From the NCBI GenBank assembly GCA_905233945.1, contig CAJOFY010000020.1, positions 75,690-139,689 on the forward strand: DNA of 64,000 bases. The letters run 5' to 3'. Position numbers and translations under genes: made by a program. Within the stretch, counting starts at the first letter, position 1; every line of letters starts with the position of its first letter. The stretch is from an uncultured bacterium (GTDB lineage Bacteria; UBP6; UBA1177). The notes under the pieces are model-generated. The model searched no databases, was not told where the DNA came from, and saw only the letters and a program-made list of their open reading frames with translations. Below, in pieces: positions 1 to 64,000 of this stretch.

Positions 1-156
1 CAATCGGTTCCTGAGCCTGTCGAAGGACCGGAACCTAGGCTCCGGTCCTTCGACAGGCTCAGGAACCGATTGTTCTCTAGGCGTAGAGACGTTTCCCGAA
101 ACGTCTCCAAAGGATCTGGGATTACTGGAATGAGCCGTATCAGGTTACGGCTCTAC
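1..156. repeat. Dispersed hairpin element, copy 1
   Basis: Positions 1-72 form a perfect inverted repeat with 32-nt arms around the 8-nt centre ACCTAGGC. Two further hairpins follow: 86-107 (stem GAGACGTTTC) and 132-153 (stem GAGCCGTA). The same modules recur in this order at 419-545, 2877-3002 and 10146-10271. No coding potential is seen. It may continue left of the window. Confidence 0.8.
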
Positions 157-174
157 AGCGGAAACCGTTGATTT

Positions 175-349
175 GGATGCGGTAGCAGAGTAGCAACTCT
201 GGTTGAAACTCTTCGGAGAGGTTACATGTGTTTATTACCCGCGAGTAACGATTAGCAGAGTAGCGACTCTGGTTGAAACTTCCATATTATGGATTTTTAT
301 TTCTTCTAGAGTCTGTAACGATTCGCAGAGTAGCAACTCTGGTTGAAAC
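175..349 (+). CRISPR. CRISPR array 1, three family A repeats
   Basis: Three 35-nt units lie at 175-209, 245-279 and 315-349, with two 35-nt spacers. Each unit ends in CTCTGGTTGAAAC, the usual 3' end (crRNA 5' tag) of many type I and III repeats, so transcription is probably on the plus strand. The first unit is degenerate over its first eight bases and the units differ inside the GAGTAGC.ACTC palindrome, as in an old or trailing array end. No leader is visible on the left. Array 2 at 2519 carries the same repeat family in better condition. Confidence 0.85.
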
Positions 350-407
350 ATCTGACAGCTCTTCATGACCTCAAGAGCCCAGCTATCATTTCCGGGTTTT
401 TCTCAAA

Positions 408-665
408 GTTACATGAAGGCGGAACCTAGGCTCCGGTCCTTCGACAGGCTCAGGAACCGATTGTTCTCTAGGCGTAGAGACGTGACCTGACACGTCTCCA
501 AAGGATCGGGGTTTTCCTGGAATGAGCCGTATCAGGTTACGGCTCTACGTTTTATTGCCGTGGTTCCCCTCGCCACACTGGAGAGGTTTGGAAATAATAC
601 CTTTTATAGGCGCCCCTAAACTAGGGGAGCTGGCTCGCAGAGCCTGAGGGGTCAGAGGTGAGGCG
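408..665. repeat. Truncated CRISPR repeat B fused to dispersed element, copy 2
   Basis: Bases 408-437 match the first 30 nt of the family B CRISPR repeat, then run into the dispersed element (TCCTTCGACAGGCTCAGG) in place of TTGAAAC. Hairpins are at 477-498 (stem GAGACGTG) and 524-545 (stem GAGCCGTA). A CCCTCGCC...GGAGAGG module follows to 586. A second small inverted repeat, CCCCTA/TAGGGG (613-627), with a GGCTC/GAGCC stem after it, fills the space before the CARF gene. Nothing else is seen in this gene-free stretch. Confidence 0.75.
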
Positions 666-769
666 CATCCGACAAAAATCTGTTTCTCAATTCTGTTGAT
701 AAAATCCGGTATTTTTGTATAAACAAGGGATTTTTCGGTGTTTTTACAATCCAATGAAAGGAGAATCCC

Positions 770-2383
770 TTGGAAAAAGTGATGTTTTGCTGCTCAACGC
801 AGAACCAGATGGTCAATCTAATCCCGATTTTGATGGAAGAAAAAATCTCAAAAGTCTCGAAAATAGTGCTGTTTACAACCGAAAGAGCTCAAAACCAAAA
901 ATGGACAAAAAATATAGATAACATTTTAAAGAAGCGCAGTATTGATACACAGCCAGTCGATATTGACCAAGATCGTGAGCATAACATAAAAAATTTGGTC
1001 GATAAGATGGAAGAATCAGTAAAAGAATATCATGGATGGGAAATTATTCTCAACATCGGCGGCGGTCAGAAAACTTTTACGGTTGCTTTTTTCGAGTTGT
1101 TTAAAAGAAATTGTGAAAAGGAAAACCTTCGCATTGTTTACAGCGAGCCAAATGGTCACAAACTTTATTCCATAGATAAAAATTTAAATCTGAAATCTGA
1201 ACGATACACCATAGACCTCGGTCTCGATGAAATTCTTAAGTTAAATGGTTATGAATTGGGCAATGATTCTGAGACTAAAAAAATTTTTGAAGCCGGTCAA
1301 AAAACCATTGATTATGGAAAAGATGAAGAAAAATATTTTGAAGCCGAAACAGCTGCAGAACATCTTAAAAATGACAGGCTTTATCAGGAACTTTTTTACA
1401 AAAAACTTATGAATGACGATTTAGGAGATGATGAAACAATTTCTTATGAAGACTTAATCTATAGTGATAAATTAAAAAAAATAATATCAGAATACAAGCC
1501 GGATTCCGATCCGAAAAAATATAATTGGACTAATACGATTATAAAATCAGTACAAAAGATAAAAGATGCCGTTGATAGAATCCAGAAAATGAAAAACAAA
1601 ACATTGCTTTCTGCGTCGCAAGATATTAAATGTATAGAAAATAATGCCAAAGATATAGATAGAGTTGTTTCACGTAATACGATTTCTTCTGCTCTGAATA
1701 TCTATTGCTCTGAGTTAGCGGAAGAGTTGAAAAACAATCTGAAAAACAATAGACATAATGATTTCCCTGTAAGAGAAAAACCATACAATACCGATGAACA
1801 AGAAAAGATTTCTAAGATGCTCCCTTGTGTTAAATTTAATTCGGAAGGTTACTTGTTTTTTGGGGGAGAGAATACTTACCGTTTGTTTTCCGAATATGAA
1901 AAGGAAGGCAAGAAAAACAACAATGGTTTTTTCTTCGAGAAAATGGTTACTACCGAAGTTTGCCGTATGCAAAAGGAAGAAAAATACAGAGAGAAATGGA
2001 ATGATATTTACCAGATCTGGGTCAATGTTACAACAAGAAGGAGCGACTCTCAGAAAGATGCCAATGATGCGGAACATGATATTGTTATTGTCACAAAATT
2101 CGGAACTTTGATTTTGATTGAAATTAAAGCCGCAAAATTTGAAACTTCCATAGCTAAAGGACAAGAGAGAGATGCTTTTCGCAAATCAGGTCCTTACGGT
2201 CAATCGTTTGTTATCGGACCGTTGTTGAGTGAAATGCTCGATACAAAAGATGGAGATAGAAAAAAGGAATATCCGTTTGTCGCTGATGCTTTTTTTAAAC
2301 AGGCCGCAAAAGTTGAGAATGCCAGAATGTCATATTGGTGCTTTGATAAAATCTGCGAAGATCTGGCAAATGCTCTAAAATAA
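770..2383 (+). CDS. CARF-domain PD-(D/E)XK nuclease (Card1/Can2-like CRISPR ancillary effector)
   Basis: A 537-residue protein. Residues 1-140 look like a CARF domain: strand EKVMFCCST at the N-terminus and the ligand-loop motif NIGGGQKT at 95-102. The C-terminus has a restriction-like nuclease core, D437 followed by LIEIK with E451 and K453. Family knowledge: Card1/Can2 proteins bind cyclic tetra-adenylate made by Cas10 and then cut nucleic acids to halt phage growth. The middle (about 150-400) is helical, Lys/Glu-rich and longer than in the usual family of about 370 residues, so it may hold an extra module. The TTG at 770 is chosen because AAAGGAG lies just upstream and the first strand starts there; an ATG at 782 would cut the strand. 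It stands between two CRISPR arrays without any cas gene. Exact subfamily is uncertain. Confidence 0.82.
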   Translation: MEKVMFCCSTQNQMVNLIPILMEEKISKVSKIVLFTTERAQNQKWTKNIDNILKKRSIDTQPVDIDQDREHNIKNLVDKMEESVKEYHGWEIILNIGGGQKTFTVAFFELFKRNCEKENLRIVYSEPNGHKLYSIDKNLNLKSERYTIDLGLDEILKLNGYELGNDSETKKIFEAGQKTIDYGKDEEKYFEAETAAEHLKNDRLYQELFYKKLMNDDLGDDETISYEDLIYSDKLKKIISEYKPDSDPKKYNWTNTIIKSVQKIKDAVDRIQKMKNKTLLSASQDIKCIENNAKDIDRVVSRNTISSALNIYCSELAEELKNNLKNNRHNDFPVREKPYNTDEQEKISKMLPCVKFNSEGYLFFGGENTYRLFSEYEKEGKKNNNGFFFEKMVTTEVCRMQKEEKYREKWNDIYQIWVNVTTRRSDSQKDANDAEHDIVIVTKFGTLILIEIKAAKFETSIAKGQERDAFRKSGPYGQSFVIGPLLSEMLDTKDGDRKKEYPFVADAFFKQAAKVENARMSYWCFDKICEDLANALK

Positions 2384-2400
2384 ATATTTTTCCCAAATTT

Positions 2401-2432
2401 TCCGGAAAAAACCAAAAATCCGATGCTTTATG
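2401..2432 (+). promoter_or_regulatory. Regulon promoter motif, copy 1 (before CRISPR array 2)
   Basis: TCCGGAAAAAACC at 2401-2413, then GCTTTATG at 2425-2432. This copy has one extra A, so GG to GCTTTA is 21 nt rather than the 20 nt seen in all others. I read it as a -35/-10 pair for a non-housekeeping sigma factor. It begins 18 nt after the CARF stop and points into the leader of array 2. Confidence 0.6.
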
Positions 2433-2437
2433 TGGCG

Positions 2438-2518
2438 AGTGAAATCTTTATTTTATGTTTCGCTCTGATATATTCCTGCATGTTCGTTGACAATTGAGAA
2501 ACAGATAACTCTGCTAAA
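2438..2518 (+). promoter_or_regulatory. CRISPR leader of array 2
   Basis: An A/T-rich 80-nt stretch directly before the first repeat. A close copy (stretches such as CATGTTCGTTGACAATTGAG are identical) lies at 9916-9990 without a following array, which argues that it is a discrete leader-like module. It starts right after the promoter motif at 2401-2432. Confidence 0.6.
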
Positions 2519-2894
2519 GTAACGAGTAGCAGAGTAGCTACTCTGGTTGAAACCACCGCCTGTTTGTCGATAAACCCTTTCAGTTCGGTAACGAGTAGCA
2601 GAGTAGCTACTCTGGTTGAAACCACCTGCCTTTTCAGATAATTCAGAAACTGAAAGTTACATGAAGGCGGAACCTAGGCTCCGGTTGAAACCGAGCGATA
2701 CCGGATACCCAAGCCACTTGTGAAGTTACATGAAGGCGGAACCTAGGCTCCGGTTGAAACTTGTAAACCAAGTTAGCTTTCGATGGTACAGACTGGTTAC
2801 ATGAAGGCGGAACCTAGGCTCCGGTTGAAACACGTGCGGATTGTTGACACGGTATCCCTTGGAGGTTACATGAAGGCGGAACCTAGGCTCCGGT
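2519..2894 (+). CRISPR. CRISPR array 2, mixed repeat families A and B
   Basis: Family A repeats (35 nt, perfect palindrome GAGTAGCTACTC inside) are at 2519-2553 and 2588-2622. Family B repeats (36 nt, GGAACCTAGGCTCC inside) are at 2656-2691, 2725-2760 and 2796-2831, with a truncated one at 2865-2894. Both families end in GGTTGAAAC, and spacers are 33-35 nt throughout, also across the A/B junction. The last B repeat runs into the dispersed element. The leader lies upstream, so reading is on the plus strand. The two families share start, length and 3' tag, so one processing enzyme could handle both. Confidence 0.92.
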
Positions 2895-3090
2895 CCTTCG
2901 ACAGGCTCAGGAACCGGTTGTTCTCTAGGCGTAGAGACGTTTCCAGAAACGTCTCAAAAGGATCTGGGTTTTCCTGGAATGAGCCGTATCAGGTTACGGC
3001 TCTACGTTTTATTGCCGTGGTTCCCCTCGCCACAATGGAGAGGGAACAAAAGGGTGAGGTAGCATCCGACAAAAATCTGTTTCTCAATTT
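2877..3090. repeat. Dispersed hairpin element, copy 3
   Basis: Starts inside the truncated CRISPR repeat and carries CCTTCGACAGGCTCAGG, hairpins at 2934-2955 and 2981-3002, the module CCCTCGCCACAATGGAGAGG near 3027-3046 and the tail CAAAAATCTGTTTCTCAATT. With array 2 this fills the gap between the CARF gene and the tmk-like gene. Confidence 0.75.
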
Positions 3091-3109
3091 TTTCATTTTT
3101 TCTCCGAAA

Positions 3110-3142
3110 TTTCCGGAAAAACCAAAAATTCACCGCTTTATA
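3110..3142 (+). promoter_or_regulatory. Regulon promoter motif, copy 2 (tmk-like)
   Basis: TTTCCGGAAAAACC with GG at 3115 and GCTTTATA at 3135-3142, spacing 20. The start codon at 3178 is 43 nt after the GCTTTA. The 5' leader GAGGTGTTTGTTTGTAAC is shared with copies 4-7. Confidence 0.7.
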
Positions 3143-3177
3143 GAGGTGTTTGTTTGTAACTTTCTAAGGAGAAAAAG

Positions 3178-3882
3178 ATGAGAGAATGTTTGTATGAAAT
3201 GCCGAGGATCCCGCTTATGACCAACGGAAACGATGACGGAAAGACGGTTTACGCTCTGGAAGGTCTGAACGGAGTCGGAAAAAGCACGGTCATAAACAGC
3301 ATCACCAGTGACTACGACGATATCCGCACGATCTACAGTGTTCCCGATGTCATGCTTTCGTCAAGCGAGATCAAGCATTTCGTCCTTGAAAACGAGGAAC
3401 CGCTTCTCGGAGCGTTCTTTTATTTAAGCGGAATTATGGCGGCGGCAGGCCAGATAAAAGATATGGATGAAAAAACCGTCGTTATGGACAGATCGCTCTG
3501 GTCAACTCTGGCTGCTGCATATTCTAAGGACGAAACGACGCTTCCGGTTCTTGCCGGGACGCTGGAACTTGTCAAAGACAAAGTGAGATTCCCCGACAAG
3601 ATAATCGTGCTGAGAGCTTCTTTCGAATCGTGCCTCGAGAGGATCGGGAAAAAGTTGTCGGGGCAGGAGTTCGACAAGGATACGGAAGAAATTTTCTACA
3701 AAAAGTACAGATTCTACGACATCCTGAAAGAGAGCGGCTATCCTGTTGTTTTTGTCGATACTGACGGAAAGTCTGCCGGAGAAGTCTGCGGCATGGTCAA
3801 AGATATAATCGGAATTGATGAGCCGCCCGCACTCCCTAATCCCCTCGCCACAATGGAGATGGGAAAAAGGGGCGAGGTCTGA
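3178..3882 (+). CDS. Thymidylate kinase-like P-loop nucleotide kinase
   Basis: A 234-residue P-loop kinase with Walker A GLNGVGKST near residue 29 and the base/phosphate-binding segment VVMDRSLWS (DR motif) near 103, as in the thymidylate/deoxynucleoside kinase fold. It probably phosphorylates a (deoxy)nucleotide; the substrate cannot be told from sequence. It precedes nrdG-nrdD, so a job in dNTP supply is likely. AAGGAG lies 5 nt before the ATG. The last 19 residues (from PPALPNP) are encoded by a copy of the dispersed CCCTCGCCACAATGGAGA module, so the native C-terminus has been replaced or extended by a repeat. Confidence 0.75.
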   Translation: MRECLYEMPRIPLMTNGNDDGKTVYALEGLNGVGKSTVINSITSDYDDIRTIYSVPDVMLSSSEIKHFVLENEEPLLGAFFYLSGIMAAAGQIKDMDEKTVVMDRSLWSTLAAAYSKDETTLPVLAGTLELVKDKVRFPDKIIVLRASFESCLERIGKKLSGQEFDKDTEEIFYKKYRFYDILKESGYPVVFVDTDGKSAGEVCGMVKDIIGIDEPPALPNPLATMEMGKRGEV

Positions 3883-3905
3883 GATGGAACAAAAGGGTGA
3901 GGTCA
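3838..3905. repeat. CCCTCGCC/GGAGATGG repeat module
   Basis: A copy of the small repeat (CCCCTCGCCACAATGGAGAT, then GGGGCGAGG, then GGGTGAGG) overlaps the 3' end of the tmk-like gene and supplies its stop codon. Confidence 0.6.
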
Positions 3906-3927
3906 AAATCTGTTATTTTTTTCTGAA

Positions 3928-3960
3928 TTTCCGGAAAAACCGGAAATCCGATGCTTTAAG
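3928..3960 (+). promoter_or_regulatory. Regulon promoter motif, copy 3 (nrdGD)
   Basis: TTTCCGGAAAAACCGG with GG at 3933 and GCTTTAAG at 3953-3960, spacing 20; the nrdG start codon is 45 nt after GCTTTA. Confidence 0.65.
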
Positions 3961-3997
3961 GAATCGTAAGAGGTTGATTTTTTGACGGAGGTTCCGG

Positions 3998-4474
3998 ATG
4001 AACACGAGCGCTATCGAGACAACAAACGGCAGTGAGATGCTTCTTCTCAACAATCTTGATTTCCGCGGATCGGTCTCGGACGGTCCCGGAGTAAGGAACA
4101 TCGTGTTTTTTCAGGGGTGCGACCGTCACTGCCCAGGTTGTCACAATGCCGGAACTTGGGATACGGAAAAGGGACAGAGCATGAGTGTCGGCGAACTTGT
4201 CTCGGTCATAGACGAAAACACGCCGCTGCGCAGGATCACGATCTCGGGCGGCGAGCCTCTGCTTCAGCAGGAAGGGCTTCTGACTCTTGTCCGCATGCTC
4301 CATGAAAAGGATTATGACATTGCGGTTTACACAGGCCGCAGTCTGGAAGATGTTCCTCAGGAAATTCTTGACAATATCGACTATATTAAAGTAGGGGATT
4401 TCCAGTTGGACAAGCGGACTACAACGAAAGCATATGTCGGTTCGACAAACCAGAGTTTTATAAAACTTCATTAG
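3998..4474 (+). CDS. nrdG: Anaerobic ribonucleotide reductase activating protein (radical SAM)
   Basis: A 158-residue radical SAM enzyme that uses S-adenosylmethionine and a [4Fe-4S] cluster to make the glycyl radical on NrdD. The cluster motif CDRHCPGC (CX3CX2C) sits near residues 45-52, and ISGGEPLLQ near 81 is the usual glycine-rich SAM contact. Length is normal for NrdG. GGAGG stands 7 nt before the ATG. It lies 14 nt upstream of nrdD, so the two are one transcript. The system is oxygen-sensitive and marks an anaerobe. Confidence 0.96.
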   Translation: MNTSAIETTNGSEMLLLNNLDFRGSVSDGPGVRNIVFFQGCDRHCPGCHNAGTWDTEKGQSMSVGELVSVIDENTPLRRITISGGEPLLQQEGLLTLVRMLHEKDYDIAVYTGRSLEDVPQEILDNIDYIKVGDFQLDKRTTTKAYVGSTNQSFIKLH

Positions 4475-4488
4475 TAAGGGAGATGCCA

Positions 4489-6132
4489 ATGAGAGACAAT
4501 GCAGCAGCAAGAGACAATTTCGTAAGCGGTCTTTACGAGGAATCGGTAAAACACGAGAAGGATTTCATTCTCGACAACCTTGTCGCGCCTGAATATGCGG
4601 CGCTGCACAGAGATGCGGCGATCCATCTGCACGATCTCGAGGGTTACCGTTATGTTTACAACTGCTGCACGCCGGTGCTTACTGACATTCTTGATGTGAA
4701 AAAGTTCACGGCGAGAAACGATTTCACAAAAATAGCCGAAGTTTTTGAAAAGCTGAAATCACTGATCACGTCTCTTGCAGTATGTCAGACAGGAGGTATC
4801 GGTTTCGCCAATTTCGACGGCGATATCGCGGATACTCTTGAAAAGCTCGGTGTTCCTTTCAACGAGGCAAATCAGGAAGCGATGGCTGATTTTGCGGCCC
4901 TTTTCCTGAACTGGGTGAACACGACCCGCACGAGATACTGCCGCGAACCTTACTATATTTCGCTGAATCTCGGACTTGCGACATCGGATTGGGGAAGGTG
5001 CGTCACAAAATCGATTATCAAGGCTTATTCTGAGCAGCCGATAATGCATGAGCGTCCGAACATCATCTTCAAAGTGAAAAACGACATCAATGCCGGAAAA
5101 TCCTCTCCGAACCACGATCTTTTCCTTCAGGCTCTGCAGTGCACGGCAAGCAGGATGGTTCCGACTTATCTGCTTATGGACAGTGCCGTAAACAAAGGCT
5201 GCGTTCCTGAAAAACTCGGCATTATGGGCTGCCGCACGAGAGTTTACCAGAATTCAAACGGAGCAGAAGGGACTGTCGGACGCGGAAATATAGCGTATGT
5301 CTCGATAAATCTTCCGAGAATCGCGCTTCAGGCCTCATCTGTCGATGATTTTATGAAAAAACTGGAAGAGAAAACTCTGATCTGCAAAAAGATCCTCCTT
5401 GCCCGTGCTGAAAAACTCAAAGAGACGAAAAAGCTCGGTTTTGTGTTTGAAAATCATCTCTGGAACGGTGTCAGAAACATTGACGAGCTTATAAAACAGG
5501 GAACACTTTCGATCGGTTTCATCGGTATCGCGGAAACTGTCGAAATTCTGACCGGCGAAAAACTTCATCTTTCGGAAAATGCTGCAGATTTAGGTTATGA
5601 GATCGTCAGAAAACTCAGAAAGGCGGCGGATGATTTCCGTGCGGAAACCGGCATGAACTTCTCGCTTTTGGCAACTCCGGGCGAGATGATCTCGGGGCGC
5701 TTCGCCGAGGCTGACAAAGCCCGTTTCAGCCATCCTGCGCTTGAAAAAGAGTTCTACACCAACTCATTCCATGCCGAAGTCGATTCAGGTCTTTCACTCT
5801 ACGACAAACTGCGTCTCGAAGGAAAATTCCATCTCCTCTGCAACGGCGGCAGCATATCATATGTCGAGTTCAAGGAAGCTCCGATGGGAAATATCGAAGC
5901 TCTGGCCGATATGGTGTGCTACGCCGCAGCTCAGGGCGTTTCATACTTCGGAATGAATTTCCCGCTGGATATCTGCAACGACTGCGGACGTAAAGGAACT
6001 TTCGACGACTGCCCGGAATGCGGTTCCAAAAACATCAAAAGGATCCGCCGCGTCTCGGGATATCTCGAGGATCTCGACTTTTTCACCAAAGGAAAAACCC
6101 GCGAAGTCGCAAAACGCAAAGCTAACAGCTGA
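4489..6132 (+). CDS. nrdD: Anaerobic ribonucleoside-triphosphate reductase (class III)
   Basis: A 547-residue glycyl-radical enzyme that reduces ribonucleotides to deoxyribonucleotides under anoxia. A C-terminal zinc site CNDCG...CPECG is followed by RRVSGYLEDL, in which Gly524 is the likely radical residue. The protein lacks the N-terminal ATP-cone of the 700-residue E. coli type, so allosteric control by that domain is absent. ATG 4489 is preferred over 4483 because AAGGGAG ends only just before 4483 but 6 nt before 4489. The motif residue before the radical glycine is Ser rather than the Cys of E. coli. Confidence 0.95.
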   Translation: MRDNAAARDNFVSGLYEESVKHEKDFILDNLVAPEYAALHRDAAIHLHDLEGYRYVYNCCTPVLTDILDVKKFTARNDFTKIAEVFEKLKSLITSLAVCQTGGIGFANFDGDIADTLEKLGVPFNEANQEAMADFAALFLNWVNTTRTRYCREPYYISLNLGLATSDWGRCVTKSIIKAYSEQPIMHERPNIIFKVKNDINAGKSSPNHDLFLQALQCTASRMVPTYLLMDSAVNKGCVPEKLGIMGCRTRVYQNSNGAEGTVGRGNIAYVSINLPRIALQASSVDDFMKKLEEKTLICKKILLARAEKLKETKKLGFVFENHLWNGVRNIDELIKQGTLSIGFIGIAETVEILTGEKLHLSENAADLGYEIVRKLRKAADDFRAETGMNFSLLATPGEMISGRFAEADKARFSHPALEKEFYTNSFHAEVDSGLSLYDKLRLEGKFHLLCNGGSISYVEFKEAPMGNIEALADMVCYAAAQGVSYFGMNFPLDICNDCGRKGTFDDCPECGSKNIKRIRRVSGYLEDLDFFTKGKTREVAKRKANS

Positions 6133-6164
6133 AGCTCTTAATTTTTTCCAAAAAAATCTCCGAA

Positions 6165-6197
6165 TTTCCGGAAAAACGGAAATTTCACCGCTTTATG
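6165..6197 (+). promoter_or_regulatory. Regulon promoter motif, copy 4
   Basis: TTTCCGGAAAAACGG with GG at 6170 and GCTTTATG at 6190-6197, spacing 20; the next start codon (6231) is 41 nt after GCTTTA. Confidence 0.65.
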
Positions 6198-6230
6198 TTG
6201 GTGTGATTGGTTAATTTTTAGAGGTATCCC

Positions 6231-6824
6231 ATGACAAATTCGAATTTCGACGAACTTAAAAACAATTTCAGAATGGAACTCGCTAATGAAGGTTGTGAAC
6301 TCAGGAAACTGCTCTCTCAGAACGACGTCCTTGATAAAAGTGTTTTGCAGAACTGTTTGGACACGGTCGGCGATCATATCAAGGTCTTGTGTTTGAAATA
6401 CAGCAATGCTGCAAGAAAATATACCGCACTTGCATCATGCAGGATGGATGCTCCGGAATCTGAGGACTGGATCGCAACGACGCTGGGAAGTTTGTTGAGC
6501 GGAATCGGAGGTCTTCTCCTTGCAGGGATGACGGTTACAACAGTTACATCAGGCTGGTGGCTGTGGAAGACAACTACTGATGTTTCTCTGGCGGCTTATA
6601 TAGCAGGAGTTCTTGGAATAGGAGCCGGAGTTGCGACTGGCGGTATAGCTCTTGCTCTGGGTGCAGGCGGAGGTTATGCGGTTTCAAAACTTACGAAAAA
6701 CATGTTCAAGGAAAAACTTATCAGCACGGTTATGAGAAATTACGAAAACAAGATTACTCCGCAGCTTTTAGAGTGGTTTGACAATGAAATAGGGGAATGT
6801 GAACAAGTTGAATGGAGGCACTAA
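6231..6824 (+). CDS. Gly/Ala-rich membrane-hairpin protein, paralogue of the 19896 gene
   Basis: No named family recognised. 197 residues: a polar helical N-terminus (1-75), then a long hydrophobic Gly-rich stretch (about 85-160) with two or three possible membrane segments (SGIGGLLLAGMTVTTV, YIAGVLGIGAGVA, ALALGAGGGYAV), then a polar tail. The tail ENKITPQLLEWFDNEI resembles NDKIRPQLEDWAKEQI at the end of the protein encoded at 19896-20618, so the two are probably paralogues that bracket the dynamin cluster. Such Gly/Ala-rich hairpins often insert in membranes; a partner role for the dynamin-like GTPases is my inference from position only. Confidence 0.6.
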   Translation: MTNSNFDELKNNFRMELANEGCELRKLLSQNDVLDKSVLQNCLDTVGDHIKVLCLKYSNAARKYTALASCRMDAPESEDWIATTLGSLLSGIGGLLLAGMTVTTVTSGWWLWKTTTDVSLAAYIAGVLGIGAGVATGGIALALGAGGGYAVSKLTKNMFKEKLISTVMRNYENKITPQLLEWFDNEIGECEQVEWRH

Positions 6825-6985
6825 TGAAAGGATTTATCTATCCGGGACCGTTGAGTAGCATGATATTGCGTGCTGTTAAAGAGGCTGTCGCTGAATCCAT
6901 GAAAAAAAAGGACGGTAAAATGTGCGAAAGGATCAAGGATGCCGTCGTCGGCACAGTCGTGGCATATTTTACTGTGCTTTTTTGA
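6824..6985 (+). CDS. Small membrane-anchored protein, 53 residues
   Basis: Starts with an ATG that overlaps the stop of the preceding gene (TAATG), with GGAGG 7-11 nt upstream inside that gene, so translation is coupled. The product begins MKGFIYPGPLSSMILR, has a Lys-rich middle and ends in the hydrophobic segment VVGTVVAYFTVLF, compatible with a C-terminal membrane anchor. No family recognised. It is short and could be spurious, but the coupling supports it. Confidence 0.45.
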   Translation: MKGFIYPGPLSSMILRAVKEAVAESMKKKDGKMCERIKDAVVGTVVAYFTVLF

Positions 6986-7039
6986 TAGTAATCATAATAC
7001 TTTTCCATGTCGGAAAGAAATCTTAAAAAAATCCCAAAA

Positions 7040-7071
7040 TTCCGGAAAAACCAAAACTCCGCCGCTTTATA
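7040..7071 (+). promoter_or_regulatory. Regulon promoter motif, copy 5
   Basis: TTCCGGAAAAACC with GG at 7044 and GCTTTATA at 7064-7071, spacing 20; start codon 44 nt after GCTTTA. Leader AGGTGTTTGGTTGTTAAC. Confidence 0.7.
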
Positions 7072-7107
7072 CAGGTGTTTGGTTGTTAACTTTCGAAGGA
7101 GGAAAGG

Positions 7108-8040
7108 ATGAGAATGGCGCTTTATCAGATAGAATGCAGATTAGCTTCGTATTTTTCAAGAATCGGTGCTTTCTGCATGGACTGGATGACTTGGTTCTTT
7201 GCGTTTTTTCTTAAAAAGGATCTCGGCAAGATGTTTTTTCCGAAAGCACTTGAGTGGGTTAAAGAAAATGTGAGGATCGTTGAACGTGCAGGGCTGAAGT
7301 TTTATGTTTTTGATAAGAAATTTCCTCTTTACATGAGGTTTGCTCTCGGAAGAGAATCTGAATATTCTGAAATGGCACTTTGGAATACCGCATTCTTTAA
7401 ATTGTTTTCAACAGAATTGAATTCAGCCCGTATCTGGCGTGAAGGGTGTGATATATGCGCCTGGGGCAAAAGGAACGGACCGATTGACTTCCGTAAAATA
7501 GACGGGGATTTACTCCATAAGTACGGAGTTTTTGTTTATGTTGGTTACTTTAACTATAAGGTCAGAACTGCCGATCAGGCGATAGAGCTGATAGCTGAAA
7601 GTCTGGACAAAACCGATTTTGCAGATGAAATTCCTAATTGTTTTCAGAGTCTGTGGTTTGTAAAACTCTGGAAAAAGTTTTATAACTGGATGCATGAAAT
7701 CGATTACGAAAATAGCAGAAAATGGATGGACGAGCATGTTGAAACAATGACTGTCGAGCGCCGTGACAGAGAAATAAAAGTCGCAATGCTCTATGATGAT
7801 TGTCCTGAATATGTACAGCGTTATTTCAATTTTCCGACGAAACCTTTCGATATCTTTTACATGAACGACAATAACGGATTACCTGCAATGTTGAAGATGG
7901 ACAATGTCGATTGCCTTGATTTCAGAAAACTTCCGAAGGAGATCTGCTTCGGATTGGGAGTGCAGAAAAAAAACATTGTTGTGCTAATGGATGTCGTTTC
8001 TCCCACCAATCTGGCCAAAATAATCAAAAATATCGAATAA
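7108..8040 (+). CDS. Uncharacterised protein, paralogue of the 8891 gene
   Basis: 310 residues, no family recognised. The N-terminus has an aromatic hydrophobic patch (CMDWMTWFFAFFL, about 23-35) that may bind or enter a membrane. The C-terminal 60 residues, with LDFRKLPKE, then NIVVLMDVV and LAKIIKNI, match the end of the protein at 8891-9847 (LDLRKLQSD, then VALLRMDML and VAEMLKKVL). Both proteins also share the hydrophobic start, so they form a two-member family here. AAGGAGG lies 5 nt before the ATG. The gene has its own copy of the regulon promoter and is probably a single-gene unit. Confidence 0.75.
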   Translation: MRMALYQIECRLASYFSRIGAFCMDWMTWFFAFFLKKDLGKMFFPKALEWVKENVRIVERAGLKFYVFDKKFPLYMRFALGRESEYSEMALWNTAFFKLFSTELNSARIWREGCDICAWGKRNGPIDFRKIDGDLLHKYGVFVYVGYFNYKVRTADQAIELIAESLDKTDFADEIPNCFQSLWFVKLWKKFYNWMHEIDYENSRKWMDEHVETMTVERRDREIKVAMLYDDCPEYVQRYFNFPTKPFDIFYMNDNNGLPAMLKMDNVDCLDFRKLPKEICFGLGVQKKNIVVLMDVVSPTNLAKIIKNIE

Positions 8041-8069
8041 ATGTGTCCGCAGACAAATTTTTTTCAAAA

Positions 8070-8102
8070 TTTCCGGAAAAACCGGAAACCCGCCGCTTTA
8101 TA
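8070..8102 (+). promoter_or_regulatory. Regulon promoter motif, copy 6
   Basis: TTTCCGGAAAAACCGG with GG at 8075 and GCTTTATA at 8095-8102, spacing 20; start codon 50 nt after GCTTTA. Confidence 0.7.
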
Positions 8103-8144
8103 GAAGTGTTTGGTTGGTTTGTTAACGTTTTTTAGGAGGTTATC

Positions 8145-8807
8145 ATGTCAGAAGTTATCATTTCAAAACTTATAGAAGGTTTCTTTACACTGATCATTGT
8201 TCTTGCATCCATTGCTGCTGTTTCTGCTATTTTGAAGTCCTTTTTTAAAAGATATCTCAAGAGTGATCCCGGAATAACTGTCTCAAACTCTTATATAGTC
8301 GAGGCTTTAAAACATATCTTGGAATTGGCGATGTGTGAAATTAACTATAGCGATGTCTTCGACTTGGAAAGCGGAAGATGGATCAAAGCTAAAGGAATGA
8401 TCGTGTGTAAGGGCAAAGTTAAATACGGATTCAAGATAGATAGCGAGAAAAAAGATGGAGACGTGCTTGTCGTCAATTTGCATGGACCTGAGATCCTTAG
8501 CCACGAGATTATTGAAAAGAAAGTAGCTAATACTGCTAAATTAAAAAAACTTAAAGACCAGGAAATCACGAGTGCTATTGAAAGTAAAAAAGAGGAATAT
8601 AAAAAGAATATGGAAATGAAGAGAGAGATAGTAATAGCAAAACTTCGTGAGATAATAGAACAGATCAGACCTTTCTTGAATCCGAAGGAGAAATTACGTA
8701 TCGAAGTCGCCGGTGAAACTGTTTATCAAAACTATGAGGATTCCGAATTTGATAAAATAGTGTCTCTGATATCGACAAAAAACATCACGGATAAAACAGC
8801 CGCATGA
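8145..8807 (+). CDS. DUF4230-like membrane-anchored protein
   Basis: 220 residues. Residues 8-32 form one membrane helix (FFTLIIVLASIAAVSAIL). The soluble part has a beta-rich segment with YGFKIDS and VVNLHGPEILSHEIIE, which resembles the core of the DUF4230 family (a short hydrophobic strand, then P-E-I, then an acidic stretch). A long charged helix (about 125-180) and a C-terminal segment follow. The protein at 11972-12715 has the equivalent motif IIIPKPEIFSNEVVE, so they are likely paralogues. The role of DUF4230 is unknown to me. AGGAGG precedes the ATG. Confidence 0.6.
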   Translation: MSEVIISKLIEGFFTLIIVLASIAAVSAILKSFFKRYLKSDPGITVSNSYIVEALKHILELAMCEINYSDVFDLESGRWIKAKGMIVCKGKVKYGFKIDSEKKDGDVLVVNLHGPEILSHEIIEKKVANTAKLKKLKDQEITSAIESKKEEYKKNMEMKREIVIAKLREIIEQIRPFLNPKEKLRIEVAGETVYQNYEDSEFDKIVSLISTKNITDKTAA

Positions 8808-8821
8808 GCTGTGGTTTATAA

Positions 8822-8854
8822 TTTCCGGAAAAACCAAAAATTCAACGCTTTATA
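8822..8854 (+). promoter_or_regulatory. Regulon promoter motif, copy 7
   Basis: TTTCCGGAAAAACC with GG at 8827 and GCTTTATA at 8847-8854, spacing 20; start codon 8891 is 44 nt after GCTTTA, which supports 8891 over the upstream in-frame ATG 8879. Confidence 0.7.
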
Positions 8855-8890
8855 GAAGTGTTTGGTTGTTAACTTTAGATGGAGGAAAGA

Positions 8891-9847
8891 ATGAGATTCA
8901 TTACCGAGTGCATCACAGTTTTTCTGTTTTATGTCTTTGATTTCGATCTTGTTTCTTGGTGTACTGAAAAGGCGGAAAAGTGGGCTTCGAAACACACTGA
9001 AACAATAACGCTCAAAAACGGTTTGAAAATGCTCAAGGCGGAAAAGCCGTTTCCTTTCTTCTATAGAATTCCGTTGTCTTTCCCTGGCATATACAATAAG
9101 AAACGTGCCGACTGGTCAGCTTTGTGGAAAATTGCAGAAAAAGACCAGGATATAATTCTTATATGTTATTTCCTGCACGGTTCGAGAGTGGATATCACGA
9201 CAACAGAATCGGGAGATTTAAAAGCAGATATGAACCGTGTTAAATCGGATAGGATCATAAGGTTTTCCCAGTCAAAGATAAATGTCGGTTTCAGACTGCC
9301 GGTAAGGTGGGAGGAACTCATTCTTGCGGCGGAGCAGAGCTGCGATCCTAACGAGACTTTAAATCCGATGGATGCTAAGATGCAGTCTGAAGATTTCAAT
9401 TTAAGTGTGTCTTTAGAGAATCTCTGGTGGAAAATCTGTGCACGGGTAGATAAATTAAAAAGAGTGTTTTCCGGTACAAAAAAAATCAGCGAGGAAGAGG
9501 ATAGTGCTGAAAGAAAGTCTGTCGAAGAAAATGTGCGGCTGATTGAAATTAAGGACGGACAGAATCTTCTTGTAGGCGAAAATCTTATTCTTAACAGAAG
9601 CCTGGGAAAATTTTCAAAAGAAAAGAATGTAAAATTCATACTTGAAAGAGATCAGGAAAGCAGGAGTGCGACACTAATGACTTTCGGCGGTGATGCGGAA
9701 CTTGATTTGAGAAAACTGCAATCGGATACGGTTATATTTACCAACGGTAAAGTGGCTTTACTCCGCATGGATATGCTGAGCAACGGGGATGTCGCGGAAA
9801 TGCTGAAAAAAGTGCTCCCGGAAAAAACTGCGGAAGAGGGAGTTTAA
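8891..9847 (+). CDS. Uncharacterised protein, paralogue of the 7108 gene
   Basis: 318 residues, no family recognised. It has a hydrophobic N-terminus (CITVFLFYVFDFDLVSW), a central segment with basic and aromatic residues, a charged linker near 200-215 (KKISEEEDSAE) and a C-terminal beta/alpha segment matching the protein at 7108. An upstream ATG at 8879 lies inside the ribosome-binding site (GGAGG at 8881-8885), so ATG 8891, 5 nt after it, is taken as the start. It is the last gene before a decayed copy of the promoter and CRISPR-leader sequences. Confidence 0.72.
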   Translation: MRFITECITVFLFYVFDFDLVSWCTEKAEKWASKHTETITLKNGLKMLKAEKPFPFFYRIPLSFPGIYNKKRADWSALWKIAEKDQDIILICYFLHGSRVDITTTESGDLKADMNRVKSDRIIRFSQSKINVGFRLPVRWEELILAAEQSCDPNETLNPMDAKMQSEDFNLSVSLENLWWKICARVDKLKRVFSGTKKISEEEDSAERKSVEENVRLIEIKDGQNLLVGENLILNRSLGKFSKEKNVKFILERDQESRSATLMTFGGDAELDLRKLQSDTVIFTNGKVALLRMDMLSNGDVAEMLKKVLPEKTAEEGV

Positions 9848-9859
9848 AAAATCTCCGAA

Positions 9860-9892
9860 TTTCCGGAAAAACCAGCGATTCTCTACTTCGTA
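9860..9892 (+). promoter_or_regulatory. Regulon promoter motif, decayed copy 8
   Basis: TTTCCGGAAAAACC with GG at 9865, but the -10 position (9885-9892) reads ACTTCGTA instead of GCTTTATA. The spacing is kept at 20. No gene follows, only the orphan leader copy, so this promoter has probably been lost. Confidence 0.45.
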
Positions 9893-9915
9893 GAAGAGTT
9901 TGATCGTTAACTTGC

Positions 9916-9990
9916 TGAAATCTTTATTTTACACTTCTCTCTGATATATTCCGGCATGTTCGTTGACAATTGAGAAACAGATAGATTTGC
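9916..9990 (+). other. Orphan copy of the CRISPR leader
   Basis: About 75 nt nearly identical to the leader at 2440-2518, again directly after a promoter motif. No CRISPR repeat follows at once; instead a CCCTCTCC...GGCGAGGG repeat is at 10003-10031 and a decayed family B repeat at 10134. It looks like the remains of a third CRISPR locus. Confidence 0.6.
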
Positions 9991-10133
9991 TATGACCTCA
10001 CCCTTAATCCCTCTCCAGTGTGGCGAGGGAAATGAAAATGTTCCGCAATTTTGCCTTGTTTTTGAAGTTTTTTGGTGGGTACGGAATTTTTGCTTGAAAA
10101 ACGCAATATTTCTTGCTATTTGGAAAGACATCC

Positions 10134-10405
10134 GTTACAGGTAAGCGGAACCTAGGCTCCGGTCCTTCGACAGGCTCAGGAACCGATTGTTCTCTAGGCG
10201 TAGAGACGTTTCCTGAAACGTCTCAAAAGAACCGATGTTTACCGGGAATGAGACGTACCATGGTACGTCTCTACAGCGGAACGCCACACAGGGCGTTCCC
10301 TACGGTTTCATTGCCGTGGTTTCCCTCGCCACACTGGAGAGGGAACAAAAGGGTGAGGGCTTATGCGGGCGGGCCGCCCGCGCTCCCACAAAAATCTGTT
10401 TCTCA
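10134..10405. repeat. Decayed CRISPR repeat B plus dispersed element, copy 4
   Basis: Bases 10134-10163 read GTTACAGGTAAGCGGAACC and on to CTCCGG, a degenerate family B repeat, joined to CCTTCGACAGGCTCAGG exactly as at 437 and 2894. Hairpins are at 10203-10224 (stem GAGACGTTTC) and 10250-10271 (perfect 22-nt palindrome, stem GAGACGTA). Then follow GGAACGCC/GGCGTTCC, the CCCTCGCCACACTGGAGAGGG module and the CAAAAATCTGTTTCTCAATT tail. The gene-free stretch 9848-10505 holds only these repeats and promoter copies. Confidence 0.75.
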
Positions 10406-10430
10406 ATTCTTTTTTATTTTTTTCCTGAAA

Positions 10431-10463
10431 TTTCCGGAAAAACCTGAAATTCACCGCTTTAAG
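10431..10463 (+). promoter_or_regulatory. Regulon promoter motif, copy 9
   Basis: TTTCCGGAAAAACC with GG at 10436 and GCTTTAAG at 10456-10463, spacing 20. The first ATG downstream (10506) is 50 nt away, the same distance as in other copies, while the MYG1-like start is 114 nt away. Confidence 0.65.
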
Positions 10464-10505
10464 TATGTGTGAATGTTTTTTATTAACTGATTTTTGGAGT
10501 TTAAA

Positions 10506-10556
10506 ATGAACGGAAACCAGACCATCGACACTTTCTTAAATGGCAATGATGATTGA
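10506..10556 (+). CDS. Short leader ORF, 16 residues
   Basis: ATG 10506 opens a 16-codon frame (product MNGNQTIDTFLNGNDD) ending at TGA 10554-10556, 13 nt before the MYG1-like start. TGGAG stands 6-10 nt upstream. Its distance to the promoter motif (50 nt) equals that of other first genes of the regulon, which suggests it is translated, possibly as a leader peptide or coupling ORF. Too short for any other test. Confidence 0.4.
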   Translation: MNGNQTIDTFLNGNDD

Positions 10557-10569
10557 TCAGGAGGAAATC

Positions 10570-11433
10570 ATGACGCAGAAAAGCAGGATCTTTGTTCACG
10601 GCCTTAAAGCCCACGCAGACGATATGTGGGCGTGCGGACTTCTTATCGCATCGAATCCCGGCATAAAATTTACAGAAATAATCAGAGATGCGAAAAGGAT
10701 CGGCGAGGCCGCTGACAACGATTTCGTGCTTGACTGCGGAATGAAACACGACGGGGAACATTATTTCGACCATCATCAGTTTGAAAGCACCGAAGATGTT
10801 GACTGCGCTTTGACGCTCGTTGCAAAAAGGTTCGCTCCGTGGACGCTTACCGATACGAAATTCGGTCCGCTCATTGAGCGTGTCAGGGTGCAGGACAACT
10901 TCGGCATCCCGGCTGCCGAGAAAAAATTCGGAAAGTCTTCATCGTGGATCGCTTCAGAATGTGTTATGGTAAAACTTTTTGAATCGGAACCTTTGAAGAT
11001 CGCTAATATGCTTGCTGACGGTTTCAGGAACAGAATTTCTGAAAACAATGAGGTCAAAGAAGCTGAAAAATGGATAAAAGAAAATTCTTCTCTTGAAACT
11101 TTTGAAAACGGTCTCAAGGTTCTTGTTATCACATCGTCTCCTTTTAAATCGGGTTTTTCAATCGCAGGATTCAATGCCGCGAGCAGTCTTTATTCCGGAT
11201 CTGTTGAAGCAGGGGTCATCTACGGCTGGAACACCGACGGAAGCGATTCAAGGACCTTGTTCAGAACACACTCTGAAAAAAATGTCGATTTCACTGATTC
11301 TATACCTGAAAAACCTGTATTCTGCCACAACAGCGGATTCCTTCTTATTTTCGATCCAGCATACGATACGGAATACAGGAATCTTGTTCGTCAGGCATAC
11401 TGTTCCGACGGAAAATTGGATAAAACAGCGTAA
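10570..11433 (+). CDS. MYG1/UPF0160-like putative phosphoesterase or exonuclease
   Basis: 287 residues. The N-terminus carries HGLKAHADDMWACG, comparable to the THNGTFHxDE start of MYG1/UPF0160 proteins, then DCGMKHDGEHYFDHHQ (about 59-74), the family's DHHQ metal-site motif. MYG1 proteins are DHH-related enzymes; the eukaryotic one is a 3'-5' RNA exonuclease. A metal-dependent phosphoesterase function here follows from the family, the substrate is unknown. AGGAGG precedes the ATG. Placed ahead of a small membrane protein gene and the GTPase operon. Confidence 0.72.
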   Translation: MTQKSRIFVHGLKAHADDMWACGLLIASNPGIKFTEIIRDAKRIGEAADNDFVLDCGMKHDGEHYFDHHQFESTEDVDCALTLVAKRFAPWTLTDTKFGPLIERVRVQDNFGIPAAEKKFGKSSSWIASECVMVKLFESEPLKIANMLADGFRNRISENNEVKEAEKWIKENSSLETFENGLKVLVITSSPFKSGFSIAGFNAASSLYSGSVEAGVIYGWNTDGSDSRTLFRTHSEKNVDFTDSIPEKPVFCHNSGFLLIFDPAYDTEYRNLVRQAYCSDGKLDKTA

Positions 11434-11454
11434 ATATTTTTGCAGGAGGAAACG

Positions 11455-11829
11455 ATGATCGAAACGAACTATGATCAGATTACTAAAATAAGAAGTTACA
11501 GATGGGTGAGCGCGATCGTGAGCGGAACAACCATGATTTTCGTGTCTGGTTTTTTCTCAGCTCTTTTGTTTTCGGCTGCTATTATCGCAACTGCCTATCT
11601 TGACAGTTTCAGTCTCTTTGTTCCGAAGATGCTTCGCAATGAAAGCGGTGCCCCTGCTGCCTGGGCCGAGAATCTGCTGCCTTTCGGCATGATGTGCCTG
11701 GCGGCGCTGGTCTTTGCGATTATGGGACACGATTTTGCAGCTTTTATCATCGGTCTGGCCGCCATCATCGATTTTATGAAGGACCGGCTGAATATCGTCG
11801 AAACCCTGAAGAGCCGCATAAATAAGTGA
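11455..11829 (+). CDS. Small integral membrane protein
   Basis: 124 residues with three or four membrane segments: AIVSGTTMIFVSGFFSALLF and the adjoining SAAIIATAY, LLPFGMMCLAALVFAI, and DFAAFIIGLAAIIDF. The ends are polar. No family recognised. AGGAGG stands 4 nt before the ATG, and the gene starts 21 nt after the MYG1-like stop, so the two are probably cotranscribed. Confidence 0.65.
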   Translation: MIETNYDQITKIRSYRWVSAIVSGTTMIFVSGFFSALLFSAAIIATAYLDSFSLFVPKMLRNESGAPAAWAENLLPFGMMCLAALVFAIMGHDFAAFIIGLAAIIDFMKDRLNIVETLKSRINK

Positions 11830-11897
11830 TGCAGAAACGGGAAGAAAACTGTCACTGCAGGCTCAGGAGTATGAATTGTTGGCAAAATATAAAAAAA

Positions 11898-11929
11898 TTT
11901 CGGAAAAACTGATTTTTCACCGCTTTAAA
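11898..11929 (+). promoter_or_regulatory. Regulon promoter motif, copy 10 (dynamin operon)
   Basis: TTTCGGAAAAACT with GG at 11902 and GCTTTAAA at 11922-11929, spacing 20; start codon 11972 is 50 nt after GCTTTA. The first half is TTTCGG rather than TTTCCGG. This is the likely main promoter of the 11972-20618 operon. Confidence 0.65.
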
Positions 11930-11971
11930 CAGTTGGAAGTTGAGTTTTTTAACTTTTTAGAGGAGGTCAGG

Positions 11972-12715
11972 ATGATGACAACGGAAGCGATGGTCGTTAT
12001 AGCTCTGCTGCTCGGTTTTTTCGGCTGTTTTGCTCTTTATTCGATGTGGAAATCCTTTGTCGGCGGCGGTTCCGCTTATCCGGGTGCTCAGGGATATGAG
12101 AGGTGTTCAGGCACTCAGATCTATCAGTTCGATGTAGTCAACTGTGCTACCCTGAGCAACTATCTGAGATCCACATTGAAAGTTGTAGCTTATGAGGATG
12201 ATTATTACAAAAAGGGTAGCCTGGACAAATACTGGCTCTTCTCCCACAAAATAATGAGAGTCCTTTATCACGGTCGTATTACGGGCGGATTCAATATGAC
12301 ACAGCTGTATGTCGAGAAGGGGGCCGGCGGTGTTTTCAATATAATTATTCCAAAGCCCGAAATATTCAGCAACGAAGTCGTTGAAAGAGATGTCCTTCTC
12401 ATTAAGAACGGCTGGTGGAATAAGGTTACCGATGAGGACCGCAACACTCTGGAGATAGATACTAAACTCAATGCCGAGCAGGAAAAATATCAGGAACTTT
12501 ACAATACTTCGGTAAGATATCTCGCGTTTTTCATCAACGGTATCATGGATAATCTGCCGAATCAGGTCCCGTATTCCGTGAGAGTTGACGGTATACCTGT
12601 CAATCTGAACGCAGGCGAACAGCTGAAACGTATAGGAAATTCGAAGGAGAGGCTGAAACTGCCGTATCGTTCCGAAATTAATGAAAGAGGACTTGTCAGG
12701 TACAGCAAACGCTGA
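11972..12715 (+). CDS. DUF4230-like membrane-anchored protein, second copy
   Basis: 247 residues. One N-terminal membrane helix (VVIALLLGFFGCFALY). The soluble part holds YHGRITGGFNMTQL and IIIPKPEIFSNEVVERD, matching GFKIDS and VVNLHGPEILSHEIIEKK of the 8145 protein. An upstream in-frame ATG (11876) would run through the promoter motif, so ATG 11972, after GAGGAGG, is chosen. It ends 17 nt before the first dynamin-like gene and is probably the first gene of the operon. Confidence 0.62.
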   Translation: MMTTEAMVVIALLLGFFGCFALYSMWKSFVGGGSAYPGAQGYERCSGTQIYQFDVVNCATLSNYLRSTLKVVAYEDDYYKKGSLDKYWLFSHKIMRVLYHGRITGGFNMTQLYVEKGAGGVFNIIIPKPEIFSNEVVERDVLLIKNGWWNKVTDEDRNTLEIDTKLNAEQEKYQELYNTSVRYLAFFINGIMDNLPNQVPYSVRVDGIPVNLNAGEQLKRIGNSKERLKLPYRSEINERGLVRYSKR

Positions 12716-12732
12716 TTTTAGTGGAGGTGAAG

Positions 12733-14745
12733 ATGGAAAGTCAGAAAAATGTAAAAAATATTGTTGTTGACCTGCAGGAAGCCGTAAGCAGGTGCATGAC
12801 AGGTGATGGCAATAACTTTTGGGACAGAATCTCGTCGATTCTCAAGGATGCGAAGCAGCATCTTGACGGAGAAAAGGTAAAAATCGCGTTTGCGGGAAAG
12901 ATGAAAGCCGGAAAATCAACTCTTGTCAATATGATTCTGGGCGAAGATCTTTCTGCGACGGGAATCACACCGGCGACAAAAACCATCATCGAATTCCACT
13001 GCGATCTGGATGATCCGAGAATCGAGTTCATCAAGAACGACAGGATTTATTCAAAGATGCCGCTTGACGAAGAAGGGAGGAGCGAAGTCCAGAGAAAGAT
13101 GACAACTTCTACTTCCGAATTCGATTTCATCAAAATTTACTGTGACAACTCGATTTTGAGCAGATTCGTTCTTGTTGATGTCCCCGGAACTGCTGATCTT
13201 GACCGCGGAGTCGAAGCGAAAATCAAGAATTATCTGACAAAAAACGAAGTCGCAACGATCATCTGGGTAAGCGAAATCTCGACTTCTATGCCTAAAGACG
13301 AGTGCGACTACATCAAAGATCTTATAGGTCTCGGCAAAAACATGATTTTTGTTCTCAACTGCAAAAGCGCCTTCACCGAGGGGGACAAAAACAAATTCAA
13401 GGAGAATTTCAAAAGAAATATTCCCGGCTACGAGCCTTTTATCTTCAGTGTTAAAAAAGAGGATAAACCACAGATCGTTCAGAAAAACGGCGAGGATGAC
13501 AGCGATTTCGCCAGAAGAAAAACGAAACTTGAAAGCAAATACAAAGAATCGTCAGAGGCTCAGGCAGCTTTTGTCCGTTATCTCAACAGAAGTTCCAAAG
13601 AGATCAAGGAGAAAAACGGGATCGCCGTCATAAAGATGATCCCCAACGAATTCGAGAAGGTTTTATACGACGAGCGGGCAAGGGCAATCTGCGAAAGAAC
13701 GGAAATCAGGAAAAAATTCTTTGACGAGTTTATTCCTAAATTTTCGGTCTTCTCCAATTCAATAAAATCTTTGCAGGGGGACTTGAACAGATGGTGGCTC
13801 AAAAAATGCACAAATCTTGAGACGCAGATCAAAAACAACAGATATTCAGGCAATCTCAGAGAAAACGATATTGTCACAAAATGGCGCTCTGATCTGTATG
13901 ATGATATTCTGAAAAAAATAGACATCATTTTTGACAGGTTCGTCGATTTCGACAAGTACGACTTTGTTGATCTGGATTTCGTCCAGACGGTCATTCTTCT
14001 TAAAGAAACAAGAATGGAGTTTCTGAACAGAGAGTTCATCAATCCTGATCTGGATAGTTTGTGGTGCGGTTACGACAAAAACATTGCAGAGGTAAGCGAA
14101 TATATGTACAAAGATCTCCAGCAGATCTCCAGCAGTGTCAAATTCTTCTTCACTCTTATTATCGAAGATTGTTTCAGACGGTTTGTTGCAGCCCACAACG
14201 ATATTTGGAATCATTATCTGGACAGAAAAGCTGAACTTGCAGATTGTATGGAAACCTCCGGAGTTCCTTTCAGCAGAAAATCTTTGTTTGTCAAAGACGA
14301 GTCGTTTGAAACGAGTTCCGGCTATGATGCATGGGCTGATGAAACACTTGCGATTTACGTAAACGAGCTTCTCAGTGATGAAAAACTGACAAACAGTGAA
14401 AAAATACTGTTCAAAAGTTTTTACACTGCTCTGAACGGTAAGAAAGAGATAAATACATATCTCAAAAAGGGCTCAGGCAAAGCCTTGCTTTACCCGATAA
14501 CTTTCAGACTCAAAGCCGAGACGACGGAAGGAAGCGAACTCAGGTCGATCATAGACGAAGATGATTCATGGAACGACGCTAATTTCGAGTCGACTACAGA
14601 CTTCGTGGATGAAATAATGCGCGGCGGACACAGGGATTTCAACGATTTCTTTCGTTATTTCGTTTTTAGTGTCGCCAGGGTGTCGGAAATCAAAAAAGGT
14701 GCCGATCTTAATTGTGACTTTATGCCGGAAAATTATAAAAATTAG
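12733..14745 (+). CDS. Dynamin-like GTPase 1
   Basis: A 670-residue large GTPase. Walker A GKMKAGKST at 55-63, switch threonine in TPATKT about 79-84, G3 DVPG at 149-152. The G4 position reads NCKS (209-212) rather than N/TKxD, so guanine specificity may be altered. Helical, charged regions follow, as expected for the stalk of bacterial dynamin-like proteins, which bend, fuse or tether membranes on GTP hydrolysis. No clear membrane-spanning segment is seen. ATG 12733 is used, with GGAGGTGAAG before it; a GTG at 12721 would overlap that site. 9 nt separate it from the next gene. Confidence 0.85.
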   Translation: MESQKNVKNIVVDLQEAVSRCMTGDGNNFWDRISSILKDAKQHLDGEKVKIAFAGKMKAGKSTLVNMILGEDLSATGITPATKTIIEFHCDLDDPRIEFIKNDRIYSKMPLDEEGRSEVQRKMTTSTSEFDFIKIYCDNSILSRFVLVDVPGTADLDRGVEAKIKNYLTKNEVATIIWVSEISTSMPKDECDYIKDLIGLGKNMIFVLNCKSAFTEGDKNKFKENFKRNIPGYEPFIFSVKKEDKPQIVQKNGEDDSDFARRKTKLESKYKESSEAQAAFVRYLNRSSKEIKEKNGIAVIKMIPNEFEKVLYDERARAICERTEIRKKFFDEFIPKFSVFSNSIKSLQGDLNRWWLKKCTNLETQIKNNRYSGNLRENDIVTKWRSDLYDDILKKIDIIFDRFVDFDKYDFVDLDFVQTVILLKETRMEFLNREFINPDLDSLWCGYDKNIAEVSEYMYKDLQQISSSVKFFFTLIIEDCFRRFVAAHNDIWNHYLDRKAELADCMETSGVPFSRKSLFVKDESFETSSGYDAWADETLAIYVNELLSDEKLTNSEKILFKSFYTALNGKKEINTYLKKGSGKALLYPITFRLKAETTEGSELRSIIDEDDSWNDANFESTTDFVDEIMRGGHRDFNDFFRYFVFSVARVSEIKKGADLNCDFMPENYKN

Positions 14746-14754
14746 GAGGAAATC

Positions 14755-15366
14755 ATGAGAAAAATCAACTTGTCAGGAGTTTTTACAGTTTTGTTTTCAA
14801 CTTTGCCGGTCATTGCGCAGGAAGCTGCTGCGTCTTGTCCGGAATGTCCCGAATGTTCAAGCGGTTTCGGGCTTGCATTCTTCTTTCTGATAGTCGGTCT
14901 GGCGGGCGGAGTATTCGTCGCTAAAAAGTATCTGACGCAGAATTCCAAGCCGCAGGCAAGTGACAACTTCATCGAACTTGATGCCAGATCCCGCGAAATC
15001 GATGAACTGAAATCGCAGATCAAAACCAAAGAAAGCGATGCCGAGGCAGTAAAGGCAGATGTTGAAAAGCTAAAAAGCAAAATCGGTGAAGTGCTCAAAA
15101 AGGCTGACGAAAATTACTACAATGAGATCGTGAACTCGTCTGCACCGGCTTCGTTATACAATCAGGTCGGGATGATCATCGACAAACTGAAGGCCGATCT
15201 TCCTTCTTTCGGTGTCAGAAACTATCTCAACGGCGGAATTTCGGTCACTGTCGAACAGTTCAATTCAGCAATCAGAGCAAAAGACGGCGCGGAAGCTCTG
15301 CGTGTCGCCGGACTTTTTGTGAAAGAATACGAAGAAGCAAAAGATTTTTACAAGGAGGAAAAGTAA
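14755..15366 (+). CDS. Membrane protein with signal sequence and coiled coil
   Basis: 203 residues. An N-terminal hydrophobic segment (GVFTVLFSTLPVIA) is followed by a Cys-rich loop CPECPEC (about 28-34), a second membrane helix (GLAFFFLIVGLAGGVFVAKKY), a charged coiled coil (about 75-125, EIDELKSQIKTKESDAEAVK) and a globular end. The CPECPEC motif could bind a metal. No family recognised. It lies between two dynamin-like GTPase genes and ends 1 nt before the next; its 3' end carries the AAGGAGG for that gene. It may be a membrane receptor or tether for the GTPases (inference). Confidence 0.7.
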   Translation: MRKINLSGVFTVLFSTLPVIAQEAAASCPECPECSSGFGLAFFFLIVGLAGGVFVAKKYLTQNSKPQASDNFIELDARSREIDELKSQIKTKESDAEAVKADVEKLKSKIGEVLKKADENYYNEIVNSSAPASLYNQVGMIIDKLKADLPSFGVRNYLNGGISVTVEQFNSAIRAKDGAEALRVAGLFVKEYEEAKDFYKEEK

Positions 15367-15367
15367 G

Positions 15368-17662
15368 ATGAAGACACTTGAAGAATTCAACCAGCAGAAA
15401 CAGCAGCTTATTGAAAAAGAAGGTAAACTTGCCGAAGGGCTTGAAGCGATCCTCAACGCAGAAAAAGACGGCGGAGTTCTGCCGAAAAGCGCGTGCGACA
15501 AACTTGAAACACTGATCAACTCGCTTTACGAAAAGAAGCAGGCTCTTGAAACAGACAGATTCTATATCGCGATTTCGGGTGCGATAAAATCGGGAAAATC
15601 TACTCTGCTGAATGCCCTTCTTTTCAAAAAAGATGTCCTTTCATGCGATCCCACGCCGTGCACGGCAAAGCTTACGATAATGGAAAAAGCCGATACGAAA
15701 GAGGTCAGGGCTCAGTTCTATTCCGCAGCAGAATGGGAAGAGTGGAAAAAATCGGCTGCGAGCAGCGTAGATGACAGCATAAACAAAGAAGATATGGAAA
15801 TCTATATCGAAAAAGGCGGAAAACATTCAGAAAAGCTCGGCAAAACAGAGATTATCAGTGAAGAAAATCTGAAGGACTACACGGCAAGAGAGGGCGAACT
15901 TATGCCGCTTGTCAATACGATTACGATCCATGACCCCGAGATTTCGCTTGACGGAGCGCAGATAGTCGACACTCCCGGAACAAACGATCCGGTAGTAATG
16001 CGCTCGAAAGTCGCCGAGGAATACATCAAAAAAGCAGACGCTATAATTTATGCTCTTTATGCCGGAAAAGCATTGACGGAAAGCGACAGAGCGATGCTTC
16101 AGGATATAATAATCCAGTCAGGAAAGAACGCGAATAACCTGATTTTTGCAGTCACCAAAAAGGACACTCTCAAAAAAGAGAGCTTCGACGGAAAAATAAA
16201 CCAGGTTTTTGACAGTTATTTCGATCAGAACCTCGCTGCGAAGGAAAAAGGGGGAAAAATGTCAACCGATCTCAGCAAGTGTCCGCGTGTTTTCGTAAGT
16301 GGAGAAGCAGCGAGAATAGCTCAGGACAAAGCTGCAAAAGTTGAATTTGACGAAGCGCGCGAGCTTAGAAAAGATGAACTGGGAGAGTTCCTTGACGATC
16401 TGAGCCCTGAATACATCCTCAAATATTCCGGAATCGCCGAACTCAAGGAGAAGATCGAAACATACCTCATTGAAAACAAGAAGGAAGTCGTTATCGACGG
16501 CAACACGAATTTCATAGAATACATCAAGGAAGCGTGCAGGGAAGGGCTCTTTGCCGATCTTGACAAGGAATTCAAGGAAAAACTTGCAAGTATCCAGAAG
16601 AAAATTTCCGAAATAGATGCTGAAATCAAGGTAAAGGTCGAAGAAATTTCAAGACTTGACAACAAACGCAACGACATAATGCAAAGACGCAGTGACACCA
16701 GACTCCGCGAAGAGTTCACAAACAAACTTTGCGAAGGTGTCATCTACTGGCTGGCCAAAGATATGGAACGCGAAATTACAAAGAAATTCGGAGATTCCGC
16801 AACGGCCAAAATCAGGCAGCAGGTCCGTGATATATGCAATAACGAAAGAAACATGGTTGCAGAGCTTGAAAATGATAAAGGCTGGTTCATGGGAGATGCC
16901 AGGGCTGCAAGGCAGAAAGCAGAGGCGATTTTCAAGAGGCTCAAAGTTCTTGAGGGATTAGTCAGAAGTTCGTGGCGTGATGTCAAAGCCGCAGTTTCAG
17001 AAGCTACGGATAAAAATCTGCCGAAAATAACTAAATTTCTGAAAGACGACTTTGAAACTGCACTGGCTGCATGGCGCAACGATATGGCAGACGTTCTCAA
17101 AGGGAGCATATATGCTGATCAGGCAATAATTTTCCCTGAATATAAAATCGCCGAAACAGTGAACGAACTTAAAAAGAGTGTTTCAGAAAAGATTCTGGAG
17201 TGTGTCAGAGACATTCAGGTAAACACACAGCCGCTCGCCACATCTCTCGGAAATCTTGCTCAGGAGGCAATAGACAAATGGTTCAGCGGTCCGACTCAGA
17301 ATGAAGTGATCGAAAAATATATTTCAAGTATGACCGACTACATAAACGGGCTTGAAGTATATGCTCTCAACAATATCGAAGCGACCAGACAGAATGTGAG
17401 CGGAACTGTTGAAAAAATCAAAGAGGAGCTCAACAATCAGTTGTCGGAAGACTTTTTTGATGTCAGAAAAGAGCTTTTTGACGGCGAATTCGATGCTGCG
17501 ATCGAGCAGATCCGGAGAAAAACGGAAGAATCCGCGGCAGACCTCGAGACGATCAAAAAAAGAAAGTCCGCAAACGAGGCGGAAGAAGAGGCGATGAGGG
17601 CGGAATACAACGCAAAAATCGCTAAAATCGAAGAATACAGGAACAAAATCGAAAACATTTAG
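15368..17662 (+). CDS. Dynamin-like GTPase 2
   Basis: 764 residues. Walker A GAIKSGKST at 71-79, G2 in PTPCTAKLT near 95-103, G3 DTPG at 201-204 and G4 TKKD at 263-266, so the full GTP-binding set is kept. A long helical region follows (about 400-440 coiled coil, again 660-764), typical of the stalk and bundle parts. An insertion of about 80 residues separates the switch regions. The C-terminus is a charged coiled coil. It is clearly a different paralogue from GTPases 1 and 3. In bacterial systems paired dynamins act as hetero-oligomers; three in one operon is unusual. Confidence 0.86.
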   Translation: MKTLEEFNQQKQQLIEKEGKLAEGLEAILNAEKDGGVLPKSACDKLETLINSLYEKKQALETDRFYIAISGAIKSGKSTLLNALLFKKDVLSCDPTPCTAKLTIMEKADTKEVRAQFYSAAEWEEWKKSAASSVDDSINKEDMEIYIEKGGKHSEKLGKTEIISEENLKDYTAREGELMPLVNTITIHDPEISLDGAQIVDTPGTNDPVVMRSKVAEEYIKKADAIIYALYAGKALTESDRAMLQDIIIQSGKNANNLIFAVTKKDTLKKESFDGKINQVFDSYFDQNLAAKEKGGKMSTDLSKCPRVFVSGEAARIAQDKAAKVEFDEARELRKDELGEFLDDLSPEYILKYSGIAELKEKIETYLIENKKEVVIDGNTNFIEYIKEACREGLFADLDKEFKEKLASIQKKISEIDAEIKVKVEEISRLDNKRNDIMQRRSDTRLREEFTNKLCEGVIYWLAKDMEREITKKFGDSATAKIRQQVRDICNNERNMVAELENDKGWFMGDARAARQKAEAIFKRLKVLEGLVRSSWRDVKAAVSEATDKNLPKITKFLKDDFETALAAWRNDMADVLKGSIYADQAIIFPEYKIAETVNELKKSVSEKILECVRDIQVNTQPLATSLGNLAQEAIDKWFSGPTQNEVIEKYISSMTDYINGLEVYALNNIEATRQNVSGTVEKIKEELNNQLSEDFFDVRKELFDGEFDAAIEQIRRKTEESAADLETIKKRKSANEAEEEAMRAEYNAKIAKIEEYRNKIENI

Positions 17663-17674
17663 TTGGAGGTAAAA

Positions 17675-18166
17675 ATGGCATTCAAACCTGAAAAAAATGT
17701 AGCTGACAAAGCAGCGGAAATCCTGAACGGCGGCAAAATCGAGGAGTTTTTGAAAAACTCGATGTCGCAGAAAAAAGAGAGCAAATTCGCCGATATCCCG
17801 ATATTCGGCGACAAACTGGACATCGCAAGCAGGATCGACGATCTGATCTCTTATTTCAAATCGCCCGATGTCCCTAAGGGAACGAAGGTCATGATCCTGG
17901 CGATGGTGATCTACATGTTTATTCCGAACCTGCCGATTCCTTTCTACATCGATGAACTTCTTGTCGGAGGATTGCTGGTCAAAAAGATCCACAAGGAGCT
18001 TGATGCATTCAGACGCGGCGAGTACAGCGGAGATCCGAATGTCGTCGACATGAAAGCTATTACGGCAAAAGATGAAGAGAAAAGGAATCCGTTCCTTGAT
18101 CTTGACGATGTTGTCGTTGAAGACAAAGAAGACGTAAAAAAAGAAAACCCGTTTTTAAACATTTAA
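17675..18166 (+). CDS. DUF1232 (YkvA-like) membrane protein
   Basis: 163 residues. The core SPDVPKGTKVMILAMVIY, then MFIPNLPIPFYIDELLVGG (about 72-108), is the DUF1232 signature (segment with P-D-x-x-P and I-P-x-x-D-D/E) and holds one or two hydrophobic helices. The C-terminus is acidic with two NPFL motifs (residues about 133-136 and 159-162). Function of the family is unknown. ATG 17675 follows TTGGAGGTAAAA. It sits between dynamin-like genes 2 and 3. Confidence 0.75.
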   Translation: MAFKPEKNVADKAAEILNGGKIEEFLKNSMSQKKESKFADIPIFGDKLDIASRIDDLISYFKSPDVPKGTKVMILAMVIYMFIPNLPIPFYIDELLVGGLLVKKIHKELDAFRRGEYSGDPNVVDMKAITAKDEEKRNPFLDLDDVVVEDKEDVKKENPFLNI

Positions 18167-18181
18167 CAAAAGGAGAGAAAA

Positions 18182-19840
18182 ATGAGAAACGATTTTATGC
18201 AGAAATTTGAAACACCTGTAAGAAACCTTGAAGGAAAACTCGCGGAATTCGGTTCGACACTCAAAGTCGACAGAGAGAAACTTTTTGCGGAACCCGAGTA
18301 TTTCGTAACGATCGTCGGAGAGTTCAGCGCAGGAAAATCCTCGATTCTTAACAGACTTTTCTTCGGTGAGAAAGACACTATCCCGACAGCTGTCCTTTCT
18401 GAAACCTGCCTTATCAACGAAATCCGCTACGGCGATTCACAGAAAGCGGCACTTGTTTCAGGCGGAGTCGAGAGAGACATCGATGTTTCCGCTATTTCCG
18501 AAGTTTCAAAGAAAGAACTTATCGAGCAGAAAACCGACAGCATGATCAAAATGGAATGCGCGGACGACCTACTTGCGGACAAAGTTGTCTTTGTTGACAC
18601 TCCCGGCGTAAACTCGATCAACGATTCGCACACCGACATCACTTTCGGATATCTTCCGAAATCGCAGTTCGTCCTTTTTGTAATCGATATCAATAACGGC
18701 GGACTTTCAAAGTCGGAAATCGAATTCATCAAAAACAAAGTTTTCACTGTTACGCAGAACAACATGTTCATTCTCATCAACAAAGCAGAGAGCATGCCTT
18801 CCTCGCACTGTGAAAAAATCAGAGCTCAGGTTATAAAAGATCTAGCAAACACCGGCATCAAACCTGAAAGAGTATGCCTTGTCAGCGGACTTAAAGGAAC
18901 CGGAATAGCTGAACTCAAAGCAACTCTCAAACGCGAACTTGACGCAAAAAGAGCTGAATACTACAAAAACTACACTCAGGGTCTTATTGCAAACTTCGCA
19001 GAACTTGCTGCAGCCGAGCTCAAAATGAAACTCGTCAATATTGGCAAGGATGCAAATGCTTTTGCAGCAGACAAAGCGGCTATGGAAGCTGAAATCAAAG
19101 CTGTTTCTGCAAAGTATGAGCGGCTTGAGGCAAGTCTTAACACAAAAATCAAAGCTGTTTTCGAGCACTATGACAGCAAAATCGCAACAGATCTTTCCAA
19201 AATCGCACAGAAACTGTGTGCTGTCGTAAATGGTACTGAGCTCAGTGACATTACCGGCGACAATCTCAGCGAAGGTGTTCAGGTCGCTCTGAAGAAGTAT
19301 GTTGAAACTGATCTTCAGCCCGCTTTCTATAACGATATCACCAAACTGCTCTCTGAAATTTCAGTCGATGCCGAAAGTCTTATTGGTGATTTTACTACAG
19401 GCATAAGCCACGATTTCTGGGCTCCCGGCAAACTTTTAAGCGGTCTTCTGTTCCTGCTTGAGACCTGTATTTACAATCTTATTCTTCCGCTGGGATGGAT
19501 AACAGCGTTTATAGGCCAGCTTTTGGGCAGAAAACTGCTTCTCCCTCTTACCGGTTTTATGGAAAAACCTGTGAAGTCGATAATCTGCAGTAATATCCAG
19601 AAAGCTTTCGACGAGGAGATGATCCCTGCGTTTATAGACAACTTCAACGCAAAGCAGAATGAAGTCGCGCTTACAATCATCAAGGGAATCGAAGATGCTG
19701 TAAATTCACAGGTTTCAATTATCGAAAACAGCTACAGCGAAAAGAACATCGAGGCTCTGAAGGCGCAGGACAACGCAAAAGCGGCTATTGAAACCGCAAT
19801 CAAAGAGGCAGAAAATCTCAAAGTTCTTGCTGCAAATTAG
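18182..19840 (+). CDS. Dynamin-like GTPase 3 with membrane paddle
   Basis: 552 residues. Walker A GEFSAGKSS at 46-54, G3 DTPG at 139-142 and G4 NKAE at 200-203. A helical stalk region is followed at about 412-460 by a strongly hydrophobic double segment (LLSGLLFLLETCIYNLIL and LGWITAFIGQLLG), the place where bacterial dynamin-like proteins carry a membrane-inserting paddle. The C-terminus returns to a charged helix. Of the three GTPases only this one has an obvious membrane segment, so it may be the anchor of a complex. It begins 15 nt after the DUF1232 gene with AAAGGAG before the ATG. Confidence 0.86.
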   Translation: MRNDFMQKFETPVRNLEGKLAEFGSTLKVDREKLFAEPEYFVTIVGEFSAGKSSILNRLFFGEKDTIPTAVLSETCLINEIRYGDSQKAALVSGGVERDIDVSAISEVSKKELIEQKTDSMIKMECADDLLADKVVFVDTPGVNSINDSHTDITFGYLPKSQFVLFVIDINNGGLSKSEIEFIKNKVFTVTQNNMFILINKAESMPSSHCEKIRAQVIKDLANTGIKPERVCLVSGLKGTGIAELKATLKRELDAKRAEYYKNYTQGLIANFAELAAAELKMKLVNIGKDANAFAADKAAMEAEIKAVSAKYERLEASLNTKIKAVFEHYDSKIATDLSKIAQKLCAVVNGTELSDITGDNLSEGVQVALKKYVETDLQPAFYNDITKLLSEISVDAESLIGDFTTGISHDFWAPGKLLSGLLFLLETCIYNLILPLGWITAFIGQLLGRKLLLPLTGFMEKPVKSIICSNIQKAFDEEMIPAFIDNFNAKQNEVALTIIKGIEDAVNSQVSIIENSYSEKNIEALKAQDNAKAAIETAIKEAENLKVLAAN

Positions 19841-19895
19841 TTGAATCTTCTTCTGGCGGCCGGTAACGGCTGCCAGGGGTGTTTTGGAGAGAAAA

Positions 19896-20618
19896 ATGAC
19901 GCAGAAAATCCCATATCCGGTAAAAGTGAAACTGATGCAGCATTTCAACAAAAAACTTGATTTCATTGAGTTGGATCTGAAGGAAAAACTCCTTTTGAAT
20001 CCTAAACTTGATGTTCTTGACGGCAAAGTGTTGCAGCAGATTGTCAACGAACTCAATGGATCCATAGAAAAAGTCCAGCTTGACTTCATGCGGAAACTTT
20101 CAAAAGAGCATGAAAAGGCTGTTTCTTCTGTTTCGGATGCGGGGATTTCAACTCCTAAAGCCGGAAAAATCGAGAACATGGCAGGAGGAGCAGCTGCAGG
20201 ATTTACCGGCGGAACCGCTGCCAGTACTGCGGCAGGTCTTAATTTTTATACGACTGGAGCAAGTGTTGCAGGCAGCATGGGACACGGCGGTATTGCAACA
20301 GCTCTTACAGTACAGGGAAAGGTGGCGTCAGGAGTAAATACCGTGGCAGGATGGTTTGGACACGCTCCGATCGCTCCTGTAACTATTGCCGAAGTCGTTG
20401 CATCTAAACTCGGTGTAACTGCGGCTGCTGTTACTGCGGCAATGACGGCAGGTACTGCAATTGTCGCTGCTGCAGGAGCCGCATACCTTATGAATGAATT
20501 TTCAAAACCCGAAAAACGGCAGGAAATCAAAAAGGCACTTGTCAAAAGTTACAACGACAAAATCAGGCCTCAGCTTGAAGACTGGGCGAAAGAGCAGATC
20601 GATTTGTGCAACAAGTGA
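19896..20618 (+). CDS. Gly/Ala-rich membrane-hairpin protein, paralogue of the 6231 gene
   Basis: 240 residues. Polar helical N-terminus, then a long Gly/Ala/Thr-rich hydrophobic stretch (about 95-210; for example GGAAAGFTGGTAASTAAG and TAIVAAAGAAYLM) and a polar tail DKIRPQLEDWAKEQI like that of the 6231 protein. No known family recognised. ATG 19896 is used with GGAG before it; an in-frame TTG at 19884 overlaps that site. It is the last gene of the operon, 55 nt after GTPase 3. Confidence 0.65.
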   Translation: MTQKIPYPVKVKLMQHFNKKLDFIELDLKEKLLLNPKLDVLDGKVLQQIVNELNGSIEKVQLDFMRKLSKEHEKAVSSVSDAGISTPKAGKIENMAGGAAAGFTGGTAASTAAGLNFYTTGASVAGSMGHGGIATALTVQGKVASGVNTVAGWFGHAPIAPVTIAEVVASKLGVTAAAVTAAMTAGTAIVAAAGAAYLMNEFSKPEKRQEIKKALVKSYNDKIRPQLEDWAKEQIDLCNK

Positions 20619-20632
20619 GCTTATAATTACTT

Positions 20633-20673
20633 GCTTGGCCTGCATATACGCTTGATTTAATATGCAGACAAGC
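20633..20673 (+). terminator. Hairpin after the dynamin operon
   Basis: Stem GCTTG..CTGCATAT pairs with ATATGCAG.CAAGC around a 12-nt loop, starting 15 nt after the stop codon. No T-run follows, so it may stabilise the 3' end or act with Rho rather than be a simple terminator. Confidence 0.4.
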
Positions 20674-20733
20674 CGCCTGTGCTCCGACAAAACGTGATTA
20701 TTTAGTGAAAAAAGTGGCTGAAAAACTGAAAAG

Positions 20734-20753
20734 CGAGCCTCAGGAATAGTTTA
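20734..20753. repeat. Left 20-bp direct repeat flanking the RhuM/PLD gene
   Basis: CGAGCCTCAGGAATAGTTTA is repeated exactly at 21760-21779, where it is the gene's own 3' end. Here it is preceded by an open frame reading VKKVAEKLKSEPQE then stop, which looks like the tail of an earlier copy of the gene. Confidence 0.7.
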
Positions 20754-20869
20754 AGACGCAAATTTTACAAAACTTTATAAAATATTTGCAAAATTAAGAA
20801 ATTGAATTATAATTTTATCGTTTTGGTATTTCGTGCGCTTGATTTTTACAATAAAAATTGGGGGCAAAA

Positions 20870-21775
20870 ATGCAAATGCAAGAAAATGAAATAGTACCAT
20901 TTAATCAAAAATATATCGCTGAACCAATAAATGTTAAAACAGAACTAGTGTTGTTCTCTGAAGGAAAAATTCAGTTGGAGGTCCCTGTTTCCACGGATGC
21001 GGAAACAGTATGGTTATCTCAAGCCCAGATGGTAGAGCTGTATGAGCGTGATATATCCGTTATTTCGAGGCATATTCAAAATGTTTTTAAGGAGGGGGAA
21101 GTTGATAAAAAAAGGAATTTGCATTTTTTGCAAATTGCAAATTCGGACCGTCCCGTGGCATTCTATAGTTTGGATGTTATCATTTCTGTAGGTTATCGCG
21201 TTAAATCTAAACGCGGTGTGGAATTCCGCCGCTGGGCAAACAGCGTGCTGAAAGAATATCTGCTGAAGGGTTACGTCGTGAATCAGCGTTTCGAGCGTCT
21301 GGAACAGCGGGTGAGCCGGACGGAGGAGAAGATTGAATTTTTCGTGAGGACATCGCTGCCTCCGGTTGAAGGGGTTTTTTTCGACGGACAAATCTACGAT
21401 GCTTACGAACTTGCAAGCAGACTGGTGAAGAGCGCACGCAGCCGAATCACCCTGATTGACAACTATATCGACGAAACTGTTCTTACATTGCTTGACAAAC
21501 GAGATGCAGGAGTCGCGGCGGAGATATACACTCATCAGCCGAATGCTCAGCTGCGGCTTGACATAGAGCGGCACAACAGCCAGTATGCACCGATACCGGT
21601 TCATGTTCTCACACGCTCTCACGACCGCTTTCTGTGTATCGACGATACGGTGTATCACATCGGAGCTTCGCTGAAAGATCTGGGAAAAAAGTGGTTTGCG
21701 TTTTCACGCATGGAAATCAAAACAGAAACATTAACGGCAAATTTGCCGAAATATGACTTCGAGCCTCAGGAATAG
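20870..21775 (+). CDS. RhuM-family protein with PLD-like C-terminus
   Basis: 301 residues. The N-terminal half matches the RhuM (virulence protein) family: VWLSQAQMVELYERD, then SVISRHIQNVFKEGE and YSLDVIISVGYRVKS, then RRWANSVLKEYLLKGYV. The C-terminal part (about 170-290) has SRITLIDNYIDETVL and HDRFLCIDDTVYHIGASL, resembling a degenerate phospholipase D-like half site. RhuM-type genes are common in mobile islands; the biochemical role is not known. ATG 20870 follows GGGGG; a TTG at 20858 is less likely. It stands alone between 20-bp direct repeats, a sign of insertion or recombination. Confidence 0.8.
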   Translation: MQMQENEIVPFNQKYIAEPINVKTELVLFSEGKIQLEVPVSTDAETVWLSQAQMVELYERDISVISRHIQNVFKEGEVDKKRNLHFLQIANSDRPVAFYSLDVIISVGYRVKSKRGVEFRRWANSVLKEYLLKGYVVNQRFERLEQRVSRTEEKIEFFVRTSLPPVEGVFFDGQIYDAYELASRLVKSARSRITLIDNYIDETVLTLLDKRDAGVAAEIYTHQPNAQLRLDIERHNSQYAPIPVHVLTRSHDRFLCIDDTVYHIGASLKDLGKKWFAFSRMEIKTETLTANLPKYDFEPQE

Positions 21776-21779
21776 TTTA
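21760..21779. repeat. Right 20-bp direct repeat flanking the RhuM/PLD gene
   Basis: Exact copy of 20734-20753. It covers the last four codons, the stop codon and a few bases after the gene. Confidence 0.7.
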
Positions 21780-21801
21780 GAAAACAAGAAAAGCAAAAAA
21801 A

Positions 21802-21821
21802 AGAGGGCCCGAAGGCCCCCT
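21802..21821 (-). terminator. Terminator of the decayed atpI'-atpK' copy
   Basis: On the minus strand GGGGGCCTTCGGGCCCTC is followed by eight T. It corresponds to the terminators after the atpK copies at 23269 and 33491, so it belongs to the relic at 21968. The stretch up to 21960 holds only a CCCCT/AGGGG inverted repeat. Confidence 0.7.
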
Positions 21822-21967
21822 TCTCAAAAGAAATCCCTCTCAAAACTCCGCTGTTCAAGCGCCCCTGAAACTTAGTGTTTTTACCGCTTCTTGCCTCCCC
21901 TGAAGTAGGGGAGGTGTCTCGCAGTGACGGAGAGGTTGGAGCTGCCGCAAGCGGCTGAGGGGTCGGC

Positions 21968-22244
21968 TTACTGAGCCATCATGATTCCGCCGACTGTGCG
22001 AAAAGTGCGAACGATTCAACGATACCGGGAGCCGCGAAGCTCATACCGAAAACTGACGGTTTCTTGGAAACTGCGAGAATCGCGCTGGAGCAGGCTTTGC
22101 CATGGAAAATTGCGCTGACCATGAATGCAAGGCCGCAAGCGAGACCGATTCCGAAGATTGCGAAATAAAGACGCATTTAAATTTTTGAACTGCATGAATT
22201 TTCTGCCGCTGCCGTCAAAACACCATCTGTACCATTCGAGGAAA
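21968..22244 (-). pseudogene. Decayed atpI 3' end / atpK fragment (third copy)
   Basis: Minus strand. 21968-22176 matches the second half of atpK, including GMSFAAPGIVESFALF, but has a 1-bp deletion near 21992 that shifts the frame before the normal end. 22185-22244 matches the end of atpI (complement of CTGCCGCTGCCGTCAAAACA). The first half of atpK and the region around the atpI stop are deleted. It is a dead relic of the module found intact at 33573-34224 and 23351-23997. Confidence 0.85.
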
Positions 22245-22305
22245 ACTCGACAAAAATCTGATAATATGGTAAAAGAATTGAGTTTTTTGAATGGAGGGAA
22301 CCGAT

Positions 22306-22668
22306 ATGCTTAGAAATGCGGTGCTTTTAAGCATCAAAGACAAGGAAGCATCTGAAAATATTATGGAAATAATCAAGTGTTTTGTTGAAAAGCTGAAACC
22401 GGTCAAAATTTTCCTTTTCGGTTCTTTTGCAGCCGGAACAAACAACGAAGAGAGCGATTTTGATTTTTATATCGTTGTTGACGACAACCGGAATGTCGCT
22501 GATGTTTCCACAGAGGCTTACAAAGCTATCAGATATCTCAGAAAAAGACCTGTTGACATCGTCGTGGGAACAAAAACGAGGTTCGACAAATACAGTAATT
22601 CAAATGATACGCTTTATGTCGAGGGCGAAGTCGCGAGAAACGGAAAACTCCTGTATGAGCTGAATTAA
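22306..22668 (+). CDS. MNT-type nucleotidyltransferase antitoxin
   Basis: 120 residues of the minimal nucleotidyltransferase fold: GS at 39-40 followed by DFDFY (acidic residues 51 and 53) and RPVDIVV with D84 give the three metal ligands. In HEPN/MNT modules this enzyme adds AMP to the HEPN toxin and so silences it. ATG 22306 is preferred because GGAGGG (22293-22298) lies 7 nt upstream; the ATG at 22291 overlaps that site. The HEPN gene starts 12 nt downstream. The pair lies between two relics of the atpI-atpK module. Confidence 0.85.
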   Translation: MLRNAVLLSIKDKEASENIMEIIKCFVEKLKPVKIFLFGSFAAGTNNEESDFDFYIVVDDNRNVADVSTEAYKAIRYLRKRPVDIVVGTKTRFDKYSNSNDTLYVEGEVARNGKLLYELN

Positions 22669-22680
22669 TAAGGTGTCCGC

Positions 22681-23130
22681 ATGGAAAACAACAACGAGAA
22701 GTTGAATTTGGAACAGAAAAAGGCGGAAGTAAAGGCATGGTTGGCTTATGCTGACATGGATTTTAATACGGCAGATCATCTGTTGAACGGTGCTTTTTAT
22801 CCGCTGCCGCTCGAAATTATATGTTATCACAGCCAGCAGGCAGCCGAAAAAGCGGTGAAGGCGGTTATTGTGTATTTCGGAAATCGCGGCGGAATGCCGA
22901 AAGTCCACGATATATCCTTTCTGATGAATCAGGTACATAACTCCGTAAAAGAAAAAACTGGTGTCGAAATTTCCGAAACGCTTCTGGATTATGCCGACAA
23001 TCTGACAAAATATGGCGTAATGCCGCGATATCCTAATGAAATCGAGGTCGATGAATATATGGCAAAAACCGCTGTAGCTCAGGCTTCCAAAATTCTGGAA
23101 TGGGCGAAAAGCGTCATTTATGCTGCTTGA
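22681..23130 (+). CDS. HEPN-domain protein, toxin of the HEPN/MNT pair
   Basis: 149 residues, all-helical HEPN type: HSQQAAEKAVKAVIVYFG near 51-68, PKVHDISFL near 74, and PRYPNE near 118, the usual conserved points of this family. Family members cut RNA when not AMPylated. I do not see a clean RX4-6H catalytic motif, so it may belong to the branch without proven nuclease activity. Cotranscribed with the MNT gene. Confidence 0.82.
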   Translation: MENNNEKLNLEQKKAEVKAWLAYADMDFNTADHLLNGAFYPLPLEIICYHSQQAAEKAVKAVIVYFGNRGGMPKVHDISFLMNQVHNSVKEKTGVEISETLLDYADNLTKYGVMPRYPNEIEVDEYMAKTAVAQASKILEWAKSVIYAA

Positions 23131-23268
23131 ATCAAGAGAAAACCACTATCTTTATCCTGAAACAAAACAGCAAAAATTAGAAAACCATACTGAAAAAACA
23201 CGTTTTTTAACAAGGCTTGAAAATGTTTTTTGAGGGATTACGCCAGCCCGCGCTCCAAGGTCAAAAAA

Positions 23269-23288
23269 AGAGGGCCCGAAAGCCCCCT
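23269..23288 (-). terminator. Terminator after the second atpK copy
   Basis: Minus strand GGGGGCTTTCGGGCCCTC followed by seven T. Between it and the gene stands a CCCTCGC...GGAGAGGG repeat (23302-23345), the same order as after the operon copy. Confidence 0.7.
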
Positions 23289-23350
23289 TCTAAAAAAGAT
23301 TCCCAAGTCCCTCGCATCACTGGAGAGGGATTTAGGGTGAGGTTTTCAGC

Positions 23351-23779
23351 TTACGAAGCCATCATGATTCCGCCGACGAGAGCGAAAAGCGCGAATGACT
23401 CAACGATACCGGGAGCCGCGAAGCTCATACCGAAAACAGACGGTTTCTTGGAAACTGCAAGAATTGCGCTGGAGCAAGCTTTGCCCTGGAAAATAGCGCT
23501 GACCATGAATGCAAGGCCGCAAGCAAGGCCGATTCCGAAGATAGCGAAATCGTTTTCTGCTTTAAGTGCGCCCTGAAGGATGATCATGAGTGCAAATCCG
23601 TAAATCGACTGAGATGCAGGCATTGCGGAAAGTGCTACGAATTTTGCGTGGCCTTCTTCAACTTTCGCCATTGCGCCGTGCGAAGTCATACCTGCAAGAC
23701 CGCAGCCGATCGAGCTTCCGATTGCCGCGAGGCCGAGGCAAAGAGCGGGTCCGAAATTCTGGAAATTTTCAAAAATCAT
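23351..23779 (-). CDS. atpK: V/A-type ATPase subunit K, second intact copy
   Basis: 142 residues with four membrane helices in two hairpins. The translation is identical to that of 33573-34001, although the DNA differs at several third positions. This means selection has kept the product while the copies drifted. Residues S56, Q57, Q98 and E127 match the Na+ ligands known in the K ring of Enterococcus hirae (T64, Q65, Q110, E139). It has GGGAG before the ATG and is preceded only by a fragment of atpI, so its promoter is unclear. It may supply extra ring subunits or be a spare copy. Confidence 0.92.
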   Translation of the reverse strand: MIFENFQNFGPALCLGLAAIGSSIGCGLAGMTSHGAMAKVEEGHAKFVALSAMPASQSIYGFALMIILQGALKAENDFAIFGIGLACGLAFMVSAIFQGKACSSAILAVSKKPSVFGMSFAAPGIVESFALFALVGGIMMAS

Positions 23780-23802
23780 TTTTTTCTCCCTGAAAAAAGT
23801 TA

Positions 23803-23997
23803 TTAATCGTTGCCTTTAGCATTTGCTGTTAAATTCTTGAACGGCACGAACTTTCTGCCGCTGCCGTCAAAACACCATCTGTACCATTCGAGGAAATTGA
23901 GCCTGAGCCCGTGGATCACGCCGCCCATGAGGCAGAGCGCGATGTTGAGCAAACCTACAACACCGAGATCAAGGACCTGTCCTGCCAGATTGTTGAA
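23803..23997 (-). pseudogene. atpI 3'-end fragment with intact frame
   Basis: 195 nt matching 34025-34224 of the operon. It encodes the end of subunit I, including HGLRLNFLEWYRWCFDGSG and the natural stop at 23803-23805, and lacks the 5-bp insertion present in the operon gene. The homology stops at 23997; the rest of atpI is absent, so this is a duplication fragment and not a working gene. Confidence 0.85.
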
Positions 23998-24035
23998 GCG
24001 GCGACTGAGAAAACTGGTTTTCTGATGTTTATGGA

Positions 24036-24497
24036 TTAAGAGTTCATGCAGTTATACAAACAAGAAAGAAATTTGAGGATTCCGTTCCAATTTATAATGA
24101 TTGTAGCCACGAAAGCTGTTGCAAACATTGATCCGTAAAACCATTTTATTGTTGTAGACCAAAAGCAACTGCAGAAAGATAAGGTGTTGTTTTCTTTTGA
24201 TATTTCGTTTGTATCCATACTAAAATCGGTCTCATCTTCCCGTTTCCGGACTCTTTCATACAATTCTCTATATTTACGCTCTAATTGAAGGTAAAAAGCG
24301 TCTAAGCACCAGAATGCACCAATCGGAATCAACACTAAAAAGAAAAGATATTTATCCGAATCCCGAGCTATTATCGCGCTTATAACAGCTATCAAAGTCA
24401 CAGTCCACCCTTTAAGTTTGAAACTGTTACTTGCCATACGTTCAATGATTTTTTCAATCATTTCAAGATGTTTGATTTTCTTTTCGTCATTATCCAT
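24036..24497 (-). CDS. Small membrane protein coupled to the TIR gene
   Basis: 153 residues. Membrane helices are at about 30-43 (WTVTLIAVISAIIA), 50-68 (YLFFLVLIPIGAFWCLDAF) and 122-142 (YGSMFATAFVATIIINW); between them is a charged segment with LERKYRELYERVRKRED. No named family recognised. The site AGAGGTGA overlaps the stop codon of the TIR gene, so its translation is coupled. A membrane partner or effector for a TIR protein is typical of two-gene defence modules, but that role is inferred. Confidence 0.72.
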   Translation of the reverse strand: MDNDEKKIKHLEMIEKIIERMASNSFKLKGWTVTLIAVISAIIARDSDKYLFFLVLIPIGAFWCLDAFYLQLERKYRELYERVRKREDETDFSMDTNEISKENNTLSFCSCFWSTTIKWFYGSMFATAFVATIIINWNGILKFLSCLYNCMNS

Positions 24498-24500
24498 ATA

Positions 24501-25292
24501 TCACCTCTTAATTAGTCCTTTGTTTATATAAAGTTGATCCAGTATTTTCCCTGCATCCTCGCTATTTGTTGCATCTGTTGTTCCGGTTGCTTTTTTTGCT
24601 AAGTCAATATCGCCAAGTGTAAGAGGTTGTAATGATTTATGATATGCTGGATATGCAATTTTTAATTCTGCAAGTTTAGTGCTTTCTTCAAGTAACTTTT
24701 CATGACGCTCTGGCAATCTTCGCCGCAGTATATTTGCCATCAGTAATTCGCTGTAAATCCAAGGAGATAAGGTTCTGTCTGATGAAATTGTTGAATTGGC
24801 AGTGTTAATAAAAATAAAACTCTCGCATTTGTCTATCATTTTCGCAAGGGCACATTGTAACAACATGTGAACATGAGCGGTACTTCGATTTCGTTTGATG
24901 TAGTCGTACTCAAGATTGCCGTTAGGTGTCATTTGTATGCAATATGCCTCATCTATTTCTCTCAGTAAATCATCTGCATAGTGCCAGACAGTTGAATCGA
25001 TAAAACTCACTATCCCATGTTTCTCGTATAACCAGAGAGCTAATTGATTCGCCAAATTCTCGTCTTGATGCGAGTGAGAAATAAACACTTGAGCATTTAT
25101 TTCGGGAAACCAGTCTTTTTCCATCGCAGCTGCATCCAAACTTCCATCAAGAGACAAGTACTTTTTAAGACCTGCTGTTATCGCTGTTTTGTTTACATTG
25201 TAGTGACAAGGCATAAGTTTTGTATATACTTCGAATGGATTAAGTTTCTCTAGATCTTCTCTGTTCGGCTTAAAATTAAATCCCGCGAACAT
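24501..25292 (-). CDS. TIR-like domain protein
   Basis: 263 residues. After an N-terminal segment of about 60 residues comes AQVFISHSHQDENLANQL, then GIVSFIDSTVWHYADDLL and LREIDEAY, the start of a TIR fold (box 1 FISHSHQDE). TIR domains of bacterial defence systems often cleave NAD or make NAD-derived signals. I cannot identify the catalytic Glu with certainty. The ATG at 25292 is used because AAGGAGG stands 6 nt upstream; the open frame extends further into the end of the neighbouring gene but that part has no start signal. It is followed by a coupled membrane protein. Confidence 0.75.
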   Translation of the reverse strand: MFAGFNFKPNREDLEKLNPFEVYTKLMPCHYNVNKTAITAGLKKYLSLDGSLDAAAMEKDWFPEINAQVFISHSHQDENLANQLALWLYEKHGIVSFIDSTVWHYADDLLREIDEAYCIQMTPNGNLEYDYIKRNRSTAHVHMLLQCALAKMIDKCESFIFINTANSTISSDRTLSPWIYSELLMANILRRRLPERHEKLLEESTKLAELKIAYPAYHKSLQPLTLGDIDLAKKATGTTDATNSEDAGKILDQLYINKGLIKR

Positions 25293-25320
25293 TCTTAACC
25301 TCCTTTCAAAAAATTTTGTT

Positions 25321-27981
25321 TTATTCCGATCTCGCACAACGGACAGAGTATTTGAAGTAACACTCGTCGAGGCTGTTGTAGTAACCGAATTTGTACACAT
25401 ACCCTCTACTGAAATTTACTCCCCAAATATCGGAAGAATTGGATAGAACAGAGGAAGACCAAAACGTTCCTGTATCGCCGAATTTGCTGTATCTACCGTC
25501 GCTATAGATTGATCCCAAATCCTCACAATCTGTTCCGTTGGATGACTGAGTGCCTGTCTGTGTGCAGGTTGAACACCTCCAACAGCTGGAAAATGACAAG
25601 CAGTTTTCCGATACCCGACAGTTGTTTTGGACTCTGTCTGCTATCAGAAGTGTCTTGAGTTCATCAATTGTCGGCAAGTGCCAGCCGCTTAATCCGCCCT
25701 CCGTTAAATTGGCGCAGTAGGATTTTGCGTCGTCCCAGCTTATCGCGTTTATTTTTCTTTCCGACCATATTAAGCCGCTTGACGAATCCTTGCACGGTGC
25801 TACTGACGATGCGCTACATTCCGGAAAGGTTGTTGTGCAGGAAGTACCGTTCCAATGTCCACCATCTGCGATGCATTCTTCTACACTGGTATCCCAGCCA
25901 CCCCTCACACAAATGGCAAATTGGCCGGAATAGTCTTTAGCGACCTTGGAAAACGTACCGCCGAATGAGTACCAATACCAAGCGGAGGAGGTATAGGAAG
26001 AGATGTAGGTGGAGGAAGAGAGAAAAGCGTCGTAGCTCCGCATACTCGGGAAATATGTTTTATGATAATCTGACTTTTCATAGTTTACCAAAGATGCCAA
26101 TTCATTCTTATTTGGCAGATGCCAGTCGGTATATCCTGCATAACTCGAATCCTCGCAATATTTAAGTGCCCTCTGCCATGTTTTTACATCCTCTCTCAGA
26201 AACTCTTTCTGCCACATGAGACCTGTTCTATTGTCAGTGACTGTTTTGCCGTCTGACGATGTCGTAAAATCAGCAGGTACCGCGGGCTTCATCTCTTCTC
26301 CGCTTACGCATAGAATTTTGAGTTGACCGGTTTTTGGACCATTATCCAACAATCCGTAAGACGGACTGAAATAGTAGGCATTATTATTATTTGTTGGACT
26401 ATCGTTGTTTGTCCACAAAGCATCCGTGCCTGTCGGCATTCCGGTGAAATTTGAGTTCGTTGCTGGATTATATTTGCTGTTGTCAACAATCGTGAGAAAT
26501 TCAAGCGGATTCGGAACTCGCCAGTTGCTTTTGCCTCCGTAATTGGAAGTGTTGAGCTCGTTGCAGTGCATGTTTCTGCTTGCCCAGATGTATTTGGTTG
26601 ACGAAGGCGATTTCTCCCAAGTTAAGCCTGTGTTGTTATCCACAACCACATTTGATAAAGAGGTGAAACTCTGCGGAATGCAGATGTCAAAAGTTGCATG
26701 CTGTGCATCTTGACCAAAATAGTTTTCGCCTTCTGCCGGGCAAGCTATTGTTTCTGAGTAGTTGTAGCAGTTAACCAATCCTGTGCAGATGTTGCCGATA
26801 GTTAAAGGTTTATTGGAGCAGCCTTTTCTTGTGCCCCACCAGTAATATTCATTTTCGCATTCACATCGGTATTTATCTTGGTTCATTGCTATACAGTGAC
26901 CTGTCGAGTTTTCAACACTTACGCAGGGTTCAGAATCGCACGGGCTGATGCATTTTGAGTTTTTCCACCTGCTGTATTCGTCACATTGGTATCGGCAGAA
27001 ATCTGTACTTGCTGTTGTGTTGTAGACACCTGTGCTTGACGGAGACCAGTCATAACCTGTCCATTGCTGTGTAATGCTTGATGCTGTATTCCAAACAGCA
27101 TTTTTTGGCAAGCCGTCGCAGTTTTTGATTCTTGTTGCACCGACGCATTCCAAGTCGTTCCAAGTGTAATTTTCAGCGCATTTGAAATGGCATTCATTTG
27201 TGGTTGCGTCTTCGCTGAAAGTGGTATTGTTTGACGGCTCCCAGGTTGAGCCGTTCCAGGTCTGAGAGATCGTTGAAACGGTGTTCCATTCTGCATTTGC
27301 AGGCGGTTCAGTACAGTTGACGACTTTTGAATCAGCTTTGCAGATTGAATTTGTCCAAGTGTAGTGTTCTTTGCATCTGTATCTGCACTCTTGGGTGCTT
27401 GCTTCATCGTTGTGAGTAGCGATATTGCTAGGTTCCCATGCCGATCCGTTCCAACTCTGCGTAATGCTTGACACGGTGTTCCAAACTGCGCCTGTTGCCG
27501 GCAATCCCGTGCAGTCGGCTTCTCTTGTATCACCGATTTCAGGCTCATTTCCATGTGATGAATCAGCATCATCGTCTGACTGTGAATCAGCATCATCTGG
27601 TTGAAAATCGTCTCCGTCCGGTGTTGTGTCAGTGTCATCAGACTGTTCCGATGCGGAATCGCTGTTGTCGGGCTGTTCAGGAGCTGTATTAGAATTGTCA
27701 GAATCGGTTTTGTCTTCATCTGGTTTTGAGTCGCCGGAATCACCGTTGTTTGTCGATGCGGTATCGGTTTTATCGTCGTCGTATTCTGACACACTGTCAG
27801 TTTTATCTTTATCTTCCTGTTCTGCTGATGTGTCGGTTTTGTTACCGTCACCCTCATGTGTTTCAGCTTCTATACTGTCTGAATCGTTCTTTTCAAGCGG
27901 ATTCTCGAATTTAAGACCTGAATCGCATGAAAGAAGGAAAAATGAGAAAATTGCGATTAAAATCAATGGATTAAATTTCAT
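25321..27981 (-). CDS. Large DUF1566 lipoprotein, tandem copy 1
   Basis: 886 residues. Signal peptide with lipobox LLSCDSG, then a linker of about 115 residues rich in Asp/Ser/Glu/Thr with repeats such as PDEDKTDSD. Then three Cys-containing modules of about 55-60 residues (each with WNTxSxITQxWNGxxWxPS), an EGF-like segment, and three DUF1566 domains with GLTW/GLMW starts, GWHLPTIDEL or DWHLPNKNEL, and WSSS, ending in YSVRCARSE. It should be anchored in the outer membrane and exposed; the DUF1566 fold is related to C-type-lectin-like domains, so binding of a surface ligand is plausible. It is a tandem duplicate of the next gene upstream. Confidence 0.85.
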   Translation of the reverse strand: MKFNPLILIAIFSFFLLSCDSGLKFENPLEKNDSDSIEAETHEGDGNKTDTSAEQEDKDKTDSVSEYDDDKTDTASTNNGDSGDSKPDEDKTDSDNSNTAPEQPDNSDSASEQSDDTDTTPDGDDFQPDDADSQSDDDADSSHGNEPEIGDTREADCTGLPATGAVWNTVSSITQSWNGSAWEPSNIATHNDEASTQECRYRCKEHYTWTNSICKADSKVVNCTEPPANAEWNTVSTISQTWNGSTWEPSNNTTFSEDATTNECHFKCAENYTWNDLECVGATRIKNCDGLPKNAVWNTASSITQQWTGYDWSPSSTGVYNTTASTDFCRYQCDEYSRWKNSKCISPCDSEPCVSVENSTGHCIAMNQDKYRCECENEYYWWGTRKGCSNKPLTIGNICTGLVNCYNYSETIACPAEGENYFGQDAQHATFDICIPQSFTSLSNVVVDNNTGLTWEKSPSSTKYIWASRNMHCNELNTSNYGGKSNWRVPNPLEFLTIVDNSKYNPATNSNFTGMPTGTDALWTNNDSPTNNNNAYYFSPSYGLLDNGPKTGQLKILCVSGEEMKPAVPADFTTSSDGKTVTDNRTGLMWQKEFLREDVKTWQRALKYCEDSSYAGYTDWHLPNKNELASLVNYEKSDYHKTYFPSMRSYDAFLSSSTYISSYTSSAWYWYSFGGTFSKVAKDYSGQFAICVRGGWDTSVEECIADGGHWNGTSCTTTFPECSASSVAPCKDSSSGLIWSERKINAISWDDAKSYCANLTEGGLSGWHLPTIDELKTLLIADRVQNNCRVSENCLSFSSCWRCSTCTQTGTQSSNGTDCEDLGSIYSDGRYSKFGDTGTFWSSSVLSNSSDIWGVNFSRGYVYKFGYYNSLDECYFKYSVRCARSE

Positions 27982-28008
27982 TTAAAACCTCCGTCATGAA
28001 TTTTTGTT

Positions 28009-31000
28009 TTATTCCGATCTCGCACAACGGACATAGAATCCATTTGTCTTAAAGTCGTCGAGTACGAAGCCAAATTCGAAATCCACATCCCATGCGCGAG
28101 CTGTATTATCAGATAGAGCAGATGAAGACCAAAATGTGTAAGCTTCAGTTAATTTAGAGTGACTGCCAGTTGAAGTACATACATAACAAACATCTGTCCA
28201 ACAATGTGAATAAGATAAACAACGGTCTACGATACCACAGGTAGAGAGGCTTCCAGTTAGCGGTGGCATCTGTGTATAAGGACAATTTTGTATCAGTGTG
28301 CGAAGTTCGCTTATTGTAGGTAAATGCCAGCCGCTGTTGAAGCCTAAATAATTTGACGCATTTAAGCTGTTGCAATAGTCAACTGCACTTTGCCAATCCA
28401 TATAATTTGAAGCCATCTCAGACCATGTGAGACGGTTTGTCTGATCATAGCATGGTGTTCCTCCACTTCCATGAAGAAAGCATTCAAAGTTTTTTTTGCA
28501 GTATCCGTCCCATATGTAACCTGATTGACATTCGCAGATATAGCTTGTTCCGGTTTCAATGCAGTTGCCGGTCGAATTTGCGATGCTTGTACATGGATTC
28601 GGATTACATGTTCTCTGTGTGCATGCATAGCCATTCCAATCGTAGCCTGTTGCACATTTATAGCGGCATTCATTTTCACTCGGTTCAAGATTGTAGTGCG
28701 GTTTTGTCGATGGTTCCCAGTCTGTTCCGTTGTAGGTTTGCGTGATTGTGTCAACGGTATTCCAGACTGTGTTTGTAGGTTTTGACGAACAGTTTACGGT
28801 TCTTGTGAATTCTTCTTCAGGGTTATACCTCACACAATGTACATAATAATAGCTACTGGTCGTCTTAGCCTCGTGGCCCACGTTGCCAACGTAGAAACCC
28901 ACGTTCCACGCGAGGCCATTGCAAGCGTTGGTCGAAGAAGACCAGAAATGTTTTGAAGGCATATCTGGAAAGTCTGATGCAGGATTGTTTTTCTCGTAAT
29001 TTATAAGTGAAGATAATTCGTTTTTGTTGGGAAGCCGCCAGTCTGAATATCCGGCGTAGGTCAGGCTTTCGCAGTAGGAAAGAGCCTGTTGCCAAGTTTG
29101 ATTAGTGGTGTATGTTTTCTGCCAGACAAGTCCGCTTTCAGTGTCAGTCACGATCACATCGCCGTTTACGGTTGAGGAATTGAATGAATTGGTAGGTAAA
29201 GTTAAACCCCTCACACAACGAACATATTTATCGTTTGCCTTATTGTTGCCACTCACAGAACCAAAGAAGAAATCCACGCCCCACGCGTAATTTGTACTAT
29301 CTGACTGAGAGGAAGAAGACCAGAAATAACCTCTTGGAGTAGTGTCAGGAAAATATGTTGTGTCAATCGCAGGTTCATATTTGCTGTTGTCAACAATCGT
29401 CAGAAGTTCCTGCGGTGTCGGCATACGCCAGTCGCTGTATCCAGCATAAGTAAGGCTGCCACAGTATGAGTCGGCATTGTCCCAAGTGTATTGTTCTGTC
29501 GGGATTGTCTGCTGCCACATAAGACCGGTGTTGTTGTCAACGACAACTTTCTGGTTTGAAAGTGTCTGAACAGTGAAACTCTGCGGTGTGCATTTACCGA
29601 GGCTCGCATAATATGCGTCCTGACCGAAGAAATCAGCACTTGACGAACTCGGACAGGTCATTGAGAATGATGCGTTGTAACACTTTGTCTGGCCTGTGCA
29701 GATGTCGCCGATAGTTAAAGGTTTGTTTATGCAGCCTTTGCTTGTGCCCCACCAGTAATATCCATTTTCGCATTCGCATCGATATTTATCTAGATCCATT
29801 GCTATGCAGTGACCTGTTGAGTTTTTAACACTTACGCAGGGTTCTGAATCACACGGGCTGACACATTTCGAGTTTTCCCACCTGCTGTATTCGTCACATT
29901 GATAACGGCAGAAATCTGTGCTTGCTGTTGTGTTGTAGACACCTGTGCTTGAAGGACTCCAGTCATAACCGTCCCAGGTCTGTTGAATGCTTTCAGCTGT
30001 GTTCCAGACTGCGTTTTTAGGTAAACCGGTGCATGGTTGTGTCCTTGTTGCACCGACGCATTCCAAGTCGTTCCAAGTGTAATTTTCAGCACATTTGAAA
30101 TGGCATTCATTTGTGGTTGCGTCTTCGCTGAAAGTGGTATTGTTTGACGGCTCCCAGGTTGAGCCGTTCCAGGTCTGCGAGATCGTTGAAACGGTGTTCC
30201 ATTCTGCATTTGCAGGTGGTTCAGTGCAGTTGACGACTTTTGAATCAGCTTTGCAGATTGAATTTTTCCAAGTGTAGTGTTCTTTGCAGTTGAAATAGCA
30301 GTCTGAAGTGCTGCCAGCCTCGTCAAATGATCCGATATTTGTCGGTTCCCATTCATACCCGTTCCAAGTCTGTATAATTGTTGAAGCCGTGTTCCACTCA
30401 GCATTTTCTGGAAGATCGGTGCAGTTTGCGGATCTTGTGTTCGAGATACATGCCGAATTTTCCCAGTGATAGCCAGTGTTGCATTTATAGTGGCATTCCG
30501 TTGAACTCGGAGTTTCGTTGTAGGTTCCGGCATTTGATGGAGTCCAAGCATTTCCGCTCCAAGTCTGACTGATACTTGAAACGGTGTTCCAGCTTGCGTG
30601 CGCAGGAAGTCCCGTGCAGTCGGCTTCTCTTATGTCGCCGGTTTCATGCTCATTTCCATGTGATGTATCTGCATCATCGTCTGACTGTGAATCAGCATCA
30701 TCCGGCTGGAAATCGTCTTCGTCCGGCGCTGTGTCAGTGTCATCAGGCTGTTCTGGCGCGGAATCGTCGTTGTCGGGCTGTTCAGGAGCTGTATCAGAAT
30801 TGTCAGAATCGGTTTTGTCTTCATCTGGTTTTGAATCACCGGAATCACCGTTGTTTGTCGATGCGGTATCGGTTTTGTCATCGTCGTATTCTGACACAGT
30901 GTCGGTTTTATCTTTGTCTTCCTGTTCTGCTGATGTGTCGGTTTTGTCCCTGTCACCGTCATGTGTTTCAGCTTCTATACTGTCTGAATCGTTCTTTTCA

Positions 31001-31086
31001 AGCGGATTCTCGAATTTAAGACCTGAATCGCAGGAAAGAAGGAAAAATGATAAAATTGATAATAAAATCAGTTGATTGAATTTCAT
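28009..31086 (-). CDS. Large DUF1566 lipoprotein, tandem copy 2
   Basis: 1025 residues. Signal peptide, lipobox and Asp-rich linker are almost identical to copy 1 (including the DNA), but there are four WNT/WNGxxWxPS modules and the three DUF1566 domains differ strongly from those of copy 1: GLMWQQTIPTEQYTWD, GLVWQKTYTTNQTWQQ and RLTWSEMASNYMDW. Each ends in a WSSS and YVRCVR-type block. The last domain has a Cys-rich loop. So the anchor is conserved and the tip diverges, as in variable surface proteins. 27 nt separate it from copy 1; the pair is probably one operon. Confidence 0.85.
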   Translation of the reverse strand: MKFNQLILLSILSFFLLSCDSGLKFENPLEKNDSDSIEAETHDGDRDKTDTSAEQEDKDKTDTVSEYDDDKTDTASTNNGDSGDSKPDEDKTDSDNSDTAPEQPDNDDSAPEQPDDTDTAPDEDDFQPDDADSQSDDDADTSHGNEHETGDIREADCTGLPAHASWNTVSSISQTWSGNAWTPSNAGTYNETPSSTECHYKCNTGYHWENSACISNTRSANCTDLPENAEWNTASTIIQTWNGYEWEPTNIGSFDEAGSTSDCYFNCKEHYTWKNSICKADSKVVNCTEPPANAEWNTVSTISQTWNGSTWEPSNNTTFSEDATTNECHFKCAENYTWNDLECVGATRTQPCTGLPKNAVWNTAESIQQTWDGYDWSPSSTGVYNTTASTDFCRYQCDEYSRWENSKCVSPCDSEPCVSVKNSTGHCIAMDLDKYRCECENGYYWWGTSKGCINKPLTIGDICTGQTKCYNASFSMTCPSSSSADFFGQDAYYASLGKCTPQSFTVQTLSNQKVVVDNNTGLMWQQTIPTEQYTWDNADSYCGSLTYAGYSDWRMPTPQELLTIVDNSKYEPAIDTTYFPDTTPRGYFWSSSSQSDSTNYAWGVDFFFGSVSGNNKANDKYVRCVRGLTLPTNSFNSSTVNGDVIVTDTESGLVWQKTYTTNQTWQQALSYCESLTYAGYSDWRLPNKNELSSLINYEKNNPASDFPDMPSKHFWSSSTNACNGLAWNVGFYVGNVGHEAKTTSSYYYVHCVRYNPEEEFTRTVNCSSKPTNTVWNTVDTITQTYNGTDWEPSTKPHYNLEPSENECRYKCATGYDWNGYACTQRTCNPNPCTSIANSTGNCIETGTSYICECQSGYIWDGYCKKNFECFLHGSGGTPCYDQTNRLTWSEMASNYMDWQSAVDYCNSLNASNYLGFNSGWHLPTISELRTLIQNCPYTQMPPLTGSLSTCGIVDRCLSYSHCWTDVCYVCTSTGSHSKLTEAYTFWSSSALSDNTARAWDVDFEFGFVLDDFKTNGFYVRCARSE

Positions 31087-31098
31087 AATATTTGCCTC

Positions 31099-32490
31099 CT
31101 ACCAGTTAATTGCGAATTGCAGGGTTCCGTCAATCGGGCTTGCGCCGAAGGAAAGATTGTATTTTTTCTTAACTTCTTTTTCTTCTTCGAATTCGATGCA
31201 GTAAAAAGTGATTCCGGTCGCAATCAGGGCGACTCCGGCACCGATTCCGGCAAAACCCAAGCCCATGTATGTTTTCCGCTTTTTATCGGCGTCCTGTGTC
31301 TTTTTACGGAAATAGTTCATTTCGTCATAGTCTGAGCTTTGATTATAAGAATCAAAATAACGGTCACGATCTTTTTTCGCTTTTTTCATCCCTGCCAAGG
31401 AAACTCCGCCAAGAATAGTGAGAACAACGCCTGGAACAAAAGTTGATGTGGCGATTATCAGCCTTTTCTTTCTTCCGGCCTGATTAAGTTCATTTTTTAA
31501 TTCCTGTTCTTTTTTTGCTTTTTCCTCTGCAGCGATACGCGCTTTTTCGGCTTCGGCATCAGCTTCTATTTTCTTCACTTCGTTGCATCCAGCCTGATAT
31601 TTCAGCTCGCATGCCTTAGTAAAATAAGTGATTTTCTCTTCCTCGTTTGCGGCAAAAAATTTTGCGCTCATGAAGCAGTCTTTTCCGGAATTTTGGTTGC
31701 AACGGGCAATTTGAATCTCTTTTATTTTTGCTCTGAAAGCCTCGTTTTTTACGATTTTAGCTGCCACATCGCTTTTTTTTGTTATGTTTAGGATCTCGTC
31801 CGTACCGAACATCACGCCGAATTCATCAAGATGCTGCGAAACAAGGCTCACTTTCTGCTCGGCAGGAATTGCGTTGGTAGGGATAAGTTTCGATATTTTA
31901 TCAATATTTTCCTGATGTTTGTTCAAAAGTGCAACGACCGAATGCCATTCATAAAAACGCGCTTTTGCAATTTCAACAAACGGATTGTTTGTAGTGATTT
32001 CAGCAAGTTGACTCCAAAGCTTTATAACTTCCGAAGGATTTTTCATAACATTTTTTGCACTTTCTTTTTTTGTCGTCGCTTCAAAAAGTTCAACAGCCTT
32101 CTGATCCGCGTTCATCAGTGCTGCGTTGTCTATCTGTGTCATTACAAACGGCTTCGGAATGCCGATGACATCCTCTACGAGAGAGTAGGTTTTCGCAGTT
32201 TCCTGCGCCGGAGTTTGTTGATAAACAGCCGGATTCGGAGTTCCAGCCGCTTTTTTCTTGGCAGCTTCTTCCTTTGCTTTTTGTTTTTCCTCGGCGGCTT
32301 TCTTTGCCGCCTCCTCTTTTTTCTTTACTTCTTCTGCTTTTTTAGCCTCTTCAGCCGCTTTTTTCTCTTCTTCCTTCTTTTTCTGCTCTGCGTTGATTTC
32401 GTCAAGTGTCTTTGGAGCGGCACTTAGCTGAAAACTGCCGAAAGAAAAGGCAATCAAAATCAAAAATGCAAAAACTCTCAATGATTTCAT
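31099..32490 (-). CDS. Exported protein with coiled coil, two membrane helices and beta end
   Basis: 463 residues. Signal peptide ending near LSAAP, then a long Lys/Glu/Ala coiled coil (about 28-80), a polar middle, a second Glu/Ala-rich helix, and two hydrophobic segments (LIIATSTFVPGVVLTILGG and YMGLGFAGIGAGVALIATG). The last residues LSFGASPIDGTLQFAINW look like a final outer-membrane beta strand ending in an aromatic residue. No family recognised. It lies between the lipoprotein genes on the minus strand with 12 nt to the gene downstream and 19 nt to the one upstream, so it is likely cotranscribed. Confidence 0.65.
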   Translation of the reverse strand: MKSLRVFAFLILIAFSFGSFQLSAAPKTLDEINAEQKKKEEEKKAAEEAKKAEEVKKKEEAAKKAAEEKQKAKEEAAKKKAAGTPNPAVYQQTPAQETAKTYSLVEDVIGIPKPFVMTQIDNAALMNADQKAVELFEATTKKESAKNVMKNPSEVIKLWSQLAEITTNNPFVEIAKARFYEWHSVVALLNKHQENIDKISKLIPTNAIPAEQKVSLVSQHLDEFGVMFGTDEILNITKKSDVAAKIVKNEAFRAKIKEIQIARCNQNSGKDCFMSAKFFAANEEEKITYFTKACELKYQAGCNEVKKIEADAEAEKARIAAEEKAKKEQELKNELNQAGRKKRLIIATSTFVPGVVLTILGGVSLAGMKKAKKDRDRYFDSYNQSSDYDEMNYFRKKTQDADKKRKTYMGLGFAGIGAGVALIATGITFYCIEFEEEKEVKKKYNLSFGASPIDGTLQFAINW

Positions 32491-32509
32491 CTTTTTTACC
32501 TAAAAAATT

Positions 32510-33034
32510 TTATTTTTTATCTTCTATTCTGATGCAACCCTGACAGTTGCCTTTTTCACAGGAAATCTCGCAGTATCTGAAAGCATCGCTTCTTTCAGGC
32601 GAAACTTCGTCATAAATGACAAGTTTAAGTGCTATGCCCTTTACCCATGCTGTTTTATTGCCGTCGTTGTCTGTTTCTTTGACCATCGTGATAACCATTC
32701 CATCGGCTTTTGCTGCCTGAATCGCGTTGAAAGCTGCAAGTTTTGCAAGAGGGGAGAGCTTTTCAATATCAACAGCCTCGTTTTTGGAAAAAAGGTTGAG
32801 TTTCATCCCTTTCGCTTCTTCTAGAGAAATCGGATTGCTACTTTTATTGTCGGCATTACCTTCGATTGAGCCTGAAACCTGAAAACCGATTTCAATCGGT
32901 CTCGACCAGACACGCATTCCCTCAGTTTTAAGTTTTTCTTCCTTTGAAACACTAATCGTTGAAACAGTGTGTGTCGAACACGAGACTAAAAACATCATGC
33001 AAAAAAGCGCAAAAATAGCCAAAATTTTTTTCAT
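32510..33034 (-). CDS. Lipoprotein, 174 residues
   Basis: Signal peptide with lipobox LVSCSTH. The mature part has VWSRPIEIGFQVSGSIEG, an Asn-rich turn and a Cys-rich end (CEISCEKGNCQGCIRI) with four cysteines that may pair. No family recognised. First gene of the minus-strand lipoprotein group; a long tetranucleotide repeat lies 117-183 bp upstream of its start. Confidence 0.7.
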   Translation of the reverse strand: MKKILAIFALFCMMFLVSCSTHTVSTISVSKEEKLKTEGMRVWSRPIEIGFQVSGSIEGNADNKSSNPISLEEAKGMKLNLFSKNEAVDIEKLSPLAKLAAFNAIQAAKADGMVITMVKETDNDGNKTAWVKGIALKLVIYDEVSPERSDAFRYCEISCEKGNCQGCIRIEDKK

Positions 33035-33149
33035 TTTTTACTCCTTAAAACTTGACAGAATATTTTTGTGAAAATTTAGATAATTATTGAAAATTATTGA
33101 TAATTTTCTTGAAAAGTAAGCTCTTTTAGATAGTATTAAATTAGAAGAG

Positions 33150-33218
<69 letters not shown>

Positions 33219-33329
33219 CCGACCATTGTTTTCACCGAAACAAACCCCGAAAAAATCGCAACATTTTAGGTCTTTTTGTAACAATGACAAGTTTTTGCTT
33301 CAACCGCTCAGCAACCGAAGCCCTCTCAG

Positions 33330-33566
33330 ACTCTACGAGCCAGCAGCCCTCTCCGGCACTTTGTGCCACCTCTCCCAGAGTGAGAGGCAAGAAAAGCAAC
33401 CGGGCCGCCAGCGTTCCGACAGAAAAGTCCCTAGCCTGAATTTTCTCCCTTCGCCACACTGGAGAAGGGTTGGGGATGAGGTCAAAAAAAAGAGGGCCTT
33501 TCGGTCCCCTTTTCAAAAGAAATTTCTAAGTCCCTCGCCACTCTGGAGAGGGATTTAGGGTGAGGT
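33330..33566. repeat. Cluster of CCCTCNCC-type repeat modules
   Basis: Three modules: CCCTCTCCGGCACTTTGTG with CACCTCTCCCAGAGTGAGAG (33340-33391), CCCTTCGCCACACTGGAGAA (33448-33480) and CCCTCGCCACTCTGGAGAGG with GGGTGAGG (33531-33564). The last two surround the atpK terminator. Together with the tetranucleotide tract they fill the gap 33035-33572; no gene is seen. Confidence 0.6.
33491..33510 (-). terminator. Terminator of the V-ATPase operon
   Basis: Minus strand GGGGACCGAAAGGCCCTC (one mismatch, GAAA loop) followed by eight T, 63 nt after the atpK stop codon. Confidence 0.75.
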
Positions 33567-33572
33567 TCCCGG

Positions 33573-34001
33573 CTAGGAAGCCATCATGATTCCGCCGACG
33601 AGAGCGAAAAGTGCGAACGACTCAACGATACCGGGAGCCGCGAAGCTCATACCGAAAACAGACGGTTTCTTGGAAACTGCGAGAATCGCGCTGGAGCAAG
33701 CTTTGCCCTGGAAAATCGCGCTGACCATGAATGCAAGACCGCAGGCGAGACCGATTCCGAAGATCGCGAAATCGTTTTCAGCTTTGAGTGCGCCCTGAAG
33801 GATGATCATGAGTGCGAAGCCGTAAATCGACTGAGACGCAGGCATTGCGGAAAGTGCTACGAATTTTGCGTGGCCTTCTTCAACTTTCGCCATTGCGCCA
33901 TGCGATGTCATACCTGCAAGGCCGCAGCCGATCGAACTTCCGATTGCTGCAAGACCGAGGCAGAGAGCCGGACCGAAATTCTGGAAATTTTCAAAAATCA
34001 T
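33573..34001 (-). CDS. atpK: V/A-type ATPase subunit K (proteolipid)
   Basis: 142 residues, four membrane helices, forms the rotating ring of the membrane sector. The first hairpin has AMPASQSIYGF and the second FQGKACSS and AAPGIVESFALF, so only the second hairpin carries the ion-binding Glu (E127). The set S56, Q57, Q98, E127 corresponds to the Na+ site of the E. hirae ring, so the enzyme is probably Na+-coupled. Last gene of the operon, 23 nt after the natural end of atpI, with GGGAG before the ATG. Confidence 0.95.
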   Translation of the reverse strand: MIFENFQNFGPALCLGLAAIGSSIGCGLAGMTSHGAMAKVEEGHAKFVALSAMPASQSIYGFALMIILQGALKAENDFAIFGIGLACGLAFMVSAIFQGKACSSAILAVSKKPSVFGMSFAAPGIVESFALFALVGGIMMAS

Positions 34002-34024
34002 TTTTTTCTCCCTGAAAAAAGTTA

Positions 34025-34176
34025 TTAATCGTTGCCTTTAGCATTTGTCATTAAATTCTTAAACGGCACGAACCTTCTGCCGCTGCCGTCAAAACACCAT
34101 CTGTACCATTCGAGGAAATTGAGCCTGAGCCCGTGGATCACGCCGCCCATGAGGCAGAGCGCGATGTTGAGCAAAT
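34025..34176 (-). pseudogene. Out-of-frame 3' end of atpI
   Basis: Minus strand. After removal of about five bases (ATGTA on the plus strand near 34175-34179) the frame of atpI continues through HGLRLNFLEWYRWCFDGSG to a stop at 34025-34027. This is the conserved last helix and tail of subunit I and is intact in the fragment at 23803-23997. As the sequence stands, it is not translated with atpI. Confidence 0.8.
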
Positions 34177-35889
34177 GTAACCTATAACACCGAGATCAAG
34201 GACCTGTCCTGCCAGATTGTTGAATGTCTGAGCCAGCAGCGCACCTGACAAACCGAGAGCAAAAAGTCTGATGTAGCTCAGGATGTCGCTGAAGAACTGG
34301 ACGCCGTTGTAAAGCCCGAAGAATGAGGCGTAAAGCATCTTGAACGGGTTGAAAGTCTTTGCCTGAATAGCATAGAGAACTACCAGAATTCCGGCAAAAA
34401 TCTCAAGCGAAAGAAGCCCGTTCGCGCTTATTGCAGCAGGATCTGCCGCATTGAAAACCGTACTTCCGCCTTTGTCGAATGCATACCAGAAGAAGAAAGA
34501 CCAGATGCCGCCTATCCACGCGATGTTGATGAGCGGAGTGATGAAGTCTTTTTCGTCTTTGGCCGCGCGGAGCCCTCTCAAAATGAGGGAAAGGCAGATG
34601 TGGACCATACCGATGAGGACCGAAAGCTGCATCATGAATTTCGTCGTGTCGGGATTTGTCTTATCTATTTTGATGAAATCCATGTTCTTGCAGAAGGTGA
34701 TGAGCGGTGCCTCGAACGCTTTCGGGAACCAGCCGAAGAATGCGCCCGTGAGTACGCCGTAAACCGCCGTTGCTCCCGTGAGAACGAGTGAAAGGTTGAT
34801 GAAGCGTTTCATCGCCGCACCCGGATTTTTGAGCTTTATCTTGAGGAAAAGCATGAAAACGAAAAGGAGAAGTCCGTAGCCGCCGTCGCCCACGATCATT
34901 GCGAAGAAAAGGGTGAACGAGAAGAATACCCACGAACTCGGATCCCAGTCGTTGTATGCCGGCGTGTCGTAGATGTTGACAAGGTCGCGGCCCATTTCGT
35001 CAACCGCCTTTTTCGAGTCGATAAGCGTCGGGATCGTCTCGTCTTTTTCGGGCTCGATCTCGATTATCGCCGCACATTCGTTTTCAAAAGTCTTTTTCAG
35101 ATTTGCGAGTTCACCTTTCGGGCACCATGCCTGAAGAAGGAAAACTTTGTCGTCAAATTCGCTGACAGTTCCTTTTGCCGCGCGGTTGAAGCTGATCTTG
35201 TCGAGTTCGGCGAGATAGTTGTCGTAAAGTTCGCCGCGTTTTGCCGCGAGGTCGAAGATCGCCGATTCGGTGCCGTTCTGCTTCTCTTTGAGCTCTGTGA
35301 TCGCCTTTTTGAGGCCGGTCATGTCTTCTTCGACTACGATCTCGGAACATTTTCTAAGCTGAACCGGTTCTTTCGCGCAGGTGAGGAAAAATACGCTCGA
35401 ACTATCGGCATAAATCTTGAAAACTGCGAGAACTTTTTCGAAGTTGATCTCTTCCGCGCTCTTTTTCGGGCATTCCCAGATCTGGATTTTTATATTGCCC
35501 TTCTTTTCGATAAGGCGGATATCGTCAAGCGAAAAATCGCCGAGTTTTTCGATAGTTGACAGCTTGTTGCCAAGAAGCGTGATTTCGTCCTTGATTTTTT
35601 TGCACGAAGCGTCAAGTTCGATGATTTTATTCGCCAGTTCGGAGCCGTGGAGATTTATTTCGCTACGTCTGCTTTTCGCGTTTTCCATCGCGCCGTATTT
35701 GTCGGCAAGTTTGAGTGCCGAAAGGGCGGTGTCAGCGTCAGCAGTCGTGACGAAGCGGCCGTCTGTCCTGAACTCTTTGCCTTTGTAGGGCATGACTTCG
35801 ACAACGCCCGCCTTCTGCAGCGTTTTTATTATCTCTTCTTTCTTTTTCTGCGGTCCGACCAGCAGAAGTTTCTGCATTTTACTAATCAT
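34138..35889 (-). CDS. atpI: V/A-type ATPase subunit I, C-terminus frameshifted
   Basis: Stator/membrane subunit that carries the ion half-channels. 583 residues as it reads: a cytoplasmic coiled-coil arm (1-300), then membrane helices from about 310 (WVFFSFTLFFAMIVGDGGYG is the conserved start). A 5-bp insertion near 34176 changes the end from LGVIGLLNIALCLMGG to LGVIGYICSTSRSASWAA, so about 50 natural residues, including the conserved H-x-L-R-L segment, are lost. Either a real mutation, tolerated or rescued by recombination with the fragment at 23803, or an assembly error. Start overlaps the atpD stop region (TAAATG), with GGAGG upstream. Confidence 0.9.
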   Translation of the reverse strand: MISKMQKLLLVGPQKKKEEIIKTLQKAGVVEVMPYKGKEFRTDGRFVTTADADTALSALKLADKYGAMENAKSRRSEINLHGSELANKIIELDASCKKIKDEITLLGNKLSTIEKLGDFSLDDIRLIEKKGNIKIQIWECPKKSAEEINFEKVLAVFKIYADSSSVFFLTCAKEPVQLRKCSEIVVEEDMTGLKKAITELKEKQNGTESAIFDLAAKRGELYDNYLAELDKISFNRAAKGTVSEFDDKVFLLQAWCPKGELANLKKTFENECAAIIEIEPEKDETIPTLIDSKKAVDEMGRDLVNIYDTPAYNDWDPSSWVFFSFTLFFAMIVGDGGYGLLLFVFMLFLKIKLKNPGAAMKRFINLSLVLTGATAVYGVLTGAFFGWFPKAFEAPLITFCKNMDFIKIDKTNPDTTKFMMQLSVLIGMVHICLSLILRGLRAAKDEKDFITPLINIAWIGGIWSFFFWYAFDKGGSTVFNAADPAAISANGLLSLEIFAGILVVLYAIQAKTFNPFKMLYASFFGLYNGVQFFSDILSYIRLFALGLSGALLAQTFNNLAGQVLDLGVIGYICSTSRSASWAA

Positions 35890-36513
35890 TTACACTGCCT
35901 CCGCAAATTGTTCGTCTTTGCGTTTAAGCTTGTCTTTCGCGATTTTAGCGTTGCAGATTGCCGCGATTTCCTGGTCACCGAGGAAAATGGAGATCTTTTT
36001 GATGTTTTCCTTGCACTCGGGGATCTTCCTCTTTTCGAAAAGGTTGACCTTGATGCTCGTCTGGCGCAGCTCTTCCGAAAGAATGTCGAAACGCTCATGT
36101 ACGATTTTCAGTTTTTCCCTTTCGGATGCAAGGGCGCGGAGTTCCTCGAATGCTCTGTCAAGCCAGACCGGACTAGCGAAAAATGAGTATTCGAACGGCT
36201 TGAACTTTACATCCTTGAAGACTCTGACATCGACTCCGGCGATATTTTCGGTGTCGGTGACGACTTCGTCAACTGCAACAAGCTGATAGATGTTCAGCGT
36301 CGTCTTCTGGCTCAGCACCGCCGCCCATTTTGCGACGAAATTCTTCCTTCTTTCGATCTCAGCCTCGACTGCCGCCGCCATGTTGCGGGAGTTCTCGACT
36401 TCCGCTTGTAACTGCTGCTTTTTGAGCTGGAGAGTGGGAAGATATTTGCTGAGCTGCGCCAGAAGGTTCTTCTGAGTTTTCAGCTCTGTTTTGTTCAGTT
36501 TTATTACTGCCAT
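35890..36513 (-). CDS. atpD: V/A-type ATPase subunit D (central stalk)
   Basis: 207 residues. N-terminal helix with LNKTELKTQKNLLAQL and a C-terminal long helix with ASEREKLKIVHERFDILSEE give the antiparallel coiled coil of the rotor shaft. Normal length. The ATG follows the atpB stop directly (TAAATG). Confidence 0.93.
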   Translation of the reverse strand: MAVIKLNKTELKTQKNLLAQLSKYLPTLQLKKQQLQAEVENSRNMAAAVEAEIERRKNFVAKWAAVLSQKTTLNIYQLVAVDEVVTDTENIAGVDVRVFKDVKFKPFEYSFFASPVWLDRAFEELRALASEREKLKIVHERFDILSEELRQTSIKVNLFEKRKIPECKENIKKISIFLGDQEIAAICNAKIAKDKLKRKDEQFAEAV

Positions 36514-37818
36514 TTACTTATCCCATTTACCGTATTTCTCAATCCATGTGTTCTTGAGACCTGTCTCGTTGCGGTCGAAGCACTGAGCGAGGATCGTCCA
36601 GCCGAGGTCAAGCTGTTCCTCGATGTCGAGGTTGACCTGGAGGTCCATCATCTTCTTCTCGAATGTTTCTGCGTAAGCGAGAAGTTTCTTGTCCCAGCCT
36701 GAAAGTCTGAATCCCATCGACTCTCTGTCACGCGCCTTTTTAGCGTCGGCGTAAAGCCTGATCATCGCGTTCGCAAGGTCGCCGTGGTCTTCTCTCGTGA
36801 CTTTTCCCATAACCTGCTGTTTAAGACGGCTGAGCGAGCCGAAAGGGTCAATTCTGCCGCCGTGGAGATAGAACTGACCTTCCGTGATGTAGCCCGTGTT
36901 GTCCGGAACCGGGTGGGTGACATCGTTACCAGGCATTGTGGTTACGGCGATAATCGTGATTGAGCCCGATCCTTCGATGTCTACCGCCTTTTCGTATCTC
37001 GAAGCGAGGTCGGAGTAGAGCGAACCCGGATAACCACGGTTCGAGGGAACCATATCCATAGAAATCGAAATTTCCTTCAGCGAGTCGCTGAAAGAAGTCA
37101 TATCTGTAAGAAGAACGAGGACGTTTTTGTCCTTGATTGCAAACTGTTCCGCAGCAGCAAGCGCCATGTCGGGAACGAGGACGCACTCAACGACCGGGTC
37201 TGAAGCGAGGTGGATGAACATTGAAGTCTTTTCCATCGCGCCCGTTCTCGTGAAGTAGTCCTTGAAGAACTGGTAGTCGTCGAATTTGAGGCCCATGCCG
37301 CCCAGAATGATGATGTCGGCGTCGGTCTGGCTAGCGATTCGTGCAAGAAGTTCGTTGTAGGGCTCGCCTGAAATCGAGAAAATAGGAATCTTCTGGCTGA
37401 TGACGAGCGCATTGAACATGTCGATCATCGGGATGTTCGTTCTGACGAATCTCTTCGGGACGATTCTTTTCGACGGGTTGAACGAAGGTCCGCCGATATC
37501 GACTTTTTCAGCCATAATCTCTGGGCCGTTGTCGATCGGTTCGCCGCTGCCGTTGAAGACTCTTCCGAGCATGCTTTCACCGCAGTTTACCTGCATCGGT
37601 TTGCTAAGGAAGCGGATCTGGTCGCCCGTGCCGACACCTTTCGTTCCGGCAAAAATCTGAAGGCTGACTCTGTCGCCGTTGAAACCGATGACCTGTCCCA
37701 GAGTCGATCTGCCGTCGCTCATTTTGATCTGGGCAAGTTCGCCGAGCATAACGCCTTCGGCCTTGACCTGAGCGATACTTCCTTTGATTCTTTCAATTCG
37801 GTTGTATGTCTTTACCAT
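36514..37818 (-). CDS. atpB: V/A-type ATPase subunit B (non-catalytic)
   Basis: 434 residues. Regulatory nucleotide-binding subunit of the hexamer: [16 protein letters not shown] in place of a working Walker A, and [17 protein letters not shown] and [19 protein letters not shown] are typical B-subunit blocks. ATG 37818 (MVKTYNR) with AGGGGG upstream is preferred to the TTG at 37833. One nucleotide separates it from atpA. Confidence 0.96.
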
Positions 37819-37819
37819 C

Positions 37820-39571
37820 TTATTCCCCCTCAATCATGTTGAGTATTTCCTGTTTCTTTTCGCCGTAGATCGAAGCTTCACGCGGCAGGTAGTTGAGCTG
37901 GATTATCTTGTCGGTGAGGTCGAGGAAGTAGTTTCTCGCCTTTTCCCTGTCGTCGAACTTGAAGTTCTTGTCGAGGACTTTCGAGATGATGCCGAGCTGT
38001 TCGTTCTGTCTGTCCATGCTTGTCGCGGTGTCGACCTTGTCGTAAGCGTTCTGCTGCAAATAAACTGCATCGTAGAACTCGCCTTTGAGGTAGGTTACGA
38101 TATCGTCGATACTGATACCTTCCTCGCCGACAACCGACATCTTTTTACCGATCTCATCGCTTTCGATGATCATTTTCTGCGCTTTTTCGATGATCTTGAG
38201 TCTTGTTTTCATCGTTTCATCGCCGTGCGCCGCGAATCTTTCGCCGTATTTCGACCAGCTGATGAGAGGATCGATAGCCGGGAATCTTCTGGCATCAGAT
38301 CTCTGTCTGCTGAGGCCGAGGAAGCATCCGACGACCGCAAGTGTCGAAAGGGTTACCGGCTCTTCGAAGTTACCGCCTGCAGGGCTTACCGATCCGCCGA
38401 TCGTAAGCGAACCCTGCTCGCCGTTGTAGAGCTTGATCACGCCGGCTCTCTCGTAAAGTTCCGAAATTCTGGAAGCGAGGTAAGCCGGGAACGCCTCTTC
38501 GCCCGGGATCTCCTCAAGTCTTCCCGACATTTCACGGAGAGCCTGAGCCCATCTCGAAGTCGAGTCAGCGAGAAGAAGGCAGTCGATACCCATCTGTCTG
38601 TAGTATTCAGCGATCGCGACGCCCATGTAGATCGAGCTTTCACGTGCCGCAACAGGCATTGAAGAAGTGTTGCAGATGATGCATGTTCTGTCCATGAGCT
38701 TCTTTCCGGTCTGCGGGTCGTCAAGGTGAGGGAATTCACGAAGAATTTCAACGACTTCACCTGCACGCTCGCCGCATGCGACGATGATAACTATCTGAGT
38801 CGTAGCGTGTTTTGAGATCTGGTGCTGAAGGACTGTTTTGCCTGCGCCGAAAGGTCCGGGAGTGCAGAACGTTCCGCCTTTAGCGACCGGGAAAGGTCCG
38901 TCGATGATGCGCTGCGAAGTTACAAGCTGCTCGGTCGGAAGAAGCCTTTCGCCGAAACGGAGCGCGAATTTTGCCGGCCACATATTGATCATGTTGACAG
39001 AACGGACATTTCCTTTCTCGTCTTCGATCGTCGCGATTTCCTGTTCTACCGTGTATTCGCCGGGAGCCGCTATCGACTTGACGACGCCTTTTCCGATGAA
39101 GTTGAAGGGAACCATGATCTGGTGCTTGATGTTCTCTTCGGGAACCCAGCCGAGGAAGTATGCTCTGTAAACAACGTCGCCGACTTTAGCCGTCGGATTC
39201 CACTGCCATTTGATGTTGCGGGGAAGGGGAGGAAGGTAGATACCTCTTTTAAGGAAATATCCAGCAGCTTCCGCGATATCCTCGAGAGGATTCTGAAGAC
39301 CGTCGAAGACTCTCTTCAAAAGTCCCGGTCCAAGTTCTACGGAGAGAAGATCCTTCTCGAAAACGACCTCGTCGCCGTATCTGATGCCGTCGGTCGGCTC
39401 GAAGATCTGGACTTTCGCTTCGTTTCCGTTGATCTCGATGACCTCGCCTTTAAGCGACTGTCCGCCGGTCTTGACGAAAACAACTTCGTTCTGACGGATC
39501 GTTCCGTCGAATCTTACGGTGACAAGGTTTCCCTGCGCCGCAATGATTATCCCTTTGGTTTTTTCATCCAT
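37820..39571 (-). CDS. atpA: V/A-type ATPase subunit A (catalytic)
   Basis: 583 residues. Walker [14 protein letters not shown] and [15 protein letters not shown] (catalytic Glu region), [18 protein letters not shown] (Walker B side) and the A-subunit insertion between about 110 and 180. Usual length. ATG 39571 with AGGAG 8 nt upstream is used; a TTG at 39577 is possible. Confidence 0.97.
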
Positions 39572-39585
39572 TTGCAAGTCTCCTA

Positions 39586-40401
39586 TCAGTAATTTCCATT
39601 GATTATATTTTCCAAAATCTTCATTCCGGCTTCGTCGTTCTGCGTCATCCAGCGGTCTTTCATCTGGAAACCGATGATGTAGCCGTAGATGATGTGGTCG
39701 GCGAAAGGCTTTTCCTGGCCGACTTCTTCAAGAAGGTTGAAGCGGATTCTGTCGAGTTCTCTCTCGACTTCGTCCGGAGTTTTCTCCTTGTCGAAAAGTG
39801 CCGCAATTTCGGCAACTTCCGGGAAGTAGCCTTTAAGTCCCAGGTCTGCGTTGTTCCTGTTTTCAAGGATAAGTTTAACCGCGTCCGTATCGCCTTTTAA
39901 GTGCTTGTCGAGGTCGGTTCCGTTTTTCAGCATCCTGAGAGCCGAAACAACTGTGTAAACCGTCATCATGTTCGTGCCGTAGCGTGCAAGGAACGGGTTT
40001 TTGTTCGCGGCCATCCAGGTATAGTAGCCGGTGTAAAGCTCTTCGATCTTCGCGTTTCTCTCTTCGTTTGTCTTCGCCGATTCAAAGAAATCCTCGATAA
40101 ATTCGGGATATCCGTCTGGAGCATTGTGTCTCGGGTCATCAACGAAAAGTTCAAGCTCTTCAGGCTTGGTCATGCCGGCGCGGAAAAAGTCGATTTCTTT
40201 GCCCTCTTCAGCGGCAAGCCTTGATTTAATGATGAGCTCGATATTTCTGATGTCATCGAGAATAAGGATCGAGCGGATCCCCTCGCGCAGAGGCTCGAGC
40301 TGCATGTCGAATTCTTCAAGCAGATCGGCCAAAGTGCACGGAAGGTCGCCGTCCCAGGTGAGCTGGGGCAGAGCCGCTATCGTGTAGTGATTAAACTTCA
40401 T
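39586..40401 (-). CDS. DUF2764 protein, probable subunit C equivalent
   Basis: 271 residues. Begins YYTI-like (NHYTIAALPQL) and is mostly helical; DUF2764 proteins stand at this place between E and A in V-ATPase operons of spirochaetes, chlamydiae and Bacteroidetes, which lack a normal subunit C gene. By position and size it is probably the C/d-like funnel subunit that links rotor shaft and K ring. No membrane segment. Start codon follows the atpE stop by 14 nt. Confidence 0.85.
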   Translation of the reverse strand: MKFNHYTIAALPQLTWDGDLPCTLADLLEEFDMQLEPLREGIRSILILDDIRNIELIIKSRLAAEEGKEIDFFRAGMTKPEELELFVDDPRHNAPDGYPEFIEDFFESAKTNEERNAKIEELYTGYYTWMAANKNPFLARYGTNMMTVYTVVSALRMLKNGTDLDKHLKGDTDAVKLILENRNNADLGLKGYFPEVAEIAALFDKEKTPDEVERELDRIRFNLLEEVGQEKPFADHIIYGYIIGFQMKDRWMTQNDEAGMKILENIINGNY

Positions 40402-40415
40402 GCTTAATCACCCCG

Positions 40416-41048
40416 CTATTTCGAGAACAGAGCTTTTCTAAGTTCGGGTCTGATGTATTCAGTAAGCAGTTCAACGACCGATTCATCGGTAAAATCGTAG
40501 CGTAGAGCGCCGTTTGCCGCGATTACAGCGAATCCCGAAGGAAGCGTTTCGTCGCTGAGCTTGATTTCTTTCGCGCCGAGCGAATCGATCTGGCTTTTAA
40601 CGTAAGCAGAAAGTTTGTCTTTAAGTGCAGCAGGAAGTTCTACCGAGAATGAACCTTTGTCTGCATATATTTTAAGGAATTCCGAAACGAACTCTTTGAT
40701 GAGTGCTTCGCTCTTCATAGCCTCTTTTACAGGAGTTGCGACAGCCGCCGTAAGGACCTCTTTCTCAAGAACGAGTTTGAGCTTGTCGACAGACTGTTTC
40801 GCCGCGATCTTAAGAGCCGATTCGGTGTTGTGTTTCATAGTTTCGGCCTCTTTTTTCGCGTTTTCGATTATCGATTCGGCCTCTTTTTTGGCATCTGCGA
40901 TAATTTTTGCTGATTCCTTTTTTGCATCGGAAATAATGGTGGCTTTTTCCTGCTCGGCAGGTTCAAGAACGGAAGATTTAAGGAAATCGGTGATGTCCTT
41001 AATTTTGCTGTCGGTGACATTGAGTTTCGTGTTTTGAGCTTCGCCCAT
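40416..41048 (-). CDS. atpE: V/A-type ATPase subunit E (peripheral stalk)
   Basis: 210 residues. The first half is a long right-handed coiled-coil helix (ATIISDAKKESAKIIADAK and following), the second half a globular domain with LSDETLPSGFAVIAANG. ATG 41048 follows TTGGAGGTTAAA; a TTG at 41060 overlaps that site. First gene of the operon. Subunits F and G are not found nearby. Confidence 0.93.
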   Translation of the reverse strand: MGEAQNTKLNVTDSKIKDITDFLKSSVLEPAEQEKATIISDAKKESAKIIADAKKEAESIIENAKKEAETMKHNTESALKIAAKQSVDKLKLVLEKEVLTAAVATPVKEAMKSEALIKEFVSEFLKIYADKGSFSVELPAALKDKLSAYVKSQIDSLGAKEIKLSDETLPSGFAVIAANGALRYDFTDESVVELLTEYIRPELRKALFSK

Positions 41049-41092
41049 TTTAACCTCCAAAAAATATGTTCAAAAACATTGCAACGGCGGTT

Positions 41093-41120
41093 ATCTTAGT
41101 GGAGGGGGTATAAAAGTCAA
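41093..41120 (-). promoter_or_regulatory. Sigma70-type promoter of the V-ATPase operon
   Basis: Minus strand TTGACT (41115-41120), 16 nt, TAAGAT (41093-41098), 44 nt before the atpE start codon. Confidence 0.7.
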
Positions 41121-41225
41121 AATAAAAAAAAGTGCTTGAATTACTAAATAAAATGGCAACTTTACAACACTTGTCGAGAAATTTTTTTTACTTTATGAAT
41201 TTTTTGGACGAATTTTTGAAAAAAG

Positions 41226-42365
41226 CTAATCCCCGTAATTTTCGCGGACAAAGTAGTTGTTACCGATAAGCAGTGCCTCTTTTTTCGCGTCTTCGATATC
41301 GGCAAACATCATCTCTTTTGCGAGTTCCTCAACGCCGGTTTCGGCTTTCCAACCGAGAATTTTGGCTGCTTTTTCGGGATTTCCGAGGAGGATGTCGACT
41401 TCTGTCGGGCGGAAGTAGCGCGGGTCGACACTGATTATTTCCTGACCTTTTTTGAGAGCGATTTTTTCAGTAAATTCAGTGAGTTTTGCTGTGTCTATAT
41501 CGTCAATGACACCTTTTTCGTCAACTCCTTTTCCAATAAATGCGATTTTCACTCCGACACAGTCAAAAGCCATTCTGACAAAATCACGGATCGATGAAGT
41601 ACGTCCAGTAGCAATGACGAAATCGTCAGGTTTTTCGTTCTGAAGGATAAGCCACATCGCCTTGACGTAATCTTTTGCATGTCCCCAGTCTCGCTTTGCG
41701 TCGAGGTTTCCGAGATAGAGCATATCCTGAAGACCGAGGATGATCCTTGCCGCTGCGCGGGTGATTTTTCTCGTGACGAAAGTCTCGCCTCTGCGCGGTG
41801 ACTCATGGTTGAAAAGTATTCCGTTGCTTGCGAAAATACCGTATGATTCTCGGTAGTTGACTGTTATCCAGTAAGCGTAGATCTTGGCCGCGGCGTAAGG
41901 GCTTCGCGGATAGAACGGCGTTTTTTCGCTCTGCGGAACCTCGGCGGCTTTGCCGAAAAGCTCGGAAGTCGATGCCTGATAGAATTTTGCAGTCTTCTCC
42001 ATCCCTAAAATCCTGATTCCTTCGAGGAGCCGGAGAGTTCCCAAAGCGTCTGAATTTGCGGTATATTCGGCAGTCTCGAACGAAACTTTGACATGTGACT
42101 GAGCCGCAAGATTGTAGATTTCGTCAGGTTTGACTTCCTGCATTATTCTGATGAGGTTCGTAGCGTCGGTGAGATCGCCGTAATGCAGCGTGAACTTCCT
42201 GTTTTTATCGTGGATATCCTTGTAAATGTGGTCTATCCTGTCGGTGTTGAAAGAAGAACTTCTCCTTTTTATGCCGTGGACTTCGTAACCTTTTTCAAGC
42301 AGCAGTTCTGCCAGATACGAGCCGTCCTGGCCTGTGATTCCTGTTATGAGAGCTTTTTTCGCCAT
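41226..42365 (-). CDS. gmd: GDP-mannose 4,6-dehydratase
   Basis: 379 residues, short-chain dehydrogenase fold. [18 protein letters not shown] is the NAD(P) loop, STSELFG holds the catalytic Thr/Ser-Glu pair and YAAAK the Tyr-Lys pair; [14 protein letters not shown] and [10 protein letters not shown] are family blocks. It turns GDP-mannose into GDP-4-keto-6-deoxymannose for fucose, rhamnose or perosamine-type sugars of surface polysaccharide. The open frame extends 35 codons upstream, but ATG 42365 with AGGAGA before it fits the family start. No second sugar gene follows here. Confidence 0.95.
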
Positions 42366-42399
42366 GGTTTTTCTCCTGAATTGAACAGCAAAACGCAGA

Positions 42400-42427
42400 A
42401 TTTTATTGAGAGATGCTTTTGAGTCAA
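42400..42427 (-). promoter_or_regulatory. Sigma70-type promoter of gmd
   Basis: Minus strand TTGACT (42422-42427), 16 nt, TAAAAT (42400-42405), in the gap between the methylase stop and gmd. Confidence 0.65.
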
Positions 42428-42438
42428 GAAAGGACACT

Positions 42439-43353
42439 CTAAGCATATTTTTCGTATCGGATTTCCTCAAACCAGTCGAAATTATCGGAGATGAGCAGTT
42501 CCTCTTTTTTTATGAGATGCGTCGTCTGCATAGGAACGGTTCTGTACGGCAGGTGAAATTTATCAGCCAGCTGACAAACCTCTTCAGTATAGTCATAAGT
42601 TAAGAGAAAATGCCCCTTCATGTCGCTTGCGAGTTCAAAAATTCTGTGATGATCGACATTGAATAAGCTGTAGAGTCTTTTTCCGGCAACGGTATATGGA
42701 GGATCTATGAAAAAAAATGCTTCAGGATCATCTTTTTTCGACTCCATTATTTTGAAAGCATCACTGTGTAAAAATTTAATTTTGTTTTTCAGTTTGTTCG
42801 CTTCGCTTATGCGGCTGACAAGAGTTGCCGGATACCATCTGGAAGCAAGCCCTTTTCCCGCTTCGCCTGTTTTCATCTGCCCTGAACCTTTCGCCAGTAT
42901 TCCGCCGTGGTTGGTGCGGTTCCGCACAATTGTGGCAAAAGCCAGCTCTTTTATTCCATCCTGCGCATGAGACACAACTTTATTTATGTTTTCCGCTGAA
43001 ACTTCAAAGTCTTGTATCTGTGCAAGCAGCCATTGGCAGTCCGTGTCTGAAAAAACAGTCTGCCATACTGAAGCAACATCATCATCCAGTTCCACCATTG
43101 TCACAGAATCAAAATAAGACTCTGCGGCAGCTGTAAGGCTTATAATTCCTCCTCCGGCAAAAGGTTCAATCAGCTCGGATTTTTTGTCGGCCTGCATAAA
43201 CCATTTTCTCGCTGTCGGAACAAGCCATGTTTTTCCGCCAGGATAACGAAACGGACTTCTTTGCGGTATACTTGCTACATTCACAACGGTATTTCTGACA
43301 ATACTTCTTTCCAATTCAGGGAAAAGCGACTGTTGCAAAGGATTGGTAATCAT
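42439..43353 (-). CDS. DNA adenine methylase (Dam/D12 class)
   Basis: 304 residues. FRYPGGK (about 36-42), [10 protein letters not shown] (SAM site) and [12 protein letters not shown] (catalytic DPPY) show an N6-adenine methyltransferase of the D12 class. It should protect the host site of the partner restriction enzyme, which it follows with a 4-nt overlap. The recognition sequence cannot be read from the protein. Confidence 0.92.
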
Positions 43354-44213
43354 AATAATTCAAAAACTGAATGTGGTTCAGGCGCGTTGCTTTTACGCTC
43401 TTCTAACTTTTCCTGCAGCTGACCGACAAAATCTTCTATATTTCCGGGATTGGTATAAATAATTTTGTCCAATGCAGGTTCAAATTCGGTATATATTGTG
43501 TCATACAGCACAAGATGGTTCTGTTTTTCAGCTTCGTTATATTCCAAATCATACAGAAACCACGCTATGTCAGCTTTGTTTTTATTCACTTGCGGTAATT
43601 TAGGGAGCGTCTCAAAAAAAGATTTTTGTATAACGACACACTGTTTTTTTCTCCATGCCTTAAATATGCCGCCTTTATACAGCATTTGCGGAATAAGCCG
43701 CTTCCTTGAAGATGACAAATAGTCAGGATGCGGATAGTTGGGACCGTTCCAATTAAAATCTGCTGAAGGATTTCTCATGTATTCTTGAAACGGTTTTCGC
43801 AAATTTCCGCTTATGTAAACTCCCTGAACCTCTATTGAAGCAAAGTCGGCAATATTTCCGTTGTCATCGCATTTAATAATAACATAATCTACATTCCCGG
43901 CGGATAGTCCGTTTGCATCTGTCAAGCGGATTTCCGGCAACGAAGTCCATTTTGTTCCTTTAGGCCAGACAAATGCTGCTGCATTGCGTAAAATTTTCCA
44001 ATCCTCTCGGAAACGCGTCGGACATGTTATCACCATATTTCCAGAATGATTTACACAACAAACGCCCAACGGATCATCGGCTTTGTCTTTTGTGCAGTTC
44101 GGGAAACGGTTGTTGAAAGGACAAAGACGGTTTTCCCGGTAATATAAAGCCCGTTCAGAATTATTATCTATCGGAAATCCAAAGATTTCTGCCATAGGAT
44201 TGATATCTGACAT
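43350..44213 (-). CDS. NotI-like type II restriction endonuclease
   Basis: 287 residues. RLCPFNNRFPNCTKDKAD and PLGVCCVNHSG give a four-cysteine metal site near the N-terminus, as in the NotI family. The nuclease core is NVDYVIIKCDD (D near 124) with ASIEVQGVYISG, an ExQ variant of PD-(D/E)XK as in NotI. It overlaps the adenine methylase gene by 4 nt (ATGA), so both form a restriction-modification pair. Family assignment is from motifs only. Confidence 0.78.
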   Translation of the reverse strand: MSDINPMAEIFGFPIDNNSERALYYRENRLCPFNNRFPNCTKDKADDPLGVCCVNHSGNMVITCPTRFREDWKILRNAAAFVWPKGTKWTSLPEIRLTDANGLSAGNVDYVIIKCDDNGNIADFASIEVQGVYISGNLRKPFQEYMRNPSADFNWNGPNYPHPDYLSSSRKRLIPQMLYKGGIFKAWRKKQCVVIQKSFFETLPKLPQVNKNKADIAWFLYDLEYNEAEKQNHLVLYDTIYTEFEPALDKIIYTNPGNIEDFVGQLQEKLEERKSNAPEPHSVFELL

Positions 44214-44384
44214 TTTTCAAACCTCCGATAAATATTTTTGCATAATTGATTTAATTCGTCAATAAAAAATCATCTCTGACCGCATTTTTCAGCGGTTTTT
44301 CGCGTAACTTTAAAACCCGCATAAAATCAAAACGTGGGAAGTTTAGGAAAATTCGTTGGCGAGAACAAGATTGCACACCGTAAA

Positions 44385-45785
44385 TTATTCTTCTTCGTCC
44401 TCGCAGCTTTCGAGCTGGTTATCCATTCCGTCAATAGATGTTCCGCGTTCCAACAGGCTTGCAAGGGGAGAAAAATCTTTTATGCAATTTTTTTCTACCA
44501 TAAGGAGTGACAATTTTTCTCTTTTTCTCAGAGCTTCGACATTGTCTATTTTATTCGAGCTGAGATCCAGAATTCCGAGATCAGGAAAAGATTCATTGTC
44601 GGCAAAACCTGACAGATCCGTAATCTCATTTCCCTGTAAATATAAATATGCAAGTGATTTTACATTTTTAACAGCCGGAACTTTTTTGATTTTATTGGAG
44701 GCTACACCCAAAGTCATAAGATTTTCCAGACCGTCAAATTTAAGCAGATCTTCATCGTTCAGTTCGTTGTAAGCGAGGTTTATTAAAAAAATTGAGTCAA
44801 GTCCTTTTAAAGCCGGCAGGTTAGAGATATTGTTGAAGCTCAATTCAAGATGCTCCAATGCTTTCAGATTTGTTATTTCTTCCGGAATTTCTTCAATCTG
44901 GTTTCCGTTCAATCCCAGATAAAACAGATTTACTAAACCGGTAAGAGCTGAAATGTCTTTTATTCTGTTTCTCTCACCGTTAAGATATGTTAAATTGATC
45001 AAGTTTTTTATCGGAGAAATATCTCTGATATAGTTGTCTTCAAGGTGTAACTCACTTAAATTTGTCAGAGATTTCAGAGGCTTGATGTCTATGATTTTGT
45101 TGTGGGAAATATTAAGAAATTTAAGTTTTTTAAGATTGACGATATTTTCAGGCAAATTCACAATCTGGTTTTCGCTCAAATCCAGTGATGTGAGGTTTAC
45201 AAGCTGTTCCAGCGGAGAGAAATCCTTCAATTCTGTTTCTACTATTCTAACACTTTCAAGGTTTGTAAGCAGTGAAAATGAGCCGTCAAGACAGGTTATA
45301 CGACTGATTACCACGAGATTTAATTTTTTCAGTCCTGAAAGAGGGGCAAAATCATAAACATTTTTGTCTGAAATCTCAATTAATCTGATGTTTACAAGTT
45401 TTTCAATGCCTCGCAAGTCTCGAGAATTAATAGAGATTTCATCGACTTTCTCCAAATCCTCTTCTTTAAGTTCGTAATCCGCATTGTAACCCAGACTTTT
45501 CTTTACTGCTGATTCTATCTCAGGATCCGCAAAAAGGCCTTCGTAATCTCCTGTCGGAATGATTCTATGACAGCGCTCATAGCCGTTGACAGGCTTGGCT
45601 TCTTCAATATTTCCGTACTCAGGTTCTTCATTGTCGGAATCCGTGTCGTCATCAGCGGTTGTTTCCGAATCATCGTAATCGGAATCAGGAACAGTGCCGG
45701 ATTCGTTTCCGGATTTAGACGATGAGCAGGAAAACAGGAAAAAAACCGTTGAAATCACCAGAAACCATTTAAAAAAGCTCTGCAT
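44385..45785 (-). CDS. Leucine-rich-repeat lipoprotein
   Basis: 466 residues. Signal peptide with lipobox LFSCSSS, an acidic linker (DSDYDDSETTADDDTDSD), then from about 110 to 450 a run of some 14 repeats of 21-23 residues of the internalin type (LTNLSELHLEDNYIRDI, LVNLFYLGLNGNQIEEI). Such proteins bind other proteins at the cell surface. The stretch 44214-44384 before it holds no gene. Confidence 0.88.
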   Translation of the reverse strand: MQSFFKWFLVISTVFFLFSCSSSKSGNESGTVPDSDYDDSETTADDDTDSDNEEPEYGNIEEAKPVNGYERCHRIIPTGDYEGLFADPEIESAVKKSLGYNADYELKEEDLEKVDEISINSRDLRGIEKLVNIRLIEISDKNVYDFAPLSGLKKLNLVVISRITCLDGSFSLLTNLESVRIVETELKDFSPLEQLVNLTSLDLSENQIVNLPENIVNLKKLKFLNISHNKIIDIKPLKSLTNLSELHLEDNYIRDISPIKNLINLTYLNGERNRIKDISALTGLVNLFYLGLNGNQIEEIPEEITNLKALEHLELSFNNISNLPALKGLDSIFLINLAYNELNDEDLLKFDGLENLMTLGVASNKIKKVPAVKNVKSLAYLYLQGNEITDLSGFADNESFPDLGILDLSSNKIDNVEALRKREKLSLLMVEKNCIKDFSPLASLLERGTSIDGMDNQLESCEDEEE

Positions 45786-45901
45786 CTGAACCTCCTGAAA
45801 CTGATCTAAAAACAGCGGCAGATTATATTTTTTATTGAAAAGCTGGCAAGTTTTGCCGGTGATGCTGTCAGCGGAATTTTAAATAAAAACAAAAAAAGCT
45901 G

Positions 45902-45929
45902 TTGCCAGATTTTTTAAAAACCGTAATAT
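45902..45929 (+). promoter_or_regulatory. Sigma70-type promoter of the helicase gene
   Basis: TTGCCA (45902-45907), 16 nt, TAATAT (45924-45929), 29 nt before the ATG at 45958. Confidence 0.6.
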
Positions 45930-45957
45930 TGCGCGGTTTGTTTTTTCGGGAAGAAAA

Positions 45958-48060
45958 ATGGCGAGATATATTGTTTCTGACGACGGGGAACTGCTGGAGG
46001 AAGTCCAGTCGATATCCGATACGGCGGAGTATGAGTTCCCTGAGCTCGACAGTGCCGAAAGAGCGCGTTACAAAGAGCTTCGGACGGTGATAAAGAGTAT
46101 CGAGGATCGTGTTTCCGAGGCTCCGGCGTTGAAAAAAGGGGATATTGAGCAACTTTACGAAAATCAGCTCAATTCCGCGCAGTGCAGCGCGGTTTTTGCA
46201 CTCACAGGACCTGTGCTTGTCATTGCCGGTGCCGGAAGCGGAAAGACGAGAACCATTGTCTACCGCACGGCATACATGCTTCAGAAGGGGATAAAGCCCG
46301 AATCGATACTTCTTCTCACTTTCACAAGGCGCGCTGCAGGAGAAATGACTCAGCGCGTGAACCAGCTTATCGGTTCTGAGACTGCAAACAGGATAACTGC
46401 CGGGACTTTCCACAGTTTCGCAAACATCCAGCTCAGGAAATACGGGCGTTTCATCGGGATAATGCCGAATTTCACGATCTGTGACCAGGTCGATTCAGCC
46501 GACATGATCGATCTCATAAAAAACACTCTCGACATCAAGAAAACAGGCAAGGCGATGCCGAAAAAAGGGACTATCGCCGAGATCATAAGCCGTTCCCGCA
46601 ACCATGCAAAGCCTATATCAGATGTTATTGAGGGCTACTATTCGAAATACAGCGAGTTTTCCGATGTGATACAGAAGATCGCGGAAGGTTACGAAAAATA
46701 CAAGGCGGAGCGCAACATGCTCGATTACGACGACCTTCTCGAAAAGTTCCTCGAGCTTCTTGAAAAGTCGCCCGAAGCCCTTGAAAGAATCCAGAACCGC
46801 TACGAATACATCATGGTCGACGAGTATCAGGATACCAACATTTTCCAGGGCAAGATCGCCGATCTGATCGCCGCGAAAAGCCGCAACATTATGGTCGTAG
46901 GCGACGATTCTCAGAGCATTTACGCTTTCAGAGGAGCCAATTTCGAGAACATTCTCCGCTTTCCGCAGAAGTGGGATGACGCCCGTCTGATCAAGCTTTT
47001 CAGAAACTACCGCTCTGAAAGGACGCTTCTCAACTATACGAACGAGATAATCAAGAATTTTTACGTTTCCTACGAAAAGGCGCTCGTTTCCAATATCGAG
47101 AGAGTGAAGGGAAGGCCGCTTGTAAAGCGTTTTCTTTCAGCCGAGGACGAGGGGGAATTCGTCGCTTCAGAAATCGAAAAACTGCTTGAAAATGGCATGA
47201 AACCTGAGGAGATAGCGGTGCTTTACCGTTCGAGTTTCCATGCCAATTTCGTTCAGGCGTCCCTTCTTCGCCGCGGGATCGATTTTGCAGTTTACGGCGG
47301 GATAAAATTTGTCGAAAGGCGCCATATAAAGGATGTTTTGAGTTATGCGAAAGTGATCCAGAATTCAAAGGATTCGGTTTCGCTCAACCGCATTTTCAAG
47401 CTCGTTCCGGGAATCGGAGCCGCGACCGCCGCGCGTCTGGCCGAAAGTTTCGCAGAAAAAGGTCCGCTTGCGATAGAAGCCCACGCTAAAAAGAAATATT
47501 ACGACGAATTGAGACGGCTGTGTGAAATGCTTGAGGTTGCTTCTAACGATGAACTTAAAATAACGAAAATGCTTGAAATGATTATAGAATTTTACAAGCC
47601 TATTCTCGAAGAGCTTGAAGACGATTCTGACGAAAGACTCAAGGATTTTCCGGTTCTTATCCAGCTTGCCTCGAATTACCGTGTTCTTGAAAATTTTCTT
47701 ACCGATTTTGCGCTTGACCCGCCCGATTCAAAACTCAGTTCGTCGAAAGTCACGGCAGATGCAGCGGAGAACCGCAACAAAGTTGTTCTTTCAACGATCC
47801 ACAGCGCTAAAGGGCTCGAATGGGACACCGTTTTTGTGATAAGTCTCAACGAAGGGAGTTTCCCGAGTGAGAAGGCGGTCACGAAAATCGACGATCTTGA
47901 AGAAGAACGCAGACTTTTCTATGTTGCCTGCTCACGCGCCAAATCGCGCCTTTTCCTTACTTATCCGCAGATAAAACTGATGTACGGAAAACTCAATTCG
48001 ACCGCGCTGCCGAGCAGATTCTTGGCTGAAATATCCGATTCTTACTACGAAATTTCCTGA
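45958..48060 (+). CDS. UvrD/PcrA-type superfamily 1 DNA helicase
   Basis: 700 residues. Motif I VIAGAGSGKTRT, Ia LLLTFTRRAAGEM, II MVDEYQDTN, III VVGDDSQSIYAFRG, V STIHSAKGLEWD and VI RRLFYVACSRAKS are all present. It unwinds DNA 3'-5' with ATP in repair and replication. An N-terminal extension of about 60 acidic residues precedes the core. No C-terminal nuclease domain is seen. It meets the exonuclease gene tail to tail with adjoining stop codons. Confidence 0.95.
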   Translation: MARYIVSDDGELLEEVQSISDTAEYEFPELDSAERARYKELRTVIKSIEDRVSEAPALKKGDIEQLYENQLNSAQCSAVFALTGPVLVIAGAGSGKTRTIVYRTAYMLQKGIKPESILLLTFTRRAAGEMTQRVNQLIGSETANRITAGTFHSFANIQLRKYGRFIGIMPNFTICDQVDSADMIDLIKNTLDIKKTGKAMPKKGTIAEIISRSRNHAKPISDVIEGYYSKYSEFSDVIQKIAEGYEKYKAERNMLDYDDLLEKFLELLEKSPEALERIQNRYEYIMVDEYQDTNIFQGKIADLIAAKSRNIMVVGDDSQSIYAFRGANFENILRFPQKWDDARLIKLFRNYRSERTLLNYTNEIIKNFYVSYEKALVSNIERVKGRPLVKRFLSAEDEGEFVASEIEKLLENGMKPEEIAVLYRSSFHANFVQASLLRRGIDFAVYGGIKFVERRHIKDVLSYAKVIQNSKDSVSLNRIFKLVPGIGAATAARLAESFAEKGPLAIEAHAKKKYYDELRRLCEMLEVASNDELKITKMLEMIIEFYKPILEELEDDSDERLKDFPVLIQLASNYRVLENFLTDFALDPPDSKLSSSKVTADAAENRNKVVLSTIHSAKGLEWDTVFVISLNEGSFPSEKAVTKIDDLEEERRLFYVACSRAKSRLFLTYPQIKLMYGKLNSTALPSRFLAEISDSYYEIS

Positions 48061-48669
48061 TTATTTTATTTTCTGGTCGATAAGGAAAATATCGTCTTCA
48101 TACATGGATGAGGTTAAGTATTCGACCTCTTTTTCAAACTGGCTCAAAGTGTCTGTTCCCCAGTTTTTTGTGAGTTTGAGGTAAAGCTGGGCCGTGACGT
48201 AAGCGTCGGAAAGGGCGCGGTGCATATTGCCCATCGGTTTCAGGTTGAAGTGGTTTTTAAGAGTCGAAAGCCTGAAATTTGCCGAAGATTTAACCTCCTT
48301 GCGGGATGCAAGCAGGGTGCAGAAAGTGTCGAAATTCTTGTCTATGCCGCATTCTTTCAGCTCGTAGTGCAGGAAAGACATATCGAATTTAGCGTTGTGC
48401 GCCACGAGCATGTCGTCGCCGATGAAGTCTGCAAAAAGCGGAAGCACCTGCGAAATAACGGGCTTTCCGGCAACCATTTCATTGGTGATTCCTGTTATTT
48501 CAACGATTTTATCAGGAATTTTTCTTCCAGGGTTTACCAAAGTCTGGAATATTCCGCAGAGTTTGTTGCCGGAGAGTTTTACCGCGCCGATTTCGGTGAT
48601 TCTGTCGCCTCTGCTCGTGTAAAGGCCGGTCGCCTCAAGGTCGAAAACCGTAACATTTCTATTCTGCAT
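48061..48669 (-). CDS. DnaQ/PolC-like 3'-5' exonuclease (DEDDh)
   Basis: 202 residues. Exo I TVFDLEATGL, Exo II VAHNAKFDMSFL and Exo III MHRALSDAYVT contain the four acidic metal ligands and the His of the DEDDh group. It may be a stand-alone proofreading or repair nuclease. The start overlaps the end of the DUF2062 gene by 11 nt. Confidence 0.92.
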   Translation of the reverse strand: MQNRNVTVFDLEATGLYTSRGDRITEIGAVKLSGNKLCGIFQTLVNPGRKIPDKIVEITGITNEMVAGKPVISQVLPLFADFIGDDMLVAHNAKFDMSFLHYELKECGIDKNFDTFCTLLASRKEVKSSANFRLSTLKNHFNLKPMGNMHRALSDAYVTAQLYLKLTKNWGTDTLSQFEKEVEYLTSSMYEDDIFLIDQKIK

Positions 48670-49219
48670 CGTTTTTTGCCTTTTTTTTGCTGCGGTAGGC
48701 GATAATCGATTTTTTCGTTATAAAATAGGTCGGAAACATTGCGATAAGTCCGACAACGGCGCCTCCGATGCACATCGGAAGAAAAATATCGGCGCCGAGA
48801 GCGAGAAATCCTTTTGTCTGCTCGACAAAACCTTCAAGTTTGAGGACATCAGTCATTTTCGACATGATTGTTCCCAGAGTGACGACATGGTCTGCCGGAT
48901 AGAAGAAAGTTCCTATCCAGTAGATAAAAGCGTAAATCGGAATCACTGTCAGCGGGTTCGTAATCCACACTCCGGCAACAGCCGCGGGTTTGTTTGCGTG
49001 CTTGAAAGGAAGGCAGACGAGCCCTGCAACAGCCATCTGTATTCCCATTATCGGGAGAAAACCGACGAAAATTCCTAGCGCAAGCCCGAAAGCGATATCG
49101 TGAGGATCGGCATTGAGATGAATCAGCTTCTTCCAGATTCTCAGAAACTGTGATTTGAGGTCATACCAGGGAATTTCCGGCTTGTTTTCCGATGCGCTGT
49201 TGTTTTTTTCCATTTCCAT
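48659..49219 (-). CDS. DUF2062 membrane protein
   Basis: 186 residues with three or four membrane segments. DPHDIAFGLALGIFVGFLP, then WITNPLTVIPIYAFIYWIG, is the DUF2062 signature, with the charged tail KKSIIAYRSKKKAKNDAE. Function unknown. Downstream of the tRNA gene and probably cotranscribed with the exonuclease. Confidence 0.88.
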   Translation of the reverse strand: MEMEKNNSASENKPEIPWYDLKSQFLRIWKKLIHLNADPHDIAFGLALGIFVGFLPIMGIQMAVAGLVCLPFKHANKPAAVAGVWITNPLTVIPIYAFIYWIGTFFYPADHVVTLGTIMSKMTDVLKLEGFVEQTKGFLALGADIFLPMCIGGAVVGLIAMFPTYFITKKSIIAYRSKKKAKNDAE

Positions 49220-49253
49220 GCGTCAAACAACCTTTCTGCTGATAAAAAAAGAA

Positions 49254-49329
49254 TGGAGCTACCGAGGTGACTCGAACACCCGACCTGCTGATTACGAATC
49301 AGCTGCTCTACCGACTGAGCCACGGTAGC
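49254..49329 (-). tRNA. tRNA-Thr (anticodon CGU)
   Basis: 76 nt on the minus strand with CCA encoded. Acceptor stem GCTACCG/CGGTAGC, D arm GCTC/GAGC, anticodon arm GCTGA-TTCGTAA-TCAGC with CGT at the anticodon, T loop TTCGAGT, discriminator T. Confidence 0.97.
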
Positions 49330-49344
49330 ACCATAGCGGCGGAA

Positions 49345-49372
49345 AGTTTAGAATTTTTTTTTTCAAAGTCAA
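49345..49372 (-). promoter_or_regulatory. Sigma70-type promoter of tRNA-Thr
   Basis: Minus strand TTGACT (49367-49372), 16 nt, TAAACT (49345-49350), 16 nt before the tRNA 5' end. Confidence 0.65.
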
Positions 49373-49482
49373 ATTTTTTATTGTTGCTGCTCAAAATCAG
49401 GATCGTTCTTATCGACTTTTCCAGGAAAATTTGAGTTAATGCGCCTTATGGTTTAAAAAACGGTGTTTTTTTGAGAGGTTGC

Positions 49483-52400
49483 ATGAAGCAGGTTTCCTTA
49501 AAGAACGACGTGACGAAAACGGTTTCGCTGGACGCCATGTCGCCTAATTTTGTCTATGAGAACAAAGAATCGGCTGACGGCTGGAAATATGATGTCAAGG
49601 AGGAACTCGGGCGCGGCGGCATCGGCAGGGTCATGGTTGCTTTCGACCGGTCGATAGGGCGCGAAATCGCATTGAAGGAGCTCATCATCAGCGGCAGTGA
49701 CGACAGAATTCCGTCGATTGACAAGATGCGGTCCGACGAGGCGCGTTTTCTGAGAGAGGCGTGCGTAACCGGGCAGCTTGAGCATCCCGGCATTGTTCCG
49801 GTTTACGAAATCGGGCGCAAACCGGACGAAAACCGCTACTACACGATGCGTCTTGTCCGCGGAGAAACCCTTTCTCAGGCGATAAAGGAGGCAGGAACGC
49901 TTGAAAAGCGGCTCAGACTGCTGCCTCATTTCCGCGACATCTGCAACGCAATCGCATACTCCCATAGCCGCGGCGTTATCCACCGAGACATCAAGCCGGA
50001 AAACATTATGATCGGGGAATTCGGTGAAACAGTCGTGCTTGACTGGGGACTCGCGAAAGTAAAAGGCGAGGACGATACGACTGCCGGTGAACTCCGCGAA
50101 GAGCTCAACCTGCTCAAAGTCGAAAATATTGGTATGACGGTGAAAGGAAAGGCTATCGGCACTCCGGCATATATGTCTCCGGAACAGGCGAGAGGCGATA
50201 TTTCGGCGATTGACGAACGCAGCGACATCTATTCTCTCGGAGCGGTTCTTTACGAAATTCTGACAGGCGTTCCTCCGTTCAAAGGGAAAACTGTGCAGGA
50301 AACGCTTGAAAACGTAAAGTCGTCGCAGCCGGTCGACATCACTATTTTTGAGCCGACATCTCCCCCTGATCTCTGCGCTGTTGTGGCAAAAACGCTGACA
50401 AAAGACCCTGCTTCGCGCTATCAGTCAGCGCTGGAAGTAGCAAAAGAGGTCGAAAATTTCATGTCAGGCGGCAAAATCGCGGCCTATGAATACAGTTCAT
50501 GGGAAATGCTGAAGCGTTTTGTTGCTAAAAATAAGTCGCTTTCCGTTCTCGTGCTGGTGCTTTTTGCCGTTATGATTTCTGCTTCGGTCGCCGTTTTCAA
50601 GGCTTACCGCGATTCTGTTGAAAATGAAAGGGCGGCACACCTCAACCTGTCTCTCGGCTACCTTGAATATGCCGAAAAACTTCTGAAAGAGGGAAAGTAT
50701 TCCGATTCAGAGATTTTTGCAGCGGCTTCTCTTTACAATTCTCCTTTCAATTCAATGAGCCCGTGGAGTTATCCTGATTCGTATCTTGCTGGAAATATTG
50801 AAGAAAGTCGTGAACAGATGCTTAACATACAGTCTCTGCTCTACCTTTCGCGGGTTTATGGCAACAACGCTTTCAAAGGAAATTTCGCGAGTGTCGGTTT
50901 TGATGCCAGAAACATCGCCGTTTCGCCCGATGGCTCGCTTTTTGCGGTTTCTGGAAAGCGGAAAGAGGTCAAGGTCTATTCTGCGGACGGAACGGAAAAA
51001 TTCACTTTGAGCGGCCACAAGGACGAAGTCGGAGCGGTCGAGTTTTCATCCGACGGCAGATTTATTGCTACTGGAAGCTGGGACAACAATCTTATTCTCT
51101 GGAACGCGTCGGACGGTTCGCAGATAAAGTCACTGCCGACTCTGGCGGGCGAGATTTACGCTGTTGCATTTTCGCCCCGGAACAAATTCATCGCGTTCGG
51201 CGGAACCGAAAAGACTCTCTGGGTTGTGAAGTCCGACGATTTAACCCTTTCTTCAGCCGGCAGATTCGAGCTTGAAAACACAGTCCGCAGCATTGACTGG
51301 GCGCCTGACGGTAAAAAAATCCTTGTTTCGGACAGTTCCGGAAAGATATACCTGATTGCTAGAGGCGGCATCGAAAAAGTTTTTAATTTCCACAGCGAAC
51401 CGACAGTTGCAGTCCGTTTTTTGAGTGACGGAACCCGCTTCGTGTCGGCAAGTTACGACAAAAAATTCGCGCTCTGGAGCGTTTTTTCCGATAAGCCGCT
51501 CAATGTCTACGAGCATTGGGACGCCTTTTTTTCGCTTGATGTCTCGAATGACGGAAGGCTTGCCGCTGCTTCTGTCCGCGACGGTTCGATAAAGCTGATA
51601 AACCTTGTAACGAGGCAGGTTGACGACCTTCGCGATCATGTCGGTTCGGTCTATTCGGTCAGATTCCTTCCGATGGGAAATTCGCTCGTTTCGGTCGGAG
51701 AGGATCGTTTCGTCAAGGTCTGGCGCACCGATTTCACTAAGGAAATGCAGCGTCTGCGCGGACATACGACATACATTCCCTCTCTTGCATACTCGCCGGA
51801 TGAAAAGTTCCTGGCATCGTCAAGCTGGGATTTTACGATAAAACTGTGGAATATTTCCACGGAACTGCTTGTTTCCTCTTTCGGAATTGACGGGACTGTC
51901 GCCTACAGTCTGGCGTTTTCGCCCGACGGACAGTTTCTTGCTTCCGGAGATTCGGACGGAACGCTCCGTTTCTGGAATCCGCTGACCGGCAAAATGATTT
52001 TTTCCTACCAGCTTCACACCGATCAGATTGCGACTATTAACTTTTTGAACGGCGGGAGAAGGATAATTTCTGCCGGCAAGGATAAAAAAGTTAAGATTTT
52101 CGATCTTTCGGAAAGGCGCGTAGTAAAGACTCTCGACCATGAAAATCCTGTTAACACCGTGGCTGTTTCAGCCGACGGTTCGTTTGCGGCAAGCGGCGGA
52201 AGAAACGGCGAAATAAACTTCTGGAGCCTTCCCGAAGGAAAACTTGTTTTCGGAACAAAGGGAAGCGGCGGAAAATCGGTTCTTTCGCTTGCAATTTCGC
52301 CTGACAATACAGTGGCTGTTTCAGCCGACGAGGACGGAGTCATCAGCAAATGGGATCTCCGTTCCGGAAAGATTACAGGGACTTTCAGGGAAAATTCCGG

Positions 52401-52698
52401 AGCTGTCAACGCCGTAGCCTTCTCTGAAGACGGAAAAATGTTCATTTCGGCCGGCAGGGAAGTCATTGTCAGGAACACAGCCGATTCGCAGAAAATCATG
52501 CAGTTTGACCTTCAATACGCGGCTTACAGTGTCGCATTCGAGAAAAGCGGAAAGTTCTTTGTTGTCAGTGACGGCGCGGTTATCAAGCGCTATCCTGTCA
52601 TTTCCGAAATGTGGAAAGAGAACCCAGCGGAACTTCTGGAAGAAACGCAGAAAAATGCCGGCAAAAAACTTGAAGGTTTCAAACTTATCCCGTTTTAG
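49483..52698 (+). CDS. Ser/Thr protein kinase with WD40 repeats
   Basis: 1071 residues. Kinase domain 37-330: glycine loop GRGGIG 43-48, Lys65, HRDIKPEN from 167, DWG 187-189, GTPAYMSPEQARG. One membrane helix at 352-374 (LSVLVLVLFAVMISASVAV). From about 460 to the end at least ten WD40 repeats (for example SPDGSLFAVSG, SSDGRFIATGSWDNNLILW), enough for one large or two propellers outside the membrane. So a cytoplasmic kinase is joined to an external sensor propeller. ATG 49483 with GAGAGG upstream is used; TTG 49471 is less likely. The activation loop lacks an RD arginine problem: HRD is kept. Confidence 0.94.
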   Translation: MKQVSLKNDVTKTVSLDAMSPNFVYENKESADGWKYDVKEELGRGGIGRVMVAFDRSIGREIALKELIISGSDDRIPSIDKMRSDEARFLREACVTGQLEHPGIVPVYEIGRKPDENRYYTMRLVRGETLSQAIKEAGTLEKRLRLLPHFRDICNAIAYSHSRGVIHRDIKPENIMIGEFGETVVLDWGLAKVKGEDDTTAGELREELNLLKVENIGMTVKGKAIGTPAYMSPEQARGDISAIDERSDIYSLGAVLYEILTGVPPFKGKTVQETLENVKSSQPVDITIFEPTSPPDLCAVVAKTLTKDPASRYQSALEVAKEVENFMSGGKIAAYEYSSWEMLKRFVAKNKSLSVLVLVLFAVMISASVAVFKAYRDSVENERAAHLNLSLGYLEYAEKLLKEGKYSDSEIFAAASLYNSPFNSMSPWSYPDSYLAGNIEESREQMLNIQSLLYLSRVYGNNAFKGNFASVGFDARNIAVSPDGSLFAVSGKRKEVKVYSADGTEKFTLSGHKDEVGAVEFSSDGRFIATGSWDNNLILWNASDGSQIKSLPTLAGEIYAVAFSPRNKFIAFGGTEKTLWVVKSDDLTLSSAGRFELENTVRSIDWAPDGKKILVSDSSGKIYLIARGGIEKVFNFHSEPTVAVRFLSDGTRFVSASYDKKFALWSVFSDKPLNVYEHWDAFFSLDVSNDGRLAAASVRDGSIKLINLVTRQVDDLRDHVGSVYSVRFLPMGNSLVSVGEDRFVKVWRTDFTKEMQRLRGHTTYIPSLAYSPDEKFLASSSWDFTIKLWNISTELLVSSFGIDGTVAYSLAFSPDGQFLASGDSDGTLRFWNPLTGKMIFSYQLHTDQIATINFLNGGRRIISAGKDKKVKIFDLSERRVVKTLDHENPVNTVAVSADGSFAASGGRNGEINFWSLPEGKLVFGTKGSGGKSVLSLAISPDNTVAVSADEDGVISKWDLRSGKITGTFRENSGAVNAVAFSEDGKMFISAGREVIVRNTADSQKIMQFDLQYAAYSVAFEKSGKFFVVSDGAVIKRYPVISEMWKENPAELLEETQKNAGKKLEGFKLIPF

Positions 52699-52706
52699 GA
52701 GGAAAA

Positions 52707-53189
52707 ATGTCGGAAATTCAGAAACTTGGAGCAATTCTCAAAGAAAAGAATCTCAAAATAAGCGGCGCCGAATCGTGCACGGGAGGCATGGTTGCGGCTG
52801 AAATAACTTCAGTCAACGGCATTTCGGCGGTTTTCAACGAAAGTTTTGTCACCTATTCAAACGATGCAAAACACCGCAATTTAGGCGTATCTGAATCAAC
52901 TCTGGAGAAATTCGGGGCTGTAAGCGAGGAGTGTGCCCTGGAGATGGCTGAAGGTGCGGCAGAACGAAGCGGTGCCGATATCGCTTTTTCCGTCACCGGT
53001 ATTGCCGGGCCTACCGGCGGAACAAAGGAAAAACCGGTCGGAACAGTCTGTTTCGGCGTTTTTTTCAAAGGAAAAACCGTCACGAAAACGGCTCATTTCA
53101 GTGGAGACCGTGAGAGTGTCAGGCGTTCTTCTGTCGATTTTGTGATTGATCTTATGATTTCCTTGATTGAAGAAGCCGCGGAACTTTAA
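52707..53189 (+). CDS. CinA/PncC-type nicotinamide-nucleotide amidase
   Basis: 160 residues matching the C-terminal CinA domain: SGAESCTGGMVAAEIT with the catalytic Ser, NESFVTYSNDAKHRNLGV, FSVTGIAGPTGGTKEKPVG. It deamidates NMN to nicotinate mononucleotide in NAD recycling. Stand-alone form without the N-terminal MoaB-like domain. 8 nt after the kinase gene, likely cotranscribed; its end overlaps the end of obgE by 4 nt. Confidence 0.93.
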   Translation: MSEIQKLGAILKEKNLKISGAESCTGGMVAAEITSVNGISAVFNESFVTYSNDAKHRNLGVSESTLEKFGAVSEECALEMAEGAAERSGADIAFSVTGIAGPTGGTKEKPVGTVCFGVFFKGKTVTKTAHFSGDRESVRRSSVDFVIDLMISLIEEAAEL

Positions 53190-54214
53190 TTCTGCTTTTC
53201 TTCCTTTTCGCGGTTTCTGTATTCGATGACTTTCTGAGCGACGAAATCCATGAGTTCTTTCACGCCGTTTCTTGTGATGCCGCTGATTTCAAAGTAGGGC
53301 ATATCCTTGACGAATTCGCGAAGTTCTTTGCGCAGTTTTTCTTCTTCCTCGCCGTATGAATCGATCTTGTTGAGGACGATTATCTGCTCTCTTTTCGCAA
53401 GTTCGGGATTGAAGAGCTCAAGTTCTCGGTTTATCGTTTTGATGTCTTCTACTGGCGATTTTCTTGCCGGATTTATCTCGACTAAATGAATGAGAAAACG
53501 CGATCTTTCGACGTGACGCAGAAATCTGTGTCCCAAACCGGCACCTTCGTGAGCACCTTCGATAAGACCGGGAATGTCAGCAACTACAAACGGGATGAAG
53601 TCCTTTCCTTCGACCATTCCGAGATTTGGAACAAGCGTTGTGAAAGGATATTCGGCGATTTTCGGCCGTGCGTTGCTGATAACGCTGATTAGAGTCGATT
53701 TTCCGACAGACGGAAAGCCGATAATTCCGACATCGGCCATGAGTTTGAGTTCGAGACGCACTTTTTTGCGCTCGCCTGGAAGTCCTTCCTGTGCGTAGTG
53801 CGGGGCTTTGTTGACGCTTGTTTTGAATTTCGCGTTTCCTCTGCCGCCGATGCCGCCCTTAGCAATGACGACTTTCTGTCTGTGCTGCGTGATATCGGCG
53901 ATAAGTTCCGAAGTTTCGTGGTCAAAGACAAAAGTTCCGAGCGGGATCTTTACGATCGTACTTTCGCCGCCGCGGCCGTACATGTTGGAACCCATTCCTT
54001 TCTGGCCGTTCTCGGCTTTGATCGTGCGCTGGTAGCGGATGTCGTAAAGTGTGATGACGTTCTCGTCGCCTTCAAAAATGACATCTCCGCCTTTGCCACC
54101 ATCGCCGCCGTCTGGACCTCCGAGCGGAATGAAAGGCTCGCGCCTGAAACTGACAGCCCCGGCACCGCCGTTGCCAGCGATAATATCGACTATTGCCTGA
54201 TCGACAAACTTCAT
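53186..54214 (-). CDS. obgE: Obg-family GTPase
   Basis: 342 residues. Glycine-rich Obg fold (about 1-158, GNGGAGAVSFRREPFIPLGG), then the G domain with GFPSVGKST, DIPGLIEGAHEGAGLG and NKID. Acts in 50S ribosome assembly and stress control. ATG 54214 gives the family start MKFVDQ. It is separated from rpmA by a terminator, so it needs readthrough or its own promoter. Confidence 0.97.
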   Translation of the reverse strand: MKFVDQAIVDIIAGNGGAGAVSFRREPFIPLGGPDGGDGGKGGDVIFEGDENVITLYDIRYQRTIKAENGQKGMGSNMYGRGGESTIVKIPLGTFVFDHETSELIADITQHRQKVVIAKGGIGGRGNAKFKTSVNKAPHYAQEGLPGERKKVRLELKLMADVGIIGFPSVGKSTLISVISNARPKIAEYPFTTLVPNLGMVEGKDFIPFVVADIPGLIEGAHEGAGLGHRFLRHVERSRFLIHLVEINPARKSPVEDIKTINRELELFNPELAKREQIIVLNKIDSYGEEEEKLRKELREFVKDMPYFEISGITRNGVKELMDFVAQKVIEYRNREKEEKQN

Positions 54215-54241
54215 AACGACCTCATGTTTTAGGTAAAAAAA

Positions 54242-54263
54242 ACTCCCGCCTCGCGACGGGAGT
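54242..54263 (-). terminator. Intrinsic terminator between rpmA and obgE
   Basis: Minus strand ACTCCCG, 8-nt loop, CGGGAGT, followed by eight T (to 54234). 24 nt after the rpmA stop. Confidence 0.9.
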
Positions 54264-54286
54264 CTGAAATTCAAACGAAACGAAAA

Positions 54287-54553
54287 TTATGCTTCGGTGA
54301 CTACGGAAACTCTTCTTCTTGCTCTGCCGTTTTTGTAGAAAGTCTCATACTGAACAACGCCTTCTTTAAGAGCGTAAATCGTGTAATCAGTGCCAAGACC
54401 TACATTTTCGCCAGGGATCCATCTTGTTCCGACCTGACGGACAATGATGTTGCCCGGAATGACCGGCTCGCCGCCGAACTTTTTGATTCCGCGTCTCTGA
54501 CCTGCGCTGTCACGACCGTTTCTTGCACTTCCGCCGCTTTTCTTATGTGCCAT
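54287..54553 (-). CDS. rpmA: 50S ribosomal protein L27
   Basis: 88 residues. Starts [20 protein letters not shown] directly, without the cleaved N-terminal extension seen in Firmicutes. Reaches the peptidyl transferase centre. 14 nt after rplU. Confidence 0.98.
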
Positions 54554-54567
54554 GGTGTTCCTCCAAA

Positions 54568-54879
54568 TTACTTAACAATTTCAAGAACTTTGAGCTGTGT
54601 AAAGCTCTGCCTGAAACCGTTTTTGACTTTGCTGGTTTTTCTTCTTCTTTTCTTAAAAACGATAACTTTTTTGCCTTTATAGTTTTTTACAACTTCAAGT
54701 TTTACCGTTACATCATTAAGATAAGGTTTTCCAACCATAACATTTTCGCCGTCTGCAAAAAGAAGAACATTTTTGTTCTCGACAAGCTCGCCTTCTTTCT
54801 TGTCCAGATTGTAAACAGAAACCTTTTCTCCGGGGACAACCTTAAGCTGGTTGCCGCCGAAATCAATCATTGCGTACAT
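54568..54879 (-). CDS. rplU: 50S ribosomal protein L21
   Basis: 103 residues, starts [14 protein letters not shown]; the segment [16 protein letters not shown] near 75-92 is typical. ATG 54879 with GGAGG 8 nt upstream is used rather than an in-frame upstream ATG at 54909. Confidence 0.97.
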
Positions 54880-54924
54880 AAAAACCCTCCAAAAATAAAG
54901 AGCACTCAAAAAAATAACGCGGGG

Positions 54925-54952
54925 ATTCTACGCAAAGTTGTCTGAGTGTCAA
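54925..54952 (-). promoter_or_regulatory. Sigma70-type promoter of rplU-rpmA
   Basis: Minus strand TTGACA (54947-54952), 16 nt, TAGAAT (54925-54930). The best housekeeping promoter in the window. Confidence 0.8.
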
Positions 54953-55004
54953 GATTTTTTTAATATTTCGGGCAGATAATTCTTTGAGCCGTTGGTCGAA
55001 GCTA

Positions 55005-55032
55005 TTGACTTTCCATAGCGCAAAATGATAAT
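55005..55032 (+). promoter_or_regulatory. Sigma70-type promoter of the MATE gene
   Basis: TTGACT (55005-55010), 16 nt, GATAAT (55027-55032), 43 nt before ATG 55075. Confidence 0.7.
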
Positions 55033-55074
55033 TCGCCGCTTTTGACCGTTTCGGCTGAAATGCAAGAGGATTCA

Positions 55075-56430
55075 ATGAGACGTGAAATCGACATGCTTAA
55101 CGGCGGTTTCGCCGCAAAAATACTTCAGTTTGCGATTCCGCTTGCTCTGACGGGGATCCTGCAGCAGTTTTTCAATGCGGCGGATGTCATGGTCGTCGGG
55201 CGTTTTGCAAGCAAATTCGCGATGGCGGCTGTCGGCTGCAACACTCCTGTCATAGGCATTGTCGTCAACCTTTTTGTCGGAATTTCGACCGGCGCGACTG
55301 TTGTTATCGCCAAGTGTATCGGGCGCGGCGACGGCGCAGGGGTGAAGAAGGCTGTCCACACTGCGGTCTTTTTAAGTCTTGTCTGCGGAAGCGTGATGGC
55401 GCTTGTGGCGCTTGCTGTTTCAAGCCGCATCATGTCGCTTCTTTCGGTGCCGGAAGAGGTGCTCCCGATGGCGCTTTCATATTTCCGGATCTACATTTCT
55501 GGGCTTCCGGCGATACTGCTTTACAACTTTGAATCGGCGATTTTCCGCTCGAAAGGTGACACGAACACGCCTCTTTTTTGCCTTATTGCTGCAGGAATCG
55601 TGAATGTTCTGCTAAACCTTTTTTTCGTTCTCGTTCTCAAAATGGGAGCGGAAGGTGTCGCGATAGCCACGGTCATCTCGAATATCCTGAGTTCGGGAGC
55701 TATGTTCGCCATTCTTCTGCGCTCAAAAAGCGATGTCGGAATCGAATTTCACCTCATCAGAGCTGACCACGCCTCGCTTTTGGAAATCCTGCGCATCGGT
55801 GTTCCTGCAGGTGTCCAGAGCATGGTTTTCGCTCTTTCGAACATCATAATCCAGTCTGCGATAAACTCTCTCGGTCCCGATGTCATGGCTGCTTCGGCTG
55901 CCGCTTTCAATACCGAAATTTTTGCATATTTCATCGTGAATGCTTTCGGCCAGGCATGCACAGCTTTCATCGGGCAGAACTACGGCGCCAAGAAATTCGA
56001 CCGCTGCAAAAAAGTCACTCTTCACGCCTTCTGGATGGACTGCGCTTTCACCGCTGCGGTAGCTTTGCCGATAATCATTTTTTCGCGGGAACTTCTCGGT
56101 CTTTTCAACGGCGATCCCGCTGTCATTGAATACGGCAGAACGAGGATCTTATATATCACATCTTTCCAGTTTCTGAACCTTACGACTGAAATTTTCTCAG
56201 GAAGTCTGCGCGGTTACGGCAATTCTCTCGCTCCCGCTCTGATCGCGCTGCTCGGCATCTGCGTGACGCGAGTCATCTGGGTTTTCACCGTTTTTCCGAT
56301 GCACAGCGACTACGCCACGCTTCTTGCGTGCTATCCCATAAGCTGGTTCATCACAACATCGATACTGACTGGTTACTATTTCTGGTTTATGCGGGTCGCG
56401 CTGAAAAGGAAAGTTATAGGATTAACTTGA
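55075..56430 (+). CDS. MATE-family multidrug/Na+ antiporter
   Basis: 451 residues, twelve membrane helices in two six-helix halves. The start MRREIDMLNGG, IPLALTGILQQFFNAADVMV and the second-half block GVPAGVQSMVFALSNIIIQS are typical. Exports cationic drugs in exchange for Na+ or H+. ATG 55075 with AAGAGGA 6 nt upstream is preferred over 55060 and 55042. Confidence 0.94.
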   Translation: MRREIDMLNGGFAAKILQFAIPLALTGILQQFFNAADVMVVGRFASKFAMAAVGCNTPVIGIVVNLFVGISTGATVVIAKCIGRGDGAGVKKAVHTAVFLSLVCGSVMALVALAVSSRIMSLLSVPEEVLPMALSYFRIYISGLPAILLYNFESAIFRSKGDTNTPLFCLIAAGIVNVLLNLFFVLVLKMGAEGVAIATVISNILSSGAMFAILLRSKSDVGIEFHLIRADHASLLEILRIGVPAGVQSMVFALSNIIIQSAINSLGPDVMAASAAAFNTEIFAYFIVNAFGQACTAFIGQNYGAKKFDRCKKVTLHAFWMDCAFTAAVALPIIIFSRELLGLFNGDPAVIEYGRTRILYITSFQFLNLTTEIFSGSLRGYGNSLAPALIALLGICVTRVIWVFTVFPMHSDYATLLACYPISWFITTSILTGYYFWFMRVALKRKVIGLT

Positions 56431-56445
56431 TAAACTCGGCGGAAA

Positions 56446-57591
56446 TCATTCGGTTTTGCAGGTTTTGCCGTCTTCGGCACAGCCGTTTTCGCAGTATTCA
56501 GTCGGGACATTCCAGAACTCAAGATAACCTGCGCTCGTTTCAAGGCAGTAATCGTTGTTGATAAGTTCGGCATCGGATGACTCGTAGCCTAAACACCATT
56601 TACTATCCAAATCAGCGGGTTTTTCACATGATTCATAGCAGTATGTATAGTTTCTACCTGCATCTTCATCGCCGTAAACATCAATGGTCGTCAGACAGGT
56701 TTTTTTATTGCAGTTTGTTCTGGAAACTTGTTTGTTGTAGCACTCTACCATCGTGTTTCCTTCGCAGAACTGGACAAAAGTTCCATAATCACATTCTGCT
56801 CCTTTAGTGTTGTCCTGGTCATCCGGAACTTTGTTAAGCTTTACAAAATCTGTTCCGTCTTCGTTGCACGGCGTGTCGCACTGTTCAGTAAATTTGAAGG
56901 AAAGTTTTCCTTTGCTTGTTTCAAGACAGAGGTCGGCAGATAAGGTCCCGCCCGCTTTGTAATCGGAGACGACATCGGATTTTTCGCAAACCACATTTTT
57001 TTTCGGTGTTTCACAGCTTTCGTGGCATCCTGCGACATTTTTCCCTTCCATGCGTCCGCAGTGAAGACCGTTTGTGGTCATGCAGGTCTTGTCCGCGCAG
57101 TTTTCGTGAGAAACTTTCCCTTCGAGGCAGCGGACGGCCGTGTTTCCGTCACAGAATTCGACAAAAGTTCCGAAAACGCAGTCTGCATCAGGGGTATTCA
57201 CCTGATCGTCAGGGACTTCGGTAACTTCTTCGTCAAGGGTGAAATCCTCATCCGGAGCGGTATCGCCGTCTGGTTCTTCGTCACTCAAATCATCGGTCGA
57301 ATCTTCATCATTCTGTTCCGTGGTCGTATAGGAATCATCGGTCGAATCTTCATCATTCTGTTCCGGGGTCGTATAGGAATCATCGGTCGAATCGGCATCG
57401 TCCGGTTGTTCCGGTGTTGTGTCGTTATCGACAGGCTGTGAATCGTTGTCGTCAGTCTGTTCCGTGTCGGCGACATCTTCATCGTTCTGAGCTTCGCCGG
57501 AATCGGTGTCGTCGTTTGTTTTTTTCGAGCTGCCGCAGGCAGTGATTGCAAAAACTGAGCATAAAGCCAAAATCAAAAAGAGTTTTTTCAT
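56446..57591 (-). CDS. Lipoprotein with acidic repeats and two Cys-rich modules
   Basis: 381 residues. Lipobox AITACGSS, then about 110 residues rich in Asp, Thr and Glu with a tandem repeat (DEDSTDDSYTT), then two homologous Cys-rich modules of about 120 residues, each with VPDDQxNT, YGTFVQFCEGNT or FGTFVEFCDGNT, KTCxTT and CLETS. The paired cysteines suggest a disulfide-rich surface domain. No named family. Confidence 0.8.
   Translation of the reverse strand: MKKLFLILALCSVFAITACGSSKKTNDDTDSGEAQNDEDVADTEQTDDNDSQPVDNDTTPEQPDDADSTDDSYTTPEQNDEDSTDDSYTTTEQNDEDSTDDLSDEEPDGDTAPDEDFTLDEEVTEVPDDQVNTPDADCVFGTFVEFCDGNTAVRCLEGKVSHENCADKTCMTTNGLHCGRMEGKNVAGCHESCETPKKNVVCEKSDVVSDYKAGGTLSADLCLETSKGKLSFKFTEQCDTPCNEDGTDFVKLNKVPDDQDNTKGAECDYGTFVQFCEGNTMVECYNKQVSRTNCNKKTCLTTIDVYGDEDAGRNYTYCYESCEKPADLDSKWCLGYESSDAELINNDYCLETSAGYLEFWNVPTEYCENGCAEDGKTCKTE
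57289..57393. repeat. 45-bp in-frame tandem repeat in the lipoprotein linker
   Basis: Units at 57289-57333 and 57334-57378 and a partial third to 57393, each beginning ATCATCGGTCGAATC. The length is a multiple of three, so copy changes keep the frame. Confidence 0.8.
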
Positions 57592-57815
57592 CTGAGACCT
57601 CCGTCAAAAAAAACGCTTTATGTTAGGGAAAATCTGGTAAAAGGCAAGGACTTAAAAATCACGAAAAAGCAGCTCTGGGGAATCACCAAAAAATCAGAAA
57701 CATGTCAAAAAATCGGTATTTTTAAGTGAAAGATATGTCGAAAAATCGGCATTTTTCACAAAAGTGCTTGATTTTTTTGAATTTTTTTTAGAGATACTTT
57801 TTCTAGGTGATAAAT

Positions 57816-58754
57816 CTATTTCTCTGGGCAGTTGAGATCAACCCTTTCTCGACATCTCCATACAGAACCGTATTCTTCGTCTTCAAAGCATTTGCACCAG
57901 TCAACCTCGGTAACTCCGTCCGTGCAGACCCACTTCATTATTTCGCCGATTTCGTAACCGTTTTCTTTTCCCCAGCAACCGTAACAAGTCACATCGTCTT
58001 CAACCCAGTCACCGTCTGAACAGTATGCAGCCTTGCATTCACTGGAAATCATGGCGCCTTCGTTGTATTTTCTCCCTTCGCTGTCTTCACATTGCAGAAA
58101 TCCTTCTATTTCCACAACACCGTCAACCAAAATTTGAAATGGAACAGTTATCGAAGAATCAGATGATTTAAAAGAAGCAATACTATCTTCGCCGGTGTCT
58201 ATAGAAAAAGAAAGACCTTTTTCCGCATTGACGGAGCTTAAATAAGCATAAGCTAAATCAGAAGTAGAAGCGGAAATATATCCTTCATACGGGTGGAATT
58301 CATACGGGTGGAAAGAGACAACTTTAAAAATTTCATTGTCAGTTGAAAAATAAAGGTCAGGACACTCGGCATAGCAGTCAACTTCGCCGGAGACATAATA
58401 GATATTACAGCCTATAATTTGGGAAAGAGTTATTGAATCCGGAATAAAATCAGGACACTGGACTGGTTCATTGTTTTGTTTGCACTTTTTTTCAAAAACT
58501 ATCGTTGTTTTCTGCAACTTTGTGAGAAGAATGTCAGGTTTAAAATAGCAATAACTGTCGTTGGAGTATTTTAATTCCCGGAGACAGTCGTCAAAAACAT
58601 TGCTTTCGTTTCTCGTGAACGAAGTCGAGCCAAAAGATTTTTTGCCGTTGCACGATCCGCCGCCTGATGGCGGTTCCTCCTCATTCGAACTACTACCGCA
58701 GCCTGCGAGCAGAATCATTGCGAAAATCACACCTATAAAAAGAAGTTTTTTCAT
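57816..58754 (-). CDS. Cys-rich lipoprotein
   Basis: 312 residues. Lipobox LLAGCGSS, then a short Gly/Pro/Glu linker and a globular part with about 20 cysteines (for example CYAECPDLYF, YCSDGDWVEDDVTCYGCWG, WCKCFEDEE). An in-frame 15-bp duplication gives FHPYEFHPYE near residue 149. No family recognised. The gene-free stretch 57592-57815 upstream of its neighbour holds only two similar hairpins, AAAAATCGGTATTTTT and AAAAATCGGCATTTTT. It is divergent from the DUF4143 gene. Confidence 0.75.
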   Translation of the reverse strand: MKKLLFIGVIFAMILLAGCGSSSNEEEPPSGGGSCNGKKSFGSTSFTRNESNVFDDCLRELKYSNDSYCYFKPDILLTKLQKTTIVFEKKCKQNNEPVQCPDFIPDSITLSQIIGCNIYYVSGEVDCYAECPDLYFSTDNEIFKVVSFHPYEFHPYEGYISASTSDLAYAYLSSVNAEKGLSFSIDTGEDSIASFKSSDSSITVPFQILVDGVVEIEGFLQCEDSEGRKYNEGAMISSECKAAYCSDGDWVEDDVTCYGCWGKENGYEIGEIMKWVCTDGVTEVDWCKCFEDEEYGSVWRCRERVDLNCPEK

Positions 58755-58771
58755 TTGAACCTCCTAAACAG

Positions 58772-58888
58772 CAAAAAATCGAATAATTTTAAGGAAAATC
58801 AAGAAAAAAGCAAGAAGTTAAAAAACAAGTTTATCTGGTTATAACCCGATATACTCGCAAAAAATCATAGGTTTATAGGGTTATAACC
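58772..58888. promoter_or_regulatory. Duplicated divergent regulatory region, copy 1
   Basis: About 117 bp nearly identical to 61382-61490. It contains two palindromes GGTTATAACC (58838-58847 and 58879-58888) about 41 nt apart. The right one lies 8 nt before the -35 of the DUF4143 promoter, so both divergent genes could be controlled here. Confidence 0.6.
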
Positions 58889-58896
58889 ATATAAAA

Positions 58897-58924
58897 TTGA
58901 CAAAAAATCTTTTTTTATTAAAAA
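58897..58924 (+). promoter_or_regulatory. Promoter of the DUF4143 ATPase gene
   Basis: TTGACA (58897-58902), 16 nt, TAAAAA (58919-58924), close to the ATG at 58943. Confidence 0.55.
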
Positions 58925-58942
58925 TTGCAATGGAGGTGGAGC

Positions 58943-60151
58943 ATGATCTACAGAAAAAAATATATGGAAAAAATACTTCCTTTTGTGGATACGCCGTTCG
59001 TGAAGATTTTTACCGGCATCAGGCGTTGCGGCAAATCGACAATCATGCAGATGCTTCGCGAAGCTCTGACTGAGCGCGGGATCAAAGCTGAGCAGATTCT
59101 TTTTTACAGGCTTGATTCGCTTGAATACGAGAACATGACAAACATTGAACTATTCAACGAAATCAAGGCCCACCTTTGCAAAAACGGAAAAACATACATT
59201 TTTCTTGATGAAATTCAGGAAGTTGAATCGTGGGAAAAGACTGTAAACTCTCTGATGAGCGGTTTTGACACCGATATTTATGTCACGGGTTCGAATTCGA
59301 GGATGATGTCAGGTGAAATCTCGACTTATCTGACGGGAAGATACATCTCTTTCCGCATTTTTCCCCTTACTTTTTCTGAATATCTCGATTTTAGAGAAGC
59401 ATACACCGAAAAAGGGAAATTGAAGGATGAGTTTGCCCGTTTCATGCGTTTCGGCGGCTTTCCGGCGATACATCTGCGCAATTATTCGGAGGACGAGGCT
59501 TACACGATCGTCCGCGATATTTACAATTCCACTATCTTCACCGACATTGTAAAAAGAAACGAAATCCGCAAGGTTGACCAGCTTGAAAGGGTTGTTAAAT
59601 ACGCTTTTGACAACGCGGGGCGGATTTTTTCGGGGCTTACGCTTTCAAAATATATGAAAAAACAGAACAGAACCATGGATGCTGAAACCGTTTACAGCTA
59701 TCTGGAAAAGCTTGAAAAAGCTTACATTCTGCACCGATGCCAGCGCTATGACATAAAAGGAAAAGAATTCCTTAAAACGCAGGAAAAATTTTATTTGGCC
59801 GACACTTCGCTGCGTTATTCCGTGCTCGGATACAATTCTGACACGGTTTCTGCTATGATGGAAAACATCATTTATATCGAGCTTCTATCTCGCGGTTATT
59901 CCGTTTATGTCGGTAAAATGGATTCTTTTGAAATCGATTTCGTTGCCATCAGACAGAATGAAAAACTCTACATTCAGGTCTGCCGCGAAATAAACACCGC
60001 CAAAACCGAAACCCGGGAATACGAAAACCTTCATAAAATCAAAGACAACTATCCGAAATATGTAGTCAGAATGGACGACTTCGCCAAGGGGAACAGCGAA
60101 GGAATCCGCACAATGCACATTTCAGATTTTCTGCTGAGCAAGGAGTATTAA
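58943..60151 (+). CDS. AAA ATPase with DUF4143 C-terminus
   Basis: 402 residues. Walker A TGIRRCGKST near 23-32, Walker B TYIFLDEIQEV near 85, and the sensor block DIYVTGSNSRMMSGEISTYL; the C-terminal half matches DUF4143 (FGGFPAIHLRNYSEDEA, FEIDFVAIRQNEKLYIQV). The last part resembles an inactive or active restriction-like fold (E-I-D, then Y-I-Q-V). Such proteins are frequent in islands; their role is not settled. ATG 58943 after GGAGGTGGAG is chosen. It is divergent from the lipoprotein gene at 57816. Confidence 0.9.
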   Translation: MIYRKKYMEKILPFVDTPFVKIFTGIRRCGKSTIMQMLREALTERGIKAEQILFYRLDSLEYENMTNIELFNEIKAHLCKNGKTYIFLDEIQEVESWEKTVNSLMSGFDTDIYVTGSNSRMMSGEISTYLTGRYISFRIFPLTFSEYLDFREAYTEKGKLKDEFARFMRFGGFPAIHLRNYSEDEAYTIVRDIYNSTIFTDIVKRNEIRKVDQLERVVKYAFDNAGRIFSGLTLSKYMKKQNRTMDAETVYSYLEKLEKAYILHRCQRYDIKGKEFLKTQEKFYLADTSLRYSVLGYNSDTVSAMMENIIYIELLSRGYSVYVGKMDSFEIDFVAIRQNEKLYIQVCREINTAKTETREYENLHKIKDNYPKYVVRMDDFAKGNSEGIRTMHISDFLLSKEY

Positions 60152-60186
60152 ACTCGCCGGAATCACGAAAAAGCAGGTTAAGATGC

Positions 60187-61365
60187 TTAATCCGGAACAC
60201 ACTCTTCGTTTTTTCCGTTCCATTTATAGCCGTCTTCACACAAGCAGAAATAGATATTTTCTTGCTTAGGTTCACAACTAAACCACGGATCTGCGTGCGG
60301 AATATCAGCGCATGATTTGGAATCACAAGGATTTTTGACACATTTTTCGCCGTCCCACCAGTATTCAGGTTCTATACATCGTGCACAGCGGATATTTTTT
60401 CTGTCATATTGTTTGCCGCATGCTATTTCTATGGCTGCACTATTAAAATTTACAGCCCAGTAACATAAATCATTATTCTCATCATCTGATAAAAGAAGCC
60501 CCGTATCACCCAATTTGCTGTAGCCGCTGTTGCTTTCTTCGCATCCGATACAATATTCATTGCTGCAAGTGTCTGTTTTACAGTACTCGGATACTTCACA
60601 TTCCCCGCCTGTCTGTGTGGCAGAGCAGTCTTTGATTAAAGTTCTCACTTTACTAATGCCGGTATATTTCCAGTCATCAAATCCTCCTTCGGATAAATCT
60701 AAGCATGCTCTTCGCCCTTCTTTCCAACCGCAGGATATCTTTGAAGACCATATAAGACCGCTTGAAGAATCTTTGCACGGAGCGGGACTTGTCGGAGTGC
60801 ATTCAGGTATTTCGGTACATTCGTCACCGTTCCAGAAATACCCGTTTTTACATATACACCTGAAAGTTGTTTCGGATTGAGGAATACACTCCTTTAAAAA
60901 ATTCGGATTACCGCACGGACTGGATTTGCAAGGATTTTTCAAACATTTACCTTGAAGAAAGAAATATCCGTCTTCGCATTTGCAAGAGAATGATACCGAT
61001 GTTTCTCCTATACATTCAATGGCATTCGTAATATTTTTACAGGGTTCGTTTTCGCATGGGTTAAGACATTTTTTTTCGTTTCCGTTCCAAAACCAGCCTT
61101 TTTCGCATTCACATTTATATGAACGAGGTGTAATACTGCGATAATCGTAAAAAATTTCACAATTTTCTGTTGAGCGAGGAAGCCCTTCGCACGGATTGTT
61201 CTCACATGGATCTCCTGAAGTTTGCTTGCCGGAATTATCATCGTTTGTGTCCGCTGTTTTATCGGCGTCATTATGTTCAGAAATTGTTTGATTTTCGCTC
61301 TTTCCGCCGCATGCCGGAACCGAAAAAATCAAAATCAGTGCTAAAAGAAGAAAATATTTTTTCAT
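60187..61365 (-). CDS. Lipoprotein with EGF-like modules and a DUF1566 domain
   Basis: 392 residues. Lipobox SVPACGGK, short polar linker, three EGF-like modules (CECEKGWFWNGNEKKC, CKCEDGYFFLQGKC, CICKNGYFWNGDEC), then one DUF1566 domain (SSGLIWSSKISCGWKEG to NIRCARC) and another EGF-like module at the end. It shares module types with the two large lipoproteins at 25-31 kb, in a smaller arrangement. Surface-exposed binding role inferred. Divergent from the Fic gene. Confidence 0.82.
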   Translation of the reverse strand: MKKYFLLLALILIFSVPACGGKSENQTISEHNDADKTADTNDDNSGKQTSGDPCENNPCEGLPRSTENCEIFYDYRSITPRSYKCECEKGWFWNGNEKKCLNPCENEPCKNITNAIECIGETSVSFSCKCEDGYFFLQGKCLKNPCKSSPCGNPNFLKECIPQSETTFRCICKNGYFWNGDECTEIPECTPTSPAPCKDSSSGLIWSSKISCGWKEGRRACLDLSEGGFDDWKYTGISKVRTLIKDCSATQTGGECEVSEYCKTDTCSNEYCIGCEESNSGYSKLGDTGLLLSDDENNDLCYWAVNFNSAAIEIACGKQYDRKNIRCARCIEPEYWWDGEKCVKNPCDSKSCADIPHADPWFSCEPKQENIYFCLCEDGYKWNGKNEECVPD

Positions 61366-61381
61366 TTCGCGGTCTCCGTAT

Positions 61382-61560
61382 CAAAAAATCGAATAATTTT
61401 AAGGAAAATCAAGAAAAAAACAAGAAGTTAAAAAACAAGTTTATCTGGTTATAACCCGATATACTCGTAAAAAATCATAAGTTTATCGGGTTTAACCCAA
61501 TATACTCGCAAAAAATCATAAGTTTATAGGATTACAACCCGATAAAATTACGAAAAAGCA
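61382..61560. promoter_or_regulatory. Duplicated divergent regulatory region, copy 2
   Basis: The first about 109 bp copy 58772-58886 at about 95 percent. A second 41-42 bp unit (AATATACTCGCAAAAAATCA) is added in tandem, giving three palindrome-like sites: GGTTATAACC (61448), GGGTTTAACC (61488) and GGATTACAACC (61529). No gene lies between 61366 and 61662. Confidence 0.6.
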
Positions 61561-61576
61561 AGTTTACACCTGTTTC

Positions 61577-61637
61577 TTGCCGTTATCGGCAAAAAATTGC
61601 GTTTTTAGAGTAAATTTTGTAAAATTCTTGCCGATAA
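61577..61637 (+). promoter_or_regulatory. Promoter of the Fic gene flanked by inverted operators
   Basis: TTGCGT (61597-61602), 17 nt, TAAAAT (61620-61625). TTATCGGCAA (61583-61592) lies just before the -35 and its exact inverse TTGCCGATAA (61628-61637) just after the -10; the left one also sits in the palindrome TTGCCG-TTAT-CGGCAA (61577-61592). This looks like an operator for a DNA-binding repressor, perhaps the HTH-Fic protein itself. Confidence 0.6.
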
Positions 61638-61662
61638 ATTGTTCGGTTTTTAAGAGGTGATT

Positions 61663-62544
61663 ATGGAATATTTGTCTGTGGCTCAGTTCGCCGAAAAGTC
61701 CGGCATAAGTGAAAGGACAGTCCGCAACTACTGTGCGACCGGAAAGATTGAAGGGGCGTTTCTTGTCGGAAAAACGTGGAATATTCCCTCAGATGCGGTT
61801 CTGCCAAAGCGCACGAAAACAAAGGCAACTCCGCTTTTAACTGCTTTGCGCGAGCAGAAAGAATCCAAACTTAAAGGCGGTATCTACCACAGGACGCAGG
61901 TTGAACTGACATACAGCTCGAACCATATCGAAGGGAGCAGGCTTACAAAAGATCAGACGCGGTTTATATTCGAGACCAACACACTCGGATTGGCGTCAAA
62001 AAACACGAATGTCGATGATATTATTGAAACAGTCAATCATTTCAGGTGTATAGACTATGTTATTGACCACGCTCAAGAAAAAATCACAGAATCCCACATA
62101 AAGCAGCTTCACTCGATTTTGAAGGAATCGACTTCGGACAGCCGCAAATCGTGGTTCGCAGTCGGTGCATACAAGCGTTTCCCGAACGAGATTGGATTCG
62201 AGGAAACGACATTGCCTGAGGATGTCCACAGCCGTGTTAAAACGCTTCTTGCCGCTTACAACGCGCTGAAGGAGGTGAGATTTGACGATATTCTCGATTT
62301 TCATGTGCAGTTCGAGCGGATCCATCCGTTCCAGGACGGAAACGGCAGAGTAGGCAGACTTCTCATGTTCTGGCAGTGCCTTAAATCGGGAATCGTCCCG
62401 TTCATAATCACAGAGAATCTGCGCCTTTATTACTACCGCGGGATCCAGAACTGGGGAAAACACAACGCATTTCTGCGCGACACCTGCCTTTCGGCGCAGG
62501 ATGACTACAAAGCACTGCTCGATTATTTCAGGATCAAATATTGA
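61663..62544 (+). CDS. HTH-Fic protein (AMP-transferase with inhibitory helix)
   Basis: 293 residues. N-terminal helix-turn-helix of the MerR/excisionase kind (1-50, SVAQFAEKSGISERTVRNYC). Near 82-90 SSNHIEGSR is the inhibitory helix motif (S/T)xxxE(G/N) on the N-terminal side of the Fic core. The active site is HPFQDGNGRVGR near 225-236. Fic enzymes transfer AMP from ATP to a target protein and may autoregulate. GTG 61657 is possible, but ATG 61663 follows AAGAGGTGAT. Preceded by a symmetrical operator-like site. Confidence 0.93.
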   Translation: MEYLSVAQFAEKSGISERTVRNYCATGKIEGAFLVGKTWNIPSDAVLPKRTKTKATPLLTALREQKESKLKGGIYHRTQVELTYSSNHIEGSRLTKDQTRFIFETNTLGLASKNTNVDDIIETVNHFRCIDYVIDHAQEKITESHIKQLHSILKESTSDSRKSWFAVGAYKRFPNEIGFEETTLPEDVHSRVKTLLAAYNALKEVRFDDILDFHVQFERIHPFQDGNGRVGRLLMFWQCLKSGIVPFIITENLRLYYYRGIQNWGKHNAFLRDTCLSAQDDYKALLDYFRIKY

Positions 62545-62567
62545 AAAAGTTTTGCTGCGGAGGAAGT

Positions 62568-63110
62568 ATGGAACTTGTCAGAATTGAAAATACAAAAGCT
62601 GAGATGGATCGCGTGGAAGAGCTTTATTTAAGGGCATTTCCGGCAAACGAGCGGTTTCCTTTCCGGCTTCTGAAAAAACGGGCGCTTCAGGGAAAAGCCG
62701 ACTTCTGGAACCTTTTTGAAGGTGATCTGTGGGTTGGTTTCGCTTACCTTGTCCATTCAGGCGATCTTGCTTATCTCTTCTTTTTCGCGATTGACGAAAA
62801 GTTGCGCGGAAAGGGCTACGGCACTGCGGCTGTAAAGGCAATGATTGAGCATTACAAAGGAAAACGCTTGTTTCTGGCGCTTGAAAACTGGCTTGAAGAG
62901 TGCAGCAACCCCGAAGAAAGAGTGAAACGGCACAACTTTTATCTCAGCTGCGGCCTGCAGGATCTGCCTTACAAACTGCGCGAACTCAATATGGTTTATG
63001 CAATAATGGGTTCCGGCGGCAAAGTCGAGCCTGAAGAATATAAACCCATGATGGATCGCTACTTCGGCTGGTTCTGGCGGCGCATAATCAATACCGATAT
63101 CGTGAAATAG
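62568..63110 (+). CDS. GNAT-family N-acetyltransferase
   Basis: 180 residues. Acetyl-CoA site EKLRGKGYGTAAVKAMI near 77-93. The C-terminal part RHNFYLSCGLQDLPYKLREL is usual in this family. Substrate unknown. ATG 62568 after GGAGG; the frame runs back to a TTG at 62541 that overlaps the Fic stop. It lies 8 nt before the Nudix gene. Confidence 0.88.
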   Translation: MELVRIENTKAEMDRVEELYLRAFPANERFPFRLLKKRALQGKADFWNLFEGDLWVGFAYLVHSGDLAYLFFFAIDEKLRGKGYGTAAVKAMIEHYKGKRLFLALENWLEECSNPEERVKRHNFYLSCGLQDLPYKLRELNMVYAIMGSGGKVEPEEYKPMMDRYFGWFWRRIINTDIVK

Positions 63111-63118
63111 GAGGAAAA

Positions 63119-63529
63119 ATGGTCGAAGTTGTAGCTGCACTTGTGCGTGACGGTGAAAAATTCATGATCTGCCAACGGCCTGAACATAAGTCGCGCCCTT
63201 TGATGTGGGAATTTCCCGGCGGAAAAGTCGAAGCGGGGGAAACGCCCGAAGCGGCGCTTGCGAGAGAATGCCGCGAAGAGCTTGAGATCGAACTTGAAGT
63301 AGGGAAAAAATTTGCCGAATCGACATTTGTCTATCCCGATATTTCGGTACATCTCACACTTTTTGAAGCGAAGATCGTGAAGGGAACTCCTAAACTTCTG
63401 GAACATAGGGATATCCGCTGGATAACGCCTAAAGAAGCTGCTGATTACGAATTTTCGCCCGCCGATATTCCGTTTGTGAAGAAACTGTGCTATAATCAGC
63501 CGTTTTTTTGTGGAGGGAGAGTGATATGA
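63119..63529 (+). CDS. MutT-like Nudix hydrolase
   Basis: 136 residues. Full Nudix box GGKVEAGETPEAALARECRE and on to EELEI (about 38-60), preceded by PLMWEFPGG. The short length and WEFPGGK make an 8-oxo-dGTP-type pyrophosphohydrolase likely. It is coupled to the next gene by a 4-nt ATGA overlap. Confidence 0.93.
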   Translation: MVEVVAALVRDGEKFMICQRPEHKSRPLMWEFPGGKVEAGETPEAALARECREELEIELEVGKKFAESTFVYPDISVHLTLFEAKIVKGTPKLLEHRDIRWITPKEAADYEFSPADIPFVKKLCYNQPFFCGGRVI

Positions 63530-64000
63530 AAGCGTTTCTCAAAATGATCAGGCCGCACCAGTACATAAAGAATCTTCTGGTCTTTTTTCCGCTTTTTTTC
63601 GCAAAAAAAATAACCGATGTCACGCTGCTGCAAAGTGCCGCAATGGCTTTTATTTCTTTCTGTTTTGCGGCGAGCACGATTTATATCTTCAACGATATCC
63701 GCGACATAGAAAAGGATAAAGTCCACCCGAAAAAGAAATTCAGACCTATCGCAAGCGGCGCTGTTTCGGTAAAGGCCGCAGTAATCACCGACATAATTTT
63801 CCTCATAATAGCTCTTGCGGTTGCGTTTTTCACAGGAACGAGAATGTGTTTAATCATTCTCATATATCTCGGCATAAACCTTTTTTACTCTTTGGGAATG
63901 AAAAATATAGCGATTCTCGATATTTTCGCCGTTTCGACAGGTTTCCTTCTCAGACTTCTCTCAGGAACAGAATACGGTGCTGTCGCTGGAATTCTTCCGT
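63526..64000 (+). CDS. UbiA-family prenyltransferase, partial (decaprenyl-phosphate phosphoribosyltransferase-like)
   Basis: 158 codons before the window ends. MIRPHQYIKNLLVFFPLFF, then YIFNDIRDIEKDKVHPKKK (NDxxDxxxD motif) and RPIASG are the features of the branch that joins phosphoribose to polyprenyl phosphate, a step towards decaprenyl-phosphoarabinose. At least four membrane helices are seen. The second DxxxD motif would lie outside the window. ATG 63526 overlaps the Nudix stop. Confidence 0.9.
   Translation, partial: MKAFLKMIRPHQYIKNLLVFFPLFFAKKITDVTLLQSAAMAFISFCFAASTIYIFNDIRDIEKDKVHPKKKFRPIASGAVSVKAAVITDIIFLIIALAVAFFTGTRMCLIILIYLGINLFYSLGMKNIAILDIFAVSTGFLLRLLSGTEYGAVAGILP

Follow-up and report, generated by a model that had tools for sequence, protein, structure and literature searches.

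An operon of a rumen bacterium with three distinct dynamin-like GTPases and membrane-linked partners

Described bacterial dynamins work mostly as heterotypic pairs (PMC6104087, PMC4159319), and the open-access literature describes paired and fused dynamins, a LeoBC that is split, and cyanobacteria with several copies. DynA of Bacillus subtilis delays phage lysis (PMC8844932), Eleos/Dynamins figure among the scored defence types (PMC11811056), vesicle cargo release falls to about half in leo mutants (PMC4159319), and DynA and IniA are described as acting in membrane surveillance, drug stress and fission. No paper on three-dynamin operons was found in the open-access literature, which was the scope of our search, subscription papers lying outside it. 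In the genome of a rumen bacterium (G000) we analysed a stretch of 64 kb (the window) and found at 11972-20618 seven tightly packed open reading frames on the + strand, each preceded by a GGAG(G) ribosome site and each with ATG as its preferred start. Three distinct dynamin-like GTPases with membrane-linked partners had been predicted here, and this holds: Dynamin_N scores above the Pfam cut-off in GT1 (9e-15), GT2 (8.5e-22) and GT3 (2.2e-20), which are the top three Dynamin_N matches of the whole 2.65 Mb genome.

For GT2 and GT1 the closest solved structures by single sequence are the Campylobacter jejuni proteins Cj-DLP1 and Cj-DLP2 (5owv, PMC6104087). GT2 (15368-17662, + strand, 764 aa) is Cj-DLP1-like and possesses the full set of GTPase motifs that was claimed for it (GAIKSGKS, DTPG, TKKD). 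Its best solved structure by single sequence is Campylobacter DLP1 (5owv_A, 1.4e-20), and the profile match to Cj-DLP1 (4.8e-33) runs past the G domain, to profile position 509 of 750 and chain residue 574 of 732; GT2 also matches the B-family HMM of the A-B-C triplets considered below at 111.6 bits over 34-725 of 735, and these two matches place a helical neck or trunk after its G domain. GT3 (18182-19840, + strand, 552 aa; motifs GEFSAGKS, DTPG, NKAE) is of the BDLP1/LeoA type, with IniA as best PDB match by single sequence and a profile match to Nostoc BDLP1 (1.2e-42, positions 34-568 of 573) that extends from the G domain to the C-terminus and so covers the neck and trunk; a TM-like segment (418-436) lies inside a hydrophobic stretch at about 418-455, the putative paddle. 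GT1 (12733-14745, + strand, 670 aa from an ATG start) has Cj-DLP2 as best solved structure by single sequence (5owv_C, 1.1e-8) and the motifs G1 GKMKAGKS, G3 DVPG and G4 NCK. The altered G4 of the original prediction (NCKS) is found as NCK, within NCKS or NCKE, in both orthologues, one of which is only 55% identical; NCK is therefore a maintained property of GT1. Sequence profiles of GT1 cover the G domain only. Its AlphaFold model, built on a two-sequence alignment, has long helices beyond the G domain at low confidence (pLDDT 44), and the five best Foldseek folds of this model all belong to the dynamin family but at TM-scores of about 0.16, which makes them a hint only. Stalk regions are thus recognised by profile in GT2 and GT3, so the possibility named with the original prediction, that two or more of the GTPases would lack a stalk, did not come true, although GT1 offers only its G domain to the profiles. 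Judged by the G-domain tree, in which a long stem leads to each of the three together with its orthologues, GT1, GT2 and GT3 are old separate lineages and not recent copies.

The GTPases are accompanied by four small partners. D4230 (11972-12715, + strand, 247 aa) has one N-terminal TM helix (residues 7-25) followed by a DUF4230-like domain; the expected resemblance to DUF4230 is present (21 bits) but falls under the Pfam cut-off of 27 bits, and the orthologue in the sister species G012 is 92% identical with a dN/dS of 0.18. CC (14755-15366, + strand) begins with a signal-like helix, followed by a CPEC motif, a TM helix (38-56) and a coiled coil, and we propose it as a membrane anchor; its dN/dS against G012 is 0.15. 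The predicted CPECPEC of CC exists here and is conserved only in part, as the relatives have SPECPEC and CPKCPEC, with P29, C31, P32, E33 and C34 alone invariant. The small membrane-linked protein at 17675-18166 (+ strand; the NPF protein) possesses a strongly conserved hydrophobic stretch in the alignment of three orthologues and an acidic tail with two NPF motifs, and it was found in this genus only. The earlier assignment of this protein to DUF1232 (PF06803) is not supported: the three orthologues gave no Pfam match at E<=10, and the true DUF1232 gene of the genome sits elsewhere, on C17. Membrane segments are predicted in D4230, CC and the NPF protein. GA (19896-20618, + strand, 240 aa from an ATG start) is helical with a long Gly/Ala-rich middle part, in which the G012 orthologue carries a large deletion, and its AlphaFold model is helical at low confidence (pLDDT 56). 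We also considered GA as a detached dynamin trunk or paddle, and set this aside as speculation (9% probability in the GA-GT3 profile comparison, poor AlphaFold model). The largest intergenic gap of the operon precedes GA and holds a stable hairpin with a 13-pair stem (19850-19879, + strand), which is present in both G000 and G012 (folding energy -25.9 and -26.5 kcal/mol in two stretches).

Compared with the Cj-DLP1/Cj-DLP2 system, the locus shares adjacent genes, the pairing of GT2 with DLP1 and of GT1 with DLP2 as best solved structures, and a presumed heterotypic assembly, but where that system has two GTPases it has three, joined by four small partners, the sequences are distant, and no beta-lactamase-like partner is present. 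Bacillus subtilis DynA (a fused pair) and Streptomyces DynA/DynB are likewise heterotypic dynamin-like units with a membrane role, whereas the GTPases of this operon are unfused and a third one is present; against the DynA model (NCBIfam NF052648) the score is about 50 bits for a cut-off of 1600. Mycobacterial IniABC (IniA 6j72) contains a BDLP-type GTPase related to GT3, but the gene set differs, with neither an IniB-like gene nor an IniR-type regulator recognised. The LeoABC/Eleos systems resemble it in the LeoA/BDLP1 type of GT3, in co-encoded dynamin-like proteins and in an accessory distribution; here, however, no GTPase is split, and a third dynamin-like protein and membrane partners are added. 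A part in secretion or in the release of membrane vesicles, as in the Leo system, would agree with LeoA and LeoBC being among the related models and with the halved cargo release of leo mutants, but we consider it improbable, because the similarity to the Leo models is weak (PADLOC, best GT3 54.6 bits over 133-394, GT2 45.6 bits, against 61-76 bits full-length for the members of a Lysinibacillus triplet; GA gives a weak LeoBC match over 401-504), no secreted cargo gene was recognised in the operon, and the N-termini of GT1-GT3 have no obvious signal peptide by eye.

The original prediction took three dynamins to exceed all known systems. This is wrong, since three-dynamin operons occur in at least four other sampled genera and on plasmids, and the prediction's own alternative, that homologues never cluster in other genomes, is refuted as well. 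A survey of 389 genomes gave Dynamin_N clusters of three genes at least in G000, G012 (twice), G031, G125, G324 and G074. Plasmids with three adjacent dynamin genes occur in Calditerrivibrio, Lysinibacillus, P. aeruginosa (with an A gene annotated in two parts) and E. coli; the E. coli triplet was found in 5 of 5426 complete genomes, every time on a plasmid. Four lineages, namely contig C65 of G012, Calditerrivibrio, Pseudomonas and Escherichia, share an A-B-C triplet in fixed order, and the A, B and C subunits form well-supported clades in the tree. Like these operons, ours encodes three dynamin-like GTPases, and its GT2 is nearest to B over the full length; unlike them, it has another order and other membrane partners. 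In the tree GT2 falls near B with weak support (72/95) and GT1 and GT3 fall outside the A and C clades, so the operon does not supply one member per clade in order. Therefore, we regard it as a type distinct from the A-B-C triplets by its tree placement, since GT1 and GT3 are neither A nor C, though GT2 scores best with B. Relatives of GT2 were not found in viral contigs and phages, and a viral origin is therefore unsupported. Since three-dynamin operons exist in distant bacteria and on plasmids, this block belongs to a little-described class. Further, we put forward, as a tentative and somewhat doubtful extension, that complexes of three or four dynamins may form a separate, undescribed accessory class of immunity or envelope protection with at least three lineages (A-B-C, Leo-like and membrane-partnered), in which a GTPase with altered G4 would regulate an active pair and small membrane proteins would set the site of action. 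Conserved operons with three divergent dynamins would mean that bacteria build higher-order heterotypic dynamin machines beyond the single, fused or paired ones. Some of them lie on E. coli and Pseudomonas plasmids, whose genes can be taken straight into laboratory strains, and this would open the purpose of bacterial dynamins, be it repair, vesicles or defence against phages, to direct experiment.

Within the genus the operon is present in G000, G012 and G001, which is at least 3 of 15 genomes and a lower bound because some genomes are incomplete; it was not found in the rest of the 28 genomes of the phylum, and it is thus accessory and patchily distributed. The exact set DLP1-TM-DLP2-small-DLP3 is known from only three species of one genus. 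A contig scan with a three-row GT3 alignment, whose patterns were poor, gave three loci from two related rumen genomes; the named records of the two relatives are the rumen MAGs RGIG10122 and RUG12558, the latter filed as an uncultured Spirochaetales bacterium. Other multi-dynamin clusters exist in the sister species G012 (C65), G006 and G009. Between G000 and G012 the DNA is about 95% identical along 12.7-20.0 kb, with gene order and tight packing kept. The six genes from D4230 to GT3 have dN/dS values of 0.06-0.19 against G012 (GA was left out because of its indel), lowest in the GTPases (0.06-0.09), compared with 0.20 for a MYG1-like gene and 0.24 for a 129-aa membrane protein just upstream, and they are under purifying selection. 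These values together with the kept gene order indicate that the operon is not a chance arrangement. The dS between G000 and G012 is 0.10-0.23 in the operon, 0.32 in the upstream MYG1-like gene and 0.16-0.29 in core genes; a recent transfer between the two is not needed, as the operon resembles the core. Against G001, the dS of the operon is mostly 1.0-2.2, dropping to 0.37 over the first stretch of GT3, compared with 0.19-0.25 for the core V-type ATPase genes, and the low value in GT3 shows that this divergence is mosaic. The G001 operon is spread over three contigs of presumed adjacency, and stop codons are flagged in two fragments. Its GT1 carries an N-terminal extension of about 330 residues with IF2_N-like repeats, GT2 is separated from the NPF protein by two GA-like paralogues, and downstream of GT3 comes a fourth dynamin-like gene. 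Such differences in composition between G001 and G000/G012 (the fourth dynamin-like gene, the moved GA-like pair and the GT1 extension) would be expected if dynamin-like genes merely gathered in variable loci, with partners acting separately and no single machine; this loose accretion seems to us improbable, given the constant order and packing between G000 and G012, the selection on each gene compared and the constant A-B-C order across distant bacteria.

The operon has neighbours of a defence type. Upstream in the window lies a CARF-PDDEXK nuclease gene beside CRISPR-like repeats; the downstream side encodes an MNT/HEPN pair and also a ThsB-like TIR protein (221 bits). Elsewhere, the multi-dynamin clusters of G009 and G125 have PADLOC candidate genes on their flanks, and a HerA-like gene lies inside that of G006; the ABC-type PADLOC matches of L030:3697-5559 (mad3, AriA) were set aside as matches common to ATPases in general. 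Because the operon is accessory and fast-changing, related triplets are on plasmids and the neighbours are of the defence type, we favour envelope defence over housekeeping. We judge it an even chance that this accessory, horizontally variable operon makes a heterotypic dynamin-like membrane complex for envelope protection, with phages or other attackers as the likeliest threat. Context and precedent suggest the defence role: the block probably protects the cell envelope, and perhaps does so against phages. The stalk homology of GT2 and GT3, the heterotypic pairing of most described dynamins, the membrane segments of three partners, the dN/dS values, the patchiness, the excess divergence of G001, the other dynamin clusters in sister species and the precedent of DynA and Eleos all point in this direction. 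Against it stand the metabolic genes (nrdD, nrdG and a kinase) between the CARF gene, about 9.6 kb upstream, and the operon, the Leo matches of at most 55 bits, the profile coverage of GT1 that ends with its G domain, and a leader element that the operon shares with nucleotide-metabolism genes.

For the products of the operon, complex formation, location and membrane action are derived from comparison with the described dynamins, and a membrane-remodelling machine is a reasonable inference. The heterotypic complex would sit at the cytosolic face of the inner membrane, where the Cj-DLP1-like GT2 and the BDLP1/LeoA-like GT3 with its paddle would be the active pair and GT1, with its conserved non-standard G4, a third and regulatory subunit. 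Recruitment of the complex to the membrane, or its anchoring there, would fall to CC, D4230, the NPF protein and GA. GTP-driven assembly would tether, patch or fuse the membrane at sites of damage and so protect the envelope, in all likelihood from phages or other attackers.

In addition to these neighbours, the operon has a leader that may bear on its regulation. An intergenic leader of about 70 nt with GGAAAAAC-N11-CGCTTTA boxes occurs in ten copies at 2398-11897, all on the + strand, and copy 10 (11897-11971), which ends in a ribosome site, directly precedes D4230 and marks the start of a transcription unit; since copies between the operon genes are absent, the unit probably begins with D4230. 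The boxes may act as a promoter or as an RNA element. The leader also precedes nucleotide-metabolism genes (nrdD/nrdG-type), and this would be in keeping with a regulon for stress or metabolism. An envelope maintenance role under abiotic stress, in which a DynA/IniA-like repair or fission complex is induced by envelope stress with no specific phage role, would account for this common leader, for IniA as the single-sequence match of GT3, and for the surveillance, drug-stress and fission roles described for DynA and IniA. We hold such a role to be unlikely, as presence in 3 of 15 genomes, the excess divergence in G001 and related triplets on plasmids are unusual for maintenance, and we keep to envelope protection by a dynamin-like complex as the favoured reading. 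The exact two-box pattern has seven occurrences in the genome, none of them outside this locus; the reversed control pattern is absent. A similar leader array exists in G002, with no dynamin gene recognised there. In G012 the exact pattern was found seven times on two contigs, one of them carrying the operon, with a leader at the equivalent place before it (C78:2620). By this leader distribution, the island is an array of co-regulated genes that belongs to the genus, and in two species the array ends with the dynamin operon.

Upstream of the dynamin operon, window 2398-11950 contains ten copies of an intergenic leader, all of them standing ahead of a transcription unit, and each leader has two boxes at fixed spacing, GGAAAAAC-N11-CGCTTTA. 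The exact two-box pattern was confined to this locus in the source genome, and similar leader arrays were present in the same-genus genomes G012 and G002. The element resembles a promoter or an RNA leader specific to this island. Some 3 kb before the operon begins, the gene of a second DUF4230 protein (8145-8807, above the Pfam cut-off) has its own leader copy in front. At 175-353 and 2519-2900 we also observed CRISPR-like repeats, each about 36 nt long and recurring every 69-71 nt, which fall into two sequence types and end in GGTTGAAAC; between them lies a gene for a CARF-PDDEXK (Csx1/Card1-like) nuclease (770-2383).

Within the operon, the small membrane protein encoded between GT2 and GT3 (17675-18166) has an acidic C-terminal tail with two conserved NPF[LV]xx motifs, a pair that possibly serves for docking. 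Downstream of the operon, an MNT nucleotidyltransferase/HEPN pair (22291-23130) is flanked by partial and full copies of a V-type ATPase K-subunit-like sequence (21963-22244, 23346-23896). A TIR protein (24501-25400) matched the ThsB model strongly (221 bits), its gene adjoins those of two large Lcl_C-domain proteins, and none of the scanned genes was recognised as ThsA.

In the same-genus genome G001, the GT1 orthologue (L050:5263-8301) carries an N-terminal extension of about 330 residues with repeated IF2_N-like segments, and a fourth dynamin-like GTPase (L033:1050-3266) follows GT3; its closest relative within the compared set was a dynamin from the three-dynamin cluster of genome G074. 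Another same-genus genome, G006, has one cluster (L051:5389-14542) made up of two dynamin-like proteins, both without the standard P-loop pattern, a paralogous protein pair (202 and 175 aa) and a HerA/DUF87-type ATPase. An E. coli plasmid operon (L061:5739-13327) encodes three dynamins and, after them, an 829-aa CFI-box-CTERM protein. A search of 5426 complete E. coli genomes recovered this operon in 5, plasmid-borne in all.
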